Below are positions 1-64,000 of a stretch of DNA of 64,000 nt, one piece after another (position 1 is the stretch's first letter; every line of letters begins with the position of its first letter). The position numbers and the translations under genes are program-made. The stretch covers positions 1 through 64,000 of the forward strand of contig NZ_AP017563.1 of NCBI RefSeq assembly GCF_003967015.1, read 5' to 3'. The notes under the pieces were generated by a model that saw nothing but the letters and a program-made list of their open reading frames with translations, was not told the origin of the DNA and did no database searches. Source of the stretch: Pseudanabaena sp. ABRG5-3. GTDB lineage: Bacteria; Cyanobacteriota; Cyanobacteriia; Pseudanabaenales; Pseudanabaenaceae.

Positions 1-96
1 GCAAAGGGAAGTAGATGTTATCCCTTAAGAAATTCCTACTTATTCCTATTAATCAATTGCCATCTTTGCCAATATAATTAGAGGAAATTAATGGAA

Positions 97-975
97 CTAT
101 TTATTTTCGGTGGGATTGCCAGTGGGAGCATTGATGTTAATAAAGGGTAAAGCTCCATTACTAGACATCACTACTGGAAATTTACCATCCCATTTCTCGA
201 TCGCTTGTTTCTGTAAAATTTCTGGACTCAATGATGACTGCAAAAGTTTTTGCGACTCTGCTTGTCCTTTAGCACGAGCGATCAGTGCTTCTGCATCTTT
301 GGCTGCTTTTTTCGACTCGTAGTCAGCCTTTTGCAATTCCTGTTCTGCGACAATTTTTGCCGAAATTGCTTTTTGCTCGGCAATTTGTTTCTCTTCTGTT
401 GCTTTAGTGAACTCGTCAGACGCTGTGACATTCAAAACTGATAGATCGGTTATCACAATGCCATAAGCCTCTAATCGCTGTTTAGCCTTTATTTCTAGTT
501 CCTGCTTTAGTTCCGTGCGTTCGATCAAATTCTTTTCAAGACTCCTTACGGGAATACTCGCCTTCACAATTTCCTCTAGGACTGGATTGATGATTCTAGC
601 TACCAACTCTTCATTATTCCCAAATTGTTGATAAACTTGTTGGATTTTATCTGGTGAAATTTGCCAATTGAGAGCAACTTTGGTAGTAATTTTCTGTAAA
701 TCCTTAGTACGCGCAGTTCCTTCAACGTCCGTTCGTTGAACACGGATATTTACAACTCTTACTGATGATACAAAAGGAATAATAGGGTGAGTACCTTCGT
801 TTAAGAGAACTTCTTGAGCCTTATTAAAAGTTACAAGAATACCTCGCTCTCCTGTATTGACCACTGCAAAGGATTTAGGAATAACTATAGCCAAAGCCAC
901 AAAAGCTATACCTCCAAACCAATAGCGCTTTTTATTCAATGACCAAAGGGATTTACCCAGCTTAATGCTAAACAT
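97..975 (-). CDS. SPFH/prohibitin family membrane protein
   Basis: About 292 residues. An N-terminal membrane segment (about residues 12-34, YWFGGIAFVALAIVIP) is followed by the SPFH fold, seen in VVNTGERGILVTF and the EGTHPIIPF motif typical of prohibitins. A charged Ala/Glu/Lys coiled coil (about 185-240) and the family tail LSPEILQKQAIEKWDGKFP follow. Such proteins form ring-like scaffolds on membranes and are linked to membrane protein quality control; the partner here is unknown. I start at the ATG at 975, which follows a GGGGG stretch; an upstream TTG at 987 would add four residues. A paralogue lies at 54161-55051. The tail PTGNPTENK is unusual for the family. Confidence 0.9.
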   Translation of the reverse strand: MFSIKLGKSLWSLNKKRYWFGGIAFVALAIVIPKSFAVVNTGERGILVTFNKAQEVLLNEGTHPIIPFVSSVRVVNIRVQRTDVEGTARTKDLQKITTKVALNWQISPDKIQQVYQQFGNNEELVARIINPVLEEIVKASIPVRSLEKNLIERTELKQELEIKAKQRLEAYGIVITDLSVLNVTASDEFTKATEEKQIAEQKAISAKIVAEQELQKADYESKKAAKDAEALIARAKGQAESQKLLQSSLSPEILQKQAIEKWDGKFPVVMSSNGALPFININAPTGNPTENK

Positions 976-1090
976 AATAACCCCCAAGTTTTCTAAATGG
1001 ATGTTTACTAATTACTTCTCAACCTAAAAAACAAAAAATACGCATCTTGTAATATAAGTTTACAAATAACTACTAGGGAGATTGAAATAA

Positions 1091-1322
1091 TTACGGTGAT
1101 TGACAAGAGAGGAGTTTTGACTGTGGATAGTTAGCTTGTAGCTATTTTTATCTTTCTTGATTCGATCGCCCATAGGTATTGAGCGATCGCACAGTATCTG
1201 GATTAGGAATTGTCGATAAAATTTCTTGTCCAATATCGCTAAAGGTGATCACTTCCTTAATTTGGAGATCACGATTTTGATGTTGCTGGTAAAGATCGCT
1301 GTAAGCAGGGGCGATCGCTTCA
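1091..1322 (-). pseudogene. Decayed C-terminal copy of the 125-aa protein at 3058-3435
   Basis: Reading the minus strand in one frame gives text nearly identical to the last 75 or so codons of the gene at 3058-3435: YQQHQNRDLQIK, then VITFSDIGQEILSTIP, then VRSLNTYGRSNQER. Two in-frame stops follow (TAA where the intact copy has Leu, TAG where it has Gln), then LQANYPQSKLLSCQSP and a stop at 1091. The N-terminal half with the membrane anchor is missing. This is a truncated duplicate with two nonsense changes. It sits just past the 3' end of the gene at 1323-2492. Confidence 0.88.
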
Positions 1323-2492
1323 TCACTCTCCTCCTCCTCCCTCTCTATCTCTGTTCGTATTTTTAGATAATACTAATAAAAATAAAGCTACAAACTGTTT
1401 GAGATTAAAACCACTATTACTATGAATCTCAATGATCCGTCCATATACATCTGACTGAACATTCATATCACTAATGGCAGTTATATGACCAGCGCGATCA
1501 TATTGGATATCCATATCACCGATGGAAATGATCTGTCTGTCAGAATTATATTGGACAGCCATATCACCAATGAAATCAATGCAAGGTCTCAATTGCCAAA
1601 ACTGTGGGCTATAGGTAATGGATATATCACCTATGGAAATAATTTGTTTTGAGGAAACTAATTGTCCAATTTTTCCATACTCGACAGGAATATCTCCAAT
1701 AGAAGAGATATTACGAATACCCCACGTATTGGTCTTATCACTATATTTGACAGGTACATTGCCAATAGCGATGATATAGCCCATACAGTAGATAATTTGG
1801 CAAGATTGAAACTTTTTAGTAGAGCTATTGGTTAGTGTATCTTGAATGTTGAGAGTCTCATTTACTAAGCCTAAAAAAGATTGAATTAAATTAACAGTAT
1901 CATAAGCTTTTTGATACCATTTACTAGGAAAATTTATATCTAAGTCTACATAAACTGAAACATTTTTACCTGAGTTCAAAATTAAATCAACTGGTTCTAT
2001 AGGAACTTCATTAAATGAGAATCCCCCTCTACTGATAACAACATCTATAATTTCACTAAGAGGATATTCGGAAACCTTTTTATCTAATAATCCCTTTGTT
2101 TCAATTATTAATTGATTCATAGTCTTATCAAAGATAAAAGTTCTAGTATGAAGTACTTTTAACAACATATACAAACTAATGGTCATCCAAAATACAAACC
2201 AAACTAAACTTAACCATTCTAAATATTGATCGGTTGTAGTGAATTTAAGTTGATACATTGACTCATTTTGTCTAATCTCAACACCTATTAGCTGAGTTCG
2301 TCTTGTTTGGATAACAACTTTTTGACAAAAATTAGGATCTATTTCACTACGTTTACAGGTAAATGAGTTGACTTCTAGGAAAAAACTTCCTACAAAAAAA
2401 CCAATTATAGGAAATACCGTAGAAGTCAACCATAATCCTATTGGTCTACTATAGATGACTAGTCTTTTAGAACTGTTTTCTATTATTTTCAT
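1323..2492 (-). CDS. Two-helix membrane protein with C-terminal IGD-type repeats
   Basis: 389 residues, not a family I can name. Membrane segments lie near residues 18-40 and 88-112, separated by a polar stretch with paired cysteines (FTCKRSEIDPNFCQK). After the second helix comes TFIFDKTMNQLIIETKG and a basic/acidic domain, a layout shared with the proteins at 7246-8121 and 8336-9250. The unique part is about residues 235-365: six degenerate repeats of about 20 residues with cores such as IGNVPVKY, IGDIPVEY, IGDISITY, IGDMAVQY, IGDMDIQY and ISDMNVQS. Regular alternation suggests a beta-solenoid or stacked hairpins (inference). The start has an AAGGA ribosome site. The gene is 22 bp downstream of the lipoprotein gene, so the two are probably co-transcribed. 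The tail NRDREGGGGE is low complexity. Confidence 0.75.
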   Translation of the reverse strand: MKIIENSSKRLVIYSRPIGLWLTSTVFPIIGFFVGSFFLEVNSFTCKRSEIDPNFCQKVVIQTRRTQLIGVEIRQNESMYQLKFTTTDQYLEWLSLVWFVFWMTISLYMLLKVLHTRTFIFDKTMNQLIIETKGLLDKKVSEYPLSEIIDVVISRGGFSFNEVPIEPVDLILNSGKNVSVYVDLDINFPSKWYQKAYDTVNLIQSFLGLVNETLNIQDTLTNSSTKKFQSCQIIYCMGYIIAIGNVPVKYSDKTNTWGIRNISSIGDIPVEYGKIGQLVSSKQIISIGDISITYSPQFWQLRPCIDFIGDMAVQYNSDRQIISIGDMDIQYDRAGHITAISDMNVQSDVYGRIIEIHSNSGFNLKQFVALFLLVLSKNTNRDREGGGGE

Positions 2493-2514
2493 AATATTGA
2501 TTCCTTGTTAAAGA

Positions 2515-2937
2515 CTATTGAATGAGGCTGTATTCTACGACTCTTGCTTGATTACCTTCGATGATAAATACAAATTCTTCGGAGACACTGACTTGAGAAA
2601 ACTCAGTGGTATATTTTAGCGTTGCTAAAGTTTCAGTAGGGGTAGAATTGATGTTATATCCTAATAAGCTAGAGCTTTTTACTTGCCCAAATTGTTTGTG
2701 GATAGTTTTGCAAGCATTGATTGCATCATTTTTTCCATGTTTTTGTTTGAAGCGATTATCTGCTTGTTCATAGATTTCATTACATTGTTGAGCATTAAGA
2801 CGATTGTGGAATTCTACAACTGCATTTTCAGCAATCTCCTTACCTTTCATAAGTTGATCCATCAAGCCACAGGATGATATTAAAATTGTTGCTAGGATCG
2901 GAGCAAAAAGAGCGCGAGATAATTGTCTATACATATT
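2515..2937 (-). CDS. Small predicted lipoprotein
   Basis: 140 residues from the ATG at 2937, which is preceded by GGAGAA at good spacing; an upstream start at 2961 would add eight residues. The N-terminus is a lipoprotein signal: a short basic start, a hydrophobic run and the lipobox LISSCG. The mature part (about residues 30-140) has a helical region NAVVEFHNRLNAQQCNEIYEQ and then mixed beta strands, recalling the cystatin/NTF2-like DUF3887/DUF4019 lipoproteins in size and pattern; that assignment is tentative. It leads a probable two-gene unit with the repeat protein downstream. It is likely anchored to the periplasmic face of a membrane. Function is not known. Confidence 0.72.
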   Translation of the reverse strand, partial: NMYRQLSRALFAPILATILISSCGLMDQLMKGKEIAENAVVEFHNRLNAQQCNEIYEQADNRFKQKHGKNDAINACKTIHKQFGQVKSSSLLGYNINSTPTETLATLKYTTEFSQVSVSEEFVFIIEGNQARVVEYSLIQ

Positions 2938-3057
2938 GAACTTTCTCCAAACCTGACTCAAAATATTGCAACTGACTGAATCCTTATATTTCTCGACATC
3001 ATCTTGTTATGCAGCAGTTCATCATTTTGGAGATTAGATGGTTTGTGAGATCGCACA

Positions 3058-3435
3058 CTACTGAGATTGACAAGAGAGAAGTTTAGCCTGTGGGTAAGTA
3101 GATTGCAGTTGTTTTAGACGCTCTTGATTCGATCGCCCATAGGTATTGAGCGATCGCACAGCATCGGGAGCAGGAATCGTTGATAAAATCTCTTGTCCAA
3201 TATCGCTAAAGGTAATCACTTGCTTGATTTGCAGGTCGCGATTTTGGTGTTGTTGGTAGATTTCATCATAGCTGCGAGCGATCGCTTGCCATTGATCTTG
3301 AGGACAAAAACTACGATCGATGAGAACTGTAATTTGCGAAGGGGGTAAGGCAAAGGCGATCGCACCGCCCACAATTCCAAATCCTAACCATCCCAAACCA
3401 AGAGTAGTTAAAAGTTTACGATTAAGTTTATTCAT
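3058..3435 (-). CDS. Short anchored periplasmic protein of unknown function
   Basis: 125 residues. An uncleaved or cleavable hydrophobic N-terminus (LGLGWLGFGIVGGAIAFALP, about 14-33) is followed by a soluble domain of about 90 residues. That domain begins TVLIDRSFCPQDQW and ends LLSCQSQ, so the two cysteines could form a disulfide. The opening strand with an Asp (VLIDRS) followed by helical text faintly recalls a small Rossmann or vWA-like fold, but no MIDAS motif is present. It lies directly downstream of the lipoprotein gene at 3487-5289 on the same strand and may be co-transcribed. A broken copy at 1091-1322 shows that the locus has been duplicated. Confidence 0.7.
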   Translation of the reverse strand: MNKLNRKLLTTLGLGWLGFGIVGGAIAFALPPSQITVLIDRSFCPQDQWQAIARSYDEIYQQHQNRDLQIKQVITFSDIGQEILSTIPAPDAVRSLNTYGRSNQERLKQLQSTYPQAKLLSCQSQ

Positions 3436-3458
3436 AGATTTTTAAAATATAGATATGG

Positions 3459-3483
3459 TAAGGATAAGCGCCGCTTATCCTTA
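3459..3483. terminator. Short hairpin between two minus-strand genes
   Basis: A 12-bp inverted repeat (TAAGGATAAGCG with its complement, one-base loop) lies in the 51-bp gap between the vWA lipoprotein and the 125-aa gene. No U-tract follows, so it may be an RNA stability or attenuation hairpin rather than a strict terminator. Confidence 0.45.
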
Positions 3484-3486
3484 TAT

Positions 3487-5289
3487 TTACAGGTTAGTTT
3501 GAAAGATTTCTTTCAGAATATTTTGGACATTTTTAGGTGTTCCAGTTTGTACTGTAGATTCTCGCAAAGAAGCGATCGCCGCCAGTTCTTTCTGATTGAC
3601 TTCGCCATAAGCGATCGGATAAATCCTCACATCGCTATAACGCATTAAGTCTTTTACCTCATCAAATTTCAAACCGACATTTGCTTCTCCATCGGTCAGC
3701 AGTAGTAAACGAAAAATGCCTGAATTGTCAGATTTGTAGCGGTCAGCAAGCTGTCCTAACCCAACAATAACAGCATCATACAAAGCGGTCTCACCGTCAG
3801 CTTGGAGATCTTCGATCGCTGATAGCAGACGCTTGTGCTGCAAAGTATCAAAGGGTGCAAGATTAACCACATTCTTAACGCGATTACTAAAAGTGATCAA
3901 CCCAACTTGATTGCCAGCATTAATTTCATTAGTAGCACTCCGCAAGCCTTCTTTAACAGCCTTGATCCGTTCTCCACTCATTGAGCCGCTCGTATCAATG
4001 ACGATCTCCATGTACACAGTACGTTTGCCGTCTTTTCTTTGCTTCCAAAACGAGAGTGCATATTTCAAAACTTCGCCATTGGGAACAGGTGGAAAATCTT
4101 TGGCTTTGAGATAGTTTGTTGTCTCAAAACCTTTTTGCTGAGCCAAAGCTTGCATTGCTTCGGATGTTGCGAATTTGGCAAACTCTCTTAATGCTTCTTC
4201 TTGTTCAGGACTGTTCCAGTCAAACCCGACCAGTGGACTACTATGAGGAACGCCAAAAGGAACATAAGCCAGATTTTCAAACCCCGCAAGGCGCTTTAAA
4301 GTCGCATAGCTTTGATATTCCATGATGAAGGCTCCTAATTTGGGAGACTGAGGATCGCGAATAAAAATTTGTTTTAGATCCAAATAGGTCAGTGTCGTTA
4401 AAGAAACTTGCTTTTGAAAAGCATCGAAGACGGAACTTATCTGGGGAGACTGAAGATCAGAGATCGTTAAAGGGTTTTTATCTTTTATATGTCCTGAGGC
4501 TCTCCAAAAAAGCGAATAAAGAAGATTAAGGGCAGGAGATCCAGCATAGGGATTGGCATAGCCAACTTTAAGCTTGCCTGCGAGAATCGCATCTAGAACA
4601 ATATCAAAATTGACTTCTCGATTAGCCGCCAGACTTTGATAAATCTGAGGTTGTAAAACTAAGACGGCATGGTTGGGAACTAGCATTGGTGAGATTACTT
4701 TTGTTTGAATTCCTTCATTTTTAAGTAACTCAAGCCACAGATTAGTTGTTGGTGTATAGCCAACAGGCTTGACAGCTCTAGAAGCTATTATTTTTGCGCC
4801 TAACCCAGAGGGAATATTGCGTATTCCAACTTGAATCACTTTACCCGATGCCAATCTTAGCTTCTTTGCATTGAATGCTTCAGCAACATCAACTAGCCAG
4901 CGCTCATCTGGGCGATCGCCACTTGCTTTTTCAGCGGAACTAAAAATCTCAATGTAAGAAATATTTGGATCGTTTGATGGTTGCGCTCCATAGAGAGGAA
5001 AATTTTCAACTTTGGGAGGAGGTTCTTGAATTTGTCCAATCTCAATTTTGGATGCTAGTTCATCAGATATTAGTGCTTGTTCAACTTTAATCTTAGGGAG
5101 GTAATAGTCTTGAATAGCTTTGTAGGCAGACTCTGTAGAATCAATTTTTGTTACTCCGCAAGCTACAAGGATACTGAGACAAAGACCACAAATAAACCAA
5201 ATCCATATTTTTCGGTTCCAAGTCTGGACAAAGCGAGAAAATTTAAAGCTATTTTCTAATTTTTTCTTTATGAATATCCTATTTAGCAT
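3487..5289 (-). CDS. Lipoprotein fusing a solute-binding fold to a vWA domain
   Basis: 600 residues. After an unusually long basic N-terminus comes the lipobox LSILVACG with the lipid-bearing Cys at residue 44. Residues about 50-395 have the pattern of an extracellular binding protein (GIRNIPSGLGAKIIASRAVK, YANPYAGSPALNLLYSLFW, AYVPFGVPHSSPLVGFDW). Residues about 420-595 are a von Willebrand A domain with a complete MIDAS: DTSGSMSG, a Thr in the NAGNQVGLITFS region, and LLLTDGEANVG. Such chimeric proteins are known in cyanobacteria and are thought to sense or bind extracellular ligands; the ligand is not known. The start has AGAGG at good spacing. A tandem paralogue follows at 5394-7178, sharing the C-terminus KEIFQTNL. 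Confidence 0.85.
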   Translation of the reverse strand: MLNRIFIKKKLENSFKFSRFVQTWNRKIWIWFICGLCLSILVACGVTKIDSTESAYKAIQDYYLPKIKVEQALISDELASKIEIGQIQEPPPKVENFPLYGAQPSNDPNISYIEIFSSAEKASGDRPDERWLVDVAEAFNAKKLRLASGKVIQVGIRNIPSGLGAKIIASRAVKPVGYTPTTNLWLELLKNEGIQTKVISPMLVPNHAVLVLQPQIYQSLAANREVNFDIVLDAILAGKLKVGYANPYAGSPALNLLYSLFWRASGHIKDKNPLTISDLQSPQISSVFDAFQKQVSLTTLTYLDLKQIFIRDPQSPKLGAFIMEYQSYATLKRLAGFENLAYVPFGVPHSSPLVGFDWNSPEQEEALREFAKFATSEAMQALAQQKGFETTNYLKAKDFPPVPNGEVLKYALSFWKQRKDGKRTVYMEIVIDTSGSMSGERIKAVKEGLRSATNEINAGNQVGLITFSNRVKNVVNLAPFDTLQHKRLLSAIEDLQADGETALYDAVIVGLGQLADRYKSDNSGIFRLLLLTDGEANVGLKFDEVKDLMRYSDVRIYPIAYGEVNQKELAAIASLRESTVQTGTPKNVQNILKEIFQTNL

Positions 5290-5393
5290 CTGTTAAACCT
5301 CTTACTTTTCTTAAATCAAAAGATTTGAAGATAGATTTTTCTTATCGCTATCCAATACTCAAAATCAATATTGGATAGCAATAACTTGCTTCA

Positions 5394-7178
5394 CTAAAGA
5401 TTTGTTTGAAAGATTTCCTTGAGAAGATTCTGGACATTTTGAGGTGTACCGATTTGAACTGTAGACTCGCGTAAAGCTGCGATCGCTGCAAGCTCTTTCT
5501 GATTGACCTCGCCATAGGCGATCGGATAAATCCGTACATCGCTAAACTTCATTAGATCCTTGACCTCTTCAAATTTCAGTCCTGTAGTTACTTCACCATC
5601 GGTTAGTAATAGCAAGCGAAATACACCCGTAGGATCGGCTTTGCGGCGTTCCATGAGAGGGGCTAAACCTGCGATCGCACCATCATAAAGGGCAGTATTG
5701 CCATCAGCCTCAAGAGCATCGATCGCTGCCAGTAATCGCTTATGTTGCAAAGCATCGAAGGGAAATAGATTGACTATATTTTTGACGCGATCGCTAAAAG
5801 TGATCAAACCAACCTGATTACCAGCATTGATTTCTTTGGTAGCAATTCGCAAACCTTCTTTAAGCGATTGCATTCTCGCACCAGCCATCGAGCCACTGGT
5901 ATCAATCACCATCATCATATAAACGGTGCGCCCACCATCTTTGCGCTGTTTCCAGAAAGTGAGTGCAGTTTTCAGGACTTCTCCTGAAGGGGTAGCAGGT
6001 AAGTTCTTGCGTTTGATATATTCCAATACTTCAGGAGTGGCAAACGCAAGTTTCTGCATAGGTTCAGAAGTAGCAAATTCAGCGAACTTTTGTAGTGCTT
6101 CTTGCTGTTCGGGAGTATTCCAATCAAAGCCAACTAAAGGTGCATTATGAGGCATTCCAAAAGGAACATAGGCAACCTGCTCAAATCCTGGAAGTTTTTT
6201 CAGGGCTGTAAAAGCTACTCCATCAAGGGGAAAGGCTTGCATTTTTTGTTGATCGCGTACAAAGATATCTTTTAGTTCTAGAGTTGTCACTGATGTGACA
6301 ATCACTTGCTTCTGAAAAGCATCAAATACAGAACTAACTTGTGGAACCTTTAAGTCTTGTACTGTTAGTGGCTGCTTGTCGCGATCGTGTCCTGCGGCTT
6401 GCCAAAGAATTGTATAGAGAAGGTTGAGCGCAGTTGAACTCGAATAGGGATTGGGATAGCCAATAGACAACTTGCCTGTAGTAATAGCATCAAGTAGGCG
6501 CTCAAAAGTTACTTCCCCGCTTTTAGCTAATTCTTGGTAAGTGTCACCTCTCACTGCAAAGCCAGTTCCATTGGCTTGTAAGACTGGGGCGATCTCTTTT
6601 GTGGGAATACCATCGCTTTTGAGGATTTCGACCCACAAATCGTTGGATGGACTGAAACCAGCAGGTTTAATCGTTTTAGATGCAATCAACCTTTCGCCTA
6701 AACCAGAGGCAATATTCCGAATCCCGACTCGGATTACCTGACCCGATTTTAATGTAACGTTTTTAGCATTGAAAGCTTCAGCAACGTCTACGAGCCATCG
6801 CTCATCTTGTCTTTGAGCATTAGCTTTTTCCGCAGAGCTAAAAATCTCAACATAAACTTGTTTTGCATCATTGGTCGGCTGAGCGCCATACAAAGGAAAG
6901 TCTTCAATCTTTGGTAATGGTTCTTTAATGCTGTCAGTGGAATATCTCGCTGCTGCCGCATCAGAAACTAATGCTTGTTCAATTTTAATTTTAGGCAGAA
7001 AATCACTTTGAATTGCTTTGCTGGCTGTCTCAAAAGAGTCAATTTTTATCGTTCCACAAGCTACAATCAATGTCATGCTCAACCCGATCACAAACCAAAG
7101 TGATCTCAGACTTTTGAGGTTTTTGAATAGGCGATCGCGTAGCTTATTTGAAATTTTATTGATGATATTGGCAAACAT
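5394..7178 (-). CDS. Second lipoprotein with solute-binding and vWA domains
   Basis: 594 residues, the upstream tandem copy of the gene at 3487-5289. The lipobox MTLIVACG places the lipidated Cys at residue 41. The binding fold spans about 50-390 (GIRNIASGLGERLIASKTIK, YPNPYSSSTALNLLYTILW, VPFGMPHNAPLVGFDWNTP). The vWA domain spans about 410-590 with MIDAS residues in DTSGSMAG and LLLTDGEVTTG. The two copies diverge most in the ligand-facing half of the binding domain and least in the vWA domain, as if they bind different ligands but share a partner (inference). The 104-bp gap between them would allow co-transcription. No strong ribosome site was seen. Confidence 0.85.
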   Translation of the reverse strand: MFANIINKISNKLRDRLFKNLKSLRSLWFVIGLSMTLIVACGTIKIDSFETASKAIQSDFLPKIKIEQALVSDAAAARYSTDSIKEPLPKIEDFPLYGAQPTNDAKQVYVEIFSSAEKANAQRQDERWLVDVAEAFNAKNVTLKSGQVIRVGIRNIASGLGERLIASKTIKPAGFSPSNDLWVEILKSDGIPTKEIAPVLQANGTGFAVRGDTYQELAKSGEVTFERLLDAITTGKLSIGYPNPYSSSTALNLLYTILWQAAGHDRDKQPLTVQDLKVPQVSSVFDAFQKQVIVTSVTTLELKDIFVRDQQKMQAFPLDGVAFTALKKLPGFEQVAYVPFGMPHNAPLVGFDWNTPEQQEALQKFAEFATSEPMQKLAFATPEVLEYIKRKNLPATPSGEVLKTALTFWKQRKDGGRTVYMMMVIDTSGSMAGARMQSLKEGLRIATKEINAGNQVGLITFSDRVKNIVNLFPFDALQHKRLLAAIDALEADGNTALYDGAIAGLAPLMERRKADPTGVFRLLLLTDGEVTTGLKFEEVKDLMKFSDVRIYPIAYGEVNQKELAAIAALRESTVQIGTPQNVQNLLKEIFQTNL

Positions 7179-7245
7179 AAATTTGTTATCACTAGTTAAA
7201 AATTTAGTATTTTCGTCGATGATAATGTAATGTAATTTAAAATGT

Positions 7246-8121
7246 TTAGGGTGGAATTTCTATTGTTTTATAGGGTTCAAGTTGCAGGAATTCACAAATG
7301 AAACTAGCAATTTTATGTGCTTCATTTAGCTCTACATTATTTGAAACCATAAGGTTGATAGACAACAATTTTGAGTTACCATAAAGAGAAATTCTTATAT
7401 CTTGAAAAATTAGTTCACCATCCGAATAATTTTTTTTCTCCTGCAAATAAATTTTTTTAATTTTATGAAGTGGGATATTAGTAGGTGGATTATTCGGTAA
7501 GAATTTCCAAAAAGCTTTCTGAATTATTAATTCTCCATTGCTTTTATCAAAAATATAATTTACAGAGCTAAAAATATTTATAAACGAACCATCCATACGA
7601 CAAATTTTAAATGTTAAAATCCCCATCAAAAAACATATTAACTTTAATGGAATCCACTGATAATCCATAACAATATAAAGTTCAGTTACTGTAGGATTTT
7701 TCAAGAATGTATTTAATCTAGCTTCTTGTTCGTGTACAATTTCTTTATGCGTGGAAAGAATAAATTCTTGTCTAGTTGTTTTAATTATTAGTAAAGCTTC
7801 ATATTCATCTGAGTAATATGGCATAATTTTAGCTTCTTTGATAATATTTCCGTTTCTAGTAGAAAATAATTTTTCAACTTTCCCATAAAAATTTGATCCA
7901 GTTAGAATGCAAGAAATTTCTTCTTCACTTCGATAGCAATTTAATCTTGCACGATCTAATACATTGGATCTATATATTAGAAGTATTAAAATAACACCAA
8001 AAATAAAAATTTCATAGATAGGATATTGGATGAGTCGAATTAAAGACTTTATACCCTCAGAAATTGATGGATTTTGAATGATTAGTTTTTTAGTTGTGTA
8101 ACTAATAATTTTTATAGACAT
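7246..8121 (-). CDS. Two-helix membrane protein, paralogue of 8336-9250
   Basis: 291 residues, family not recognised. Membrane segments lie at about 35-50 (IYEIFIFGVILILLIY) and 165-180. Between them is a lumenal or periplasmic domain with two cysteines around NCYRSEEEISC. After the second helix comes NYIFDKSNGELIIQK and a basic strand-rich domain ending KTIEIPP. The architecture matches 8336-9250 and the first 220 residues of 1323-2492. The conserved phrase F-D-K-x-x-x-x-L followed by IPLHKIKKIYLQ looks like a bacterial PH-like or stress-band domain, which I cannot confirm. Base composition is very AT-rich. The likely ribosome site is GAGTGAAG. Confidence 0.7.
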   Translation of the reverse strand: MSIKIISYTTKKLIIQNPSISEGIKSLIRLIQYPIYEIFIFGVILILLIYRSNVLDRARLNCYRSEEEISCILTGSNFYGKVEKLFSTRNGNIIKEAKIMPYYSDEYEALLIIKTTRQEFILSTHKEIVHEQEARLNTFLKNPTVTELYIVMDYQWIPLKLICFLMGILTFKICRMDGSFINIFSSVNYIFDKSNGELIIQKAFWKFLPNNPPTNIPLHKIKKIYLQEKKNYSDGELIFQDIRISLYGNSKLLSINLMVSNNVELNEAHKIASFICEFLQLEPYKTIEIPP

Positions 8122-8335
8122 AACTTCACTCTTCTTTAAACTTCGTTTGGTTAAAAAGTAATTTGGTTTTGATTAATCGCAAACCAAAGCAATCATAGAG
8201 TTTTGAACTTTTTGAATAAGCGATCACAGAATATTCTTATACTATTATTAGCAAACATAACTTTCACTTTCATTGTTTGATAAAGTAATCTTTTTTGAAA
8301 AAATATAATGATGTTTCAGTATTTTTGAAAAATTT

Positions 8336-9250
8336 TCAGGGTGGAATCTCTATATGTTCAATTTCTAAGAAAGTGCAGATTATAGAAGTAATTTCACTTA
8401 CTTCTGTAATACTATTCAAAAAATCAATGGATAAAAAAGGAGAATTTGAGTCGTCAACAAAAATAATTTTGTGGCTTTCATATTTACCACCATTTTCTAA
8501 ATAGATTTTAGCAATTCTTTTAATTGGGACTTTTAACAAACTTTTTCTACTAATTTCCAAACTTGTTAATTCTTCAGTTGCCTTATCAAAAACAAAGGCA
8601 TAAATTTTTATACTAAGAATATCTCTAATACAACGGTATAATATCGAAAAAGTTATCAAATCCCAAAAACCAGTAAAAAACACAAGAAATATAATCCTGT
8701 TAATTGGATTTGATGATGCTCTAGACTCAATATATACCCTAGTCTCCAATGAGTTATTAAAGAAGGAGTTTAGTTGTAAAATTTGGTTTTCAACTATATC
8801 TTTTTGAGAGTAAAGAGTAACTTCTTTACTATTTGTAGAGATTACTAACAAAGTATTATCTTCCCCTTCAATACCAATAGGAAAAAGTTTAGTTTTAACT
8901 GATATTAATCCTTCTTTTTCAGAGGAAATAACTTTTTCTACGTTATCATATAGGCTTCTTCCAGTAACACTACAAATTATCTCATTTGAATATCGGTTAC
9001 AAATTAGTTTTGATGTGTTTAATATAGAAAGTGAATCAACAAATGAATTAACACACCACAATGGCAGAAGAAAAGCAATAGTGATATGAGGAGTACAAAA
9101 AATGATTCTATGTATCGTCTCAAAAAAAGTTGGATTTCTAATAATTAATTTATCTCCAATATTGTGATAAAGAGATTTACTTAGTATCCATATAAGCAAA
9201 TGTATTTTTTGTCTAAAAATATTCATAGATTTACTAATGTTAATAGCCAT
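8336..9250 (-). CDS. Two-helix membrane protein, paralogue of 7246-8121
   Basis: 304 residues. Hydrophobic segments lie at about 50-68 (FCTPHITIAFLLPLWCV) and 185-215. The intermembrane cysteines (LICNRYSNEIICSVTG) match the neighbour's NCYRSEEEISC. The second half has FVFDKATEELTSLE, then VPIKRIAKIYLENGGK, and ends HIEIPP, almost the same C-terminus as the next gene. The pair is a tandem duplication that has diverged strongly. Both are AT-rich and separated by about 210 bp without a gene. A GAAGAAG site precedes the start. Function is unknown. Membership in the block with the vWA lipoproteins and the CHAT protein suggests an envelope-associated role. Confidence 0.68.
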   Translation of the reverse strand: MAINISKSMNIFRQKIHLLIWILSKSLYHNIGDKLIIRNPTFFETIHRIIFCTPHITIAFLLPLWCVNSFVDSLSILNTSKLICNRYSNEIICSVTGRSLYDNVEKVISSEKEGLISVKTKLFPIGIEGEDNTLLVISTNSKEVTLYSQKDIVENQILQLNSFFNNSLETRVYIESRASSNPINRIIFLVFFTGFWDLITFSILYRCIRDILSIKIYAFVFDKATEELTSLEISRKSLLKVPIKRIAKIYLENGGKYESHKIIFVDDSNSPFLSIDFLNSITEVSEITSIICTFLEIEHIEIPP

Positions 9251-9264
9251 AACTAGATCTTCTT

Positions 9265-11079
9265 CTAATTTTCGTTTGCTTGCAAAGTAATTTTATTTGT
9301 ATCGATCGCTAATCTCAACTGAGCAGGAAGCTCCATTTTGAGATTAGAACTACTGCGATCTAGCGAAAGTAATAGAACTTGATCCTGTAAATTTTGTAAA
9401 AGCTCGTGAGTAGCTTGGAGGCGATCGTAACTTGCCTGTAAACGTCGTTGGGCAACCACCCGATAGTTCTCAGACTTCACCTGACCGATAGTAGCGATCG
9501 CATCAGCAACCTGTCCCGCTAAATCCAAAACAGTAATCAAAGTCTCTAAGATATCCACCGTCATATCTGGTTCTTTCTCAACTATTTTCTCAGCATAAAC
9601 ATGCATCTCCCTCGCCCATGCCTTCGCTCTCCGCCACTGCATCCCAGTAGCTAGAGACTTGCGTTCTAATCCATCCAGTTTTGAAGCAAATACATAGCGA
9701 TCGAGCAAATTATTTTCATTCAACCACGCAAATTCTTTCTTAACTTGCCATGCCCACGCACCAAAGACGATCGCGGCGATCGCCCCACCACTCGCAATCA
9801 CAATCGGACGCGGACGCAGTATCGCCACAAAGCAAGCCAAACCCAAAGCTGTTCCTGCCAAAAGCATATAGGTTTGGGGCAATTGGAATAGCTTTGTCCT
9901 TTGATTTCTTCGACTAGGTGGTTGTGGAGATGACGCTTCTATCATTGGCGATACTACTGGTACTGATTGTTTTGGTGGTGCTGGTACGGGTATAGTCACT
10001 TTCTCATCCTTTGGAATTGACCATGTTAGAGGTGTTTCTGCGGGGTTTTGACAGATAATCGGTAGCCAAGTTGCACAGGGAAAGCGATCTTCAATACCTT
10101 GCAAGCGCTCCCTTGCTCGACGGACTGATAAATAGCAAGAGGTTCCACTTGAGAAATCTTCGAGAAAGTAACGCAAAAACTTTTGTGCTACTTCATCGGG
10201 GATCGGCTCTCGCATAACGATTACTTGGGGAATATGTAAATCAAATAGCGATCGCGCCAAGCCCAAACCATCACAGGAGTTAAAAATCGCTAATCTTAAC
10301 CCGTTGGATACCGCAGTTCTCAGGGCATAGCGCAACTGTTCCATCCTTAGACTTTCCGTTTCATTGATATAGATACGACCAATATCCTCTTGAGTAGAGC
10401 TATGCCCTGCAAAAAAGAGAATATCCCATTGCTGTTGCCATAGCTCATCGTTAAGTTGCTGGCGCTTTGGTTCTACTAACAGAGTCACCTCTGCATTTGG
10501 TAATTGCTCTAGCATGGAGCGATCAGCATCTATATCGATACCTTCACTATTGCCGAGAATTACGAGAATGCGAATCTTGTCAGAATGTTTTTGGGTCGGG
10601 TCGATACTGGAGTATGCAGGTGCAGCGATCGCAATTTCGGACTTGGTAAAGCGGCGATCGAATAAATCCCACAAATGCCAAGGCATCTTCTGTAAATAGG
10701 GATTTCCCGATTGCAGCAGTACTCGCACTTCATCGGTTCTATAGATATTATCGGAGACTAATTCTCTTGCAGGAAGAAAAGACTGCGATCGCAACCATTG
10801 ATTGAGATGTTCTGCAAGTTTTTCGGCAGCATCATAACAATCTTCGAGAAAGGAGACATTAGTAACAGCATTAGCATCTGCTGATAGTCTCGTGGTTACA
10901 CCTATTTTCAGATAGAAAGATTGCCATGCGTCATATAGCAAAGGTAACTCTTTTGATGGAGGTAAATTTGCAGCAATTTCTGATGATGGAAGTGCGCCTT
11001 CTTCACCAATCTGAATTGTTACTGCGAAGCCCTGCTCGAAATTACCGTCATTAAATTTAAGGGTTACTAGCTTCCCCAT
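9265..11079 (-). CDS. CHAT-domain protein with C-terminal membrane region
   Basis: 604 residues from the ATG at 11079, which has GGAG 11 bases upstream and gives the usual N-terminus VTLKFNDGNFEQGF; a GTG at 11124 would add 15 residues. Residues about 1-120 are the cyanobacterial CHAT N-terminal region. About 165-355 is the caspase-like CHAT fold, with the catalytic pair visible as His226 in ILFFAGHSS and Cys269 in FNSCDGLGLA, so it should be an active protease. A Pro-rich linker (about 360-395) leads to two hydrophobic segments (about 405-450) and a helical C-terminus. CHAT proteases in bacteria cleave partner proteins in defence or signalling systems; the target here is not known. Confidence 0.85.
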   Translation of the reverse strand: MGKLVTLKFNDGNFEQGFAVTIQIGEEGALPSSEIAANLPPSKELPLLYDAWQSFYLKIGVTTRLSADANAVTNVSFLEDCYDAAEKLAEHLNQWLRSQSFLPARELVSDNIYRTDEVRVLLQSGNPYLQKMPWHLWDLFDRRFTKSEIAIAAPAYSSIDPTQKHSDKIRILVILGNSEGIDIDADRSMLEQLPNAEVTLLVEPKRQQLNDELWQQQWDILFFAGHSSTQEDIGRIYINETESLRMEQLRYALRTAVSNGLRLAIFNSCDGLGLARSLFDLHIPQVIVMREPIPDEVAQKFLRYFLEDFSSGTSCYLSVRRARERLQGIEDRFPCATWLPIICQNPAETPLTWSIPKDEKVTIPVPAPPKQSVPVVSPMIEASSPQPPSRRNQRTKLFQLPQTYMLLAGTALGLACFVAILRPRPIVIASGGAIAAIVFGAWAWQVKKEFAWLNENNLLDRYVFASKLDGLERKSLATGMQWRRAKAWAREMHVYAEKIVEKEPDMTVDILETLITVLDLAGQVADAIATIGQVKSENYRVVAQRRLQASYDRLQATHELLQNLQDQVLLLSLDRSSSNLKMELPAQLRLAIDTNKITLQANEN

Positions 11080-11431
11080 AATGGCGATCGCTCCATCAAA
11101 AATATCTACAGACCCATCATGCACATTTTATTTAGATTTGTCATTAAATCACCTTTGTAAAGATAAAAAGCAAATTAAAAATTGTTGCTTGACTACAAAC
11201 AAATAGCGCTAGAGATCGCCAAGTTATGCAGTCCAAATTCAACCATTTACCTACTCATCGGACTTCAATAGCTAACTTACGCAGTAATTAACAAAACTTA
11301 AACTTTATTGCATAGCTCTTCACGAACTGGAAATACTTAGAATAAACTTGGACTATTCAAGCTAGACATCCCCACCTATCGAGCTAACTATTTGTCAGTA
11401 AATCTACACCATAATTTGGAGGCTTAATACC
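11080..11431. other. Divergent intergenic region without a gene
   Basis: AT-rich spacer between the leftward CHAT gene and the rightward YiaA/B gene. It must hold both promoters. I see no clear operator, hairpin or open frame. A GGAGG ribosome site lies at about 11418, just before the rightward gene. Confidence 0.5.
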
Positions 11432-11755
11432 ATGCGTTTGAATTCAATCGATCCCATGCTGAATCAAAAAGATACGACTGCTTGGATTTTTCAAGTTTAT
11501 GCAGCTTTTGTCATCTCTACTGGATCTTTTGCAGCTAGCCTCTATTTACTGCCTATGGACAATGTCGTTAGAAGTCAACTGGGGATTAGCTATGTGTTTT
11601 CTATCAGTGCCAGTGTTTCTCTGACCAAGACCATTCGCGATAATCATGAAGCGAGGAAACGCCAAGCACTGATTGATGCAATCATCACCGATAAAGTTAT
11701 TACTGAAAATCATCCTCTCATCGATTTACTTGAAAACTCCAAAATCTCAAAGTAA
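11432..11755 (+). CDS. YiaA/YiaB-type two-helix inner membrane protein
   Basis: 107 residues. Two membrane segments at about 17-40 (WIFQVYAAFVISTGSFAASL) and 46-68 are joined by the short turn LPMDNVVRSQLG, the layout of the YiaAB two-helix family (PF05360). The segment SYVFSISASVSLTKTIRDNHE is typical of cyanobacterial members. A basic helix follows (ARKRQALIDAIITDK). The ATG has a GGAGG site. It stands alone between a divergent CHAT gene and a hairpin. The biochemical role of the family is not established. Confidence 0.82.
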   Translation: MRLNSIDPMLNQKDTTAWIFQVYAAFVISTGSFAASLYLLPMDNVVRSQLGISYVFSISASVSLTKTIRDNHEARKRQALIDAIITDKVITENHPLIDLLENSKISK

Positions 11756-11778
11756 TCGTTATTCAATCCATTAATTAA

Positions 11779-11827
11779 AGTATAGAGATAGCCTCTAGGT
11801 AATTGCGTGATAGCTATCTCTATACTT
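11779..11827. terminator. Terminator hairpin between convergent genes
   Basis: 15-bp arms (AAGTATAGAGATAGC and its complement) with a loop of about 19 bases. It lies between the ends of the rightward YiaA/B gene and the leftward 65-aa gene, so it can serve both. Confidence 0.7.
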
Positions 11828-11834
11828 AGTTAAA

Positions 11835-12032
11835 TCAGTCAATAATCCAAAATCCATTCTTTCGCCAATATTGTTCATTGAGGGCATCTTTTAGCTGACT
11901 ATCGGAAATCTCACCCTTGTCAAGCAGCAATTCCCCAAGTCTTTTACCAGTAACGTCTACAAGATTTAAGTCTTGGTCTAGCTGTGCTTGTGATATTAGC
12001 TTTTTACGGACTAGGATTGTTCCAAGTTTCAT
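11835..12032 (-). CDS. Small MshEN/GspE-N-like protein
   Basis: 65 residues from the ATG at 12032, which has GAAGAG upstream; the start at 12050 would add six residues. The sequence KLGTILVRKKLISQAQLDQD, then GKRLGELLLDKGEISDSQL, is the doubled motif of the MshEN/GspE N-terminal domain (L-G-x-x-L-x-x-x-G-x-I-x-x-x-Q-L). That domain in other bacteria binds cyclic di-GMP or forms the N-terminus of type II secretion and type IV pilus ATPases. Here it is freestanding and very short, so it may be a small regulator, but ligand binding is not shown. Confidence 0.75.
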   Translation of the reverse strand: MKLGTILVRKKLISQAQLDQDLNLVDVTGKRLGELLLDKGEISDSQLKDALNEQYWRKNGFWIID

Positions 12033-12139
12033 AATATTGACTCTCTTCACATGTATCTACAAAAAGTTCCTTTAGTAGTATCTATTTCTGGCATATAACG
12101 GAGTTATGCATTTGAGTAGCTCAGCATAGTTATAAACTC

Positions 12140-12190
12140 AACCCAGACTGTTGTAACACCTGCTATGAGCGTATTACAACAGTCTGGGTT
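12140..12190. terminator. 17-bp perfect hairpin
   Basis: Arms AACCCAGACTGTTGTAA and complement with a 17-base loop, followed on the plus strand by TTTT. It lies in the non-coding stretch upstream of the small MshEN-like gene and next to the MITE at 12255-12392. It could be a terminator or a repeat remnant. Confidence 0.5.
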
Positions 12191-12254
12191 TTAAGTGAAC
12201 TACTTAGCTAATTCTAAGAATTGCCAATACTAGAGATCTCAAAAAGAGTATTTA

Positions 12255-12392
12255 ACTGATGTTACGTGGAACCATCACTCAGTAAGGTAATCGTGTGCAC
12301 AGTAGGGGCGGGTTTAGTCGATAATTCTGGGCTAAAGCAAGATCTATATGCAAAACCCGCCCCTACTTTAGAAACTTCCACGTAACATCAGT
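12255..12392. mobile_element. MITE-like element, copy 1 (138 bp)
   Basis: Bounded by inverted ends ACTGATGTTACGTGGA and its exact complement. Inside is a second inverted pair, GTAGGGGCGGGTTT and AAAACCCGCCCCTAC, around AGTCGATAATTCTGGGC. No coding capacity. A second copy lies at 23999-24146, so this is a dispersed element that was probably moved by a transposase in trans. Its right end stops two bases before the stop codon of the M48 peptidase gene. Confidence 0.82.
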
Positions 12393-12394
12393 AT

Positions 12395-14326
12395 TTAAGA
12401 TTGATAAATCGGTTTTCCTGCAACTTTTTTAATATAGTCCTCTGATATGACATAGGGAAATTCTTGCTTATTAAAACTACGGTCGGAGGCAAACACAGTC
12501 ACGTATGTATAGTTTGCAAACTGAAATTCCTTAACAATTTTCGCGATCGCCTCTTGCTCTTTTTTTAAGGCTCTAGCACTCAAACGAAACCTCGTCCAGA
12601 AGGAATGCCTACATCTAATCGCCATCACATACATCGACTTTTCAGGAAAATGCTTTAAATGCTTGCGAACGAGATAGCAGGCTTCAATATTTTTATAATG
12701 AGACAAGTATTGCTGTAATTTATTAACTTCCTCTTCAGGCAGATCATGAGTAATGAGAGCATCAAAACAGCTTACTGTAGCCCTCTCTTGTTGTGCTAAA
12801 TAAACCTTTTGATAGTGGCTTTCAAGCTTTTGTTGGTACTTCTGCGCTTCATCATTTTTACCCTGTTGTTTGAGAAATCCATAAATTAGTTCACAACTTG
12901 GGATATAAGCATCCACATCACCTTCCATAGCGATTTCCAAATGCTCAATCCCATAAGGATCAGCATCTTCAATTAGGACTCTCCCTAATAGATAATTAGC
13001 CCCAGCATGATCGGCTTGCATCGCAATTACATTCTGAGCAAGCGGCAAAGCGGCACGATCTCCCATAATCTCACTTGTCCAAAAAGCTCGATTCCATGCT
13101 TCCGTGAGATTTAATATTTCCGACTTTGCTTTCTCCTCAATTGCTTGCAATGCAATCTGAAGATCTTGAATATAAGTAAATCGCTCTTTCCATGATGCCT
13201 TAATATTTTCATACCACTGGCGATCAAATTGTTCAGTCAAATGGCTAAGAGCATTACCTAGAAATTGCTGTCCCGCAGTTACAGGGCTAAAACTCATCAC
13301 AGGAAGAGATGATGGATTAAATCCTAAAGCTTGCAAGCGATCGCTTAAGCAAGGATGAGTATCGCTATTATCAGTTTTAATAGCTAGCGATCGCTCTAAT
13401 AATTTGTTATAGGTCTCAGGCTCAATTTCATGTTGTAGCGATTGGGCTAGGTCAGCAAATGGTGCAGTTGGAGGCTCAGGTTGGGTATTTACCTGCTGAC
13501 CAACATTTTTCCAATAGGAATTGTCAATATATTGACTCTTTACTCCAATCAAAATTAAGGCTTCAGCAGTATGCTGATTACCGACTGAGTCAGCCGCACA
13601 GCGATCGGCTTCGTACTCGTTAGCTCTAGCTAAAACGAAGGAATAGGCATTTAATAGCGGTGAGTACCAATTGATAAATCCATAGAAACTCATAGCCACA
13701 ACTTCTGCTCCCTGATCAGTTTGGAAGCGTTCCAAAATCTGCATCCATGTTTTGCGTACTCGATAAATCCATCCAGCAAAGCGACTATGATTGCCCGAAA
13801 GATGTCCAATTTCATGAGCTAATACGGCTTGAAACTGTTCGGGAGACAGGGATTGCATTAAAGGCAACCCAAGAATGAGATAGTTTTTTTGCCAACCAAA
13901 AATTCCTAAACGAGGAACTTGCACTACCGATGCGTTGAACTCTGTAGTTAAAAGAATTTGATGAAATGGTGGAGCTTGTAGAGATTTAGTTAATCGATTC
14001 ACCAATGCAAAAAGTTCGGGAACTTGCTTGCGATTTAGCCGAGTGCCAGTTGGTTCAGGAAAGGTCACCCACAGCGATCGCAAGATCATGAATGCTGGAA
14101 CAATAAAAATTAGCACCAAGTAGATGGTGAATTTATTGATAAAATGCCCATAAATTGCGATCGCACCAATAAAAATAGCCACTCCTAACAAAAGAGCGAT
14201 CGCTACAAAAATGTAAAGATATCCAAACGCCGCTAAAGCTGCTACACGCAGTTTATACATATTGGGATACTGCTGCGAATAGCTCTCTAGTTGTCGTACC
14301 AGTTCGTCAAATTTTTCCTGAGTCAT
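12395..14326 (-). CDS. Membrane-anchored M48 family metallopeptidase
   Basis: 643 residues. Two membrane segments (about 30-58 and 66-86) precede the protease domain. The zinc motif is HEIGH at 171-175 in QAVLAHEIGHLSGNH, and the third ligand lies in RANEYEADRCAAD about 70 residues later, the M48 (HtpX/Ste24-like) signature. The C-terminal half (about 370-600) is helical with TPR-like spacing (NYLLGRVLIEDADPYGIEHL). The family degrades misfolded membrane proteins. The active site should face the cytoplasm by analogy with HtpX. The gene stands alone with the MITE just past its stop. Confidence 0.88.
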   Translation of the reverse strand: MTQEKFDELVRQLESYSQQYPNMYKLRVAALAAFGYLYIFVAIALLLGVAIFIGAIAIYGHFINKFTIYLVLIFIVPAFMILRSLWVTFPEPTGTRLNRKQVPELFALVNRLTKSLQAPPFHQILLTTEFNASVVQVPRLGIFGWQKNYLILGLPLMQSLSPEQFQAVLAHEIGHLSGNHSRFAGWIYRVRKTWMQILERFQTDQGAEVVAMSFYGFINWYSPLLNAYSFVLARANEYEADRCAADSVGNQHTAEALILIGVKSQYIDNSYWKNVGQQVNTQPEPPTAPFADLAQSLQHEIEPETYNKLLERSLAIKTDNSDTHPCLSDRLQALGFNPSSLPVMSFSPVTAGQQFLGNALSHLTEQFDRQWYENIKASWKERFTYIQDLQIALQAIEEKAKSEILNLTEAWNRAFWTSEIMGDRAALPLAQNVIAMQADHAGANYLLGRVLIEDADPYGIEHLEIAMEGDVDAYIPSCELIYGFLKQQGKNDEAQKYQQKLESHYQKVYLAQQERATVSCFDALITHDLPEEEVNKLQQYLSHYKNIEACYLVRKHLKHFPEKSMYVMAIRCRHSFWTRFRLSARALKKEQEAIAKIVKEFQFANYTYVTVFASDRSFNKQEFPYVISEDYIKKVAGKPIYQS

Positions 14327-14413
14327 TAATTGTCACCGTCCACGTTTGAGATCATAAACAACTTTTTCTAAGTACCATTTTTGGTAATCCTAAAAAGGCA
14401 AGGATTTATTGTG

Positions 14414-14450
14414 GTAAGGATGGGCGGCGCTTCGCGCCACCCATCCTTAC
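14414..14450. terminator. GGCGGCGC-type hairpin
   Basis: 17-bp arms with one mismatch around TTC (GTAAGGATGGGCGGCGC). The same hairpin style recurs at 25377-25437 and 3459-3483. It lies immediately beyond the end of the broken gene at 14466-14738 and may have replaced that gene's original 3' end. Confidence 0.6.
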
Positions 14451-14465
14451 CTATTTAGCACTACC

Positions 14466-14738
14466 TCATTTTTTATTGCGATCTGGATTTTTTAAGCGTT
14501 CTGCTTTTAGCAATCGTTCCGCAACATCTCATCGCCCCTCTAACAATTTTTCTAGCTTTTGCTGTAATGGAGCGCATTCAATATCCTCCTACAAATCTTG
14601 CCACCATCGCCGTCAATTCGCTAACCATAAACCTAGCTTTTGTTTCCATCTTAGATGATGGGGACGCGAGAGGATGAGTAACATAATCAATATTACTAAT
14701 ACACAAACAATTAAAAGCAGCCATTCTACAGACACCAT
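14466..14738 (-). pseudogene. Broken small membrane-protein gene with three in-frame stops
   Basis: From the ATG at 14738 a 91-codon frame can be read to 14466. It starts MVSVEWLLLIVCVLVILIML (one membrane helix), continues RPHHLRWKQKLGLWLAN, then TGA, RRWWQDL, TAG, EDIECAPLQQKLEKLLEGR, TGA, DVAERLLKAERLKNPDRNKK and a final stop. The frame and protein-like composition are kept throughout. All three internal stops are one G-to-A change away from TGG. The C-terminus resembles small cyanobacterial proteins whose conserved tail continues beyond NPxR; that tail is absent here and is replaced by a hairpin. I read this as a recently inactivated gene. If intact it would be a bitopic protein of about 90 or more residues. 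Confidence 0.78.
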
Positions 14739-14936
14739 GACATTCCCTAAATGTATGAAGTTTTGCTAATTTCCACTCATTTAGAAGCCCAAAATTAATT
14801 AGAGTAAAAGTCTTATATAAATTTTGCTATAAGTAAAATTTATATAACTATATCTATAGTTCTATTATTATCTAGCTCTCAGCACTCGTAAGTTATACAA
14901 AAGTAAAAAAGTAAATAGGGTATTTAATCGCAATAT

Positions 14937-15926
14937 TCAGATCAGAAAACTCTCAATTACATAGGTTTCAGCAAGTGAGACCTGAACACTAAACCTTTCA
15001 CCAATATTGCCGCTAAATTGAAGCTGTATATAATTGTCGATACTTCTAGCTTGTGTTTGCAGAAAAATATTTTCCGCATCGTCTAAAACTATTAGTTTTA
15101 TAAATTCAGGTAAAAGAATATTGGAGATTGGATACAAAGCTATACGGATCCCCATTTCAAATTCGGAAATTTGAGAAATAGTTATGATTAGACAAACTAA
15201 AGATCCAGACATCTCAAATCCAAGATCTATTAACTTACCTCGCCGTAATTCTGACAGATTAGATGCATTATTATTAAGAGAAGTTGAGATTTCTCTAGTA
15301 CGATAGGCATATCGAGATTGCTTAGCATCTAATAAATTTTCTAACTCTTGCCAGCCCAACTCAAAAACATCTCGCATCCAATTACTGAGATTAGAAATCG
15401 TTTTATTACTGATAGTAGTAACATCTAAATTATTATCAGAAAAGTTTTGAGGAGATTGTTGTAAATTATAGATTGATTCTAATAAATTTTCGATAGGTTC
15501 TAAGCAATCAATAGCAAGGGATTCCGTCGATACTTGTGGCAAAAAGCCTAAAATTGATGCCGATCCCCAGTCTTGATTAAACTGCACAACAACATAACCA
15601 ATTCGATCCACCCACACCTCAGCAGGTACATAGCATACTAACTCACCCGCTAATAGCGATCGACATTCTATCTTTCCTCTTCCCTCAATTTCCAAATCAG
15701 CAATATCTGCACATATCTGTACAAAGGGATTCCAGCAATCGCCAGAATCTAAATTAGAAGCAATACCCATCATTTCTAGGTAATCATGAATTATGAGTAC
15801 TGCCAAGGTATTTTGCCTTACCCTCTCTACCACAGACGGGATTGAATGTTGATCGGCAAGCGATCGCGCAAGGCTATGAGCTTTAGTAGAAATTGGCAAA
15901 GATATCAAACTATCTTCAATATTCAT
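14937..15926 (-). CDS. DUF1822 family protein
   Basis: 329 residues, soluble, with the cyanobacterial DUF1822 layout: an N-terminal helical part, a VPAEVWVDRIGYVVVQF strand region near residue 110, and the diagnostic C-terminal half LRRGKLIDLGFEMSGSLVCL, then IALYPISNILLPEFIKLIVLD, then YIQLQFSGNIGERFSVQVSL. It follows the sigma-like gene by 37 bp on the same strand, so the two are almost certainly co-transcribed. DUF1822 proteins commonly accompany such sigma factors and CHAT proteins in cyanobacteria. A CHAT protein lies 4 kb away here. The biochemical function is unknown. Confidence 0.88.
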   Translation of the reverse strand: MNIEDSLISLPISTKAHSLARSLADQHSIPSVVERVRQNTLAVLIIHDYLEMMGIASNLDSGDCWNPFVQICADIADLEIEGRGKIECRSLLAGELVCYVPAEVWVDRIGYVVVQFNQDWGSASILGFLPQVSTESLAIDCLEPIENLLESIYNLQQSPQNFSDNNLDVTTISNKTISNLSNWMRDVFELGWQELENLLDAKQSRYAYRTREISTSLNNNASNLSELRRGKLIDLGFEMSGSLVCLIITISQISEFEMGIRIALYPISNILLPEFIKLIVLDDAENIFLQTQARSIDNYIQLQFSGNIGERFSVQVSLAETYVIESFLI

Positions 15927-15963
15927 TTTTTTTAATATTTGCGTGTAATGTCATTGACTTGAG

Positions 15964-16614
15964 TTAAACAACTTTTTGCTGTTCATAAAATTCTTTTAAT
16001 AGAGGAATACATTTGCGTTGATAAAAACTACTTAGGGTCGAGATTGATAATGAATATTCTTGAGATAATATTTGCCAACTAGTCTCAGGAGGTAAACGCT
16101 TAAGAATTAAGATCTGAGCATTCACATCAGCACGATCGCGTATGTAAGTACGCCTTAAAACTTTAGTCTGATCTTTCTCTACCCATTGCCGTAATTGCTC
16201 TAGCAAATTTGATGGCTGAGGAGATGCGACTATACAATCGATCGCTTGTGATATTCTCACTCCGTTACGATCTTCTTTATCTATCTCCATAGATAATTTT
16301 TGCTTTTCTCGATCTTCGATATACATATCTTGTAACCGACGTTTAAGGTAAGCATTTAACCAAGTAATTACATTACTTTTCTCTATATCATAGGAAGCTT
16401 TTGCAGTGATTGCTTCACATAGATTCCGACAAAAATATAACCATGTTAGTTGTAAAGCATCTTCATAATACCAAGAACTATCTCTCCAAAGTTTTTGCGA
16501 TCGGTTAATGAGCCTTACTAGTGAAGTCAATCCTCTTTGTCGTCCAAGACTACCATATGGATGTTTACAAGTTTCTGTGACAAGTTGTTCTAATTGTTGT
16601 TCTAAAACACTCAT
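15964..16614 (-). CDS. Cyanobacterial ECF-like sigma factor
   Basis: 216 residues from the ATG at 16614; a TTG at 16632 would add six. Region 2-like text is WYYEDALQLTWLYFCRNLCEAI with NVITWLNAYLKRRLQDM. Region 4-like text is LKRLPPETSWQILSQEYSLSISTLSSFYQRKCIPLLKEF, a helix-turn-helix. This is the divergent sigma-70-like group found in cyanobacteria next to DUF1822 genes. It probably directs RNA polymerase to a small set of promoters, with the DUF1822 protein as a candidate regulator or target (inference from linkage). Confidence 0.82.
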   Translation of the reverse strand: MSVLEQQLEQLVTETCKHPYGSLGRQRGLTSLVRLINRSQKLWRDSSWYYEDALQLTWLYFCRNLCEAITAKASYDIEKSNVITWLNAYLKRRLQDMYIEDREKQKLSMEIDKEDRNGVRISQAIDCIVASPQPSNLLEQLRQWVEKDQTKVLRRTYIRDRADVNAQILILKRLPPETSWQILSQEYSLSISTLSSFYQRKCIPLLKEFYEQQKVV

Positions 16615-16968
16615 ATCAACGATAAATATCAATCTTTATACTTTAACCCTAATATTTCTGAAAACAGATCAACTATGCAGTAATACTTAATTTAAAATTA
16701 CCGTGAGCCGATCTTATAGCAAATAATAAGCAATTATCTGTTATAAGACTAATCAGTGACTATTTAGAGTTTAGAATACTAAATCCAACGTTCTGAAAAG
16801 ATCCCACCAGCTAAAAAATTAGGACCATAGGCAGAAATATTGACGCATAGAGACTATCCCAACATGTCTCCAGCTTGTTTAAGTCATAGCTGAGTACCAT
16901 TTCAATCTCCCAGAAATGAATTCATAGGAAGGTTATGTAACCTGATATACAATGACCATAGATAGTTT
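16615..16968. other. Divergent spacer between the sigma gene and hpxO
   Basis: About 350 bp without a supported gene. It contains a short inverted repeat AGGTTA-TG-TAACCT at 16930-16943 and, at its right end, the purine operator. A 20-codon open stretch on the minus strand near 16790-16850 looks protein-like but is bounded by stops and was not called. Confidence 0.5.
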
Positions 16969-16983
16969 TGTATACAGTATACA
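16969..16983. promoter_or_regulatory. Perfect GntR-type operator upstream of hpxO
   Basis: TGTATACAGTATACA, a 15-bp palindrome around a central A, 22 bp before the hpxO start. Near-identical sites occur at 21263, 21925, 27491 and 30303, always before purine-locus transcription units. A site this close to the start would block or overlap the promoter. The likely binder is the GntR protein at 30357-31103. Confidence 0.78.
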
Positions 16984-17004
16984 TTTTTATGCGAGTTTGT
17001 GAGA

Positions 17005-18174
17005 ATGTACGGCTTAAAAGCAATAGTAATTGGTGCGGGTATCGGTGGACTGACAGCAGGAATCGCTCTGCGAAGGGCTGGCTATGAAGTAGAAGTTTAT
17101 GATCGCGTGCGGGAACTACGTCCCACTGGTGCAGGAATTTCACTATGGTCAAACGGAGTCAAAGTTCTCAATCGTCTTGGTTTAGGCGAACAAATGGCAG
17201 CGATCGGCGGCAAGATGGATCGCATGGAATATCGCCATCTATCGGGAAAACTTCTTAATGAGATTTCACTTCAGCCTTTAATTGAGGACGTTGGTCAACG
17301 TCCCTACCCAGTTGCCAGACGGGATTTACAAAACCTCCTTTTAGAAGCATTTGAGTTGTCAGGTGGCAAATTAACTCTGGGTAAAAAATGTATTGAATGC
17401 CTAGAAAACGATCGCGATATCACAGCCAAATTTGAAGATGGGAGTAGCGCTACAGGGGATTTATTAGTAGCTGCCGATGGTGTGCATTCCATTTTGAGAG
17501 AATATATTCTGGGTGAAAAGATAGAGCCTAAGTATGGTGGGTATGTTAATTGGAATGGACTAGTTCCAATTAGTGAAGATCTTGCCCCTAGTGATATGTG
17601 GGCAATCTATGTCGGTGAACATAAACGAGCCTCGCTGATGCCCGTAGGTGGCGATCGCTTCTATTTCTTTTTTGATGTGCCATTACCTAAAGGTACAACT
17701 AGCGATCGCGCCAACTATCGCGATGAGCTGAAAGAATATTTTCAAGGATGGGCAGAACCTGTGCAGCTATTGATTGATCGCCTTGACCCTGATGCAGTAG
17801 CGCGAGTAGAGATTCATGATGTTGGGCCGATTACAAGGATGGTAAGAGGTCGAGTGGCTTTAGTTGGCGACTCAGCCCATGCAACTTGTCCTGATCTGGG
17901 ACAGGGGGGCTGTCAGGCAATGGAAGATGGTCTAGTCCTCGCAAATTATCTAATCTCGACTAATTTGAGTGTACCTGATGCCCTAATGCGCTATGAAAAA
18001 GAGCGTAAGGTTAGAACTACTGAGATCGTCAATAAAGCACGGAATCGCGCAGAAACTATTCATGGCAAAGATCCTGAAGTTTCCCAAAAATGGTATGAGC
18101 AACTGGAACATGAAAGTCCATTGGATGTTACCAAGGCGATCGCCAAAATTATTAGCGGGGGCCCATTACATTGA
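17005..18174 (+). CDS. hpxO: FAD-dependent urate hydroxylase
   Basis: 389 residues from the ATG at 17005; a GTG at 16999 would add two. The N-terminal FAD motif is VIGAGIGGLTAGIALRRAGY, and the second FAD site is GDSAHATCPDLGQGGCQAME near residue 290. Both fit flavin monooxygenases of the HpxO group, which convert urate to 5-hydroxyisourate using NADH and oxygen. Substrate assignment rests on family pattern plus context: the next steps (uraH, uraD, allantoinase) are encoded close by. It is the first gene of a rightward operon and overlaps uraD by four bases. A perfect operator lies just upstream. Confidence 0.88.
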   Translation: MYGLKAIVIGAGIGGLTAGIALRRAGYEVEVYDRVRELRPTGAGISLWSNGVKVLNRLGLGEQMAAIGGKMDRMEYRHLSGKLLNEISLQPLIEDVGQRPYPVARRDLQNLLLEAFELSGGKLTLGKKCIECLENDRDITAKFEDGSSATGDLLVAADGVHSILREYILGEKIEPKYGGYVNWNGLVPISEDLAPSDMWAIYVGEHKRASLMPVGGDRFYFFFDVPLPKGTTSDRANYRDELKEYFQGWAEPVQLLIDRLDPDAVARVEIHDVGPITRMVRGRVALVGDSAHATCPDLGQGGCQAMEDGLVLANYLISTNLSVPDALMRYEKERKVRTTEIVNKARNRAETIHGKDPEVSQKWYEQLEHESPLDVTKAIAKIISGGPLH

Positions 18175-18683
18175 GCCATCCATCAAGTTATAGGCTGAAG
18201 ACGCTCAATCAAATGAGTCAGGCTGAATTTACCGAAGCCCTAGGTTCTATTTTTGAACATACCCCTGAAATTGCCTCTGAAGCATGGAGATCGCTACCTT
18301 TTGAAAATGTGCTGCAATTGCATCGGACGATGGCAGAGGTTGTTAACAAAATGAGTGCAGATGATCAGTTGAAGTTAATCTGCGCCCATCCCGATCTCGG
18401 CAGCAAATTTAAAATGGCTGAAGCCTCAGTACAGGAGCAATCTACGGTTGGTTTAGATCAACTTTCTGCCGCAGAATATAATCGCTTTCAACAACTTAAT
18501 GATGCTTACAAAGAGAAATTTGGATTTCCTTTTATTATCGCTGTCCGCAATCATACTAAAGATACGATTCTCAAAGCTTTTGAGCAAAGACTAGAGAACG
18601 ATCCACAGATCGAAAGAAAACAGGCGATCGCTGAGATTATCGAAATTGCCAGATGGCGTTTAACTTTGGCAATTAGCAATTAG
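18171..18683 (+). CDS. uraD: OHCU decarboxylase
   Basis: 170 residues. It contains the OHCU decarboxylase signature LNQMSQAEFTEALGSIFEHTPE, the catalytic-His region LQLHRTMAEVV, LICAHPDLGSK with the second His, and FGFPFIIAVRNHTKD. It converts 2-oxo-4-hydroxy-4-carboxy-5-ureidoimidazoline to S-allantoin. The start is a TTG overlapping the hpxO stop, consistent with translational coupling; an internal ATG at 18213 would cut the conserved N-terminus. Directly after the stop is a run of short ATTAGCAA-like direct repeats. Confidence 0.92.
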   Translation: MSHPSSYRLKTLNQMSQAEFTEALGSIFEHTPEIASEAWRSLPFENVLQLHRTMAEVVNKMSADDQLKLICAHPDLGSKFKMAEASVQEQSTVGLDQLSAAEYNRFQQLNDAYKEKFGFPFIIAVRNHTKDTILKAFEQRLENDPQIERKQAIAEIIEIARWRLTLAISN

Positions 18684-18705
18684 CGATTAGCAATTAGCAA
18701 TTAGC
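18671..18705. repeat. Short direct repeats (AATTAGC units)
   Basis: Five near-perfect 7-8 base units (AATTAGC, AATTAGC, GATTAGC, AATTAGC, AATTAGC) spanning the uraD stop codon and the first bases after it. Slippage-type repeats. The last residues of UraD (LAISN) come from the first units. Confidence 0.7.
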
Positions 18706-18745
18706 CTAAAGCCTAAAGCTATACAATTCACTTACATCAAATCCT

Positions 18746-19648
18746 ATGACCTACCCCAGAGACATGATTGGCTATGGGAGAAATACTCCCAATCCCAAAT
18801 GGGAAAATGATGCTCGCATTGCCGTCCAGTTTGTGATCAATTACGAAGAGGGGGGTGAAACCTGTATCCTGCATGGTGACACAACTTCAGAAACTTTCCT
18901 GTCAGAAATTGTCGGTGCTGCCCCCATTGACGGATTGCGACATATGAATATGGAGTCTTGTTATGAATATGGCAGTCGCGCAGGATTCTGGCGACTATAT
19001 CGCATGTTTAGCGATCGCCATATTCCTGTAACAATCTACGGGATTGCGATGGCATTAGAACGCAATCCTGAAGCCGTAGCAGCGATGATGGAAGCTAATT
19101 GGGAAATAGCGAGTCATGGCTATCGCTGGATTGATTATAAATATTTTTCACCTGAACAGGAACAGGAACATTTGCAAAAGGCGATTGCCATTCATACGAA
19201 AGTTACAGGCAATCGCCCCTTAGGTTGGTACACGGGACGCACTAGCCCACATACGCGCCGTTTAGTTGTTGAAGATGGGGGATTTCTCTACGATTCCGAT
19301 AGCTATGCCGACGACCTTCCCTATTGGAATCATGAATATGGCAGACCGCATCTCATCATTCCCTATACCCTTGACAACAACGATATGCGCTTTGCTACAA
19401 CTCAGGGTTTTAATTCAGGAGATCAATTTTTTGCTTATCTGCGTGATGCCTTTGATGTTCTCTATGCAGAGGGTGATACTACCCCCAAGATGATGAGCAT
19501 TGGTTTACATTGCCGCTTGGTAGGTAGACCAGGGAGAGCGGCGGCTTTGGCAAGATTTTTAGACTATGTGCAAAATCGTGATCGCGTCTGGATTTGTCGC
19601 CGCATTGATATTGCCCATCATTGGCACAAGCATCATGAACCAACATAA
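18746..19648 (+). CDS. puuE: PuuE-type allantoinase (polysaccharide deacetylase fold)
   Basis: 300 residues. It begins with the hallmark YPRDMIGYGRNTPNPKWEND. It continues with VQFVINYEEGGE and the NodB-like deacetylase fold, including EIASHGYRWIDY, GWYTGRTSPHTRRLV and SIGLHCRLVGRPGRAAAL. This is the cofactor-independent allantoinase family first seen as PuuE, which opens allantoin to allantoate and is unrelated to the AllB amidohydrolases. It lies 62 bp after uraD in the same direction. Confidence 0.92.
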   Translation: MTYPRDMIGYGRNTPNPKWENDARIAVQFVINYEEGGETCILHGDTTSETFLSEIVGAAPIDGLRHMNMESCYEYGSRAGFWRLYRMFSDRHIPVTIYGIAMALERNPEAVAAMMEANWEIASHGYRWIDYKYFSPEQEQEHLQKAIAIHTKVTGNRPLGWYTGRTSPHTRRLVVEDGGFLYDSDSYADDLPYWNHEYGRPHLIIPYTLDNNDMRFATTQGFNSGDQFFAYLRDAFDVLYAEGDTTPKMMSIGLHCRLVGRPGRAAALARFLDYVQNRDRVWICRRIDIAHHWHKHHEPT

Positions 19649-19727
19649 ACGGCTTCTAATTGATAGGTATTACTTGCGCCACCTATCCCAATACTAACCC
19701 CTATCTCATATCTCAAATAGAACCCCA

Positions 19728-20798
19728 ATGAAAGTCAATGTATATAAGCTTCCTCAAAATAGTCCTGATGATCTTACGTCGCTAGAGATAGCGATCACGT
19801 CTGGGAAAATTAATCCACAGCAAATTGTGGCGATTATGGGCAAAACAGAGGGAAATGGATGTGTCAATGACTTCACACGCGGGTTTGCAGTGCAAACCTT
19901 AAAAAACTATCTCGCTAACTTTGTAGGTCAGGAACAAGCTGGGGCGATCGTCTATGTCATGTCTGGTGGTACTGAGGGAGCCTTAAGCCCCCATTTGACA
20001 ATTTTTACAAGTCAACCTTCAGCGCCAAATATCCCAACCCGTATGGGTTTAACTTTAGGCGTGATTCATACTCGTGATTTTACTGCTGCGGAAATTGGCT
20101 CGTTAACAATGGTCAGGGAAGTTGCACTAGCAGTAAATCAAGCAATCTCCGTCGCAGGAATAGCCAAAAATGATGTGCATTTTATCCAAATTAAATGTCC
20201 ACTGGTCACTAGTCGCGATCGCCTACTAGAAGAAAATTATGATGGGAAATCAGTTAGTAAATCGGTAACTAGCTATCAATCAATGGGTTACTCGCGTGGA
20301 GCCTCAGCGCTAGGCGTAGCGGTAGCTCTAGGTGAAGTTCAACTAGAAGATCTCACGGCAGCAGATATTTGCCAAAATTATGCTTTGTATTCCACAGTTG
20401 CTTCCACATCCGCAGGCGTAGAGTTACGCAATTGTGAGATTTTAGTGTTAGGGAATGCCCCAACATCTACTAGCGATTTTGTTATTGGTCATAGTGTGAT
20501 GCAACATGCCCTAGATGCTCAAGCTGTGAGTAGGGCAATCGCTTCAACAGGTCAAACAAGTGATCGAGTAGTCAATATATTTGCTAAAGCCGAGGCTGAT
20601 CCGTCGGGAGAGCTTTTGGGCAGAAGACACACGATGATGGATGACTCCGATATCAACCATACACGCATGGCAAGGGCTGTAGTTGGGGCAGTAGTAGCTT
20701 CTATAGTCCAAGATCCAATGGTCTATGTATCTGGAGGTGCTGAACATCAAGGACCATCAGGCGGTGGACCAGTTGCTGTGATTTCTCGTATAGATTAA
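19728..20798 (+). CDS. Ring-opening amidohydrolase (cyanuric acid hydrolase/barbiturase family)
   Basis: 356 residues with the threefold repeat typical of the AtzD/TrzD/barbiturase family. Each third carries its Ser/Lys-bearing motif: VYVMSGGTEGALSPH with IMGKTEGNG, QSMGYSRGASALGVAVALGE, and VNIFAKAEADPSGELLGRRH with YVSGGAEHQGPSGGGP. The family opens the rings of cyanuric acid or barbituric acid. The true substrate here cannot be told from sequence. Operon position after puuE argues for a purine- or pyrimidine-derived ring. Its stop codon lies inside a long terminator hairpin shared with the convergent gene. Confidence 0.85.
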   Translation: MKVNVYKLPQNSPDDLTSLEIAITSGKINPQQIVAIMGKTEGNGCVNDFTRGFAVQTLKNYLANFVGQEQAGAIVYVMSGGTEGALSPHLTIFTSQPSAPNIPTRMGLTLGVIHTRDFTAAEIGSLTMVREVALAVNQAISVAGIAKNDVHFIQIKCPLVTSRDRLLEENYDGKSVSKSVTSYQSMGYSRGASALGVAVALGEVQLEDLTAADICQNYALYSTVASTSAGVELRNCEILVLGNAPTSTSDFVIGHSVMQHALDAQAVSRAIASTGQTSDRVVNIFAKAEADPSGELLGRRHTMMDDSDINHTRMARAVVGAVVASIVQDPMVYVSGGAEHQGPSGGGPVAVISRID

Positions 20799-20842
20799 GA
20801 GCAAAGGTTTCGCGTTGCAAAATCTTTGCTCTTAATCTATAC
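20788..20842. terminator. Bidirectional terminator shared by two convergent genes
   Basis: Near-perfect arms of about 23 bp (GTATAGATTAAGAGCAAAG...) with loop CGCGTTGC. The stop codons of the ring-opening amidohydrolase (20798) and the convergent gene (20837) both lie within the arms. Confidence 0.8.
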
Positions 20843-21229
20843 ACTTTTATAAGCAGCCCATCCACCAAGATGAGAGATATCTTTCCAATTAAACTTCTCT
20901 ATTAGTTCTTGAGGATAGAGAAAAGCGGTTAGAGTCTCTCCATCTTCTAAATGAACATCTGTAGGATACATATGAGGAGGCTCATTACTGGCAAGGTAAT
21001 CGAATTCATCGGCTTGCATCTCATAGACTTCTCCTGGAATGGAAATACCACCTGTTTCTACTTCATAAATCGCAGGATGCCAGCCATCCCCCGCAGCATG
21101 AAGGCGATAACGTGATTGGGTATTAGCAGTACGGATAAACTTTGCTCCTTGCAAATTACCATGATCGGGTTGCCCACGTAATGCTGAACCACAGATGAAT
21201 ACTCGTCTTGTGCCGTTAGATGCTGTCAT
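20837..21229 (-). CDS. Allophanate-hydrolase C-domain-like / gamma-glutamylcyclotransferase-fold protein
   Basis: 130 residues from the ATG at 21229. It opens VFICGSALRGQPDHGNL and has IPGEVYEMQADEFDYLASNEP, the BtrG/GGCT-like fold that forms the C-terminal domain of some allophanate hydrolases (AtzF type). The amidase domain of those enzymes is absent, so this is a stand-alone domain. In full-length AtzF the domain acts on N-carboxylated intermediates; here a role in hydrolysing a small ureido or carbamoyl compound is plausible but unproven. It is divergent from uraH, with an operator and a double-hairpin repeat between them. Confidence 0.72.
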   Translation of the reverse strand: MTASNGTRRVFICGSALRGQPDHGNLQGAKFIRTANTQSRYRLHAAGDGWHPAIYEVETGGISIPGEVYEMQADEFDYLASNEPPHMYPTDVHLEDGETLTAFLYPQELIEKFNWKDISHLGGWAAYKSV

Positions 21230-21262
21230 AAATAGCAAGATTGAAATTATGGACTAGACTAT

Positions 21263-21277
21263 TGTATACAGTATGCA
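21263..21277. promoter_or_regulatory. GntR-type operator, one mismatch
   Basis: TGTATACAGTATGCA, 34 bp upstream of the leftward gene at 20837-21229 and in the spacer shared with uraH. Differs from the perfect palindrome at one base. Confidence 0.7.
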
Positions 21278-21310
21278 GCCACTAAAGGCAATATCAGACT
21301 TCGACCGCTT

Positions 21311-21415
21311 ATACCAAAACTAAACATGGCTAAGCCATGTTTAGTTTTGAAAACCCTTACTGGGTTTAGTTTTTAATTCACGAAAATGTTGTCACACTTT
21401 CGTGAATTGGTATTA
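21311..21415. repeat. Double-hairpin repeat, copy 1
   Basis: Two adjacent hairpins (ATACCAAAACTAAACATGG around CTAAG; AATTCACGAAA around a TTGTCACAC loop) joined by AACCCTTACTGGGTTTAGTTT. The second copy at 23901-24008 keeps the joining sequence while the stems differ, so this is a small dispersed non-coding family. Confidence 0.72.
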
Positions 21416-21448
21416 CTTGGAAACACTACAAAATTTGCTGGTTAAACT

Positions 21449-21808
21449 ATGACTGGAAAACTCTCAACCCATGTTCTCGATACAGTGCATGGATGCCCTG
21501 CTAGAAATATGCAGATTGAATTATGGGCGATCGCTAATAACGAACAAAAAAAATTACTCAAAACCCTATATACAAACCAAGATGGCAGAACTGATCAGCC
21601 ATTACTCAGTTATGCCGAGATGCAAGTGGGAATTTATGAACTTTGGTTTCATGTCAGTGACTACTTTGCCAAGGTAGAAGTATTTCAGTCCCAACCTGCT
21701 TTTTTAAGTCTTGTACCGATTCGCTTTGGGATTGCCGATGTCAATGCTAGCTACCATGTTCCCTTACTAGTATCACCTTGGGCTTACAGCACCTATCGTG
21801 GTAGTTGA
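21449..21808 (+). CDS. uraH: 5-hydroxyisourate hydrolase
   Basis: 119 residues, the usual length. It starts [20 protein letters not shown], with the catalytic His of the transthyretin-like family in LSTHVLD, and ends with the family signature YRGS after [20 protein letters not shown]. It hydrolyses 5-hydroxyisourate, the HpxO product, to OHCU, the UraD substrate. It is separate from the hpxO-uraD operon, about 3 kb downstream. No signal peptide, so cytoplasmic. Confidence 0.95.
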
Positions 21809-21905
21809 GTTCACTTCGCTTAGCCCCGTGAACTATTACCTAGCTACTTACCTCTATATTTCTTTGTAATCAGCAATACAGAAAGCGATCGCAGTTCTCA
21901 AGTTT

Positions 21906-21951
21906 AATCGAGTAGTTTGAATACTGTATACAGTATTCAAACTACTCGATT
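21906..21951. promoter_or_regulatory. 46-bp perfect palindrome with embedded GntR operator
   Basis: The two 23-base halves are exact complements and meet at GTATAC. The core TGTATACAGTATTCA (21925-21939) matches the operator motif. The palindrome lies 98 bp after uraH and 46 bp before the porin start, so it could act both as the uraH terminator and as the porin operator. Confidence 0.82.
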
Positions 21952-21997
21952 GTTTAAATTCGCATGTTCGTCGCTCATGTAATTGGTTTGAGGAGTT

Positions 21998-23887
21998 ATG
22001 TCAAAGGCTTGCAATAGTTCGCTTTCATGTTTAGCGATATTTGTCGCGTTGTCTAGTTTGTCCGCACCTGTAAAAGCTGCACCTCAAACATCCGAAATCT
22101 TAATCAAAGATTCTTCTAACTTATCAACAGGTAATTTATCTAGTGCATCTTCGCCAACAACCCCAACTTCGGTTAGTAATTTAATCGATCGCCAAGAAGC
22201 TGTTGTCACTCTCCAACAAAATTTGGTATCGGGATCATCTCCTATCAGCAATTTGGAAGTAGATAAACTTCTTGAACTTACAGAAGTCTCCGCAGTAACC
22301 TCTGTTTCGCAATTGTCAGATATCCGTCCAACTGACTGGGCCTTTACATCTCTACAATCTCTAGTAGAACGTTATGGATGTATTGCAGGCTATCCCGACA
22401 GTACCTTTCGTGGAGGCAAAGCCTTATCAAGGTATGAGTTCGCGGCGGGGCTAAATGCTTGTTTAGATAAAATCAATGAAATTATCTCCGCAGGCTTAGC
22501 GGATAAAGTTTCCAAAGAAGATCTTGCAACATTGCAAAAACTCCAAGAGGAATTTGCTGCCGAGTTAGCCACTCTCCGTGGACGCATTGATAACCTTGAC
22601 AAAAAAGTTGCCATTCTCGAAGCCCAGCAATTTTCACCAACTACTAAACTCAGTGGGTTAGCATTTTTTAACCTCACTGGTGCTACTGCTTCGGGTGATG
22701 TGATTGCGGAGCGACTCAGTCCAACTAATATTCTGGCTACACCGACTCGCGATCCTGTTACTAGACAGCCTTCACGAGTTGTGACTCAACGTCCCAATAT
22801 TACCTTTGGATATTATTTATTTCTCAATTTGACAACTTCCTTTACGGGCAAAGATGCGTTAGTTACCCAGTTAGTTACAGGGAATGGAAACTCTCCTGCT
22901 AACAACTTTGCTTCAGCAGGATTTACCAACTCTTGGGGAACCCCCTTCCTTGATCAAACGGGTGTACCAACAGCCAATGTCTTCAATATTCGGGAATTAT
23001 TCTACAGTTTCCCTATTACAAGCAATGTCAATGTTGCGATCGGTCCTCGTTTAAACTTCTATCGCTATTTTGATGGAAATCGCTTTACTAACTTTTTGAC
23101 AGGAGCAACTAGTTTTAACTCTAATGGCAGCACCCTTTCCAATGCGGTCGATCGCGGTTCGGGAGCAGTAGTAACTTGGACAATTGATCCTCAATTTAAG
23201 TTAACAGCTGCCTATCTTGGCGAAAACACAGAATTTCTTTCTGCGGCGAATCCCAATTTTAATACTTCGAGCAATCCACAACAGGGTTTATTTGGTGGCA
23301 CGAATACGCTAACGGCGGAGTTAGTATATTCGCCAAGTCGTGATGCCAATATTCGCTTTTTATATACTCGCTCTAATATTAAAACGAATAACAATCGCAT
23401 TGGTGGTGCGACAGCGGAACCTTTACCCTATGGCATTGCGGATGATGGTCAAGGTGGTGGAATTAATAATGCCACTGCCGATACGATTATCTTGAATTTT
23501 GATTGGCTAATTTCTAAAGGTTTTGGGATCTTTGGTCGCTATTCCTACGGTAGTACAAACATTTCACCACTTAATCCCGCGATCGCAGGTGGTAGCATCA
23601 ATGTTAACTCCTTCCAATTTGGGTTAGGTTTCCCCGATTTATTCAAGGAAGGTGCCTTGGGCGTACTTTCCTTTGTTGTACCTTATAGCTACTCTAGTGG
23701 GCGCAATTTCCTTGTTGCTGGTGGCGGCGATGGTGCAACTCAGTATGATTTGGAAATGTCTTACTACTACCCCATCAGTAAAAATATTGCGATCGTCCCT
23801 GCGTTCTATGCAATTTTTAATCCCAATAGTTTTTCCACTAACCCCACTGTATTTGTAGGCAATCTCCGTACTCAGTTTAGTTTCTAA
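21998..23887 (+). CDS. SLH-OprB outer membrane porin
   Basis: 629 residues. A signal peptide (about 1-28, ending VKAAP) is followed by a low-complexity Ser-rich stretch. The SLH domain lies at about 100-165 (VSQLSDIRPTDWAFTSLQSL, VERYGCIAGYPDSTFRGG) and a coiled coil at about 165-210. The OprB-type beta barrel ends in NLRTQFSF with the terminal Phe of outer-membrane proteins. Cyanobacterial relatives are called iron uptake porins, but the true solutes are mostly untested. Position under a purine operator suggests passage of ureides or purines. GAGGAG precedes the start. A homologue lies at 61915-63759. Confidence 0.9.
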   Translation: MSKACNSSLSCLAIFVALSSLSAPVKAAPQTSEILIKDSSNLSTGNLSSASSPTTPTSVSNLIDRQEAVVTLQQNLVSGSSPISNLEVDKLLELTEVSAVTSVSQLSDIRPTDWAFTSLQSLVERYGCIAGYPDSTFRGGKALSRYEFAAGLNACLDKINEIISAGLADKVSKEDLATLQKLQEEFAAELATLRGRIDNLDKKVAILEAQQFSPTTKLSGLAFFNLTGATASGDVIAERLSPTNILATPTRDPVTRQPSRVVTQRPNITFGYYLFLNLTTSFTGKDALVTQLVTGNGNSPANNFASAGFTNSWGTPFLDQTGVPTANVFNIRELFYSFPITSNVNVAIGPRLNFYRYFDGNRFTNFLTGATSFNSNGSTLSNAVDRGSGAVVTWTIDPQFKLTAAYLGENTEFLSAANPNFNTSSNPQQGLFGGTNTLTAELVYSPSRDANIRFLYTRSNIKTNNNRIGGATAEPLPYGIADDGQGGGINNATADTIILNFDWLISKGFGIFGRYSYGSTNISPLNPAIAGGSINVNSFQFGLGFPDLFKEGALGVLSFVVPYSYSSGRNFLVAGGGDGATQYDLEMSYYYPISKNIAIVPAFYAIFNPNSFSTNPTVFVGNLRTQFSF

Positions 23888-23900
23888 TAAATAACTGATG

Positions 23901-24008
23901 TTATACCAATTCTAAAAATGGCTACGCCATTTTTAGAATTGGTATAACCTTACTGGGGTTGGTTTTTAATTCCCAGAAGTGTAGTCACACTTCTGGGAAT
24001 TGATATTA
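23901..24008. repeat. Double-hairpin repeat, copy 2
   Basis: Stem TTATACCAATTCTAAAAATG with complement, joiner AACCTTACTGGGGTTGGTTTT, then stem AATTCCCAGAAGTG with complement. Shares the joiner with 21311-21415. Its right end overlaps the left end of the MITE copy at 23999, so one element inserted next to the other. Confidence 0.7.
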
Positions 24009-24146
24009 CGTGGATGGAACTATCATTCCCTATGCCTCAGGCGATCTCGTATACAGTAGGAGCGGGTTTAGTTGATAATTCTGGGCTAAAGCAATATCTA
24101 TAGGCAAAACCCGCCCCTACTTTAGAAACTTCCACGTAACATCAGT
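23999..24146. mobile_element. MITE-like element, copy 2 (about 148 bp)
   Basis: Ends ATTGATATTACGTGGA and TCCACGTAACATCAGT. The interior has TAGGAGCGGGTTTAGTTGAT and AAAACCCGCCCCTACTTTAG, matching 12255-12392 almost base for base in the right half. A 10-bp difference lies in the left third. No open frame. Confidence 0.82.
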
Positions 24147-24220
24147 AAGTAACGCAAGTAGAGTTTGCGATGCAAACCCTTTCCAAATCTAAAACCTGTG
24201 GCTCTTGAGACAGAGGTTTT

Positions 24221-24263
24221 AGAAAGAATAAAAGCCTCGCAATGCGAGGCTTTTATTCTTTCT
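24221..24263. terminator. 20-bp perfect hairpin
   Basis: AGAAAGAATAAAAGCCTCGC and its complement around AAT. Not adjacent to a gene end; part of the repeat-rich spacer behind the porin gene. Confidence 0.6.
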
Positions 24264-24355
24264 AATGTCATCAAATGATGACTGCATGTTTGAATCAAAC
24301 TAAATGTAGTTTATAATACAAACACAAATAAATATTTATGGGTTGAAAAAGAGTT

Positions 24356-24505
24356 ATGAAAACTCCTCGTGAAAATCAGAGACAACAAAGAAATAGCGAC
24401 TATCGCGATCGCCAAAGATTTGAAGACGAGATGGTAGGTAATGAACCCAAGGATCATCTGCATCAAAACTATCGCCATTGGGCATGGTTGCCTAAGCCAA
24501 GGTAA
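24356..24505 (+). CDS. Small hydrophilic protein, 49 residues
   Basis: A short open frame with a GAAAAAGAG ribosome site. It reads MKTPRENQRQQRNSDYRDRQ, then a charged middle, and ends HWAWLPKPR. A strong rho-independent terminator begins within its stop codon, and a promoter-sized AT-rich gap precedes it. It is very rich in Arg, Gln, Asn and Asp, with no membrane segment. No family is recognised. The tidy start and terminator favour a real gene, but codon-level evidence is thin. Confidence 0.55.
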   Translation: MKTPRENQRQQRNSDYRDRQRFEDEMVGNEPKDHLHQNYRHWAWLPKPR

Positions 24506-24537
24506 AAAAAGCCGCGCTTAGCGCGGCTTTTTTTACC
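24501..24537. terminator. Rho-independent terminator, bidirectional
   Basis: GGTAAAAAAAGCCGCGC, loop TTA, and exact complement ending in a T run on both strands. It serves the 49-aa gene and the convergent permease gene that ends at 24539. Confidence 0.92.
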
Positions 24538-24538
24538 T

Positions 24539-25348
24539 TTATCTTGCCCAATAGATCACTTTCTTTTCTATGGCGACAAATAGGGCGTAGAGCATAACAC
24601 CCAAAATCGCAAGGGCAATCAATGCAGCAAAGGCAAGTGGCACATTAAAATCCGATGCTGCCTGTACGATCAGATAACCTAAACCTGCATTCGAGGCGAT
24701 CGACTCAGCAATTACAGCTCCGATGAAGGAAAAAGAAACTGCAATTTTAAGAGAGGCAAATACATAGGGTAATGTATGCGGCCAGCCTACTTTTTGAAAA
24801 ATTTCAAAATCCGATGCGCCTAAGGCATGTAAAACATCCTTCATCTCAGGCTCAATTGTTTCTAGTCCTAAGGCAACATTAACCGCGATCGGGAAAAATG
24901 CTAACAAAAAGGCAGTAACGATCGCAGGAATCGCATTAGCTCCAAACCACACGGCAAGTAATGGTACTAAGGCTGACTTGGGAATTGTATTGAAGGCAAC
25001 TAGTAATGGATAGAAGGTTAGATAGATTAACTTGGAATAACCAATCAAAAAACCTAAAATCACCCCAACTAAACTGGCAAGTACAAAACCTGCAAAGGTA
25101 GTCCAGATCGTTCGGAGTGAGTTTTCCGCCAGTTGCGGAGCAAATTTAATTGATGCCTCTAATATTTTAGAAGGGGCAGGTAAATTAAAAGGTTGAATTT
25201 TCAATGCCCATACGGCAATTTCCCACAGAATAAATAGCAAAATCGCGGCAATCGTCGGCATGACAATTGTTGCAGTTTTCGTATTCAGAAAAGCATCAAA
25301 ATCAAACTTTTTAGGCGATCGCCTTGGATTGTCTATAGTTCCTTGCAT
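24539..25348 (-). CDS. ABC transporter permease (SsuC/TauC/ThiX-like)
   Basis: 269 residues, about six membrane segments beginning at IVMPTIAAILLFILWEIAVW. The EAA loop is visible as VLHALGASDFEIFQKVGWPHTLPYVFASLK near residue 180, the contact site for the ATPase. The family imports sulfonates, taurine, nitrate or pyrimidine/thiamine precursors. Here the context of purine genes and a shared operator point to purine breakdown products or related nitrogenous rings. The GAGGAG site before the ATG is good. A 29-bp perfect hairpin separates it from the ATPase gene. Confidence 0.9.
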   Translation of the reverse strand: MQGTIDNPRRSPKKFDFDAFLNTKTATIVMPTIAAILLFILWEIAVWALKIQPFNLPAPSKILEASIKFAPQLAENSLRTIWTTFAGFVLASLVGVILGFLIGYSKLIYLTFYPLLVAFNTIPKSALVPLLAVWFGANAIPAIVTAFLLAFFPIAVNVALGLETIEPEMKDVLHALGASDFEIFQKVGWPHTLPYVFASLKIAVSFSFIGAVIAESIASNAGLGYLIVQAASDFNVPLAFAALIALAILGVMLYALFVAIEKKVIYWAR

Positions 25349-25376
25349 ATACTCTCCTCATGCTCAAAATGTAAAT

Positions 25377-25437
25377 AGGTAGTCTTAGGTAATGATGGGC
25401 GGCGCGAAGCGCCGCCCATCATTACCTAAGACTACCT
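25377..25437. repeat. Perfect 29-bp hairpin inside the transporter operon
   Basis: Arms AGGTAGTCTTAGGTAATGAT...GGCGC and exact complement around GAA, in the gap between the permease and ATPase genes. Same GGCGGCGC tip as 14414-14450. Inside an operon it may set relative transcript levels, or be an inserted repeat. Confidence 0.75.
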
Positions 25438-25444
25438 GCAAATC

Positions 25445-25475
25445 AAGAGAGAAGAAGCTTTGCTTCTTCTCTCTT
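25445..25475. terminator. 14-bp hairpin after the ATPase gene
   Basis: AAGAGAGAAGAAGC, loop TTT, exact complement. Located 8 bp past the ATPase stop codon. Confidence 0.6.
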
Positions 25476-25482
25476 AGATGTT

Positions 25483-26307
25483 TTAGTTCTTATGAATATG
25501 GCGACGTAATTCGGCGGCGAGATGAGCAAATTCGTCACTGAGACACATTTCTAAAGTACGTGGACGAGGTAGATCAATCTTCAACTTGAAGGCAATCTCA
25601 CTAGGACGAGGACTCATCACATAGACAGTGTCTGAGAGAAACACAGCCTCACGTAAATCATGGGTAATCAAAATACCCACACACTTAGCTTCCATCCACA
25701 AATTTTGGAGCATCACCCACATTTCTTCACGGGTGAAGGCATCTAGCGCTCCAAAGGGTTCATCTAACAATAGAATCTCAGGCTGATGAATCAAAGCACG
25801 ACAAAGAGAAGCTCTCTGGCGCATTCCCCCTGATAATTGCCAAGGAAATTGCTGCTGAAAATCCTTTAAGCCCACAGCCTGCAATAGTTTCTGAGCCATT
25901 TCCACATAGCGAGCATGATTAACTTTAAAGTCACGCTTGTAGGGATGAACTACTTCTAAGGGCAGTAAAACATTATCAATAGTGCGTCGCCAAGGGAGCA
26001 GCACAGGGTTTTGGAAAGCAATACCTACATTTTTAAGAGGCTTGGTAACAGCTTGACCATGACAGCGCAACTCACCAATTTTAGTTGGACTCAAGCCCGA
26101 AACCATTCGTAAAATTGAGGTTTTACCACATCCACTGGGACCGACAAAGGAGACAAATTCACCCGCTTTGATGTCGAGAGAGATTTCCTGAATAATCCGA
26201 CGTATTGATTCACCAAAGGGATATTCCAACCCAATATGGTCAAATTCTAGCAAGGGCATAGAAGAAGACTGAGTTGCAGAGTCTGGAGAGGTTAGAGGCT
26301 GTACCAT
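25483..26307 (-). CDS. ABC transporter ATP-binding protein (SsuB/TauB-like)
   Basis: 274 residues. Walker A is GPSGCGKTSI near residue 57, the Q-loop lies at GIAFQNPVLLPWRR, the signature is LSGGMRQRASLCRAL, Walker B is [12 protein letters not shown], and the switch His is in ILITHDLREAVF. It powers the importer with the permease downstream and the binding protein upstream. The order binding protein-ATPase-permease on one strand with gaps of 21 and 134 bp is a typical operon. Confidence 0.93.
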   Translation of the reverse strand: MVQPLTSPDSATQSSSMPLLEFDHIGLEYPFGESIRRIIQEISLDIKAGEFVSFVGPSGCGKTSILRMVSGLSPTKIGELRCHGQAVTKPLKNVGIAFQNPVLLPWRRTIDNVLLPLEVVHPYKRDFKVNHARYVEMAQKLLQAVGLKDFQQQFPWQLSGGMRQRASLCRALIHQPEILLLDEPFGALDAFTREEMWVMLQNLWMEAKCVGILITHDLREAVFLSDTVYVMSPRPSEIAFKLKIDLPRPRTLEMCLSDEFAHLAAELRRHIHKN

Positions 26308-26328
26308 TTTATAATGCCGATAGTGAGA

Positions 26329-27468
26329 TTAAAGTAATGGTTTGCGATCGCTAGCTGGAGGAACCATTCGTTGTTCTTTCGCGGGTAAAAACTTATCAGT
26401 GAAAATATCATTTGCAGTCACAGGCTTCAGCTTAAAGCCTTCCACAGTCTGCGTAATACTCTTCTCTAGGCGTTTCATGTCAACACCGCCAAAGCCCGCC
26501 GCTTCAACTTCTGGAGTGACATACATCCGTTCGATCGCCAATTTCAGACGTAGTTTTTCCGCATCTCGATCCATTAACTTACTTTGATCGGTCGAAACCA
26601 CTAAATCTAAAGCTGCTGTAGGATCTTTGACCACTTCCTGCATTCCTCGGAAATAGGCCTTAAGGAATGACTTAATCGCTTCAGGATTTTTAGTCATAAA
26701 ATCTTGCTTGACTAAGATGCCATTGCCGTAGAAATCTAGTCCAAACTCATCATAGAAAAAGATTTGGATGTCATCCATAGTCTTACCACCCTTGATCAGC
26801 GATGGAACAACGGAAGTATAGAAGCCACTAACTGCATCAACCTTTCCCTGTAATAAAAAAGTCTCTCGCAACTTTGGTTCCATCGTGTCCCAAGTCACAG
26901 AATCAGGAGCTATCTTTACCTCCTTGGCAAAAAGTGGAAAGAGTTTACGAGGTCCATCACCTGCGGGCGCACCTAGCTTCTTACCCACTAATTCCGCAGG
27001 GGTCTTAATTCCATTTGCCTTAAATGTAACAATGGAAAAAGGTGCTTTGTTTTGATACATGGCAACAGCAACAATCTTATCGTTAGGATTCTTGTCGTTG
27101 AATTCCATCGCGTTATAGATATCACTGAACGCCATGTCATATTTACCAGTACCGAGCTTACTAATAGTATCAGCGTTGCCAAAACCGCGCTCGTAACTAA
27201 CATTTAAGCCTTCTTCAGCGAAGTATCCCTTCTCAATCGCCCAAATTAGTGGCGCATCAAGACTTTGTTTTAAAAAGGGAAGCTGCACACGAATGTCTTG
27301 CTTGGCTTTTTTGTCAGGAGTACCTGATTGGGAGCTTACCGTGGTTGTGGCAGGCTTGTCGCTAGAGCCTGTACTTGTCGGTGGTGCAGAGTTACAAGCA
27401 GCAAGTACAGTTGTGGAAACGGCAAAAAGAAAAATTCTGTGTAACTGTTTCTTGAAAATATGACCCAT
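26329..27468 (-). CDS. ABC transporter substrate-binding lipoprotein (NMT1/THI5-like)
   Basis: 379 residues. Signal peptide with lipobox VLAAC at residue 25, then a Ser/Thr-rich linker. The NMT1/THI5-like binding fold runs from IRVQLPFLKQSLDAPLIWAI to about residue 350 and includes GTGKYDMAFSDIYNAMEF and ELVGKKLGAPAGDGPRKLFP. Relatives bind pyrimidines, thiamine precursors, sulfonates or purine-like rings. The ligand is unknown, but the operator upstream ties it to purine catabolism. It is first in its operon. Confidence 0.9.
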   Translation of the reverse strand: MGHIFKKQLHRIFLFAVSTTVLAACNSAPPTSTGSSDKPATTTVSSQSGTPDKKAKQDIRVQLPFLKQSLDAPLIWAIEKGYFAEEGLNVSYERGFGNADTISKLGTGKYDMAFSDIYNAMEFNDKNPNDKIVAVAMYQNKAPFSIVTFKANGIKTPAELVGKKLGAPAGDGPRKLFPLFAKEVKIAPDSVTWDTMEPKLRETFLLQGKVDAVSGFYTSVVPSLIKGGKTMDDIQIFFYDEFGLDFYGNGILVKQDFMTKNPEAIKSFLKAYFRGMQEVVKDPTAALDLVVSTDQSKLMDRDAEKLRLKLAIERMYVTPEVEAAGFGGVDMKRLEKSITQTVEGFKLKPVTANDIFTDKFLPAKEQRMVPPASDRKPLL

Positions 27469-27490
27469 TATTGCTCTGGAAAGTTAAATA

Positions 27491-27505
27491 TGTATACTGT
27501 ATACA
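27491..27505. promoter_or_regulatory. Perfect GntR-type operator before the ABC importer operon
   Basis: TGTATACTGTATACA, a perfect palindrome around a central T, 23 bp upstream of the binding-protein start. A lone half-site TGTATAC lies about 55 bp further upstream. Confidence 0.78.
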
Positions 27506-27588
27506 AAACTAATCTTCATTTAAGTTTAGTAAACAGAAAGTTTCTGTATACATCAATACATAGCGATTTGGTAATACTCAAGAGGCTC

Positions 27589-27621
27589 TGTTGTGCCGTC
27601 TGCTACGCGGACGGCACAACA
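27589..27621. terminator. Hairpin after the amidohydrolase gene
   Basis: 15-bp arms with one mismatch (TGTTGTGCCGTCTGC around TAC) located 4 bp past the stop of the gene at 27625. Acts as its terminator and insulates the importer promoter. Confidence 0.65.
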
Positions 27622-27624
27622 AAT

Positions 27625-28980
27625 TTACAGCATGGTAAGGGATAGTTTATTAGTTCGTTCTATCAAAACAGGTAGATCAACGGTAGTTAAGTTCCCTCGC
27701 TCAACCACCATCTGACCATTGATAAAACTATAGTCCACATGACTAACAGGACAGAAGATCAAGGCTGCCACTAAGTCTCGATGTGCGCCTGCGAACTCTG
27801 GACGATCAACATTAATGGCAATGAAATCCGCCGCCATATTGGGAGCGATCGCGCCAATATCATCTCTCCCCAATACCTTTGCACCACCTAGAGTCGCAAC
27901 TTCGAGAATATCTCTTGCTGTCATCGACTGAGCATCACAACTGCCAACCCTCGCCAATAGAAAAGCAGTTCTAGCTTCCTGCATCAGATTCCCAATGTCA
28001 TTAGAAGCAGAGCCATCAACTCCCAGCCCCACAGGCACACCATGATTAAGCATTTTGCGAATCGGCGCAATCCCACTAGCAAGACGCATATTGCTACAAG
28101 GACAATGCGCCACGCCAGTACCAGTACGCCCGAATTTGGCGATCGCCCGATCACTCAACTTCACACAATGGGCATGCCAAACATCATCACCAACCCAACC
28201 AACGGATTCTGCATAATCATCGGGAGTCATACCAAACTTCGCTAAGCTGTAATCAACATCGGATTGGTTTTCAGCAAGATGGGTATGCAGCCGCACACTG
28301 GTATAGGATCGCGCCATAGCTGCGGATTCGCGCATGAGATCAGTGGAAACCGAAAATGGCGAACAGGGCGCTAAGGTCATTCGCAGCATCGCGTAACGTT
28401 CAGGGTCATGATACTGCTCAATCAATCGTTGCGAATCTTTGAGAATATCTGTTTCCTTCTCTACTAACGCATCGGGAGGTAAACCGCCCAGACTCTCACC
28501 CACGCTCATACTGCCACGACTAGCATGAAAGCGCATTCCCATATCTTTCATAGCAGCAATTTCATCATCCAAGGTGCAATCGTTAGGATAGATATAGAGA
28601 TGATCGCTAGCAGTCGTACAACCAGAGAGCATCAGTTCGGCGGCGGCCATCTGAGCGCTCACATAAACACCTTCAGCCGTGAGATTTGCCCAAATTGGAT
28701 AGAGTGTTTTCAGCCAATTGAAGAGATCACAATTTTGAGCAGCAGGCACAACTTTCGTTAGGGTTTGATAGAAATGATGGTGGGTATTGACTAACCCCGG
28801 CAAGACCATATGCCGCCCTTGTAAATCAAGCACTTGATCTGCTGCTTGAGGTAAATCATGGGTCAGCCCAACCTGTTCAATTACCTGATCTCGTACAAAA
28901 ATTGCAGCATTATGCAACTCACGGCGATCGCGATCCATCGTCACTAAGGTATGAATATTTTTGACGAGAACTGTACTCAT
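27625..28980 (-). CDS. 8-oxoguanine deaminase-like amidohydrolase
   Basis: 451 residues of the amidohydrolase superfamily, closest in pattern to the AtzB/TrzN/8-oxoguanine deaminase group. Metal ligands are visible as LVNTHHHFYQ near residue 67, VRLHTHLAEN near 235, WHAHCVKL near 270 and LGVDGSASNDI near 325. The 8-oxoguanine enzymes make urate, which would feed HpxO directly. Triazine hydrolases share the same motifs, so the substrate is inferred from context. It lies 17 bp after the allantoate amidohydrolase gene, so co-transcribed. GAAGG is the ribosome site. Confidence 0.82.
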   Translation of the reverse strand: MSTVLVKNIHTLVTMDRDRRELHNAAIFVRDQVIEQVGLTHDLPQAADQVLDLQGRHMVLPGLVNTHHHFYQTLTKVVPAAQNCDLFNWLKTLYPIWANLTAEGVYVSAQMAAAELMLSGCTTASDHLYIYPNDCTLDDEIAAMKDMGMRFHASRGSMSVGESLGGLPPDALVEKETDILKDSQRLIEQYHDPERYAMLRMTLAPCSPFSVSTDLMRESAAMARSYTSVRLHTHLAENQSDVDYSLAKFGMTPDDYAESVGWVGDDVWHAHCVKLSDRAIAKFGRTGTGVAHCPCSNMRLASGIAPIRKMLNHGVPVGLGVDGSASNDIGNLMQEARTAFLLARVGSCDAQSMTARDILEVATLGGAKVLGRDDIGAIAPNMAADFIAINVDRPEFAGAHRDLVAALIFCPVSHVDYSFINGQMVVERGNLTTVDLPVLIERTNKLSLTML

Positions 28981-28997
28981 AGGGATTTACCTTCAAT

Positions 28998-30239
28998 TTA
29001 TGGATAGCAATGATCGATCGCTAAAAGCGTATGCAACAAAACATTTGCCCCTTGAGCGCATTGCTCAGGAGAAGTATATTCATCTTGGGAATGGCTGATC
29101 CCTTCACGACTTGGCACAAAGATCATCCCCATATCGGTAAAACGCCCGATCTCTTGGGCATCATGTCCCGCCCGACTAGGTAAATGGGTATAACTGAGCT
29201 TGAGTTCTTGGCAAACCTTTTCAATCACTGCCATTAGTTCTGTTTTCGCTAAGGTCGGTAAAACATGAAGCTTCTGTTCAATCGTAATTTCTGTCCCCGT
29301 ATTCTTGGCGATCGCTTGGCATTCCTGTTCAATCTGGGCGATCATAAACTGTAAATTTTCTTCTGATAAATCACGCAAATCGATACTCAAATCCACACAG
29401 GCAGGTACAACATTAGTAGCATTAGGCGAAACCTTCAGATATCCCACTGTGGCAACTTGTTCGCCATTACCCAACATTCCCAAATGGTTAATGGCTAATA
29501 CAAGTTGAGCAGCCGCCACAAGGGCATCTTTACGCATGGTCATGGGCGTTGTCCCTGCATGATTTGGACGACCAATGATCTGCACCATAAAGCGATATTG
29601 ACCGACTATGCCTGTGACTACACCGATTTGTTTATCTAGGGCTTCCAGTACACCACCCTGCTCCACATGAAGTTCCATAAAAGCGGCTATGTCATGGCGA
29701 TCTCGTTTTGCACTGGATAACGCCTCCCAATTGCCCCCTACTTTCGCTAAACAATCCTGAATCGGTGTGCCATCTTTGCGGCGATAACGTTCGGAATCAG
29801 TAGAGGCATTTCCTGCGATCGCTTTACAACCAATCACACTATTTTCTTCGTCAGAGAAGACGATTACTTCAAAGGGATGGCGCAAACGGAATTGATTTTC
29901 GTGAAATACTCGCGCCACTTCAATCCCTGCTAAAACCCCTAAACAGCCATCATAGCGACCACCTACAGGCACTGTATCAATATGCGAACCTGTGGCTAAT
30001 GCGGCTCCTGACTCTGTACCTGCATAAGTACCAATAATATTGCCCACAGCATCACCCCGCACCGTCATGCCTGCTTCTAGCATCCAAGTTTTAATCAGAG
30101 ATCGCGCCTGTACATCTGCGTCAGAAAAGGCAAGCCGACATACGCCCCCATTCGGTAGTTTGCCAATTTCTGCAAGTTCAGCAAGATGGCGATCAAGGCG
30201 ATCGCAATTTATTGATATTCTTGAAAATGTTACGACCAT
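28998..30239 (-). CDS. allC: Allantoate amidohydrolase (M20 family)
   Basis: 413 residues. Metal-binding motifs are GSHIDTVPVGGRYDG, VFSDEENSVIG, FMELHVEQGGVLE and a C-terminal SHSQDEYTSPEQC. The dimer-domain motif GRPNHAGTTPMTMRKDAL is characteristic of allantoate, ureidoglycolate and N-carbamoyl amidohydrolases. After PuuE makes allantoate this enzyme would release ammonia and CO2 to give a ureidoglycine or ureidoglycolate. The exact family member is not certain; beta-ureidopropionase-like activity is an alternative. First in a leftward operon with the gene at 27625, divergent from gntR. Confidence 0.85.
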   Translation of the reverse strand: MVVTFSRISINCDRLDRHLAELAEIGKLPNGGVCRLAFSDADVQARSLIKTWMLEAGMTVRGDAVGNIIGTYAGTESGAALATGSHIDTVPVGGRYDGCLGVLAGIEVARVFHENQFRLRHPFEVIVFSDEENSVIGCKAIAGNASTDSERYRRKDGTPIQDCLAKVGGNWEALSSAKRDRHDIAAFMELHVEQGGVLEALDKQIGVVTGIVGQYRFMVQIIGRPNHAGTTPMTMRKDALVAAAQLVLAINHLGMLGNGEQVATVGYLKVSPNATNVVPACVDLSIDLRDLSEENLQFMIAQIEQECQAIAKNTGTEITIEQKLHVLPTLAKTELMAVIEKVCQELKLSYTHLPSRAGHDAQEIGRFTDMGMIFVPSREGISHSQDEYTSPEQCAQGANVLLHTLLAIDHCYP

Positions 30240-30302
30240 GGCTCGGATTTTTTATGATAATTTCTGTGACATCAGCCATCACAGGTTGTAGATATAATAT
30301 GC

Positions 30303-30326
30303 TGTATACATAATACTGTATACGCA
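30303..30326. promoter_or_regulatory. Two overlapping GntR-type operators between allC and gntR
   Basis: TGTATACATAATAC and, overlapping it, ATACTGTATACGCA, 64-87 bp upstream of allC and 31-54 bp upstream of the gntR start. The position fits autoregulation plus control of the allC operon. Confidence 0.75.
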
Positions 30327-30356
30327 AAAGATGTTTTCTTAGGAGTTTTGCGGCTA

Positions 30357-31103
30357 ATGTTTTCTTCATCTGCGCCAATTCAACGTCCCCAGTCTTTACG
30401 CGAACAAACCTACCAAGTATTGCGATCGGCAATCTTGTCAGGGGAATTTGTGGCTGGATCACGTTTAGTAGAAACGCAAATTGCCGAAAAGCTCCAAGTT
30501 AGCCGTACCCCTATCCGTGAAGCCTTACAACAGCTACAGAAAGAACAACTTATTGTCACAGATGGCAATGGCAACTTACGAGTAATTAGTTTCTCCTCTG
30601 AAGATGCGATCCACCTCTATCGCTGTCGCTCGGTACTAGAGCAAGAATCAGTATCTGAGGCTTGTCAACATGCCACATCTGACCATTTAGACAAAATTGA
30701 ATTAATCATCCAACAGGCTGAAAAAGCTACCCTACAGCAACCCAATCAACTTACCAGTTATCAACTACTCCATATCGACTACCAGTTTCATCGCGCGATC
30801 GCCGAATGTTCAGGCAATCCTTGGTTAGGACTTTTGCTTGATCAATTGTTCGACAAGATGGCTCTATTACGAATTCAAACCATCCAACAAAATCTGCAAG
30901 TCTTAGATATTCGCTCTGAACATCGACAAATATATGATGCGATCGCCCAAAGAGATGTCGAGAAAGCTCTAGCGGCAATCCGTAATCATCTTATGTCAAG
31001 TCAAAAACGAGTGATTATCGAGATTGAACAATTACAGCTAAAATCTGGTAATTCTGCAGTGGGAATGAATGTAAATCCTACAAACGGAGATTTGCAAAGG
31101 TAA
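30357..31103 (+). CDS. GntR/FadR (FCD) family transcriptional regulator
   Basis: 248 residues from the ATG at 30357, with AGGAG upstream. The winged helix-turn-helix covers about 10-75 (LREQTYQVLRSAILSGEFV, then SRTPIREALQQLQKEQL). The FCD effector domain covers about 90-225, with metal/ligand residues in HIDYQFHRAIAE and EHRQIYDAI. Members usually repress catabolic genes until a pathway metabolite binds. The palindromes TGTATAC-N-GTATACA around the locus are a good candidate for its operator. An inducer such as allantoin or urate is likely but not shown. Confidence 0.92.
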   Translation: MFSSSAPIQRPQSLREQTYQVLRSAILSGEFVAGSRLVETQIAEKLQVSRTPIREALQQLQKEQLIVTDGNGNLRVISFSSEDAIHLYRCRSVLEQESVSEACQHATSDHLDKIELIIQQAEKATLQQPNQLTSYQLLHIDYQFHRAIAECSGNPWLGLLLDQLFDKMALLRIQTIQQNLQVLDIRSEHRQIYDAIAQRDVEKALAAIRNHLMSSQKRVIIEIEQLQLKSGNSAVGMNVNPTNGDLQR

Positions 31104-31120
31104 TTTACAAATATGACCTT

Positions 31121-31208
31121 AAGTAACCTAAGTTCGGGATAATTTGAAACGGGCTTTGAGAGAGGGGTTGCTACGCAACCCCTCTCTCAAAGCCCAAAAA
31201 TAAAAGGC
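31121..31208. repeat. Hairpin element family R3, partial copy
   Basis: Shares AGTTCGGGATAATTTGAAA and GGGCTTTGAGAGAG, the hairpin around GCTACGC, and CTCTCTCAAAGCCCAAAA with 36151-36304. The right-hand end of the full copy is missing here. The hairpin follows gntR and could end its transcript. Confidence 0.68.
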
Positions 31209-31763
31209 GACGCAATGCGGCATGGGTTACAGGTATTGATACCTAAAAAAATAGTTGCCTAAATTACATTTGCTAAGCTATCAAGCAAATTAGATGGCAA
31301 CTAAGGTAAATTTTCGAGATTTTATGGATCAAATCTATAGCGATCGCTGTATGCTTGATCTGAGATTTTTTATTTGTAGGAGGCTCATCATATTTTTTCC
31401 ACTTCAGACATCAAAAAAGCCAGTGCCGGCAAACCACTAGCTTTTTGATGACCCGAAGGTACTTAATTTAATATCCAGAAACGGACAGATGTTGCTTGCA
31501 ACGGCAATTTTGTTCAATGCTTCTCTATATCTTAACGCAAGATATGAGTTTAGCAACAGTTTTTGCTGCAAATTTTTTTAAATTACGCAAAAATTATTAC
31601 TGAACAGATCAAATTCATCGCTCCGTTTCCTGGTTGAAATCTCTACAACCCTTGCAATCAGGACAACTCAAGTGTTTTTTAAATTTTTAGCGTTACTAGG
31701 ACAGACCACTCCTAAATCATCAAAAGCGATCGCCCATTACTCCAAAATCGGAGGTCACAACTA
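31209..31763. other. AT-rich non-coding region before the replication gene
   Basis: 555 bp with no supported gene. It holds an inverted repeat at about 31408-31451 (CATCAAAAAAGC around the complement of its right arm), several A/T runs, and a GGAGG ribosome site just before 31764. A replication origin next to a rep gene would be expected here, but I see no clean iteron set. Confidence 0.5.
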
Positions 31764-34700
31764 ATGACCTCTTCAAATAATCATTATTCAAGTGGTAAAT
31801 TTTCGCCAACCAAGGCAAATCATCCTTGCCCGATTTGTGATGACATCAAGGGTAAATGTCGGATCGTTAGTGAAGATTTCACACTGTGCATGACCCACAC
31901 CTCAGATCTCGGTCTAGCAGGTTGGAAATTTATCGGCGAAACTCAGGGCAGTTATTTTGCAGGGAAGTATATCCGCGATCGCCAAGAGTCAGAAGCTGAA
32001 AAACAACTACGCCGCGAGACCAATCTCAGGCTCAGAATTGCGCAACAAAAGGCTCAACGGGCGAGGTTAGCACAATTGCCCGATGCTGTGCAGAGAGACC
32101 ATCTATATCAAAATTATTTACACAAATTGAGTTTAAATAATCGAGATCGAGCAGATCTGCAAATTCGGAGGCTATCTGACCAAGAAATTATAGATCTAGG
32201 TGCTAAATCAACTAAATCTGGATATCTTCTACCAATCAAAAATCCTCAAGGGCAAATTCTCGGTACTCAAATCCGTTTGCGTGATGTGATCTCAGGTCGT
32301 TATCGCTGGCATAAGCCTTTTGGCATTGCAGCTCAACAACAAAATGGTGAGTTACCCTTGGCTTTTCATGGTGAGATCCAACCTGACTGCCACCGAGTTG
32401 TTTTAGTTGAAGGAACAGGGGTGAAGCCCTATTTAGCCTCAAAACTGCGGAATTGTGATGCGATCGGGGCTTCGGGAGGACAGTTTGTGGCTAGCAAACA
32501 GTCCCTGTTAACCTATTTACAAGATATTGGTGCTACTCCCACAGCAACGAAACTGGAATATGCGATCGATGCAGGGGATGTTGCCAATCCTTCAGTCATG
32601 CGCCGCCATGAGAAAAATCTAGATTTTATAGTCGAGCTTGGCTATCAGATCGAGGTGTTGTGGTGGGGACAGTTTACGAAAAATGACCCTGATATTGATG
32701 AACTAGTCGATGGTTCAGAGGTAGAGCTATTGACCATTGAGCAATTTTTTAAGCTAGCGAATTATCAACCAAAGCCGAAGTCTACGCCTTTTCAATGGTT
32801 GAAAGATAAGCTGTTTCCTAAGACTAAACCTCCAGCAAAAGCGAGGAGTTTTGTCAGGAGATCGCCTATCCTCCCCATCCCTACTCATGAATACCAATCT
32901 GGCACAAGGCTAGCCACTTGGCAGAATTTATTGACCAATCAAAAGCATGTTCTCGATGCGTCTGAGACAGGTACTGGGAAAAGCCACGATGCAGGGTTAC
33001 TCCGTCCCGATATGTTCGATCGCATCGACAAGATTATCTATATATCTAATGATTCCCGTAACGTCACTACCGAAACTTTGCAGGATTGGCAGTTATTACC
33101 TGCCCGCCATCAGGGTTTGACCCATCAAAACCATAAGTTACGACGCGCTAAGCATGGTGATGATTTACATACAAGATCTAATTGCTCTCGCACAGGGGCG
33201 ATCGCCGCTCTGATCAACAAGGCAATTACCGATACGAGTATTGTTTGCGAGACCTGTCCTTTGCTTAATGCGTGCCGTGCTACTACTGGAGACGGATTTG
33301 GATTTAGACATGAACGAGCGATCGCGTTTAAGTCCAATATCCTCCGTTCCCATCCTGCCAGTTTGCCTAGTCCCGAAGATTACGATTACTCAAAAACTTT
33401 ACTAATTTGGGAGGAGGTCAGCGAGAGTTTATCGACAATGCGTCAGATATCGGTTGACCGCAATGACATTGACAAGGCGATCGCCAAAATATCTCGCACA
33501 AAAATTGAGAATAAGCAGCAGTTTATTGATGTCCTCAACAAGCTCCATAATTTATTAGCCGATCAATCTAAATACGGTTTAGATTTTCATCAAATCAAAG
33601 CGGCAATTCCTGATCTTGTCGATGCTGCCCTGCTAGCCGATCTGCTAAAACCCGACTTATCGATTCTTAATACTGTCGATGGGATTGCCGATTCTGAATT
33701 TGCCAATGCTAAAGGCAGGGAAAAGCGTGAACTAGCTAGCCTCAATACTTTGCTCAAGCGCGAAACTACACTTCAGGCGATCGAAATTGAGCAGAAGATT
33801 AATCGTGATGTTTTGAAGCAATGGCTAGTTGAATTTTTAGATATTCTCTCTGGGGCAATTACTCACGGAGATTTACATCTCCACCACGGCAAACTTACAG
33901 TTTCCATCCTCAATCCCCATTTGCGCGAAATTGCCAATCAGTCAGCAGCTAATCTTTATCTTGATGCCACCATTAATCCGACCGATTTAGAGTTACGTTT
34001 GGATGCGGCAATTCATGTAGTCAAGCAGTCTAAGACTTTGGCGATGCCATCGATTTATCAAGTTGCTGATATTGGGCGGATGACCATGCAGCGAGGTCAG
34101 GAGCAATCTAGACAGGCGCAAGCTATTGTGGAGCATTTCAAACAAATTGACCCCAGTACAAAAGTCATTGACTTTAAAAAGTTCCAAGAAAACGCTGATG
34201 GGGCTTGGTTCCGTGACTCTCGTGGTTCCAATGATTTTATTGATACAAAAACTTTGATCGTGACTGGGACTCCCTGTCCTAATATCTCAGCACTAAGAGC
34301 GGAGTATGTGGTACTGACAGGGGTACATCCTGAAGCCGAGGATGAGTCCTTTGCCGCCTTTGTCGATCGCCATATTTTGGCAAATGTGCATCAATGTTTT
34401 GGGCGCAAAGCAGGCAAACGTTTTCATGAAGGCGACAAGATTTATTTCTTGTCTAATTTTGATCTTGGCGATATTCCCCATACACAAGTTAAGGCAGCAG
34501 ATCTGACACCAAATGCTATGGGTAATGTGGAGTTATTACGAGCGAAGGTTGCAGAGCGAATCAAGCAGGCTGTTGCCGAAGGGTTTGATTTTTTGTTTGC
34601 TTCCCAACGCCAAAAGGCAGAATGGTTAGGCTTAGAACGGGGTACTTTTCTTTACCATGCTGACTGGATCAATTCGCTATTAAGTAATCTCTATAGTAAT

Positions 34701-34964
34701 TTGATCCAAAATTTAAACGAAAATGCTCCTCTAACAACCGAATTATTACCCGAAACAACCGATTTAACTCTCATCGAGTTTTGGGTAGGTGTTTCTGAAC
34801 GGCTGTTATTGGATACTGCTCCTGTGCGAGATCTATTAGCGGGTATTTTTGAGTTCTTTAATCACCATATTCCTCAATATTTGCATCGACAGGTTTTGGA
34901 TCGGCTTTCTCAACCTGCTCAAGAGACTTTATTTGCGACTCTCTCTCTGGCGGTAATGCCCTAA
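31764..34964 (+). CDS. CyRepA-like plasmid replication protein (primase/helicase type)
   Basis: 1066 residues. An N-terminal zinc-binding cluster (HPCPICDDIKGKC with CMTH about 20 residues later) is followed by a basic helix. A TOPRIM-like region then contains VVLVEGTGVKPYLASKLRNC, GASGGQF and IDAGDVANPSVMRR. A helicase-like half has Walker A ASETGTGKSHDAG near residue 400, a second Cys cluster CETCPLLNAC near residue 497, and Walker B KTLLIWEEVSE near residue 548. This domain order matches large cyanobacterial plasmid initiators of the CyRepA type as I recall them; a search should confirm. It is very probably the replicon initiator. GGAGG precedes the start. Confidence 0.78.
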   Translation: MTSSNNHYSSGKFSPTKANHPCPICDDIKGKCRIVSEDFTLCMTHTSDLGLAGWKFIGETQGSYFAGKYIRDRQESEAEKQLRRETNLRLRIAQQKAQRARLAQLPDAVQRDHLYQNYLHKLSLNNRDRADLQIRRLSDQEIIDLGAKSTKSGYLLPIKNPQGQILGTQIRLRDVISGRYRWHKPFGIAAQQQNGELPLAFHGEIQPDCHRVVLVEGTGVKPYLASKLRNCDAIGASGGQFVASKQSLLTYLQDIGATPTATKLEYAIDAGDVANPSVMRRHEKNLDFIVELGYQIEVLWWGQFTKNDPDIDELVDGSEVELLTIEQFFKLANYQPKPKSTPFQWLKDKLFPKTKPPAKARSFVRRSPILPIPTHEYQSGTRLATWQNLLTNQKHVLDASETGTGKSHDAGLLRPDMFDRIDKIIYISNDSRNVTTETLQDWQLLPARHQGLTHQNHKLRRAKHGDDLHTRSNCSRTGAIAALINKAITDTSIVCETCPLLNACRATTGDGFGFRHERAIAFKSNILRSHPASLPSPEDYDYSKTLLIWEEVSESLSTMRQISVDRNDIDKAIAKISRTKIENKQQFIDVLNKLHNLLADQSKYGLDFHQIKAAIPDLVDAALLADLLKPDLSILNTVDGIADSEFANAKGREKRELASLNTLLKRETTLQAIEIEQKINRDVLKQWLVEFLDILSGAITHGDLHLHHGKLTVSILNPHLREIANQSAANLYLDATINPTDLELRLDAAIHVVKQSKTLAMPSIYQVADIGRMTMQRGQEQSRQAQAIVEHFKQIDPSTKVIDFKKFQENADGAWFRDSRGSNDFIDTKTLIVTGTPCPNISALRAEYVVLTGVHPEAEDESFAAFVDRHILANVHQCFGRKAGKRFHEGDKIYFLSNFDLGDIPHTQVKAADLTPNAMGNVELLRAKVAERIKQAVAEGFDFLFASQRQKAEWLGLERGTFLYHADWINSLLSNLYSNLIQNLNENAPLTTELLPETTDLTLIEFWVGVSERLLLDTAPVRDLLAGIFEFFNHHIPQYLHRQVLDRLSQPAQETLFATLSLAVMP

Positions 34965-35001
34965 TACCGATCAAAATTCTCAAGGTTTTTAGGACTACCG
35001 A

Positions 35002-35604
35002 TCAATTGCGTACTTTAAACCTTGCTAAATGCTCCTCTCCCTGCCGACGATCGATCGAGTTATGAATAGGAATAATGTTTGTGGTGTGAAAATCTGCCGC
35101 GAACAATTCTTGAATTTCGCTGACGGTGCTGCCAAAGGGAGGTCCATCGGGACGATTATGGGTGAAAAATATAGCGATTAGTTCCCCTTGTGGTTTCAAA
35201 ATTGAACGCACTATTTTCACGTAATCAGGACGCTGGGAGGGGTGAATCGCGCAGAAGCAGGTATGTTCGATCACATAGTCAAAACTATTCGCAAATTCGG
35301 TTGGCAATTCAAAAATATCTCTCTGGAGAAACTGGGCAGGTATTCCCATTGTCTGGCTTAGACTTGTGGCGCTAGCGATCGCACTAGGTGCAAAGTCAAA
35401 ACCGATGGTCTCAAATTCATGTTTGGCAAATAGCAATGCGTCATGTCCTTGACCACATCCAAGGATGGCGGCTTTACCTTGAATTGGGGCAAATTCTGAG
35501 GCTAATAAACTCACAAAGGGCGGTGTTGCCATGCCCAGATTCCATGGGGCATTGTTTTCTTGATAGCGTTGTTCCCAATAGTTGGGATTTGTAATTGGTA
35601 GCAT
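35002..35604 (-). CDS. TPMT-like SAM-dependent methyltransferase
   Basis: 200 residues from the ATG at 35604; a TTG at 35622 would add six. The N-terminal YWEQRYQENNAPWNLGMATP and motif I AAILGCGQGHDALLFAKH match the thiopurine S-methyltransferase family. IGFDFAPSAI is motif II and FDYVIEHTCFCAI the region after it. The family methylates thiol or halide/chalcogen compounds; the substrate here is unknown. Convergent with the replication gene and divergent from the next methyltransferase, 34 bp away. Confidence 0.85.
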   Translation of the reverse strand: MLPITNPNYWEQRYQENNAPWNLGMATPPFVSLLASEFAPIQGKAAILGCGQGHDALLFAKHEFETIGFDFAPSAIASATSLSQTMGIPAQFLQRDIFELPTEFANSFDYVIEHTCFCAIHPSQRPDYVKIVRSILKPQGELIAIFFTHNRPDGPPFGSTVSEIQELFAADFHTTNIIPIHNSIDRRQGEEHLARFKVRN

Positions 35605-35638
35605 AGATGTAAAGGCTGGCAAGTAATGGTGTTGAACT

Positions 35639-36151
35639 ATGAAACTATTATCTGATTGGGGAATTACCAGTGAATGGTGGCGTGGTCGGCGCGGCGAATA
35701 TTGGGTAATTGCTCAGGGTATTTTGTTACTAGGCTTTCCGATCTTACCGACGACTAGACCGAGCTTGATCGATCTTAGTGTATCGTCTTGGCAAGCCATT
35801 AGTGTGAGTGCAACGGCGATTTTGGGGATCTGGGCAGTGGTTCTCTTGGGGCGATCGCTTTTTGATTTAGGACAAAATCTCACTCCGTTGCCCCATCCTA
35901 AAGATGATGGTCAACTGGTGCAGACTGGTATTTATAGTTTGGTGCGACATCCTATTTATAGTGGTGTCGTTGCTCTTGCCTTGTCCTATGCCTGTTGGCA
36001 TATGAGTTGGTTGCATTTACTCGGTGCGATCGCGCTGTTCATCTTTTTTGATGCGAAGGCTCGCCAAGAAGAGTTTTGGCTGACTGAGAAATTCCCCGAC
36101 TATGTCAACTATCGTCATACCGTAAAAAAGTTGATTCCTTGGATTTATTAG
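35639..36151 (+). CDS. Isoprenylcysteine carboxyl methyltransferase-like membrane protein
   Basis: 170 residues with about four membrane segments. The catalytic C-terminal motif is visible: GIYSLVRHPIYSGVVALAL followed by DAKARQEEFWLTEKFPDYVNYR. That RHPxY plus E-E pattern defines the ICMT/PEMT family (PF04191). Bacterial members have mixed or unknown substrates. Shares a short divergent promoter region with the TPMT-like gene. Its stop codon lies at the left tip of repeat element R3. Confidence 0.85.
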   Translation: MKLLSDWGITSEWWRGRRGEYWVIAQGILLLGFPILPTTRPSLIDLSVSSWQAISVSATAILGIWAVVLLGRSLFDLGQNLTPLPHPKDDGQLVQTGIYSLVRHPIYSGVVALALSYACWHMSWLHLLGAIALFIFFDAKARQEEFWLTEKFPDYVNYRHTVKKLIPWIY

Positions 36152-36304
36152 TTAACGTGAGTTCGGGATAATTTGAAATGGGCTTTGAGAGAGTGGGTGC
36201 TACGCACCCACTCTCTCAAAGCCCAAAAGTAAAAGCCTTGCTACGCAAGGCTTTTACTTTTGGGCTTTTAAAATTTGCCAGCTTAACCCAAACTGACGTT
36301 AGTT
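36151..36304. mobile_element. Hairpin element family R3, full copy (about 154 bp)
   Basis: Imperfect terminal inverted repeats: GTTAACGTGAGTTCGGG at the left and, reversed, ACTAACGTCAGTTTGGG at the right. Inside are two nested hairpins, GGGCTTTGAGAGAGTGGG around TGCTACGCA and AAAAGTAAAAGCCTTGC around TAC. The left half is shared with 31121-31208. Non-coding, MITE-like. Confidence 0.68.
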
Positions 36305-36307
36305 ATC

Positions 36308-36350
36308 AGCGAAAAATGGGAAGAATCACTTGGCGATTCTTCCCATTTTT
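36308..36350. terminator. Terminator hairpin past parB
   Basis: Arms CGAAAAATGGGAAGAATC and complement with a short ACTTGGC-type loop and flanking T runs, 14 bp past the parB stop. Confidence 0.8.
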
Positions 36351-36363
36351 CGTTGATCATCTG

Positions 36364-37494
36364 TTATGAGGAAATTTCGAGCATCGATTCAATTTCGGTA
36401 AGTTTCTGCTTGAACAATGTGCGTAAATCCTTGAGTTGTTGTGGCTCAATTTCCGCTAGGCTTTCCTTCGATAATTTATTTACATTGCGGGCGATCGCCG
36501 TAATTTCCTTAGATGGCAATTTCCTTGATGCTGACGGTGCTTCTAAATACTTTGCCTTTATCTGTGCAACGATCTCTCTAGTTCGGGCAACCGTTAAATC
36601 TTCCTTGATCACTTTATCTGTTGCTTGGGTTCTTTCTTTTGTTGCTTTCCCTTCAGATATCTGTAAAGTTTTTGCTGTTAGTACTGACAGTGCGAGGGCG
36701 TGCGCTCCTTTGAGTCCTTTTTCCCTAATGGCCTGTTTTAAATCCTTGGGTAAGGATAGCATCGGCATCAAATTTGCCTTTACCGATGTTGGGTTTAGCG
36801 CAAGATCTAGTAAAGCTAATAGTAATTTTTCTTCCTCTGCGCTCACCTCTAATAATTGCAAGCCTGCCCTTTGTTCCTCTGCGGTTAATGTCACTAAATT
36901 AGTTAACTGACTTGCTTGTTTTTGTCTTTCTAATCGTCTTAAAACAGTAGAGAGTACAGTGGATGTTTCCTCGGCGCTCATACCTGTGATTGCCTTGACT
37001 TCTTTGAGTATTGCTTCTGCCTTGTCGAGGGGATTAAGATCTTCATGGTGAATAAAAGTAAGTAAGGACTTGCGATGTAAGTCATCGGGCATAATCGCGA
37101 TGACCGATCGCAAGGTTTCCCATCCTAAAATTTTGGCCGCTTCCCATCGTCTTTGCCCATCTAGCAATAGATAATTCTCGTCTTGAGGAATCACGATTAA
37201 TGGGGTAATTTGACCATCCTTCTCAAGGCTACGGGCAATGATTTGAATACTCTCGTTTGTAATGGTTTGGCGAGGTTGATGGGGGTTAGCTTGGATTTTG
37301 GCAATTTCCAGATCCCTTTCCCCTGATTGTTCTTGTAGTTGCGATCGCAGGAGGGTGATTTGCATCTCTAGGTCTGGAGATTGAGATGATCGCAGCTTTT
37401 CCACTTCAGCCTGCAATTCAGCAATTTTATGTGCTTGATCCGTTGCTTGAATTGCTCCCGTAAATCTTTGCGAAATTGATGGAATTTTACCCAT
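36364..37494 (-). CDS. parB: ParB/RepB/Spo0J-type partition protein
   Basis: 376 residues. A coiled N-terminus (about 15-55, AHKIAELQAEVEKLRSSQSP) precedes the ParB nuclease-like domain: IQANPHQPRQTITNESI, then LVIPQDENYLLLDGQRRWEA. The HTH region is LNPLDKAEAILKEVKAI. A long helical C-terminus follows. It lies 37 bp downstream of parA. Partition proteins bind parS sites and tether them through ParA. Together with the initiator gene 1.4 kb away it forms a plasmid-style maintenance module. Confidence 0.88.
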   Translation of the reverse strand: MGKIPSISQRFTGAIQATDQAHKIAELQAEVEKLRSSQSPDLEMQITLLRSQLQEQSGERDLEIAKIQANPHQPRQTITNESIQIIARSLEKDGQITPLIVIPQDENYLLLDGQRRWEAAKILGWETLRSVIAIMPDDLHRKSLLTFIHHEDLNPLDKAEAILKEVKAITGMSAEETSTVLSTVLRRLERQKQASQLTNLVTLTAEEQRAGLQLLEVSAEEEKLLLALLDLALNPTSVKANLMPMLSLPKDLKQAIREKGLKGAHALALSVLTAKTLQISEGKATKERTQATDKVIKEDLTVARTREIVAQIKAKYLEAPSASRKLPSKEITAIARNVNKLSKESLAEIEPQQLKDLRTLFKQKLTEIESMLEISS

Positions 37495-37531
37495 AGGATC
37501 TTTCCTGCCTTGATGAATTTAATTGCCTAAT

Positions 37532-38323
37532 TTAATTTTTGACTAATTTGACGATGTCTTTGGTGATCGCCTGAAAGTCTTTGCATGCTGGATGGTTTGG
37601 GCGATATTTTTGCAAAGGTAAGCCATTGGCACTAGCGTTCTTAAACTCAGAAGAATCTCTTACATGAGGATAAAGTTTGATCCGCAATTGCTCGGTTATT
37701 TCTGGTAACTGTTGTAGATACTGGCGATGAATTGCTCGATTACTGTCATAGAGGCTGGGGACAAGCCCAAATATTTGGGGACGTGGCTCCAGTTGGAGAT
37801 CACTCGAAATCGCGATCGTCCATTCCACTAAATCTGCAACTCCAGAAATAGATTTCATTTCTAACTGGATTGGCACAAGCAAACCTGTACTAGCTGCGAT
37901 CGCATTTTCACAAATTGGACCCATTGTTGCTGGACAATCTAAGATCACGACATCATGGCGGAGAGGATGACTTTTGAGGCGATCGGCAAGTGCATATTCT
38001 CCCCTCCTGCGAATTACCAGATCATCCGCTAGTTTTGCCATACTAGGATGACCTTGGCAGACTTCAATATTAGGATGATCCCACGCTTTTACGAGCGACC
38101 AGTCTCCCGAGAAGTCCTTTGATAAGACTTTAACTATTGAACTTTCAGGGGTAGATGGTGGTAAGCCACAAAAAACGTCAAGGGCGCGTTGTGGATCGAG
38201 GTCGATTAATGCTACTGATGTCTTATGTTTTGCTAATTCGTAAGCTAAGTGTACAGCGAGAGTCGATTTGCCCACTCCTCCCGCATTTGCAATGATTGCT
38301 ATGACTATTTGTTTCTTTGGCAT
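37532..38323 (-). CDS. parA: ParA-type partition ATPase
   Basis: 263 residues. It opens with the deviant Walker A of the ParA/MinD group, IIANAGGVGKSTLAVHLAYE, then LIDLDPQRALD and the Walker B-like VVILDCPATMGP. The shortened N-terminus without an HTH is type Ib-like, so another factor may autoregulate the operon. A palindrome TGTCGTAT-N6-ATACGACA lies 15 bp upstream of the start. With parB it should segregate the replicon. Confidence 0.92.
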   Translation of the reverse strand: MPKKQIVIAIIANAGGVGKSTLAVHLAYELAKHKTSVALIDLDPQRALDVFCGLPPSTPESSIVKVLSKDFSGDWSLVKAWDHPNIEVCQGHPSMAKLADDLVIRRRGEYALADRLKSHPLRHDVVILDCPATMGPICENAIAASTGLLVPIQLEMKSISGVADLVEWTIAISSDLQLEPRPQIFGLVPSLYDSNRAIHRQYLQQLPEITEQLRIKLYPHVRDSSEFKNASANGLPLQKYRPNHPACKDFQAITKDIVKLVKN

Positions 38324-38337
38324 ATCAATAATTGGAG

Positions 38338-38359
38338 TGTCGTATTTTAATATACGACA
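38338..38359. promoter_or_regulatory. Palindrome upstream of parA, candidate operator or parS
   Basis: TGTCGTAT, six bases TTTAAT, then ATACGACA, exact 8-bp arms. Location immediately before the parAB operon fits an autoregulation or partition site. Only one copy was noticed. Confidence 0.55.
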
Positions 38360-38412
38360 AACTCAGTCTCATCTGTTGCCGATAAGTAGCTAGGCATAAT
38401 TCATTTGTATAG

Positions 38413-38622
38413 CTTCAACAATGTGGTGTTACCTTTCGCAATCGCATTGATGTTTTGCCTATGTGCCAATATTCTAGTATCGATGGCTTTGTAAATGACG
38501 GGCATCTCACTCATTTAGTGATTCGAGCAATTGGTGGTGCAGGGTTAGTGTTTACCGAAACTGCCTCAGTAGAACTTGAAGGTAGGATTTTATCCAAAGG
38601 TCAAAGCATTTGGTTAGATTAG
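38413..38622 (+). pseudogene. N-terminal fragment of an NADH:flavin oxidoreductase (old yellow enzyme)
   Basis: A 69-codon frame reads [18 protein letters not shown], then [20 protein letters not shown] and [16 protein letters not shown] before a stop. This is the start of an old yellow enzyme of the YqjM type, where FMN contacts lie in the PMCQYSS and GGAGLVFTE motifs. The remaining 280 or so residues are absent and no start codon is evident, so it is a remnant. It points to past deletion between parA and the CadD genes. Confidence 0.8.
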
Positions 38623-38670
38623 CCTGTGGCTAGGCTTCAATGATTACGGTCTTCTAGCCTGAATAGACCT

Positions 38671-39330
38671 TTAAACAGGAAGCACTAAGCGATAGGATTG
38701 GCTCTTGACAATGATGGAGAATCCTAAATAAATCAAGACGAAAGGTGCGATTTTACGTCCGTAACGAGCAACGAGAATAGAAATACCAGGGAAACGGGTG
38801 AGGTTGTAAGAACAGAAACACCAAAAACCAATAGTCATGTAACACATAGTCAAAATTACGCCGAGACTAGGTAAGCTACTACTAGCAAACAGAGGGATAT
38901 AGACGGCAATATTGTTTCCACCATTAGAGATATGGACGGCGGTAACTCGATGGGTCTTGGGATCACGGATGGTTGACCACAGAGACTGCTTGATTCGAGG
39001 TCTACCAATTTCTGTATGTACTTTCTCTACTTCTTCTTCAACATCGCTACTATCATCATCATCTTTACTCATTAATTGGTTAATTCCAATCATGATTGGT
39101 AGTACGCCGAGTAAACCGACCCACATATCAGATACGATCATCCCCGCCAAAAAACCAACTAGACTAATCCCGACTAAAACTGTAAATCCTAGAAATTCAC
39201 CGACTACGACATGGCGAGGACGGAATGTGCGACTAATCTTTCCGAAAAAGGAAGTGAGATAGATATTGTCATCAAAGGTTGTGGCTAAGGCTACTGCTGC
39301 GCCTGTGGCGATCGCGCTTTCTAAACTCAT
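38671..39330 (-). CDS. CadD family transporter
   Basis: 219 residues, about five membrane segments. The family signature is visible twice: ALATTFDDNIYLTSFFGKIS with RPRHVVVGEFLGF near the N-terminus, and HISNGGNNIAVYIPLFASS in the second half. An acidic cytoplasmic loop (SKDDDDSSDVEEEVEK) sits between. CadD proteins are linked to cadmium or other cation resistance in Gram-positive bacteria; substrates in cyanobacteria are untested. AGAAG precedes the start. Divergent from a paralogue at 39653. Confidence 0.85.
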   Translation of the reverse strand: MSLESAIATGAAVALATTFDDNIYLTSFFGKISRTFRPRHVVVGEFLGFTVLVGISLVGFLAGMIVSDMWVGLLGVLPIMIGINQLMSKDDDDSSDVEEEVEKVHTEIGRPRIKQSLWSTIRDPKTHRVTAVHISNGGNNIAVYIPLFASSSLPSLGVILTMCYMTIGFWCFCSYNLTRFPGISILVARYGRKIAPFVLIYLGFSIIVKSQSYRLVLPV

Positions 39331-39652
39331 TTTCTACTTCTCTCTACAACATCATTTGTTTCGCTGGATTTATCGTATAGGTTCTATTCAATAGAAACAA
39401 ATGTTGTTTCTTCTTGAAACGATAAATACGGATTATGGATAAAAGAGAATGGAACCCTATTCAGCCTACTCTCTTGGGCTGTAAAGCTTGATCTTGCGTG
39501 TAATCAATCACTTGAAATTATGGTTTTAACAAGAAAGAATATTTGATTTTATTAATGGCAGTCTCTATATTGAGAGCATTCTCAATTGAATTCTAATTCA
39601 AATTTTACGCAAGATTCTATCCTTTTAACGCGAGAATTCCGTTAATTAAAAA
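39331..39652. promoter_or_regulatory. Divergent promoter region of two CadD genes
   Basis: 322 bp with no gene. It contains inverted repeats: GGATTTATCGT with its complement ACGATAAATAC-like arm (39368-39427), and ATTGAGAGCATTCTCAATTG near 39571. These are candidate operators for the two transporters. Confidence 0.5.
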
Positions 39653-40390
39653 ATGAACTCACTATTAACCTCAATCCCTACGGCAATAACCGCTTTTACT
39701 GCAACTAATCTTGATGATGTACTGATTCTGTTGTTGTTTTTCTCACAGGTAGGTACAACATTTGGTAAACGACATATTGTAATTGGTCAGTATTTGGGAT
39801 TTGCAGCGCTAGTGGGGGCTAGTTTGTCGGGATACTTTGGTGGACTCTTGATGCCTCGTGACTGGATCGGTATGTTGGGGATTTTACCGATCGCAATTGG
39901 TTTAAACCGCCTATTCATTCCTGAAACTGAGGAGGCGGAAGTATCAGAAAATCAGACCGAAAAATCAAGTTCTTGGTTTTCTAACTTACTTTCACCGCAG
40001 GTTTACAGTGTAGCGGCAGTTACCTTTGCTAATGGTGGAGACAATGTTGGCATTTATGTTCCACTCTTTGCCGCCTCCACATGGGAAAGTTTGTTACTGA
40101 TTCTTGGTGTCTTCTTTTCGATGGTTGGGGTTTGGTGCTATACCGCCTATCGCTTAATCCAAGTACCTGCGATCGCTGATTCTCTGAGTCGCTATGGAAA
40201 TTACCTTGTCCCTTTTGTCCTGATTGGCTTAGGAATTCTGATCATGATCGACAGTCACACCCTTGAAAATCGTGGTTTAGTGGTTCTGACTCTGCTAATT
40301 GGCGGAAGCGTGATCTTAAATCTCGGACGCAATCTTGCTGAGATTAACCAACTCAATGCTCTCAATGCCAAAGAACCTCAACTGGACTAG
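39653..40390 (+). CDS. CadD family transporter, second copy
   Basis: 245 residues. Motifs are FTATNLDDVLILLLFFSQVG, KRHIVIGQYLGFAALVGASL and TFANGGDNVGIYVPLFAAST, the CadD pattern, with about six membrane segments. The C-terminus is extended by one membrane segment and a polar tail compared with the copies at 38671 and 45224. It is followed after 82 bp by a secreted protein gene, likely in the same transcript. Confidence 0.87.
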   Translation: MNSLLTSIPTAITAFTATNLDDVLILLLFFSQVGTTFGKRHIVIGQYLGFAALVGASLSGYFGGLLMPRDWIGMLGILPIAIGLNRLFIPETEEAEVSENQTEKSSSWFSNLLSPQVYSVAAVTFANGGDNVGIYVPLFAASTWESLLLILGVFFSMVGVWCYTAYRLIQVPAIADSLSRYGNYLVPFVLIGLGILIMIDSHTLENRGLVVLTLLIGGSVILNLGRNLAEINQLNALNAKEPQLD

Positions 40391-40472
40391 GTGATCAGCC
40401 ACACGAAATAAAACTCATCATGACATTAGAACAAATCTTTCAACCTTTCTTTCAACCTTCAGGATCAAAATT

Positions 40473-41033
40473 ATGAAACTATTTCAAACCGTGCTGGTTG
40501 CGCTAGTAATGCTGGTGAACTTAGCGATCGCCCAACCATCCTTTGCAAATAAGCCCCTTGTCACTAGCAATCCTGACTATATTTCCGTGACCGAAGAATT
40601 AGCCAAGGCAACTGATCCCACCGAAATTGCCAAGCTGCAATTTGAGAAATATATTATCGAAACTGGTGAATCTTTTGCGGAATGCCGTAATTTGACGGGT
40701 AGTCCTTTAGTGGTCTATGGCAAGAAATCCAAGTTGGATCAATCCCCCTTCGATAACGCTCTCTATACCTTGCCTAGTGGTGCTACCACTAACGAGGACT
40801 GGAATTGTCAAGGCGTTTACTTAGCTAAGGGCTTAGATAACGATGGTCTGCCTGTCGCTCTTAAGTTAGTCACAGGTACAAAAGTAGTAGCCACTGCTAA
40901 TCCTGAAACAGGTGCAGTGGAACTAAATATTCCTGCGGCTAAAGTTTTTAAAACAGGGGAAGCTAACTGGTCAATTCCTGCCACCCCTGAAGAACTAGCA
41001 GCATTAACTTTACCTCAAGCTCCCTTAGATTAA
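40473..41033 (+). CDS. Secreted protein of unknown function
   Basis: 186 residues with a clear signal peptide (MKLFQTVLVALVMLVNLAIA, cleavage near PSFA-NKP). The mature part has two cysteines (AECRNLTGSP, DWNCQGVYL) that may pair, and Thr/Ala-rich beta-type text. No known domain recognised. The AGGATC site is well placed. It follows the CadD gene closely, so it may be a periplasmic accessory of that transporter; this is inference. Confidence 0.7.
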   Translation: MKLFQTVLVALVMLVNLAIAQPSFANKPLVTSNPDYISVTEELAKATDPTEIAKLQFEKYIIETGESFAECRNLTGSPLVVYGKKSKLDQSPFDNALYTLPSGATTNEDWNCQGVYLAKGLDNDGLPVALKLVTGTKVVATANPETGAVELNIPAAKVFKTGEANWSIPATPEELAALTLPQAPLD

Positions 41034-41142
41034 TGCGGGTAGATTAGTGGGGGAGATTTATCCTTTGAGCCATGTCAATCTCGTCATAGGTAGCCACAAA
41101 ATCCTATTAATCTACACTTTATAACCGTAATTTAAATCAATC

Positions 41143-41191
41143 AAAACTCCTAGGTGCAAGGATTTCGATCCTTTTTCGTAGGAGTTTTTTT
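41143..41191. terminator. Terminator after the secreted protein gene
   Basis: Outer arms AAAACTCCTA and TAGGAGTTTT enclose an inner stem AAGGAT-TTCG-ATCCTT, followed by a run of T. Ends the CadD-secreted-protein transcript. Confidence 0.82.
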
Positions 41192-41255
41192 ACTATATAA
41201 TTTGGAGAACAAATCCTTGCTAAACAAGAAATATCGCAGATCCCACAATCCAATA

Positions 41256-41684
41256 ATGCAACTATTATTTAAACCTAAGAAAAATGCCGAAGAGACAGCA
41301 CTATTAGGTAAGCAAAATCCTAATCGGGTGCGCGATCATTTAGCCAATGAAAGAACATACCTATCATGGATGCGAATGGCGATCGCTTTATTAGGTGTTG
41401 GTGTAATTGTGGTGCGGTTGCGGATCTTACGTCCCCCGATGTTGGCTGCACCGGGGAATGGTTGGAAATTGGGATTGGCCTTTGCGATTTTTGGAATGCT
41501 GACGGTGTGGTTGTCAACGCATCATTATTTTGCGGTACGTCATGATATTGATGCTGATACCTTTGATCCGCCCGATCGCTGGGTGGTGTTGTTTAGTTTA
41601 GCAATCACTTTAATCGGTGCAGGGGTAATTTATTATGTCTTTGCCGCACCTTTGGAACAGATGAATTTAATTATTCCTGATTAA
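41256..41684 (+). CDS. DUF202 family membrane protein
   Basis: 142 residues from the ATG at 41256. An upstream GTG at 41154 would place translation through a terminator hairpin and adds nothing conserved. The family motif is NRVRDHLANERTYLSWMRMA, followed by three membrane helices, IALLGVGVIVVRL, LGLAFAIFGMLTVWLST and VVLFSLAITLIGAGVIYYVF. DUF202 (YidH-like) proteins are inner-membrane proteins of unknown role. No clear operon partner. Confidence 0.85.
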   Translation: MQLLFKPKKNAEETALLGKQNPNRVRDHLANERTYLSWMRMAIALLGVGVIVVRLRILRPPMLAAPGNGWKLGLAFAIFGMLTVWLSTHHYFAVRHDIDADTFDPPDRWVVLFSLAITLIGAGVIYYVFAAPLEQMNLIIPD

Positions 41685-41744
41685 TGGAAGAATAATAATG
41701 TGCCATGCTAGGGGGAGGCATATTATTAGAGACGCGCAGTAAAT

Positions 41745-42572
41745 TTGGAGGCACTTATTCTTAAAGCTATTTCCTATTTATCCCCAAATCTATTTTGGTT
41801 TTACCGTGAGATTGCGAAGTCAATTGTCAGGCGATGTGATTGTGCGGTAAAAATTGTAGAAGCAAATTGTGATCCCCTTGATGACCTGCTCTTGCAGCAT
41901 GGACAAGTGGATATTGCCTTTATCTGTGGCTTGCCGCTACTTAGACATAATCGTATTGCTGAGCAGCCGATGCAGATATTAGCTGCTCCTGTAATGTTAG
42001 GCGATCGCTATCAAAACCAGCCGATTTACTTCGCGGATATCGTTGTTCATGCCGATAGTAAATTCGTAAGATTTGAGGATTTAGAAGGAACAAGATTTTG
42101 TTATAACGATCTCGGATCTAATAGTGGCTATAACCTATTGCGTTACCGACTATTACAACATCTGCAAGCAAACAGTCTAGATTCTTTGCAGTATCAATTT
42201 TTTAAAACTGTCCAACAGTCTGGCTCCCATCAACAATCGTTGCGGTGGATTGCTGATGGAATCGCAGATTGTGCGGCGATCGATAGCGTCGTAATGGAAG
42301 CAGAAATAAGACAAGTTCCTGAACTTGCGCTATCTTTACGAGTGATTGATTCTATCCCATCACCAATGCCTCCAATTGCCGTGGGATCGCATCTAGATCT
42401 TGATCTGATAGACCAGTTACGCAATGTTTTGCTGGAACCTGATCAAGAACTACAAGCAGCGATGACCTTGGCTCAGGTGAAGCACTATGCACCGATGACT
42501 GCAAGCAATTATGAACCACTTGCGATCGCCTATGATGTGCCGATGCAGTCTGGTTATGAGGCGATCGCTTGA
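41745..42572 (+). CDS. PhnD-like binding protein without signal peptide
   Basis: 275 residues. The type II periplasmic-binding fold of the PhnD/phosphonate group is visible in DIAFICGLPLLRH, ILAAPVMLGDRYQNQP and FEDLEGTRFCYNDLGSNSGY, with DGIADCAAIDSVVME. It lacks a secretion signal, so it may act in the cytoplasm or be a regulator-like sensor. The only in-frame start near the conserved N-terminus is the TTG at 41745. Its 3' end overlaps the convergent TPR gene by 19 bases. Confidence 0.75.
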   Translation: MEALILKAISYLSPNLFWFYREIAKSIVRRCDCAVKIVEANCDPLDDLLLQHGQVDIAFICGLPLLRHNRIAEQPMQILAAPVMLGDRYQNQPIYFADIVVHADSKFVRFEDLEGTRFCYNDLGSNSGYNLLRYRLLQHLQANSLDSLQYQFFKTVQQSGSHQQSLRWIADGIADCAAIDSVVMEAEIRQVPELALSLRVIDSIPSPMPPIAVGSHLDLDLIDQLRNVLLEPDQELQAAMTLAQVKHYAPMTASNYEPLAIAYDVPMQSGYEAIA

Positions 42573-43822
42573 GGATAAACGTAAGTACGGCGAGCAATTT
42601 GGGTGGCTAATTCCTGATTCGCATCTTGATAAATTTGTTCAAATAGTTTTCGTTGTGTGTTGCTGCCACCAACTTCATGGAGACGATGGATCACTGGTTT
42701 TAGCTCTTTGACCGCTTTCCGCCAGTCATAGATCGCATGGGCGATCGCGCCTCTGGCGATCGGGATGGCAACATCTTGCCAAGTTTTTTGTGAGCAAACG
42801 GGTATGTTTTGAGCATAGTTATTCATGCTGACTAACATCTCTGTGACCAAATGTAACTGACCTGCACGGGCGAGGGCATAGACATAATGCAAGTCTTGAA
42901 ATGGAAGTGCATGTTCATGCAGGCGATCGTGCAGATGGAATGATAGTTGCTGCCAGCGATTGCCCACATCAATGCCGAGTAGTTCCAATCGCATCAATAG
43001 AGAAATTGCGCCTACTTGATCCTTGGGCGAGGATTTCTGCGCTTTTCCCCAAATATGGGTATCGTAAATCGTGAGAGCTTTTGATATTTCGCCATCTGCC
43101 AAGTAAAACAGCGCTACATGCCACCAGTTATGGGTATATAGCATCGAGTTGCAGTTCTCCCAAGTATCAGCAAAGCTCTGCATCCATGTGATTCCTTCAC
43201 GATAGCGTCCTTGAGTTTCCATGACATGGGCAACGGCATGTTGCGCCCAAGGATCAGCACGATTAATCTCTAAAGCAAAACGGGCAAGTCTTTCTGCTTC
43301 TGCTAGTTTATGGCTTTGCTCTAGTCCAAAGGCAAGCATTCCCATGAGGTAGTGATTGCCAACATTAGCATTGAGAACTGCCCCTGCAATACTAGTTAAA
43401 CCTGAGCGATCGCCTTGATAAAAGTAATGATATTGTCCCTGTTGTACCGCCAAAAGATCCTGTGGATATCGCGCCACAATTTCCTCGCAATAGGCGATCG
43501 CCCGATCAATTTTCTTATTCGCCCATGCTTCCGTTGCCCAAAAATGTAACTTCTCCCGTTCATTGGCTTGAGCTAAGTAGGCTTTGGCTTGCTGGAGATA
43601 GGGAATGGCTTGTTGGAAGTCGGTTTTATTTTCTTGAGTTAAATAGTATGCCGCCGTGAAGGTATTTGCTAATACTGATTTAGGATCAGCCGCCACTGCT
43701 GCTAAGATGCTGAACTCGGCTCGGTTGCCATAGCCTAAACACTGTTCAGTATAGCTATTGATTGCGGTGATCGCTACTTCTGAAACAGTATTTACCGCTA
43801 GTCCTTGAGCATCCTTAAGCAT
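42554..43822 (-). CDS. TTC38-like tetratricopeptide protein
   Basis: 422 residues, all-helical with TPR spacing. The family core reads WAQHAVAHVMETQGRYREGI near residue 213, then YTHNWWHVALFYLADGEISK, and later LPFQDLHYVYALARAG. Homologues include the eukaryotic TTC38 group, of unknown function. An ACCGTA-type site (43890-43908), shared with sulfur genes further right, lies about 70 bp upstream. Convergent overlap with the PhnD-like gene is unusual and may couple their expression through antisense RNA (inference). Confidence 0.85.
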   Translation of the reverse strand: MLKDAQGLAVNTVSEVAITAINSYTEQCLGYGNRAEFSILAAVAADPKSVLANTFTAAYYLTQENKTDFQQAIPYLQQAKAYLAQANEREKLHFWATEAWANKKIDRAIAYCEEIVARYPQDLLAVQQGQYHYFYQGDRSGLTSIAGAVLNANVGNHYLMGMLAFGLEQSHKLAEAERLARFALEINRADPWAQHAVAHVMETQGRYREGITWMQSFADTWENCNSMLYTHNWWHVALFYLADGEISKALTIYDTHIWGKAQKSSPKDQVGAISLLMRLELLGIDVGNRWQQLSFHLHDRLHEHALPFQDLHYVYALARAGQLHLVTEMLVSMNNYAQNIPVCSQKTWQDVAIPIARGAIAHAIYDWRKAVKELKPVIHRLHEVGGSNTQRKLFEQIYQDANQELATQIARRTYVYPQAIAS

Positions 43823-43889
43823 ATTTAATTCTCAGTTCTAATTAGTTTTTGTAATATAGTGCGTTTTACCGCGCAATCCACGTTAACTT

Positions 43890-43908
43890 GACGTATTTAC
43901 CGTAGATT
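43890..43908 (+). promoter_or_regulatory. ACCGTA motif, site a
   Basis: GACGTATTTACCGTAGATT. Matches the 19-base consensus CAYGTAATTACCGTAKWTT in most positions. Lies upstream of the leftward TTC38-like gene. Confidence 0.55.
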
Positions 43909-43975
43909 GTTTGTAGGTTAATCTAAACAAAAACTAAAGTCAAGTCATCTAGGCGACATTAGGGTGCGCTGATTT

Positions 43976-44040
43976 AATAAGGAACCAAAATTTTTTGAGG
44001 TGTGGCTTCGCCACACCTCAAAAAATTTTGGTTCCTTATT
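43976..44040. terminator. Perfect 31-bp hairpin past the LysR gene
   Basis: Arms AATAAGGAACCAAAATTTTT...GTGTGGC and exact complement around TTC, ending 10 bp past the LysR stop. One of the longest perfect hairpins in the window. Confidence 0.78.
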
Positions 44041-44049
44041 TTCCGTTCC

Positions 44050-44961
44050 TTAGCTACGCAAAATCTCGCCAAATACTTTGGCAATTCGCGTTTGAAAACG
44101 CTGATTATGAGTCAGTTTCAAAAAAGGGCGCTTAATTTCTAGTTGGTGCTGGCGATCGCTACTGACAACGGTAACTTTGCGGAGTATGTCTAGCTGAAAT
44201 TCCTTTTGCACCATTAATTCAGAAATTGCGGCGGCCCTGGCACTGCACTCTAAAGCCGCCTTGACCATTTCCCCACTGCTTAGGACTAACATGATCGCCA
44301 ATTTAGAAAGATCCACACCCCAATCTAGTAGAGCCTGTTCAAACACTTGCTGAGTGCCTGAGCCAGATTCTCGCATTACCCATGCAGTTTCACTCAGTTG
44401 ATCAATCGTAATGATGGGATTTGTATACCAAGGATGGGCTTTGCCGACCACGATTAATAGGCGATCGCTACCAATTTCTTCTTGATCTAAAGTTTTCTGC
44501 AAAGTTGGTTTGACCTCTGCTTCGATGAGACCTAGATCAAATAAACCTGCGGCAGTTCCATCACAAATTTCTTCTGTATTTGCGAGAGTACATTTGATCG
44601 TTATGTTGGGATATAGTTCTTGAAATTGGCTGATCTTTGCTGGTAGCCAATAGTTACCAATTGTCAGACTAGTGCCTAGCTTGAGTTCTCCACGTTGCAA
44701 ATCATTTAGCTCGCGCAGTCCACGTTCCATTAATTTAACGCGATCGAGAATATCTTTCGCCTCAGTTTGCAGCAAGATTCCTGCATCGGTAATCTCAATA
44801 TGGCGACCGATGCGATGAAAAAGTTTGACTCCATACCATTGCTCTAGGCTCTGGACTGCGGCACTGACGGCAGGTTGGGTGATATATAGCTCTTCGGCGG
44901 CACGGGTAAAGTGTAAATGCTCAGCAACTGCTAAGAAAATTCGTAATTGTTCGAGCGTCAT
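44050..44961 (-). CDS. LysR-type transcriptional regulator
   Basis: 303 residues. The N-terminal helix-turn-helix is LEQLRIFLAVAEHLHFTRAA then ITQPAVSAAVQSLEQWYGVK. The substrate-binding half begins near residue 90 (LKLGTSLTIGNYWLPAKIS) and contains SGSGTQQVFEQALLDWG. The pattern resembles the CysB/CmpR/RbcR-like group. It is transcribed away from the CadD gene at 45224, so it probably controls the CadD-photolyase unit. The inducer is unknown. Confidence 0.9.
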   Translation of the reverse strand: MTLEQLRIFLAVAEHLHFTRAAEELYITQPAVSAAVQSLEQWYGVKLFHRIGRHIEITDAGILLQTEAKDILDRVKLMERGLRELNDLQRGELKLGTSLTIGNYWLPAKISQFQELYPNITIKCTLANTEEICDGTAAGLFDLGLIEAEVKPTLQKTLDQEEIGSDRLLIVVGKAHPWYTNPIITIDQLSETAWVMRESGSGTQQVFEQALLDWGVDLSKLAIMLVLSSGEMVKAALECSARAAAISELMVQKEFQLDILRKVTVVSSDRQHQLEIKRPFLKLTHNQRFQTRIAKVFGEILRS

Positions 44962-45223
44962 TCTTAGGAATTAACAATAAGCTAGTGCAGAGAATCTTAC
45001 ATTACTCTCAAACACCGCATTAGCACCGTTATTTGAGCCTTAGCAGGTATTGATGATGCTTGGTTCCATTAAGACTTTTCGTCTTTCATGATGAGAACAT
45101 TGGCACACTGACGATAAGATGATTATGGTTGTCGTCACTTGCTTCGCTTCTTGAGTTTTGTGCCTTAACGAGACTGGCGATCGCTATACAAACTCTTATT
45201 GTCAATGTGTCTGAGGAAAAATT

Positions 45224-45853
45224 ATGGAATGGGTTATCGGTACTGTAGCGATCGCAATTACTGCATTTACCGCTACTAATATCGATGACATTCTCATTTT
45301 GACAATTTTCTTCGCGCAGGTTGATCAGAGCTTCCGTCCTCGCCATATTCTGATTGGTCAATATCTGGGCTTTGGGTTGATTATTTTGGCGAGTTTACCA
45401 GGGTACTTTGGCGGATTAATTATTGATCACAAATGGATTGGCTTGTTAGGGCTATTACCGATCGCGATCGGTATCAAGCATCTATTCCAGAAGCAAGAAG
45501 AAGTATCTGTGCAGACTTGTGTTATCCCTGAGCAGGGAAAATCGCCTCTAATCGCGCCTCAAACCTATCATGTGGCGGCTGTCACCTTTGCGAATGGCGG
45601 CGATAATATTGGTATTTATGTTCCTCTGTTTGCTAGTAGTAATGCGATTTCGCTCTCAATCACGATCGCTACTTTTTTGATATTGATCACGGTTTGGTGT
45701 TATGCCGCTAAAAGTATCAGCAGTCATCCTGCGATCGCCAAATTTCTATCGCAATACAGTAGTGCGATCGTTCCTTTTGTTTTAATTGCTTTAGGAATTT
45801 ATATTCTCTACGAAAGCGAAACCTATCAACTGCTGCCTTTCGTTAAATCTTAA
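45224..45853 (+). CDS. CadD family transporter, third copy
   Basis: 209 residues, compact version of the family: FTATNIDDILILTIFFAQVD, RPRHILIGQYLGFGLI and TFANGGDNIGIYVPLFASSN. About five membrane segments. GAGGAAA precedes the ATG. It is followed by the photolyase gene after 30 bp, suggesting one transcript. Closest in sequence to the copy at 39653-40390. Confidence 0.87.
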   Translation: MEWVIGTVAIAITAFTATNIDDILILTIFFAQVDQSFRPRHILIGQYLGFGLIILASLPGYFGGLIIDHKWIGLLGLLPIAIGIKHLFQKQEEVSVQTCVIPEQGKSPLIAPQTYHVAAVTFANGGDNIGIYVPLFASSNAISLSITIATFLILITVWCYAAKSISSHPAIAKFLSQYSSAIVPFVLIALGIYILYESETYQLLPFVKS

Positions 45854-45883
45854 TTCATCAATAAGTTTATTCCTCTAGATAAA

Positions 45884-47476
45884 ATGATAGAAACAAATCG
45901 TGAATTTCTGACACAAATTAATGATGCACAGTCTCTTCAAGACAAGTTAAAAACTAGCGATCGCGCTCTATTTATTCTTTACGATCAGCTAAATCTCAAG
46001 GTTTTTTCGCAGAAATTACTTGATCAAAAACCATTATTAATCTTTGTCGAATCATTGAAATATGCCACAGCAATTCCCCACCACAAGCAAAAATTGGTCT
46101 ATATACTGAGCGCTCAGCGCCACTTTGCGATCGCCTGCTATAACCAAGGCTTTCCAGTCCTGAATTTATTTACTCAAGGCTTTCATGCTGATGCGATCGC
46201 TGAGTTTTTGGAGCAACATCCCCAGATAAATCTCACCTATATGCAGCCATCGGAATGGGATACGCGATCGCAAATGGCGACATTAGGGAATAAATTTGGC
46301 GATCGCATTAGCATGATTCCCAATAACTTTTTTATTGCGGATGTGGAGAAATTCAAATCTAAAATTAAAAAAGGGTATCGCCTAGAAAATTTCTATCGAG
46401 AATTGCGTAAGCAAACAGGCTACTTGATGGCAGATGGAAAGCCCATCGGTGGTATGTGGAACTATGATAAAGAGAACCGTAAGTCTCTACCCAAAAATAT
46501 CTCTATTCCCCAGATCCCGATCATAGAACCTGATGTCATCACCCAAGAAGTAATCCAGTTAGTCAAAAACTACCTACCCAAAAACTTTGGCAGACTTGAT
46601 CAATTTGGTTTTGCCGTAACTCGCGATCGTGCTTTATCACTAGCTCAAACATTTATCACAACTCGCCTAGTAAATTTTGGAGCCTACGAAGATGCGATCA
46701 AAGTTGGCGAACCATTTTTATTCCATTCGGTATTATCGCTCTATCTCAATAATGGTTTGCTATTGCCACAGGAACTTTGTGAAATGGCGATCGCTGCCTA
46801 TGAACAAAAATTAGCTCCTCTAAATTCCGTTGAGGGTTTTCTGCGTCAAATCTTGGGATGGCGAGAATATATCCGTATCTATTATGAAGCCCAGATGCCA
46901 CAGGTTAGAGAAAGCAACTATTTTGAGTTTACTAAGGATTTACCGCAACTTTATTGGAATGCAGATACAGATTTACTCTGTCTCAAGGATGCCGTCACCC
47001 ATGTTTTAAATTATGGCTATTCCCATCACATTCAAAGACTGATGGTTTTGAGTAACTTTAGCAATCTCACCAATACAGATCCACGTCAGTTAAATCACTG
47101 GTTTTGGGTTGCCTATGTCGATGCTTACGAATGGGTGGAACTTCCTAATGTTTTGGGTATGTCTACCTTTGCGGATGGTGGTATTCTCGCTTCTAAACCC
47201 TATGTTTCAGGGGGCAGTTACATCAATAAGATGAGCAACTGCTGCTCACAATGCAAGTATGATGTGAAGCAAAAAACAGGTAGTTCCGCTTGTCCCTTTA
47301 ATTATTTATATTGGCATTTTGTCGATCAGCATCGTGATAGCTTTCTTGAGAATGGCAGGGTGTCATTAATGACTAATATGTATGAGAAGAAAACTGAAGA
47401 TGAAAAGCAAGCAATTCGAGAATCATCAATTCATTTCATCATGAATCTAAAACGTGGTTATTTTGAATATAAGTAG
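45884..47476 (+). CDS. Fe-S bacterial cryptochrome/photolyase family protein
   Basis: 530 residues. The N-terminal Rossmann part begins LFILYDQLNLKVFS and the FAD domain begins after about residue 230. The iron-sulfur cysteines typical of the CryB/PhrB group are visible at DLLCLKDAV and in SNCCSQCKYDVKQKTGSSAC near the C-terminus. KPYVSGGSYINKMS and DYGYSHHIQRLMVL-type text also fit. These enzymes repair (6-4) photoproducts or act as light sensors. A 30-bp gap to the CadD gene suggests co-transcription under the LysR regulator. Confidence 0.88.
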   Translation: MIETNREFLTQINDAQSLQDKLKTSDRALFILYDQLNLKVFSQKLLDQKPLLIFVESLKYATAIPHHKQKLVYILSAQRHFAIACYNQGFPVLNLFTQGFHADAIAEFLEQHPQINLTYMQPSEWDTRSQMATLGNKFGDRISMIPNNFFIADVEKFKSKIKKGYRLENFYRELRKQTGYLMADGKPIGGMWNYDKENRKSLPKNISIPQIPIIEPDVITQEVIQLVKNYLPKNFGRLDQFGFAVTRDRALSLAQTFITTRLVNFGAYEDAIKVGEPFLFHSVLSLYLNNGLLLPQELCEMAIAAYEQKLAPLNSVEGFLRQILGWREYIRIYYEAQMPQVRESNYFEFTKDLPQLYWNADTDLLCLKDAVTHVLNYGYSHHIQRLMVLSNFSNLTNTDPRQLNHWFWVAYVDAYEWVELPNVLGMSTFADGGILASKPYVSGGSYINKMSNCCSQCKYDVKQKTGSSACPFNYLYWHFVDQHRDSFLENGRVSLMTNMYEKKTEDEKQAIRESSIHFIMNLKRGYFEYK

Positions 47477-47512
47477 GTAGTCATAATTGTTGAGGCTTTA
47501 CGCCATCACTTT

Positions 47513-48142
47513 TCATGATTCTTCCGAGATTACAATATTTTTGCTTTCAAGTTGTTCAATAAAAATCTTCAAGCTCGGATTTTCTGGATAAAGCTTTAAT
47601 AATGAGTTTGTATTCGCGTATTCCATAGAAATACTTTGATAGTACTTATGATCTTTTTCTTGAAAATCTGGTAACTCTTTTTTAAGAACGTTAAGACAAT
47701 TGTTAATTTCTGATTTTTTATCCTGTGTGCATAAGGGTAATAACCAACATTCTATAGAGTGAACTGCGATCGCGAAAATAATTCTACTAGCATTTTGATC
47801 ATAAAATTCTTCACCAATATCTAATCGAAATTTATCTATTACTTTTTCTATTATTTGTTCAGGAGTAAGTGATTTGCCATTTTCGTCTTGGTGAAAGACA
47901 TTAAATATCGGTGAAATATCACTGTCAATATGAATGATGACATATTCATGGTCATCAAAAGCTTTTCTAAATCTTCTTGATCGACAATATTTAAACACCT
48001 CACCGTAACCACCACTTTTCCCAATTTTAGGTGGCTGAAGCCAGTTAACTGTAATATTGCGATCGTTGAAAAATCCTATTAAGATATTGCTAATAACTTT
48101 CTGATCTGTTATTCCTTCTGTAATTCCTGCAAATTTATCCAT
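47513..48142 (-). CDS. TOPRIM-like partner protein of the AAA ATPase
   Basis: 209 residues from the ATG at 48142, which begins one base after the ATPase stop codon; the longer frame to 48178 would run inside the ATPase gene. TOPRIM-type residues appear as GITEGITDQKVI near the N-terminus, then EYVIIHIDSDISP (the D-x-D step) and a conserved acidic HSIECWLLPL near residue 135. Similar proteins accompany OLD/RecF-like ATPases (RloB, AbiL, DUF4276, PARIS-type pairs). A nuclease activity triggered by the ATPase is a reasonable guess, not shown. Confidence 0.75.
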   Translation of the reverse strand: MDKFAGITEGITDQKVISNILIGFFNDRNITVNWLQPPKIGKSGGYGEVFKYCRSRRFRKAFDDHEYVIIHIDSDISPIFNVFHQDENGKSLTPEQIIEKVIDKFRLDIGEEFYDQNASRIIFAIAVHSIECWLLPLCTQDKKSEINNCLNVLKKELPDFQEKDHKYYQSISMEYANTNSLLKLYPENPSLKIFIEQLESKNIVISEES

Positions 48143-48143
48143 A

Positions 48144-49370
48144 TTAAAAATTATTAGGCAGTCCTCCAATATAACCATTCATGAAAGCTTCTGACAATGG
48201 TACAGGATCGTCATCATCTACGGGTTTACGGGGGAAAACTCTTTTAGATTTAGTATGACCATCAATATTACGATAAATTGTAAAAAGCCTTTGCTCATCA
48301 TCTTCTAAATCTAAGCCATCAAGAACAGCAGGGTTATGAGTGGTAAATATAACTTGCTTGTCATATTTTTTGGCTAGTTCAACTAATTCTTCTATTAACT
48401 TTGTGCATAACTTAGGATTTAGAGCATTTTCGATATTGTCAATTGCAAAAAACTTGGGTGTATCATCGCTGATAAACAAGGCAAAATAAAACAGCAAAAA
48501 TAAAAAGCCTTCATTAGAGCTTCTTTGATTAAAGTATGGTAAATCTTTATCTAAATATCGATCTTTAATTTGAATAATTCTTTCTAATTCTGAATCAACC
48601 GAAAGTTTAAAATCATCAAACCAATCAATCAAATCAAGCTTTTGTTTGATTTCATTGATTTTATCTTGATTATTGTTTAAAACCCTTAAAAGTTTCAATA
48701 GACCTTCCCCTTTAATTCCTAAAGGCTGGATTTGACCTTCTTCGGTGAAGATTCGCAATAAAGAATTTTCGGGGGAGTAAATTATAAAATGTTTAATTTC
48801 GTCACTATATTGAATGTATTTATTTTTTAAGTTTAGTAAGAAGTAAGTTATTGCATCGTAAGAAATTTTCTCGCCAAATTGACTCTCAAAAAAATCTTGA
48901 GTAATCTTAGCTATACGCTCGGTTTCTTCACTAGATTTTAGATTTAAAGCTACTTTTTCATATTGACTAGTTCCACCTTGAGGAACCCAGTTTAAAACAT
49001 CAATCTTTCCAATTACTCCAGCTTGAAGCCAGTTTGAGTAAGGCTGATTGTCGTGTTGAATTATAAATTGCAAATCACTTTCTTCTAAATTTTCTTTTTG
49101 CTTTTTCTTTAAATTTATTTTTATATCTTTTGTAATATTCTCTTTGTCAAAAGCCGATCGCATAAATTCTGGCTCCGTAACTCTAATCCCTCTAGGAGCT
49201 AAAAACTCATTATCTAACTTGTCGGCGGCAGCAGCAGAGGCTAAAGCGATCGCTTCTAAAATATTGGTTTTCCCACAACCATTCTCACCAATGAACACAT
49301 TAACCCGACCCAACTTTATCTTGAGACTTTGGATAGACTTGTAGTTCTCGATTTGAACTTCGGTAAACAT
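48144..49370 (-). CDS. AAA family ATPase (RecF/OLD-like)
   Basis: 408 residues. It begins FTEVQIENYKSIQSLKIKL with Walker A GENGCGKTNILE at about residue 28. The C-terminal half has a LPYFNQRSSNEGFLFLLFYF signature-like region, Walker B FFAIDNIENALNP near residue 310 and the H-loop VIFTTHNPAVLDG. This is the ABC-type ATPase of OLD, RloA and Gabija-like systems, with no fused nuclease. Coupling to the gene at 47513 (1-bp gap) makes a two-gene module. AT-rich relative to neighbours, hinting at transfer. Confidence 0.85.
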   Translation of the reverse strand: MFTEVQIENYKSIQSLKIKLGRVNVFIGENGCGKTNILEAIALASAAAADKLDNEFLAPRGIRVTEPEFMRSAFDKENITKDIKINLKKKQKENLEESDLQFIIQHDNQPYSNWLQAGVIGKIDVLNWVPQGGTSQYEKVALNLKSSEETERIAKITQDFFESQFGEKISYDAITYFLLNLKNKYIQYSDEIKHFIIYSPENSLLRIFTEEGQIQPLGIKGEGLLKLLRVLNNNQDKINEIKQKLDLIDWFDDFKLSVDSELERIIQIKDRYLDKDLPYFNQRSSNEGFLFLLFYFALFISDDTPKFFAIDNIENALNPKLCTKLIEELVELAKKYDKQVIFTTHNPAVLDGLDLEDDEQRLFTIYRNIDGHTKSKRVFPRKPVDDDDPVPLSEAFMNGYIGGLPNNF

Positions 49371-49408
49371 AGGATTGAGACTTAAGTGAGCAAACTTGAT
49401 GAGATTAG

Positions 49409-50038
49409 TTATAGCTTACCATTCACCCTGCTTAACCAACTAACCCCCATCACCCAAGCGATCGCTAAAGCCCAACCGCCAAGAATATCGCTAGGATAAT
49501 GCACCCCCAAATAAAGTCTTGTCCAACCGATCGCAACCACAAAAATTAAGCCACCAAATAAAAATAGCGATCGCCAATGACCTTGTTTAATTAAAGTCAC
49601 TAAGAAAATCACTAGCGTCATACTTAGCATCGCGTGACCACTAGGAAAGGAGAAATCAAATTCTGGTGTTGGTGATGCCCATAAAGCTGGGCGATCGCGA
49701 TGAAACAGAAGTTTGGAGACTTGATTGAGAATGCCACTGCCTAAAACCGTAATCACTAGATAAATTAGCGATCGCCACTGTTTGCGCCATGCTAAAAAGA
49801 GGCTAATCAAAACCGTGATTGCTAAAATACCTGTCCCACGCCCCAATTGAGTTAAGGAAATTGCGATCGCCTCTAGTTCTACTTGTTTTGTCGCATGAAT
49901 CCCTTCTAAAACTGCTTGATCCCAAGCCAATAAGTCCCCTTGATGCTGACTGACAGTAATAGCAAGTGCTACAAAAATATTTAGAGGAGTAACAACTCCT
50001 AACAAGAGCAATGGATAGGATTGATGGCGAATTGACAT
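49409..50038 (-). CDS. PAP2-family membrane phosphatase
   Basis: 209 residues with about six membrane segments. All three catalytic motifs of the PAP2 family are present: KLLFHRDRPALW, PSGHAMLSMT and RLYLGVHYPSDILGGWA. It would remove phosphate from lipids such as phosphatidic acid or undecaprenyl diphosphate at the outer face of the inner membrane. It lies 13 bp after the TauE/SafE gene, so it may be part of that operon. Confidence 0.92.
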   Translation of the reverse strand: MSIRHQSYPLLLLGVVTPLNIFVALAITVSQHQGDLLAWDQAVLEGIHATKQVELEAIAISLTQLGRGTGILAITVLISLFLAWRKQWRSLIYLVITVLGSGILNQVSKLLFHRDRPALWASPTPEFDFSFPSGHAMLSMTLVIFLVTLIKQGHWRSLFLFGGLIFVVAIGWTRLYLGVHYPSDILGGWALAIAWVMGVSWLSRVNGKL

Positions 50039-50051
50039 TAACTTTTATATC

Positions 50052-50846
50052 CTATGCCGAATGGATTAATTTCCAACTCACGGTGAGTAAGATGACGAAA
50101 ATTAGATAGCGTAAAGCTCTCTGTGGGGCAAGTTGGCAGAGTTTAGAACCTAACAAAACTCCCGGAACAGAACCAATCCAAATGGGAATGACAATATGCC
50201 AATCTACAGTACCGAGGCTGAGATGTCCTAAGGAGGTGAAACCCAGCAAAATTGCGGCTTGGGTGATGTCTGTACCAACTAGTTTACGCGAATCTAGTTT
50301 AAAGAAGGTCATCAGGACTAAAGCAAAGAGGGAGCCAGAGGAAACGCTAGTTAAGCCAACCATGCAACCTAGAACAAAGCCGATCACAATAGCTTTAATT
50401 TTGCCATTGGTGGTTTCTAAATCAAAGGTAGGAAATGATGGTAGGGATAGGTCTGGAGCAAAGGTAGCCAGTCCTAGTTGAATTAAACCTGCGATCGTCA
50501 CTAAGAGAATCATTGTGCCGATGGAAGGCAATAAGAATGAATCTAAGCTCCATCCATAGGCTTGAATGAAATGGAGCATCATAACTCCTAATAATGCCCC
50601 TGGTACACTACCAAAGGCTAACCACTTTACTACCTTAAAATTAAGGGTTCCCTGTCGCCAATGGCTGATACTTGCTACCGCCTTCATCATTGTCGCTGCG
50701 ACAATATCGGAACCAACGGCGATCGCCGCAGGTACATTAAACACAAAAATCAACATTGGCGTAATTAGGGAAGCCCCACCAATTCCCGTCAGTCCCACGA
50801 CTGTACCCACGATAAAACTAAAGCCTGTCAGCAAAAAGTAATTCAT
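50052..50846 (-). CDS. TauE/SafE family transporter
   Basis: 264 residues, about eight membrane segments. The family repeats GVTGIGGASLITPMLIF-type text are visible as VVGLTGIGGASLITPMLIFV near the N-terminus and MVGLTSVSSGSLFALVLM in the second half. Members export sulfite, sulfoacetate or related anions. Its place in the sulfur block and the ACCGTA site before the upstream gene support a sulfur role. It follows the gene at 50930 by 83 bp. Confidence 0.88.
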   Translation of the reverse strand: MNYFLLTGFSFIVGTVVGLTGIGGASLITPMLIFVFNVPAAIAVGSDIVAATMMKAVASISHWRQGTLNFKVVKWLAFGSVPGALLGVMMLHFIQAYGWSLDSFLLPSIGTMILLVTIAGLIQLGLATFAPDLSLPSFPTFDLETTNGKIKAIVIGFVLGCMVGLTSVSSGSLFALVLMTFFKLDSRKLVGTDITQAAILLGFTSLGHLSLGTVDWHIVIPIWIGSVPGVLLGSKLCQLAPQRALRYLIFVILLTVSWKLIHSA

Positions 50847-50929
50847 AAATAGAAGCTTTTAAGTTTTGATTAAATCTTTGATTTTTTATGTTTTTTTATA
50901 AGAAAGTGCTTTCAATTTTTGAGTCAGCT

Positions 50930-51424
50930 TTAGTTTTGAGGATTTAGAAAAGCAAGGCTAAATTTCTCGTCAATGGGTAAAATCGCACTGAGATCGAGAA
51001 TATGGAAATAAACTAGCGCCACAATTACTACTGTGTAAGCCGTTGAAGTAAGTACCCCAGAGAAAATTTCTTTCTTTAAACTACGTTTTTTTACCGTACT
51101 TTGTAGGACATCCTTTGCCCCCATTTGCATCAGTACAATACCGACTAGATTTGACAGCCAATAACCCGCGATCGCCGCAGGGAAAAACCAATCGGCTTGC
51201 CACAAACTAACTACATAGCCAAATCCATAGGCGATCGGCAAATTAATAATTAGGTCATTCCACCAGCAAAGCGGCGACAGCAAATACCCCACTGCTAAAA
51301 AAATTCCGCCCTTGATTTTCTGGGTAATGCTTTGAGGGAGAGCATTTGAAGAACTTGAATCTGATGATGAAGCGATCGCTAAACTTGGCTTGGCAGTAGT
51401 TTCGGGACTTTTTAAAGCTGTCAT
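50930..51424 (-). CDS. Membrane protein of unknown function in the sulfur block
   Basis: 164 residues. A Ser/Ala-rich N-terminus (KPSLAIASSSDSSSSNALPQ) precedes about four hydrophobic segments (GIFLAVGYLLSPLCWWND, LPIAYGFGYVVSLWQ, AIAGYWLSNLVGIVLMQMG, STAYTVVIVALVYFHIL). No known domain. An ACCGTA motif (51440-51458) begins 16 bp upstream of its start, and a second TACGGTA half lies between. First of a probable operon with the TauE/SafE and PAP2 genes. Confidence 0.75.
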   Translation of the reverse strand: MTALKSPETTAKPSLAIASSSDSSSSNALPQSITQKIKGGIFLAVGYLLSPLCWWNDLIINLPIAYGFGYVVSLWQADWFFPAAIAGYWLSNLVGIVLMQMGAKDVLQSTVKKRSLKKEIFSGVLTSTAYTVVIVALVYFHILDLSAILPIDEKFSLAFLNPQN

Positions 51425-51439
51425 AATCTACGGTATAGT

Positions 51440-51458
51440 CATGTAATTACCGTATTTT
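51440..51458 (+). promoter_or_regulatory. ACCGTA motif, site b
   Basis: CATGTAATTACCGTATTTT, the best match to the consensus, with a facing TACGGTA at 51429-51435. Upstream of the leftward gene at 50930-51424. Confidence 0.65.
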
Positions 51459-51495
51459 ATACTAGCTTTGATCCTTTGTAGCAAATAATGCCAAT

Positions 51496-51543
51496 AAAAA
51501 TGAAAATCAACCAAATGGCTGATTTTCATTTTTAGGATCACAA
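51496..51543. terminator. Terminator for the MgtC gene
   Basis: AAAAATGAAAATCA with complement TGATTTTCATTTTT around ACCAAATGGC, with A/T tracts on both sides. It lies 25 bp past the MgtC stop and also upstream of the motif b gene. Confidence 0.75.
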
Positions 51544-51567
51544 AACATAAATCTTGAAGGGAAACTA

Positions 51568-52110
51568 TCATTCAGAATCATTAGGTAAATTCTCTTGTTT
51601 TTTCTTAGACAAGCCAATTTTTGGCGATCGCCTTTCTCTCAATGTATGTAGTTTTACTTTGCGATTCACGCGCTTGACTCCACTGAGGGTGAACAAAGTT
51701 AAAAATGCGCCCAGTAAACTTACCTGCCACAAACCACAGCCCGTTGCTGCACCTAGGGCAGCCGCAACCCAAACGGTAGCTGCCGTGGTTAAGCCTCTAA
51801 CTTTAGAAGTGCCGCGATCGGAACTTGGATGCAAAATCAAACCTGCACCTAGAAAACCCACTCCTGTAGAGACTCCCTGTAATGTTCTACTCAATGCGTT
51901 AGTGGTTGCAAAGCTAGAGTCACCCTCTGCTTGTAAAGGAATCATCACAAATAAAGCTGCACCCATACTAACCATCATGAAAGTTCGCATTCCTGCGGAG
52001 CGACCTCCTTTTTGACGATTAAAGCCAATAATGCCACCAACTATCAAAGCTAGAACTAACCGAAATGACAATTTCCAAAAATCATGGGCATTAACAAACA
52101 TTTCTTCCAT
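51568..52110 (-). CDS. MgtC/SapB family membrane protein
   Basis: 180 residues from the ATG at 52110, with GGAGG upstream; a TTG at 52113 would add one. The family motif is LVLALIVGGIIGFNRQKGGR with AGMRTFMMVSMGAALF, then STGVGFLGAGLIL and GLTTAATVWVAAALG. Four to five membrane segments. The long C-terminal ACT-like domain of classic MgtC is absent, as in SapB-type members. The family is linked to Mg2+ stress and virulence; the role here is unknown. Confidence 0.9.
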   Translation of the reverse strand: MEEMFVNAHDFWKLSFRLVLALIVGGIIGFNRQKGGRSAGMRTFMMVSMGAALFVMIPLQAEGDSSFATTNALSRTLQGVSTGVGFLGAGLILHPSSDRGTSKVRGLTTAATVWVAAALGAATGCGLWQVSLLGAFLTLFTLSGVKRVNRKVKLHTLRERRSPKIGLSKKKQENLPNDSE

Positions 52111-52168
52111 CAAAGATACCTCCAGTTTTTTATGTATATATTTGATTGACTATCTAAAAAAAGAAAAA

Positions 52169-52188
52169 GGCAGCGCAAAGCACTGCCT
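52169..52188. terminator. Small hairpin past the rhodanese gene
   Basis: AGGCAGCGCAAAGCACTGCCT with a T-rich right flank, 29 bp past the rhodanese stop. Confidence 0.55.
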
Positions 52189-52216
52189 CTCTCTTTAGAC
52201 TTTAGTGCTACAGGTA

Positions 52217-53200
52217 CTATGTAAGAGGACGCTCTGCACCAGTTTCTACGGGTAGATCTGATTGACTATATTCTGTCCAAGAGCCTTCATAAACTCGTAC
52301 TTTGGGATAACCTAGTAAATGCTTCAAGACCACATATTGCAAAGAAGCTTCTCTTCCTGTGGTGCAAGTGACGATAATATCCTTTGATTTATCGATTTTC
52401 TTGTCAGCGAGAATCTTCTCAATTTCGCTCAAGGGCTTAAGCTTGTGGGGATTTTGAGGATCAGTAAAAGTCGGCCAAGGAATATTCCGCGCCCCGGGGA
52501 TATGACCATTGCGAGTGAAGTATTTTTCTTCACCTGCAAAGGCTTTTGCGGGGCGAGGATCGATAAAAACTATGCCCTGCTTACCGATTAAATCTTTGAC
52601 TTGCGAGATATTGACACGGATATTCTTGTTGTCGTTGACGTTGAGTTTCCCTGATTTATATTTGGGAAAAGCTTGAGTTAGGTCTGCGGTATTAGTTTGT
52701 TTATATCCACTCAAACCGCCATCCAGAATCGCCACGGGATTTTTAAAGCCGATTCTTTCTAGCGCATAGGCGATTTGACTAGAGCCTAGTACATCGCGAC
52801 CATCGGAATAAATGAGAACTTTGCTTTTATCCGTAACTCCCGCTTTTGAGAGATAGTCTCCTAATTTATTAGAATCCACTAGCTGGACTGGTAAACCATC
52901 CTTGGGCTGACGGACTAAATTATCGGCAAGGTGGACAGCATTTGGTAAATGCCCTGTGAAGTAGTCGATCGGACTCCAACGCACATCCAAAATCCGTAGG
53001 TTGGGATCATTGGCATTTTGACTCACCCAATTTGGTGAGACAAATTCAATCTTGGTGCTAGAGTTTTGGGCGGAGAGTGGTGAGAAGGCAAAAAAGGCGA
53101 TCGCCACAATCACAGACATTATGGCAGTGGCAGTAAAAGCAAGGGGTTTGAACCTAAATCTGAGCGACTTTGCTCTAGAATTTCTGCGGATCATGGTCAT
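52217..53200 (-). CDS. Exported sulfurtransferase (double rhodanese)
   Basis: 327 residues. A signal anchor or signal peptide lies at about 15-45 (FTATAIMSVIVAIAFFAFSP). Two rhodanese domains follow: the first with RILDVRWSPIDYFTGHLPNA and YSDGRDVLG (no Cys), the second with IVFIDPRPAKAF and the active loop VTCTTGREASLQ, the Cys carrying the sulfane sulfur. Such thiosulfate or 3-mercaptopyruvate sulfurtransferases act in the periplasm when exported. An ACCGTA site lies about 55 bp upstream, consistent with sulfur-linked control. Confidence 0.9.
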   Translation of the reverse strand: MTMIRRNSRAKSLRFRFKPLAFTATAIMSVIVAIAFFAFSPLSAQNSSTKIEFVSPNWVSQNANDPNLRILDVRWSPIDYFTGHLPNAVHLADNLVRQPKDGLPVQLVDSNKLGDYLSKAGVTDKSKVLIYSDGRDVLGSSQIAYALERIGFKNPVAILDGGLSGYKQTNTADLTQAFPKYKSGKLNVNDNKNIRVNISQVKDLIGKQGIVFIDPRPAKAFAGEEKYFTRNGHIPGARNIPWPTFTDPQNPHKLKPLSEIEKILADKKIDKSKDIIVTCTTGREASLQYVVLKHLLGYPKVRVYEGSWTEYSQSDLPVETGAERPLT

Positions 53201-53255
53201 GGTATTTAAAGGTTTGAGAGGGAAAAGCTGATCTGGTATTAATCTGCTATATTAT

Positions 53256-53274
53256 CACGTAGATACCGTATTTT
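53256..53274 (+). promoter_or_regulatory. ACCGTA motif, site c
   Basis: CACGTAGATACCGTATTTT, upstream of the rhodanese gene by about 56 bp. Confidence 0.6.
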
Positions 53275-53338
53275 ATGTTGCTTTAGTCAAGATCGCAATA
53301 TCAACTTTCTGGAGCTAGGCGCAATTAAATATAAAACT

Positions 53339-53381
53339 CCAAAAGCTATGGCTCACGCACAGCGTGAGCCATAGCTTTTGG
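53339..53381. repeat. Perfect 20-bp hairpin
   Basis: CCAAAAGCTATGGCTCACGC and exact complement around ACA. In the non-coding stretch between the rhodanese promoter and Uma2. Confidence 0.7.
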
Positions 53382-53400
53382 TTCTATTTTTTAACTATGC

Positions 53401-53507
53401 TTACAGCCTATTTAGGGTTTGTGTAGTACAGATAAATATTGAAAAAGCTTGCTTCGCAAGCTTTTTCAATATTTATCTGGTTTTTGAGAAAGCGCAAAGT
53501 GCTGTAG
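53401..53507 (+). repeat. 107-bp hairpin element, copy 1
   Basis: Left end TTACAGCCTATTTAGGGTTT, central stem CAGATAAATATTGAAAAAGC...TTGC around TTC, right end GAAAGCGCAAAGTGCTGTAG. Same length and ends as 55164-55270 and (inverted) 61593-61699. The rest of the 53201-53566 gap holds only motif c and the hairpin at 53339. Confidence 0.82.
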
Positions 53508-53566
53508 CTACTTAGTGCAAAATAGTGATGTGAGAAAATAGCTATAGTTTTTACTAGAGAAAAACA

Positions 53567-54127
53567 ATGATTGCGATTCCACACTATTTTTCTGCTGAAG
53601 AATATTTGCAATGGGAAGACCAGCAAGAAGAAAAGCATGAGTATGTTGATGGCATGATTTATGCAATTGCGGGAGCCAGCGAAAGTCATGTTGATGTTAC
53701 AACTAATTTAACAGTGATTCTTGCCAATCATTTGCGTGGTCGAGATTGTAAGCTGTTTCCTTCAGATATGCGCTTAAATATTGCCTCCAAAAATATTTAC
53801 TACTATCCCGATCTGCTCGTAACCTGTGATGAACGCGATCGCCTGAATAAAAAGCATAAAAACTATCCCTGCCTGATCATTGAAGTCCTATCAGAATCAA
53901 CGGAAGCAAAGGATCGTGGGGTGAAATTTGCCCATTATCAAACTATTGAGTCTTTACAGGAATATGTCTTAGTCAGTCAATGGGAACAAAGAGTAGAAGT
54001 ATTTCGCCGCGATCGCAAATTTTGGCTATTACAGACCTATACGATAGATGAAATTGTTGAATTACAAAGTATTAATATCGAAATCCCCATTGCCGCAATT
54101 TATGAAAGTGTTGACTTTGATCGTTAA
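53567..54127 (+). CDS. Uma2 (DUF820) family protein
   Basis: 186 residues. Restriction-endonuclease-like fold typical of Uma2: FSAEEYLQWEDQQEEKHEYV with the acidic start of the domain, FPSDMRLNIASKNIYYYPDL with the catalytic Asp, and CLIIEVLSESTEAKDRGVKF with the E-V-L motif. The family is massively expanded in cyanobacteria. Activity is mostly untested. Its stop codon lies inside a hairpin shared with the convergent prohibitin gene. Confidence 0.9.
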   Translation: MIAIPHYFSAEEYLQWEDQQEEKHEYVDGMIYAIAGASESHVDVTTNLTVILANHLRGRDCKLFPSDMRLNIASKNIYYYPDLLVTCDERDRLNKKHKNYPCLIIEVLSESTEAKDRGVKFAHYQTIESLQEYVLVSQWEQRVEVFRRDRKFWLLQTYTIDEIVELQSINIEIPIAAIYESVDFDR

Positions 54128-54163
54128 AAGAGAAGGTGGTGCTTTGCGCCACCTTCTCTTTTA
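54125..54163. terminator. Bidirectional terminator between Uma2 and prohibitin
   Basis: 18-bp arms TAAAAGAGAAGGTGGTGC around TTT with complement. The stop codons of both convergent genes fall inside the arms. Confidence 0.82.
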
Positions 54164-55051
54164 GGGCAAACTTTTAGGAAGATTACTCTCAATCAAGCCA
54201 TTAATATCTAATACTTTTGAAGTGCTTTCACCAACAACTAAAGGTAAGTTTCCATTCCACTTATCGATCGCCTGTTTCTGCAAAAGTTCAGGAGATAATG
54301 TTTCTCGCAAAATTCTTTGAGATTCTCCCTCTCCGCGTGCGAGATTAACCCGCGCCTCCGCCTCTTTGATCGCTTTGAGGGCAATAAAATCTGCCCGTTT
54401 GGCATCCTGTTCTGCAATTTGTTTAGCTTCTACCGCATCACTAAAGCGCTTAGAAAAATGTACATGCACGAGAGAAATATCGTCAACGGCAATGTGATAG
54501 CCCGCAAGCCGAGCAGTTAATAAGGTATCTACTTCATTTTTGACATTGCCCCTTTTGGTAATGATTTCTTCGGCAGTGTATTCTGCCATCACTGCCTTTA
54601 GCACCTCCTCCACCGCAGGATCGATGATGCGATCGATAATTGCCAGTTGATCGCCAATTTGCTGAAAGATCACATTTGCTTGTTCAGGAATAATGTGCCA
54701 ATTGAGCGCCACATCGGTAAATACTTCCTGTAAATCCTTAGAAGATGCTTCGGCGGAAATCTCTTGTTTCTGTACCCGCACGCTTAGTTTTTTCACGGTT
54801 TGGGCGATCGGCAAAATCGGGTGGATGCCCTCATCGAGAACCTGTGCTTGCACTTTACCAAATTGCATCAGTACGCCCCGCTCACCTGCATTGACCACCA
54901 CAAAAAAACAACAGATAAAAACTGTGCCTAAAATCAATGCTGCTACAAGCTGAAACATCGCAAAATCAGCATTTTTGCGATTAGCTTGGCGGCTAACTTG
55001 CTGGTTAATTTGGCTATTAATTGGGTTGTTAGGCGATCGCAAATCGTTCAC
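54161..55051 (-). CDS. SPFH/prohibitin family protein, second copy
   Basis: 296 residues, starting at a GTG. One membrane segment at about 32-52 (MFQLVAALILGTVFICCFFV), then VVNAGERGVLMQFGKVQAQV and DEGIHPILPIAQTVKKLSVR of the SPFH fold, a coiled coil (about 190-245), and the tail LSPELLQKQAIDKWNGNLPL. It differs from the copy at 97-975 mainly in the N-terminal tail. An ACCGTA motif on the minus strand (55105-55123) lies about 55 bp upstream. Confidence 0.9.
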   Translation of the reverse strand: MNDLRSPNNPINSQINQQVSRQANRKNADFAMFQLVAALILGTVFICCFFVVVNAGERGVLMQFGKVQAQVLDEGIHPILPIAQTVKKLSVRVQKQEISAEASSKDLQEVFTDVALNWHIIPEQANVIFQQIGDQLAIIDRIIDPAVEEVLKAVMAEYTAEEIITKRGNVKNEVDTLLTARLAGYHIAVDDISLVHVHFSKRFSDAVEAKQIAEQDAKRADFIALKAIKEAEARVNLARGEGESQRILRETLSPELLQKQAIDKWNGNLPLVVGESTSKVLDINGLIESNLPKSLP

Positions 55052-55104
55052 AGTTTTGCTCTCAGACAGGGACGTAGATAGTTAATTAACTGTAGTCTAC
55101 CGTA

Positions 55105-55123
55105 AATCTACGGTAATTACATA
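55105..55123 (-). promoter_or_regulatory. ACCGTA motif, site d
   Basis: Minus strand TATGTAATTACCGTAGATT, with a second TACCGTA half on the plus strand just left of it. Upstream of the leftward prohibitin gene. Confidence 0.62.
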
Positions 55124-55163
55124 GACATACAGTATTTTTAATGTTAAAACTATTTTCAGCTAC

Positions 55164-55270
55164 TTACAGCCTGCTTAGGCTCTGTGTAGTCTAGATAAGT
55201 TTTGAAAAAGATTGCAAAGCAATCTTTTTCAAAACTTATCTGGGTTTTAAGAAAGCGCGAAGCGCTGTAA
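55164..55270 (+). repeat. 107-bp hairpin element, copy 2
   Basis: TTACAGCCTGCTTAGGCTCT at the left, stem AGATAAGTTTTGAAAAAGAT...TGC around AAA, right end AGAAAGCGCGAAGCGCTGTA. It lies between the prohibitin promoter and the cysA start. Confidence 0.83.
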
Positions 55271-55303
55271 CTCAATTACATAGTTTTGATGCTGTGAGGC
55301 ACA

Positions 55304-56311
55304 ATGAGCATTCTGGTTCAAGATATTTCTAAAAGATTTGGTGACTTTCAGGCAGTTGATCGTGTTAGTTTGGAAGTAGAGAGTGATTCCTTAGTAGCAT
55401 TACTTGGTCCTTCAGGTTCAGGTAAATCTACCCTATTGCGGATTATGGCGGGTTTAGAAACTCCCGATAGTGGTCAAGTGTGGATTGAGAATGAAAATGC
55501 AACCCATCGTTCTGTTCAACAACGTCAAATTGGCTTTGTCTTTCAACATTATGCGTTATTTAAGCATTTAACAATTCGCCAAAATATTGCTTTTGGTCTA
55601 AATATTCGCAAGGTTCCCAAACCCCAAGTGAAGCAGAAAGTTGAAGAACTTCTAGAATTGATCCAACTTAAGGGCTTAGGCGATCGCTATCCATCACAAC
55701 TATCGGGTGGTCAGCGTCAGCGTGTTGCCCTAGCCCGTTCCCTAGCTGCTCAGCCCAAGACTTTGTTATTAGACGAACCCTTTGGAGCATTAGATGCGAA
55801 GGTTCGTAAAGAGTTACGGACATGGCTCCGCAATCTCCATGATCAAGTCCATGTAACTACGATCTTTGTAACCCACGATCAGGAAGAAGCAATGGAAGTT
55901 GCTGATCGTGTAGTGATTATGAACAATGGCAAGGTTGAGCAAATTGGTACACCATCTGAAATTTATGACAGTCCTGCCTCAGAATTTGTAATGCGCTTTA
56001 TCGGTGAAACTAATATCATTTCTAGTGCGCGTCGTCACTTCCCCGATCTAGAAATCGCTGATCATCATCAAATCTTTCTGCGTCCCCATGACCTGCTCAT
56101 TCAATCAGAACCTGAGGCAAACTTTGCTCCCGCGAGGGTCAGCTATGCTTACAATCTCGGTTGGGAAGGTCAAGCAGAACTAGTTCTTAAAGACAATCAA
56201 AAGCTGATCGTAAAATTGGAACGAGAGCGCTTTGATAGTCTGGGTTTACATGCCCAAAAAGAAGTTTATATTAAGCCTCTCAAGACCAAAGTATTTGCGG
56301 AAGTGGCTTAA
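55304..56311 (+). CDS. cysA: Sulfate ABC transporter ATP-binding protein
   Basis: 335 residues. Walker A is [16 protein letters not shown], signature [15 protein letters not shown], Walker [17 protein letters not shown], switch [14 protein letters not shown]. The C-terminal extension (about 240-335) with FLRPHDLLI and [13 protein letters not shown] is the TOBE-type domain of CysA. It would energise sulfate or thiosulfate import. The permease and binding protein are not in this window, so it is an isolated cysA. Convergent with the Crp-type regulator. Confidence 0.88.
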
Positions 56312-56314
56312 AAG

Positions 56315-56346
56315 AAAAACAAGCACCCTTATGGGTGCTTGTTTTT
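56315..56346. terminator. Rho-independent terminator, cysA and regulator
   Basis: AAAAACAAGCACCC, loop TTAT, exact complement ending in T run. The stop codon of the convergent regulator gene overlaps its right end. Confidence 0.93.
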
Positions 56347-56914
56347 AGATTTCATAATGCCATTGATCATTACCATCGGCGAGAAATAGTAACTTACGCC
56401 CTTTTCGTGATAGAAAGCCAACTTTTTCTAAATCATTAATAATCCGTGTCACCGTGACACGAGTTGAACCAATTAACTCCGCAATTTCTTGGTGGGTTAA
56501 TTGCAGTCCAATTAATCTGCCATGACGATCATCTTCACCAAAACGATTGGTTAACCAACCTAAGAGTTGACGCAAGGCATCATCTTTAGCACGGCAATGG
56601 GAAATCTTTAATAAAAATTCATTGGTCTTACTATGTCGAATAATTTCAGCCACATAGTCACCCCAATGCGATCGCGGAATTTCGATTAACTGCACATCAG
56701 TTAAACACTCCATTTCATAGGGATGTAGGTTAGATAGCTCACTACCAATCACATCGCCATCAGCCCATAACCCTGAGCAAATCACCTGTCCGTCCTCAGT
56801 CCAAGTCAGCGATCGCACCACCCCAGACTCTATTTTCCAGATAAAGTTATCGCGGCGAGGGAGCATTTCACGGCGCTTGTAAACACGAGAAGCTGTTGTT
56901 TCGAGATAAATCAT
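56345..56914 (-). CDS. Crp/Fnr family regulator, CysR-like
   Basis: 189 residues from the ATG at 56914; the longer frame to 57022 covers the promoter region and adds poorly conserved text. A degenerate cyclic-nucleotide domain (about 1-110, WKIESGVVRSLTWTEDGQVI) is followed by the C-terminal helix-turn-helix LTHQEIAELIGSTRVTVTRI and the wing LSRKGRKLLFLA. The length and the cysK-divergent position resemble CysR, the cyanobacterial sulfur regulator. ACCGTA sites surround its own start, and similar ones lie before other sulfur genes, so it is the best candidate binder. Confidence 0.82.
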   Translation of the reverse strand: MIYLETTASRVYKRREMLPRRDNFIWKIESGVVRSLTWTEDGQVICSGLWADGDVIGSELSNLHPYEMECLTDVQLIEIPRSHWGDYVAEIIRHSKTNEFLLKISHCRAKDDALRQLLGWLTNRFGEDDRHGRLIGLQLTHQEIAELIGSTRVTVTRIINDLEKVGFLSRKGRKLLFLADGNDQWHYEI

Positions 56915-56992
56915 CACATACCCAGTCGAGAAACCGTAGATTTTATTTGTATTACGTTGAAAAGTATTGTATCGTATTAAGTACGGTATTCC

Positions 56993-57011
56993 CATCAAGA
57001 TACCGTTCTTT
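56993..57011 (+). promoter_or_regulatory. ACCGTA motif, site e, between the regulator and cysK
   Basis: CATCAAGATACCGTTCTTT on the plus strand, with a facing TACGGTATT at 56982-56990, which together make a dyad in the 133-bp divergent gap. Confidence 0.6.
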
Positions 57012-57047
57012 TTGTTTCTCATAACTTTTTACTATATCTAGGCTCCT

Positions 57048-58016
57048 ATGAAAATTGCTCAAAGTATCACGCAATTAGTTGGCAATACTCCTCTCATTGC
57101 GCTGAATAATATTCCTCAGAGAGATGGATCTCTAGCCAAAATTGTCGTCAAACTAGAGAGCTTTAACCCTTCTTCTTCAGTGAAGGATCGGATTGGTCTA
57201 GCGATGATTGAGGATGCAGAAGAAAAGGGTTTGATTAGTCCTGCTAAAACAATTTTGGTGGAACCAACTTCTGGTAACACAGGTATTGCTCTGGCGATGG
57301 TGGCATCTGCAAAGGGCTATCGCTTGATTCTGACCATGCCTGAAACAATGAGTTTAGAGCGTCGGGCTATGCTTAGAGCCTATGGGGCTGAGCTAGAGCT
57401 AACTCCTGCTAGTGAGGGAATGCGTGGGGCAATTCGTCGTGCTGGGGAAATTGCGGCTTCTACCCCTAATGCCTATGTGTTGCAACAGTTTAAAAATTTG
57501 GCAAATCCTGCGATCCATCGGCGCACAACAGCGGAGGAAATTTGGAATGATACCGATGGTCAAGTAGATATTTTGATTGCTGGTGTAGGAACAGGCGGCA
57601 CAATTACGGGGGTAGCTGAGGTGATTAAGCAGCGTAAACCAAGCTTTAAGGCGATCGCTGTGGAGCCACTGAATAGCCCTGTCCTCGCGGGCGGTGTCCC
57701 CGGCGCTCATAGGATTCAAGGTATTGGTGCAGGTTTTGTGCCTGAAGTTTTGCGTACAGATTTGATTGATGAAGTAATTGGCATTTCCGATGAGCAAGCC
57801 ATGATCTATGGTCGTCGTCTGGCGCGTGAGGAAGGTTTGCTATCGGGAATTTCTTCGGGGGCAGCCTTGGCGGCGGCGATCGCTGTCGGTAAGCGGGAAG
57901 AAAATCGCGATCGCTTGATTGTTGTGATTCAACCTAGCTTTGGTGAGCGTTATCTCAGTACGCCGCTATTTCAAGATGCTGAACTAATCACTGCCACTAC
58001 TGCCCAATCTCACTAA
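57048..58016 (+). CDS. cysK: Cysteine synthase A
   Basis: 322 residues. The PLP-binding Lys is in [15 protein letters not shown] near residue 45, followed by [17 protein letters not shown], the phosphate loop [15 protein letters not shown] and the C-terminal [14 protein letters not shown]. It makes cysteine from O-acetylserine and sulfide. Followed by cysE after 88 bp (5 bp if a TTG start were used), so one operon supplies both substrate and product steps. Many cyanobacteria keep a housekeeping copy elsewhere; this one is likely a sulfur-responsive copy. Confidence 0.94.
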
Positions 58017-58104
58017 TTATTTGTTAAGCGATCGCCAAGCCATTGCTTCCCAATCCTCCCCTATTATTGCCTTGCCTATATTCCCTATCTTGCCTACATT
58101 TATT

Positions 58105-58902
58105 ATGTGGAATACCATTGTCACTGACTTTCAAGTTATCTTTGAGCGTGATCCTGCGGCTCGTAGCTGGCTGGAGGTCTTCCTCTGTTATCCCGGTTGG
58201 CACGCTTTAGTTTTCTATCGCATCGCCCATCGTATCCAACAAATCAAAATTCCTTTCTTGCCACGCTTGATTTCTAATCTTGCCCGTATGTTAACAGGCG
58301 TTGAAATCCATCCTAGCGCTCAAATTGGGAGAGGTGTATTTATCGATCATGGTATGGGTGTAGTCATTGGTGAGACTGCTATCGTTGGTGACTATGCCAC
58401 GATTTATCAAGGTGTTACTCTTGGCGGAACAGGTAAAGAAACGGGTAAAAGACATCCCACTCTTGGTCGAGAGATTGTTGTGGGAGCAGGGGCAAAAATT
58501 TTGGGAAATATCTCCATTGGCGATCGCGTCAATATTGGGGCTGGCTCAATTGTTTTACGAGATGTCCCCGATGACTGCACCGTTGTAGGTATTCCTGCGA
58601 GAATTGTGCGTCATCGTGGTCAATCTATCAAAGATATAGAACAATCAACTAATCGAGAACATTTACCTGATCCTGAAGCAGAAGCAATTAAAGCTCTATT
58701 TGAAAGGATTAAATCCTTAGAAGATGAAATCGCCAAAATCAGACATGGTGTCAAAGTTTACGAGCCTCTAATCCCATCTATTTATTTATCGGACAGATCT
58801 AATCCCGATTCTCATATTCATCTCCAAGATTTAGCAAGATCCAAATCGATTGACTCTTCAAATTATCTCATTCAAGAATTTCTCGATGGAGCAGGTATTT
58901 AA
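58105..58902 (+). CDS. cysE: Serine O-acetyltransferase
   Basis: 265 residues from the ATG at 58105; a TTG at 58021 would add a Pro/Ile-rich 28 residues without family match. The N-terminal helical part (FERDPAARSWLEVFLCYPG) is followed by the left-handed beta-helix of hexapeptide repeats, including IHPSAQIGRGVFIDHGMGVV, IGETAIVGDYATIYQGV and GAGAKILGNISIG. It makes O-acetylserine for CysK. The C-terminus is about 60 residues longer than standard and lacks a plain terminal Ile-anchor after the repeat region, though it does end in GAGI, so CysK docking is still possible. Confidence 0.92.
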   Translation: MWNTIVTDFQVIFERDPAARSWLEVFLCYPGWHALVFYRIAHRIQQIKIPFLPRLISNLARMLTGVEIHPSAQIGRGVFIDHGMGVVIGETAIVGDYATIYQGVTLGGTGKETGKRHPTLGREIVVGAGAKILGNISIGDRVNIGAGSIVLRDVPDDCTVVGIPARIVRHRGQSIKDIEQSTNREHLPDPEAEAIKALFERIKSLEDEIAKIRHGVKVYEPLIPSIYLSDRSNPDSHIHLQDLARSKSIDSSNYLIQEFLDGAGI

Positions 58903-59339
58903 TGGAATTATCATGTAAGGTTGATTATGCTTGTATTGCCTTGTTAGAACTTGCTATGCGACATAAGCAAGGCAAACCTACTTCTGTTAGTGAAATTGCT
59001 GTTAGCCAAAGCATTCCCATTCGCTATCTTGATCAAGTGATGTCGATGCTCAGGCGAGCAGGTATAATTAAAAGTCAACGTGGTGCAAAAGGGGGCTATC
59101 ATCTTGCTTTAGAGCCTTGGCAAATAAAAATGATAGATGTTGTTGTTGCGTTGGAGGGAGAAAATGCTCAAGAGAAACCTAACCCTGAATCTCTTACCGC
59201 AGAAAAAGCTACTGTAATTGATATCTGGGAAACTGCGAAGGTAGCCTCCTTTGAGATCTTACATAGACATACCCTTGAGGATATGGTGAGGAAATGCGAG
59301 GAGAAAAAACAATCATCGGATGTGATGTTCTATATCTGA
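58902..59339 (+). CDS. Rrf2 family regulator (CymR-like)
   Basis: 145 residues. The winged helix motif is VSEIAVSQSIPIRYLDQVMS, then LRRAGIIKSQRGAKGGYHLA, as in IscR and CymR. The three-cysteine cluster of IscR is absent, so it is not an Fe-S sensor of that type. Its start overlaps the cysE stop by one base (TAATG), which means translational coupling. In Bacillus, CymR binds CysK and responds to O-acetylserine; the same logic would fit here but is inference. Confidence 0.9.
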   Translation: MELSCKVDYACIALLELAMRHKQGKPTSVSEIAVSQSIPIRYLDQVMSMLRRAGIIKSQRGAKGGYHLALEPWQIKMIDVVVALEGENAQEKPNPESLTAEKATVIDIWETAKVASFEILHRHTLEDMVRKCEEKKQSSDVMFYI

Positions 59340-59379
59340 TCTTTCCCTCACTATTCCCAAATCAATCTCTGTCTTTGCA

Positions 59380-59460
59380 TACAGCGCTTTGCGCTCAAAC
59401 CCAAACCAAGAGATTTTTTGAAAGGCTTGCTTAGCAAGCCTTTCAAAAAATCTCTTGTGG
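59380..59460 (-). repeat. 107-bp hairpin element, partial inverted copy
   Basis: Right-end piece TACAGCGCTTTGCGCT, then stem CAAGAGATTTTTTGAAAGGC...TTGC around TTA with complement. The other end is lost. The last codons and stop of the J-domain gene (59443) lie within the right arm of the stem. Confidence 0.75.
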
Positions 59461-60438
59461 TTCGTTTGATTGGTAACTGCTGTTTGTTATTGATTGCAGA
59501 AACTCATGTACTGTGATGCGGCGATCGCGCAAATCGACTACAAATTGTTGTATTTGCTCAACTATTTCAATTTGATGCTCAATATTATGCAGAGCTTCGT
59601 CCATCGGATCACCACCATACTTAGTGATTTTCTTAAAAAATGCAGTCATTTCTCCTTGCTGTGTTCTTTTCGTGAGTTTAAGCTGTCGCTTTAGGGTTTC
59701 AAGTTGCTCCTTTAGATAAGTATTTTCTGCTTCTACCTTGGCACAGTGTCGGGTCAGTTCGTCAGAACTATCGCGATCGATAATTACCCCTACCTCTTGC
59801 TGTTTCTCAATTGCTAAAAGTCTTGCTAAATCACCATCTTGATAAGCTAGATTAATTTCCTTCATAATCTCAGTTCGATATTCTTTCTCCGCCGCATCCG
59901 TAACTTTATCAGGATGAAAGTTATCAGCTAAACGCAGAAAAAGCTGTCGAATTTTTTTTAGCTCATTACGATCTGGTTTAGGTAGATCTTCTAGAATTTG
60001 CTGATGAGATCTTCTTCTATTTCTATCATTAGGTTCATCGTCATCATCTTCATTTTCTGAATTGTCTGATTCTAGAGGTTCTATTGGTAAAGACTTGGAA
60101 CTAATCAACCCATCTGATTGAAGCTGATTGTAGATTGTCTCAATATCTTTACGAGACTTCTTACCCAATTTTCTACCGATGAAGATTTCTTGGAAAGCAG
60201 TATGGATTTGTTCATCCAGTTCTAACATCTTGTTCTGAAAAGGTGCTACACGTTGATTAATCTGAATGCCAACCTCTTTGATGCTGTTGTTGAGATTGAT
60301 CAGCTTTGTGCGGCTAGTTTCAATTTGTTTGATTAGCTTACTGTTTTCCTTTTCTAAAAAATTGAGGCGATTACGCAGATCTGAAATCCCAAGCTGGTTA
60401 TTATTATGATCCGTAGCAATTTTAGATTTTCGAGCCAT
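59443..60438 (-). CDS. J-domain (DnaJ-like) protein with coiled coil
   Basis: 331 residues. A long N-terminal coiled coil (about 15-70, NRLNFLEKENSKLIKQIETS) is followed by an acidic stretch (SDNSENEDDDDEPND near 130). A J domain at about 155-205 has the key HPDK in RLADNFHPDKVTDAAEKEYR. A second coiled coil runs to about residue 260. J proteins stimulate DnaK (Hsp70); here without the Gly/Phe or zinc regions. The last residues (QEIF) are encoded by a repeat hairpin, so the natural C-terminus may have been replaced. Confidence 0.82.
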   Translation of the reverse strand: MARKSKIATDHNNNQLGISDLRNRLNFLEKENSKLIKQIETSRTKLINLNNSIKEVGIQINQRVAPFQNKMLELDEQIHTAFQEIFIGRKLGKKSRKDIETIYNQLQSDGLISSKSLPIEPLESDNSENEDDDDEPNDRNRRRSHQQILEDLPKPDRNELKKIRQLFLRLADNFHPDKVTDAAEKEYRTEIMKEINLAYQDGDLARLLAIEKQQEVGVIIDRDSSDELTRHCAKVEAENTYLKEQLETLKRQLKLTKRTQQGEMTAFFKKITKYGGDPMDEALHNIEHQIEIVEQIQQFVVDLRDRRITVHEFLQSITNSSYQSNEPQEIF

Positions 60439-60589
60439 AGGGAGAGAGCGTGGGATGACGTTAACATTTTAGTCTGAATTTTTGCCCAAAACTAAAACCT
60501 TTGCTATAGACTAAGTTCTCCTGATCGCTAAGCATCTGTTATTTTTGGCGATCGCTTTTTATAGCTGTTGCCAATCTTGTTAGGACACA

Positions 60590-60640
60590 AAACCCAAGAA
60601 TGAGTGGCGGCGCAAAGCGTCGCCACTCATTCTTGGGTTT
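60590..60640. repeat. 24-bp hairpin
   Basis: AAACCCAAGAATGAGTGGCG...GCGC around AAA with a complement that has one mismatch. In the gap between the methyltransferase gene and the J-domain promoter. Confidence 0.68.
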
Positions 60641-60689
60641 CATGCAAGTGACTACAGCTATAAGTTTTCTAATAGGCGATCGCCAAATC

Positions 60690-61565
60690 TTAAAGAGAAG
60701 AAGGTTTAATAAATTTCAGAGTCATGCGATCGCTTTCGCCAATGTCAAGATAGCGTTGCTTATCTTTTTCTCCCAATCTTAAGGTTGGTGGCAATGTCCA
60801 GACTCCATCGGCATAATCTTTAGTATCTTTAGGATTAGCATTAATTTCTGACTTGCTAACAAACTTAAAGCCTACCTTTTCAATCTCAGCAATTAGCAAC
60901 TGCTCATCAATATATCCAGTCTTAGCACTCTCTTGTAAATTTGTGCCTGCCTTTGCCCGATGTTCTTCGATTCCCAAAATGCCATTGGGTTTAAGTACTT
61001 GAAATGCTTCTGCATAGACCTTCTCAGCATATCCACCAGTAATCCAATTATGGATATTACGGAATGTCAAAATCACATCAACAGAGTTCTTAGGTGCAAG
61101 TTTCAATTTCTTTGGTGGTTCCACAGTGACAACTTTTACCTTACCGAAGATGGTAGGACTTGCCGCTAACTTTTCTTGCAATGCCTTACCTAGCTTATTC
61201 TGAGCAGGATCAAAATTGGTGACTATTAACTTGCCGCGATCGCGCAGAAATGGAGCCAAAATTTCTGTATACCAACCACCACCAGCCCATAGCTCAAGTA
61301 CTGTGTGATCTGGGCGGACTCCAAAAAATTCGAGAGTTTCCTGTGGATGGCGATCGCGATCGCGGGCGCGGTTTTTAGCAGAACGATGGGGACTGGCAAT
61401 AACTTGTTGTAACGTGGGGTTTTTGAAGGATAGATTTTGGGGAACTGCGTCAGCGAAGTTCCAAGCCGTTGCAAAGGTAACTGAGATCAGAAAAAAGACG
61501 GTTAAGATCTTTAACAATAGGGGATTTACTAAAGCAGTAAAAATTTGTTTGGGTTTCATGCTCAT
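60690..61565 (-). CDS. Exported class I SAM-dependent methyltransferase-like protein
   Basis: 291 residues. Signal-type N-terminus (about 14-40, LLLKILTVFFLISVTFATAW) then NRARDRDRHPQETLEFFGVR and motif I TVLELWAGGGWYTEILAPFL, with VDVILTFRNIHNWI and VLKPNGILGIEEHRA later. This subgroup of periplasmic methyltransferase-like proteins is common in proteobacteria and cyanobacteria, with unknown substrate. SAM is not normally periplasmic, so the activity is uncertain. Confidence 0.85.
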   Translation of the reverse strand: MSMKPKQIFTALVNPLLLKILTVFFLISVTFATAWNFADAVPQNLSFKNPTLQQVIASPHRSAKNRARDRDRHPQETLEFFGVRPDHTVLELWAGGGWYTEILAPFLRDRGKLIVTNFDPAQNKLGKALQEKLAASPTIFGKVKVVTVEPPKKLKLAPKNSVDVILTFRNIHNWITGGYAEKVYAEAFQVLKPNGILGIEEHRAKAGTNLQESAKTGYIDEQLLIAEIEKVGFKFVSKSEINANPKDTKDYADGVWTLPPTLRLGEKDKQRYLDIGESDRMTLKFIKPSSL

Positions 61566-61592
61566 TTAGTCTTTATATATCTTTAACTTCTA

Positions 61593-61699
61593 TTACAGCG
61601 CTTTGCGCTGAATTGAAAACCAGAGAAATTTTTGAAAGCGTGGCGAAGCCACGCTTTCAAAAATTTCTCTGTACTACTTTAAGCTTCAACAGGCTGTAA
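61593..61699 (-). repeat. 107-bp hairpin element, copy 3 (inverted)
   Basis: TTACAGCGCTTTGCGCTGAA at the left, stem CAGAGAAATTTTTGAAAGCG...TGGC around GAA, right end ACTTTAAGCTTCAACAGGCTGTAA. Same 107-bp length as the two plus-strand copies. Confidence 0.83.
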
Positions 61700-61843
61700 C
61701 ATCAGTTTGATGAATGGTGAAAAATAGTAAAAGTTGCTTGGTGAATCTTACTATTTTCTGTCATTTATGCCATACGGTGCAAATGGTTATATCGAAGCAT
61801 GTTTCTCAAAAATGATGTAAGTAGTCAAGCATAAGTAAACTTA

Positions 61844-61896
61844 AAACCCATATTCCTGTGCCGCCCGCTACGCGGGCGGCACAGGAATATGGGTTT
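61844..61896. terminator. Perfect 25-bp hairpin after the porin gene
   Basis: AAACCCATATTCCTGTGCCG...CCCGC around TAC with exact complement, ending 19 bp past the porin stop. Also the only other feature in the 61566-61914 gap besides the 107-bp element. Confidence 0.75.
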
Positions 61897-61914
61897 CGTT
61901 TATAACTATATTGT

Positions 61915-63759
61915 TTAAAAAGCGAAGGTAGTCCGTAAAGAGAATCCCCAAATTGGTTCGGCTGTAGTTCCGCGATCGGGATTGAGAACTAGGAAAATAT
62001 CAGGGGTGATACTGACGTTTTTATTAAATCTATGGGTGTAAAATGCCTCAATTAACCAAGGTGTAAGAGCATCCTTACGGGCTGCATTGTCATTACTGGT
62101 CACATAGGGAGTGATGGCAGCGAGGATACCCGCATGATTCCCTTCTTGAAAGAGATCAAAGAATCCTAGACTGATTGATGCACTAAATACACTTGCCTTT
62201 TGAGGAGCAGTTAAGTTAGTAGCAGCAGTGGTGGAAAATCCTCCGCCCAAACCAACTTTGGGAAATATTCTCCAATCAAATTGACTACCAAAGGTATCGG
62301 AAAGAGTTGTCACATCACCAAAAGGTGCGATCGCATTAGTTGTACCAGTAGGACCACCAAAGCTGACTTCTCCAGCTCTCAAAAGACCATTTGTACCAGT
62401 CCAGTACTTGCGAACATAGTTTAAAGAACCAGCAAATCTATCAGAAGGCTTGAAGGTAACTTGAACTGCGTAGGTGCTGCTGCCACCAAATAGCCCACTA
62501 CCATTAGCTTGATTAGGTGTAGCAGGAGTGCCTACTCCGGGATTACTTGCTTGGACATCACTAGCAAAGTAGCCAGTATGGATCTGCCATTGATCGTTAA
62601 AGCGATAAGCCGCACCGATACCAGTATTTGTAAATCCGGGGCGGAAAATGATCGGATTAAAGAGTCCATAGACTGTGGCAGCAGTGGAATTTCCGCTACG
62701 TAGAGGGGTAATCAAAGGGAAATAGTCAAAGAATTGTAATCCCCTTGCTGAGAGCCAAATTGTGGCTTGATCGCCAACGGGAAACCGATAGAAGAGCTGT
62801 CCGAGGGTAAAGGAGTTAGGAATGGTGGTAGAAGTGGAACCATCAAGGGCAAAGTTAGCTACGTTAGATTGTACAACTCTGCCACCACTTGTCCCTCCTA
62901 GAAGGCTGGAAATGGGAGGTGGATTACTTGTGCCGATTGTGAAGCTTAATAGATCTTTGCCAGTGAAGCTGGTATTCAATCGAAGGTTTGCAGCGTAGGT
63001 AAAGAATAGATTGGTAGTTCTGCTATCTCCAGTGGAGGCAGTTCTGCTATTAGAGACTAAAGTTCCAATGAGAAACTGGGCTGAACCTGACAATTTAGTA
63101 GTAGCGGAAAATTGTTGTGCTTCCAGTTTGGCGGTTTTAGCATCCAGTGCATCGACTCTGCCTCGGAGAGTCGATAGCTCAACGGCAAATTCTTCTTGAA
63201 GTTTTTGTAAGGTTGCAAGATCTTCCTTGCTAACTTTGTCAGCTAGACCAGCGCTAATAATTTCATTGATTTTATCAAGGGCTGTATTCAAGCCTGCGGC
63301 AAATTCGTAACGGGTTAAGGCTTGTTTCCCTCGATAGGTACTGTCAGGATAGCCAGCGATAACTCCATAACGTTCTACCAAAGATTGTAGTGCAGTAAAA
63401 GCCCAATCAGTTGATCTGACATCGTTAAGCTGGGAAACAGAAGTAATCGCCGCAAGTTCTGAATTTTGAGAAGAGAGGTTAGCATTTGAATCAGAGAGCT
63501 GGGTGACGGGAACTACTACTAATTCGTTTTTTTGAGCAGATTCTGGTAGTGGAGACTGTAGCCCTACTCCTGAAACATTAATGACATCATCGAGCTTAAC
63601 GGGGGAAGTCACTGCATTGACTGTACTGGATGAACTAGTAGATACATTGTTATCTGCTACTTTCTTAATTTCATTAGCATTGACTGACGATGTACTCGCG
63701 ATCGCTGTCATTAAAAGGATGGGAAAAGATAACGCAATTTTTTGCGAAGCCTTGGACAT
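61915..63759 (-). CDS. SLH-OprB outer membrane porin, second copy
   Basis: 614 residues. Signal peptide (about 1-28, ending VNANEIK) and Ser/Val-rich stretch. SLH domain at about 105-165 (VSQLNDVRSTDWAFTALQSL, VERYGVIAGYPDSTYRGK) with a coiled coil behind it. The beta barrel ends FSLRTTFAF with terminal Phe. Its first 220 residues are nearly the same as those of the porin at 21998; the barrels differ greatly, so the ports probably pass different solutes. TGAGGAAA precedes the start. An ACCGTA motif lies about 200 bp upstream, so it may belong to the sulfur set. Confidence 0.9.
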   Translation of the reverse strand: MSKASQKIALSFPILLMTAIASTSSVNANEIKKVADNNVSTSSSSTVNAVTSPVKLDDVINVSGVGLQSPLPESAQKNELVVVPVTQLSDSNANLSSQNSELAAITSVSQLNDVRSTDWAFTALQSLVERYGVIAGYPDSTYRGKQALTRYEFAAGLNTALDKINEIISAGLADKVSKEDLATLQKLQEEFAVELSTLRGRVDALDAKTAKLEAQQFSATTKLSGSAQFLIGTLVSNSRTASTGDSRTTNLFFTYAANLRLNTSFTGKDLLSFTIGTSNPPPISSLLGGTSGGRVVQSNVANFALDGSTSTTIPNSFTLGQLFYRFPVGDQATIWLSARGLQFFDYFPLITPLRSGNSTAATVYGLFNPIIFRPGFTNTGIGAAYRFNDQWQIHTGYFASDVQASNPGVGTPATPNQANGSGLFGGSSTYAVQVTFKPSDRFAGSLNYVRKYWTGTNGLLRAGEVSFGGPTGTTNAIAPFGDVTTLSDTFGSQFDWRIFPKVGLGGGFSTTAATNLTAPQKASVFSASISLGFFDLFQEGNHAGILAAITPYVTSNDNAARKDALTPWLIEAFYTHRFNKNVSITPDIFLVLNPDRGTTAEPIWGFSLRTTFAF

Positions 63760-63955
63760 TACAATGTTTCCTCACTATAGATCGAAATAACTTGGCAGTT
63801 GTCCTAAAAATTTGTTAATTGAATGAGCAATAAACTACAAATTAATTAATTAGGAACTGCAAATACTTTTACTAGATACTTTGACAAATATCATTGTATT
63901 TTTAGGTGGATTTTTGAGCATTTAAAACAGCTTTAAACCTAAAATACTATAAATA

Positions 63956-63974
63956 CATGTAATTACCGTAGTAT
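63956..63974 (+). promoter_or_regulatory. ACCGTA motif, site f
   Basis: CATGTAATTACCGTAGTAT, at the right edge of the window about 197 bp upstream of the porin start. It could equally serve a rightward gene outside the window. Confidence 0.55.
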
Positions 63975-64000
63975 GTAGAAAGTATTACATAGTTATGTGC

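Follow-up and report, generated by a model that had tools for sequence, protein, structure and literature searches.

In the 64,000-nucleotide stretch of Pseudanabaena sp. ABRG5-3 DNA analysed here (the window), we found a minus-strand gene block that, by architecture and context, is a variant of the EACC2-caspase systems arranged around a three-part membrane unit, which we did not find described in the literature. The core of the block is an SBP-vWA lipoprotein, combining a solute-binding (SBP) and a vWA domain, an anchored protein whose predicted fold resembles a miniature vWA domain (mini-vWA), and a protein with two transmembrane (TM) segments and a helical domain (2TM-helical), which in this genus forms the tail of a CHAT-domain protein. 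Together these parts hint at a trigger for alarm or cell death that works from the outside in and has not been described, and we give roughly even chances to the reading that they form a trans-envelope sensor with control over a sigma factor and a caspase-like peptidase in the cytosol.

The three core families occur in an identical set of 11 out of 386 cyanobacterial genomes and in none besides, as judged by profile searches, and their genes are adjacent in nearly all loci. Two such 11-genome sets would coincide by chance with a probability of about 1.6e-21 were the genomes independent, which they are not fully; common ancestry enters the counts, as does physical linkage within the genus. In one genome (G046), the mini-vWA gene is unlinked and lies on another contig, yet is present, hence its presence is coupled to that of the other two even where its position is not. 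Considering the identical distribution, including this unlinked case, the three proteins most likely constitute a single functional unit. In nearly every locus outside Pseudanabaena, a stand-alone 2TM-helical gene, homologous solely to the C-terminal half of the window CHAT protein, stands directly upstream of the vWA gene, and in most of these loci the mini-vWA gene directly follows the vWA gene.

The initial annotation had suggested that positions 97-9250 encode a multi-part surface complex, an idea that was to fall if the families were unlinked in other genomes. It survived, as the member families recur linked elsewhere, which places the block beyond chance, and the co-occurrence makes the multi-part character likely. 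What did not hold is a complex made of the listed surface genes only; the remaining obligate partner, encoded by the C-terminal half of the CHAT gene, lies beyond that range. The recurrence of paralogues, from which the surface complex had been suggested, turned out to concern lineage-specific accessories present in 0-3 copies and not the core. We recovered every listed gene at 97-9250 on the minus strand, although the list, announced as seven genes, contains eight. The block as originally drawn is too short: the run continues upstream past 9250 and, after a gap of 14 bp, into the CHAT gene (9265-11124), beyond which lie, further upstream on the same strand, genes for an M48 (HtpX-like) membrane metallopeptidase (12395-14326; Peptidase_M48, E 2.9e-15), by synteny a probable accessory, a DUF1822 protein (14937-15926; PF08852, E 2.3e-67) and a sigma-70-like (ECF-type) factor (15964-16632). 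No close plasmid relatives of the window were found in PLSDB, and PADLOC matched neither the proteins of the window nor the extra ones in any relevant way; it listed a weak 2TM-effector match for the 1323-2492 product (E 0.006).

The two tandem lipoproteins, 3487-5289 and 5394-7178, share 64% identity and had been described as carrying binding and vWA domains. Pfam bears this out, with clear vWA matches in both (E 1e-15 and 1e-13) and weak matches to bacterial solute-binding families (SBP_bac_11, E 1.5e-4; SBP_bac_8, E 0.005). The lipobox cysteine, Cys41, is invariant in nine homologues, and so are the MIDAS residues (DTSGS, T495 and D527) in the homologue alignment. The 5394-7178 gene represents the ancestral copy, orthologous across the genus; 3487-5289 is an extra copy found only in this genome and absent from its congeners. 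Full-length relatives are rare: they occur in 11 of the 386 genomes, scattered over the phylum, with 25 named loci in addition.

The two-Cys anchored protein of the initial annotation was found at 3058-3435. It consists of a TM segment followed by a DRSxC...LLxC pattern, in which D40, C44 and C122 are invariant across 17 sequences. No sequence match to vWA families was found in Pfam, and neither this protein nor the 2TM protein has sequence relatives among solved structures. In the AlphaFold2 model (pLDDT 82), a single TM helix precedes or follows no more than one small domain of alpha/beta type, for which vWA and integrin I domains dominate the Foldseek matches in the PDB (best E only 0.03, probability 0.99), and a second structural aligner returned VIA (Z 7.8 over 92 residues). 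These predictions are suggestive of a membrane-anchored miniature vWA domain, one with an incomplete MIDAS (DxSxS, T, D), as a Cys replaces the second Ser in DRSxC. A second mini-vWA copy, overlooked earlier, was detected by profile search at 1097-1321 (E 4.5e-29) and is degraded by two internal stops.

The product of 9265-11124 is a 619-aa protein with an EACC2-type N-terminal module, a CHAT domain (E 1e-15), a pair of hydrophobic segments and a C-terminal part that is helical. The 2TM-helical part starts at about residue 400, within the C-terminal half that is homologous to the stand-alone gene of other lineages, and it forms the tail of the CHAT protein in 7/7 unit-bearing Pseudanabaena genomes. 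The protein contains the His and Cys motifs FFAGH and FNSCDG, and FFAGH and FNSCD are intact in every CHAT sequence checked; from these motifs an active site is predicted and the protein is a putative caspase-like peptidase. Its 353-aa N-terminal module, of which no paralogue was detected in this genome, shares up to 57% identity with relatives on cyanobacterial plasmids. According to annotations, this constant module elsewhere carries CHASE2, WD40/WD-repeat, pentapeptide or SBP C-termini; its C-terminus is 2TM-helical in Pseudanabaena and Peripla_BP_6 in Nostocales and Pantanalinema. We rejected an identity with HetF, because only the caspase segment matches (45.8 bits, where the cut-off is 1200), and also HetF as the Nostoc neighbour of the unit, as the genes in question encode CHAT-Peripla_BP_6 proteins.

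The surroundings of the unit are likewise conserved. All eight named loci outside Pseudanabaena that include CHAT, from Nostocales and some others, have the order sigma, DUF1822, CHAT, 2TM, vWA, mini-vWA on one strand, and DUF1822 and sigma genes lie upstream of CHAT in four of the five named Pseudanabaena loci. In the window, the DUF1822 gene follows the sigma gene after 37 bp. When used alone, the 15964-16632 product matched no Pfam family; a profile built from it and L078:3759 matched a Planktothrix protein annotated as a sigma-70 family sigma factor (E 1.6e-56) and, in many loci, the gene that immediately precedes DUF1822. CHAT stands as a gene of its own, 2-5 kb upstream, in Nostoc, Goleter, Drouetiella, Pantanalinema and others, and its product there has a TM segment and a C-terminal Peripla_BP_6 (periplasmic-binding) domain. 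Genomes contain 5-41 CHAT genes, and one lies on the same strand within 6 kb upstream of the unit in 8 of the 15 loci with enough sequence, the related Nostoc loci included, compared to at most some 0.02 per locus expected by chance. A point against the proposed sensor is that roughly half of the loci lack a nearby CHAT gene, so that the unit can work without CHAT or together with a partner that is not linked. A stand-alone Peripla_BP_6-type gene adjoins a PspA gene beside the CHAT gene in Pseudanabaena SR411 and P. frigida, indicating that the same parts are joined differently from lineage to lineage. On Stanieria plasmids, a trypsin-like protease takes the place of CHAT, an SPFH gene is also found beside the unit and the 2TM gene is placed after the mini-vWA gene; in one Leptolyngbya, the gene preceding 2TM encodes an AAA_35-WD40 protein.

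The domains place the SBP-vWA lipoprotein and mini-vWA outside, the 2TM hairpin with both ends inside and CHAT inside. We propose that in the periplasm the lipid-anchored SBP-vWA protein and the membrane-anchored mini-vWA would assemble into the receiving part of a sensor, and that the 2TM protein with its cytosolic helical domain would relay the state of this receiver complex through the membrane. Since the Pseudanabaena 2TM protein is the tail of CHAT, binding of a ligand or damage on the outside would directly alter peptidase activity inside. The activated peptidase would then act on cytosolic targets. As suggested by the linked DUF1822 and sigma-factor genes, one outcome may be release of the sigma factor and a transcriptional response to stress or against an invader, possibly with cell death at the end.

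The remaining genes appear to serve the unit rather than belong to its core. Three members of one two-helix family had been recognised in the block, and this is correct for 7246-8121 (copy b) and 8336-9250 (copy c), which are 31.5% identical across 295 aa (E 3e-28); the third, 1323-2492 (PHa), which ends in ISIGDM-like beta repeats, is a remote relative. It matches the other two with BLAST E values of 0.05-0.15 and, in a profile-profile comparison spanning TM2 and the FDK region, with E 1.5e-4 and probability 51, and all three have a C-x-R-x(n)-C loop motif in common. Small membrane proteins encoded between CHAT and 2TM in Drouetiella, Goleter and a MAG (L073) were rejected as homologues (profile E 0.001, probability 21), as were two from Pantanalinema (profile E 0.14-0.25). 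The AlphaFold2 model of copy b (pLDDT 76, pTM 0.50) has the architecture TM-PH-TM-PH; Foldseek matched it to double-PH proteins in the PDB and a second aligner ranked human EROS clearly ahead of all others (Z 11.4, rmsd 4.6, 154 of 164 EROS residues; next 8.7). EROS is an orthologue of Ycf4 (PMC5379978). In Pfam, the two-helix proteins matched neither Ycf4 nor EROS at E values up to 1, and they had no sequence match to any known family. In its predicted fold, copy b resembles EROS/CYBC1 and Ycf4, with a PH fold attached to a pair of TM helices, but differs from them by a second, Cys-containing PH domain inserted between the helices. The locus also reveals an EROS/Ycf4-like predicted fold among accessory membrane proteins.

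The 26 congeners surveyed comprise seven with the unit and 19 without. The specific orthologue of the SPFH (HflC/prohibitin-like) protein, encoded at 97-987 and confirmed as such by Band_7 (E 5.8e-32), is present in 6/7 unit-bearing congeners versus 0/19 others. The b/c-type two-helix proteins were found in six of the seven, PHa in five and the small lipoprotein in four, each of them in none of the others; the P values for these associations range from 3e-5 to 2e-3. The last of these genes (2515-2961) indeed encodes a small lipoprotein, DUF4019/NTF2-like, with a match (E 3e-5) just under the curated cut-off. Confinement to vWA-bearing genomes makes a multi-part complex likely; because physical linkage may explain much of it, we call these proteins accessories and not core. 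Vertical descent as the cause was rejected: on a cysK gene tree, the distribution of the unit needs six changes, at least four of them forced by well-supported branches, and the unit is therefore patchy in the genus and not confined to one clade. Joint transfer of linked genes is a possible cause of the accessory co-occurrence. In the sensor model, the EROS-like proteins, SPFH and the small lipoproteins may assist assembly or membrane placement.

These accessories also lend themselves to another explanation, which we judge unlikely although it fares best among the alternatives, namely that the block encodes an envelope quality-control or membrane-stress complex, in which membrane complexes are maintained by SPFH, the M48 peptidase, neighbouring PspA and the EROS-like proteins of chaperone type, and CHAT acts as a further quality-control protease instead of switching on death or an alarm. 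The distribution of SPFH in the genus and its place beside the unit in Stanieria are consistent with this, as are the M48 gene upstream of CHAT in three other congeners (L063, L064, L065), the PspA and Peripla_BP_6-type genes of SR411 and P. frigida, and the EROS-like predicted fold, given that EROS is a chaperone (PMC9767466). However, SPFH, M48, PspA and the PH proteins are missing from most loci outside Pseudanabaena, where sigma, DUF1822 and CHAT are found in many, and a patchy occurrence with exchangeable partners (CHAT, trypsin-like, AAA_35-WD40) is more in keeping with systems for signalling or conflict. Still less probable is a nutrient or ion sensor, in which the SBP half binds a solute, the sigma factor induces uptake genes and the peptidase performs ordinary regulated proteolysis: the SBP_bac_11 and SBP_bac_8 matches, Peripla_BP_6 on the split CHAT protein and the linked sigma factor point that way, but in the loci collected no transporter or metabolic gene turns up beside the unit in lineage after lineage, and the unit is rare and patchy. 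Very improbable, finally, is a force transducer driven by proton motive force, as described for motor-linked vWA proteins (PMC12204202), with a moving mini-vWA and the 2TM protein as motor; a membrane-tethered vWA protein does adjoin a small protein that has several TM segments and a helical domain in the cytosol, but the class of vWA motors without TolR requires a conserved Asp (PMC12204202), the TM segment lacks an acidic residue in 20 of 21 mini-vWA sequences, which disfavours this reading, and the pair shows neither a transpore-helix Asp nor an SHLS-type TM with a TolQ-like motor gene, as the partner has just two TM segments and is not matched by TolQ/ExbB in Pfam.

Returning to the trans-envelope sensor, we tentatively consider a wider reading, possible but rather doubtful, that the unit is a portable cell-surface death or alarm receptor with an integrin-like vWA part outside, plugged by fusion or neighbourhood into varied cytosolic executioners such as CHAT, a trypsin-like protease or a STAND-type protein. 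If true, it would be a bacterial parallel to the receptors of extrinsic apoptosis. The variable C-termini of EACC2-caspases have been predicted to sense something, and we found no published partner for them outside the cell. The locus offers a specific candidate, the vWA lipoprotein with mini-vWA, which was never found without the membrane tail in 386 genomes, so that activation of a bacterial membrane caspase becomes a testable question in a small, defined gene set.

Among known systems, the proteins named "substrate-binding and VWA domain-containing" by NCBI have the same order of SBP and then vWA as the window lipoproteins. Those of Variovorax are distant matches (24% identity), and the cyanobacterial family is a separate clade (at least 45% identity within cyanobacteria) with fixed partners. 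The vWA-MoxR ternary (VMAP, iSTAND) conflict systems (PMC7159879) share with the block a vWA domain, a peptidase and a multi-gene signalling set in multicellular bacteria. Their vWA protein is a cytosolic cochaperone, whereas that of the window is exported, lipidated and equipped with a solute-binding domain, and 97-16632 contains no gene for a MoxR-type AAA+ ATPase. The closest likeness is to the cyanobacterial EACC2-caspase proteins, in which a constant N-terminal domain and a caspase are followed by variable, often membrane-spanning C-termini and whose genes are linked to those for DUF1822 and an ECF sigma factor (Kaur et al., eLife 2021, PMC8195603). The window CHAT gene likewise encodes an alpha+beta N-terminal module, identified as EACC2 from architecture and context, then a caspase-superfamily domain with putative catalytic His and Cys, and a variable C-terminus on the constant module; with DUF1822 and the sigma-like gene upstream, it belongs to this published class of caspase-centred systems. 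The text of PMC8195603 mentions no vWA lipoprotein, mini-vWA or 2TM-helical tail. What sets the window system apart is that its tail is the obligate partner of a periplasmic vWA unit, which also exists without CHAT.

On the minus strand at window positions 1097-1321, between the SPFH gene and the gene at 1323-2492, the mini-vWA gene is present a second time, in degraded form. Partial second mini-vWA copies were also found elsewhere, namely in the compared genome G020 (locus L064:14560-14790) and in Pseudanabaena SR411 (locus L062:19222-19392), and together these copies suggest that part of the unit has been duplicated more than once. The product of the neighbouring minus-strand gene at 1323-2492, a two-helix membrane protein, carries a C-terminal repeat array of the form ISIGDMxIQY (residues about 230-350), which probably adopts beta structure. 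Among the EROS-like genes, two adjacent frames in genome G014 (L040:11027-12066) together make up one split gene that is apparently decaying. At L073:8539-10014, the 2TM-helical gene seemingly has an N-terminal fusion to a small membrane protein bearing a Cys-loop-Cys motif; this protein can only tentatively be related to the two-helix family.

By visual inspection of the sequence, contig C4, which holds the window, encodes a large primase/helicase-like gene (31764-34964) and ParB/ParA-like genes (36364-38323); the contig is possibly a plasmid or chromid, a status that would be consistent with how patchily the unit is distributed. Also on this contig, at 57048-59339, is a second copy of cysK, which shares 77% identity with the one on contig C1 and has beside it what look like genes for a serine acetyltransferase and an Rrf2-type regulator; closer relatives are limited to roughly half of the congeners.

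The interval between DUF1822 and CHAT in SR411 holds a PspA/IM30-like gene together with a Peripla_BP_6-type gene that stands alone (L035:3707-5866, corresponding to L062:4630-6789), and such a pair likewise adjoins sigma-DUF1822-CHAT on Planktothrix plasmid p1 (L169). A small protein with the motif KLGxxLxxKxLIS...LGELLLxKGxIS (window 11835-12050, minus strand) recurs beside the sigma, DUF1822 and CHAT genes in Planktothrix and one congener, with occurrences at L169:3042-3239, L037:5914-6075 and L066:6902-7063. It may resemble the c-di-GMP-binding MshEN domain.
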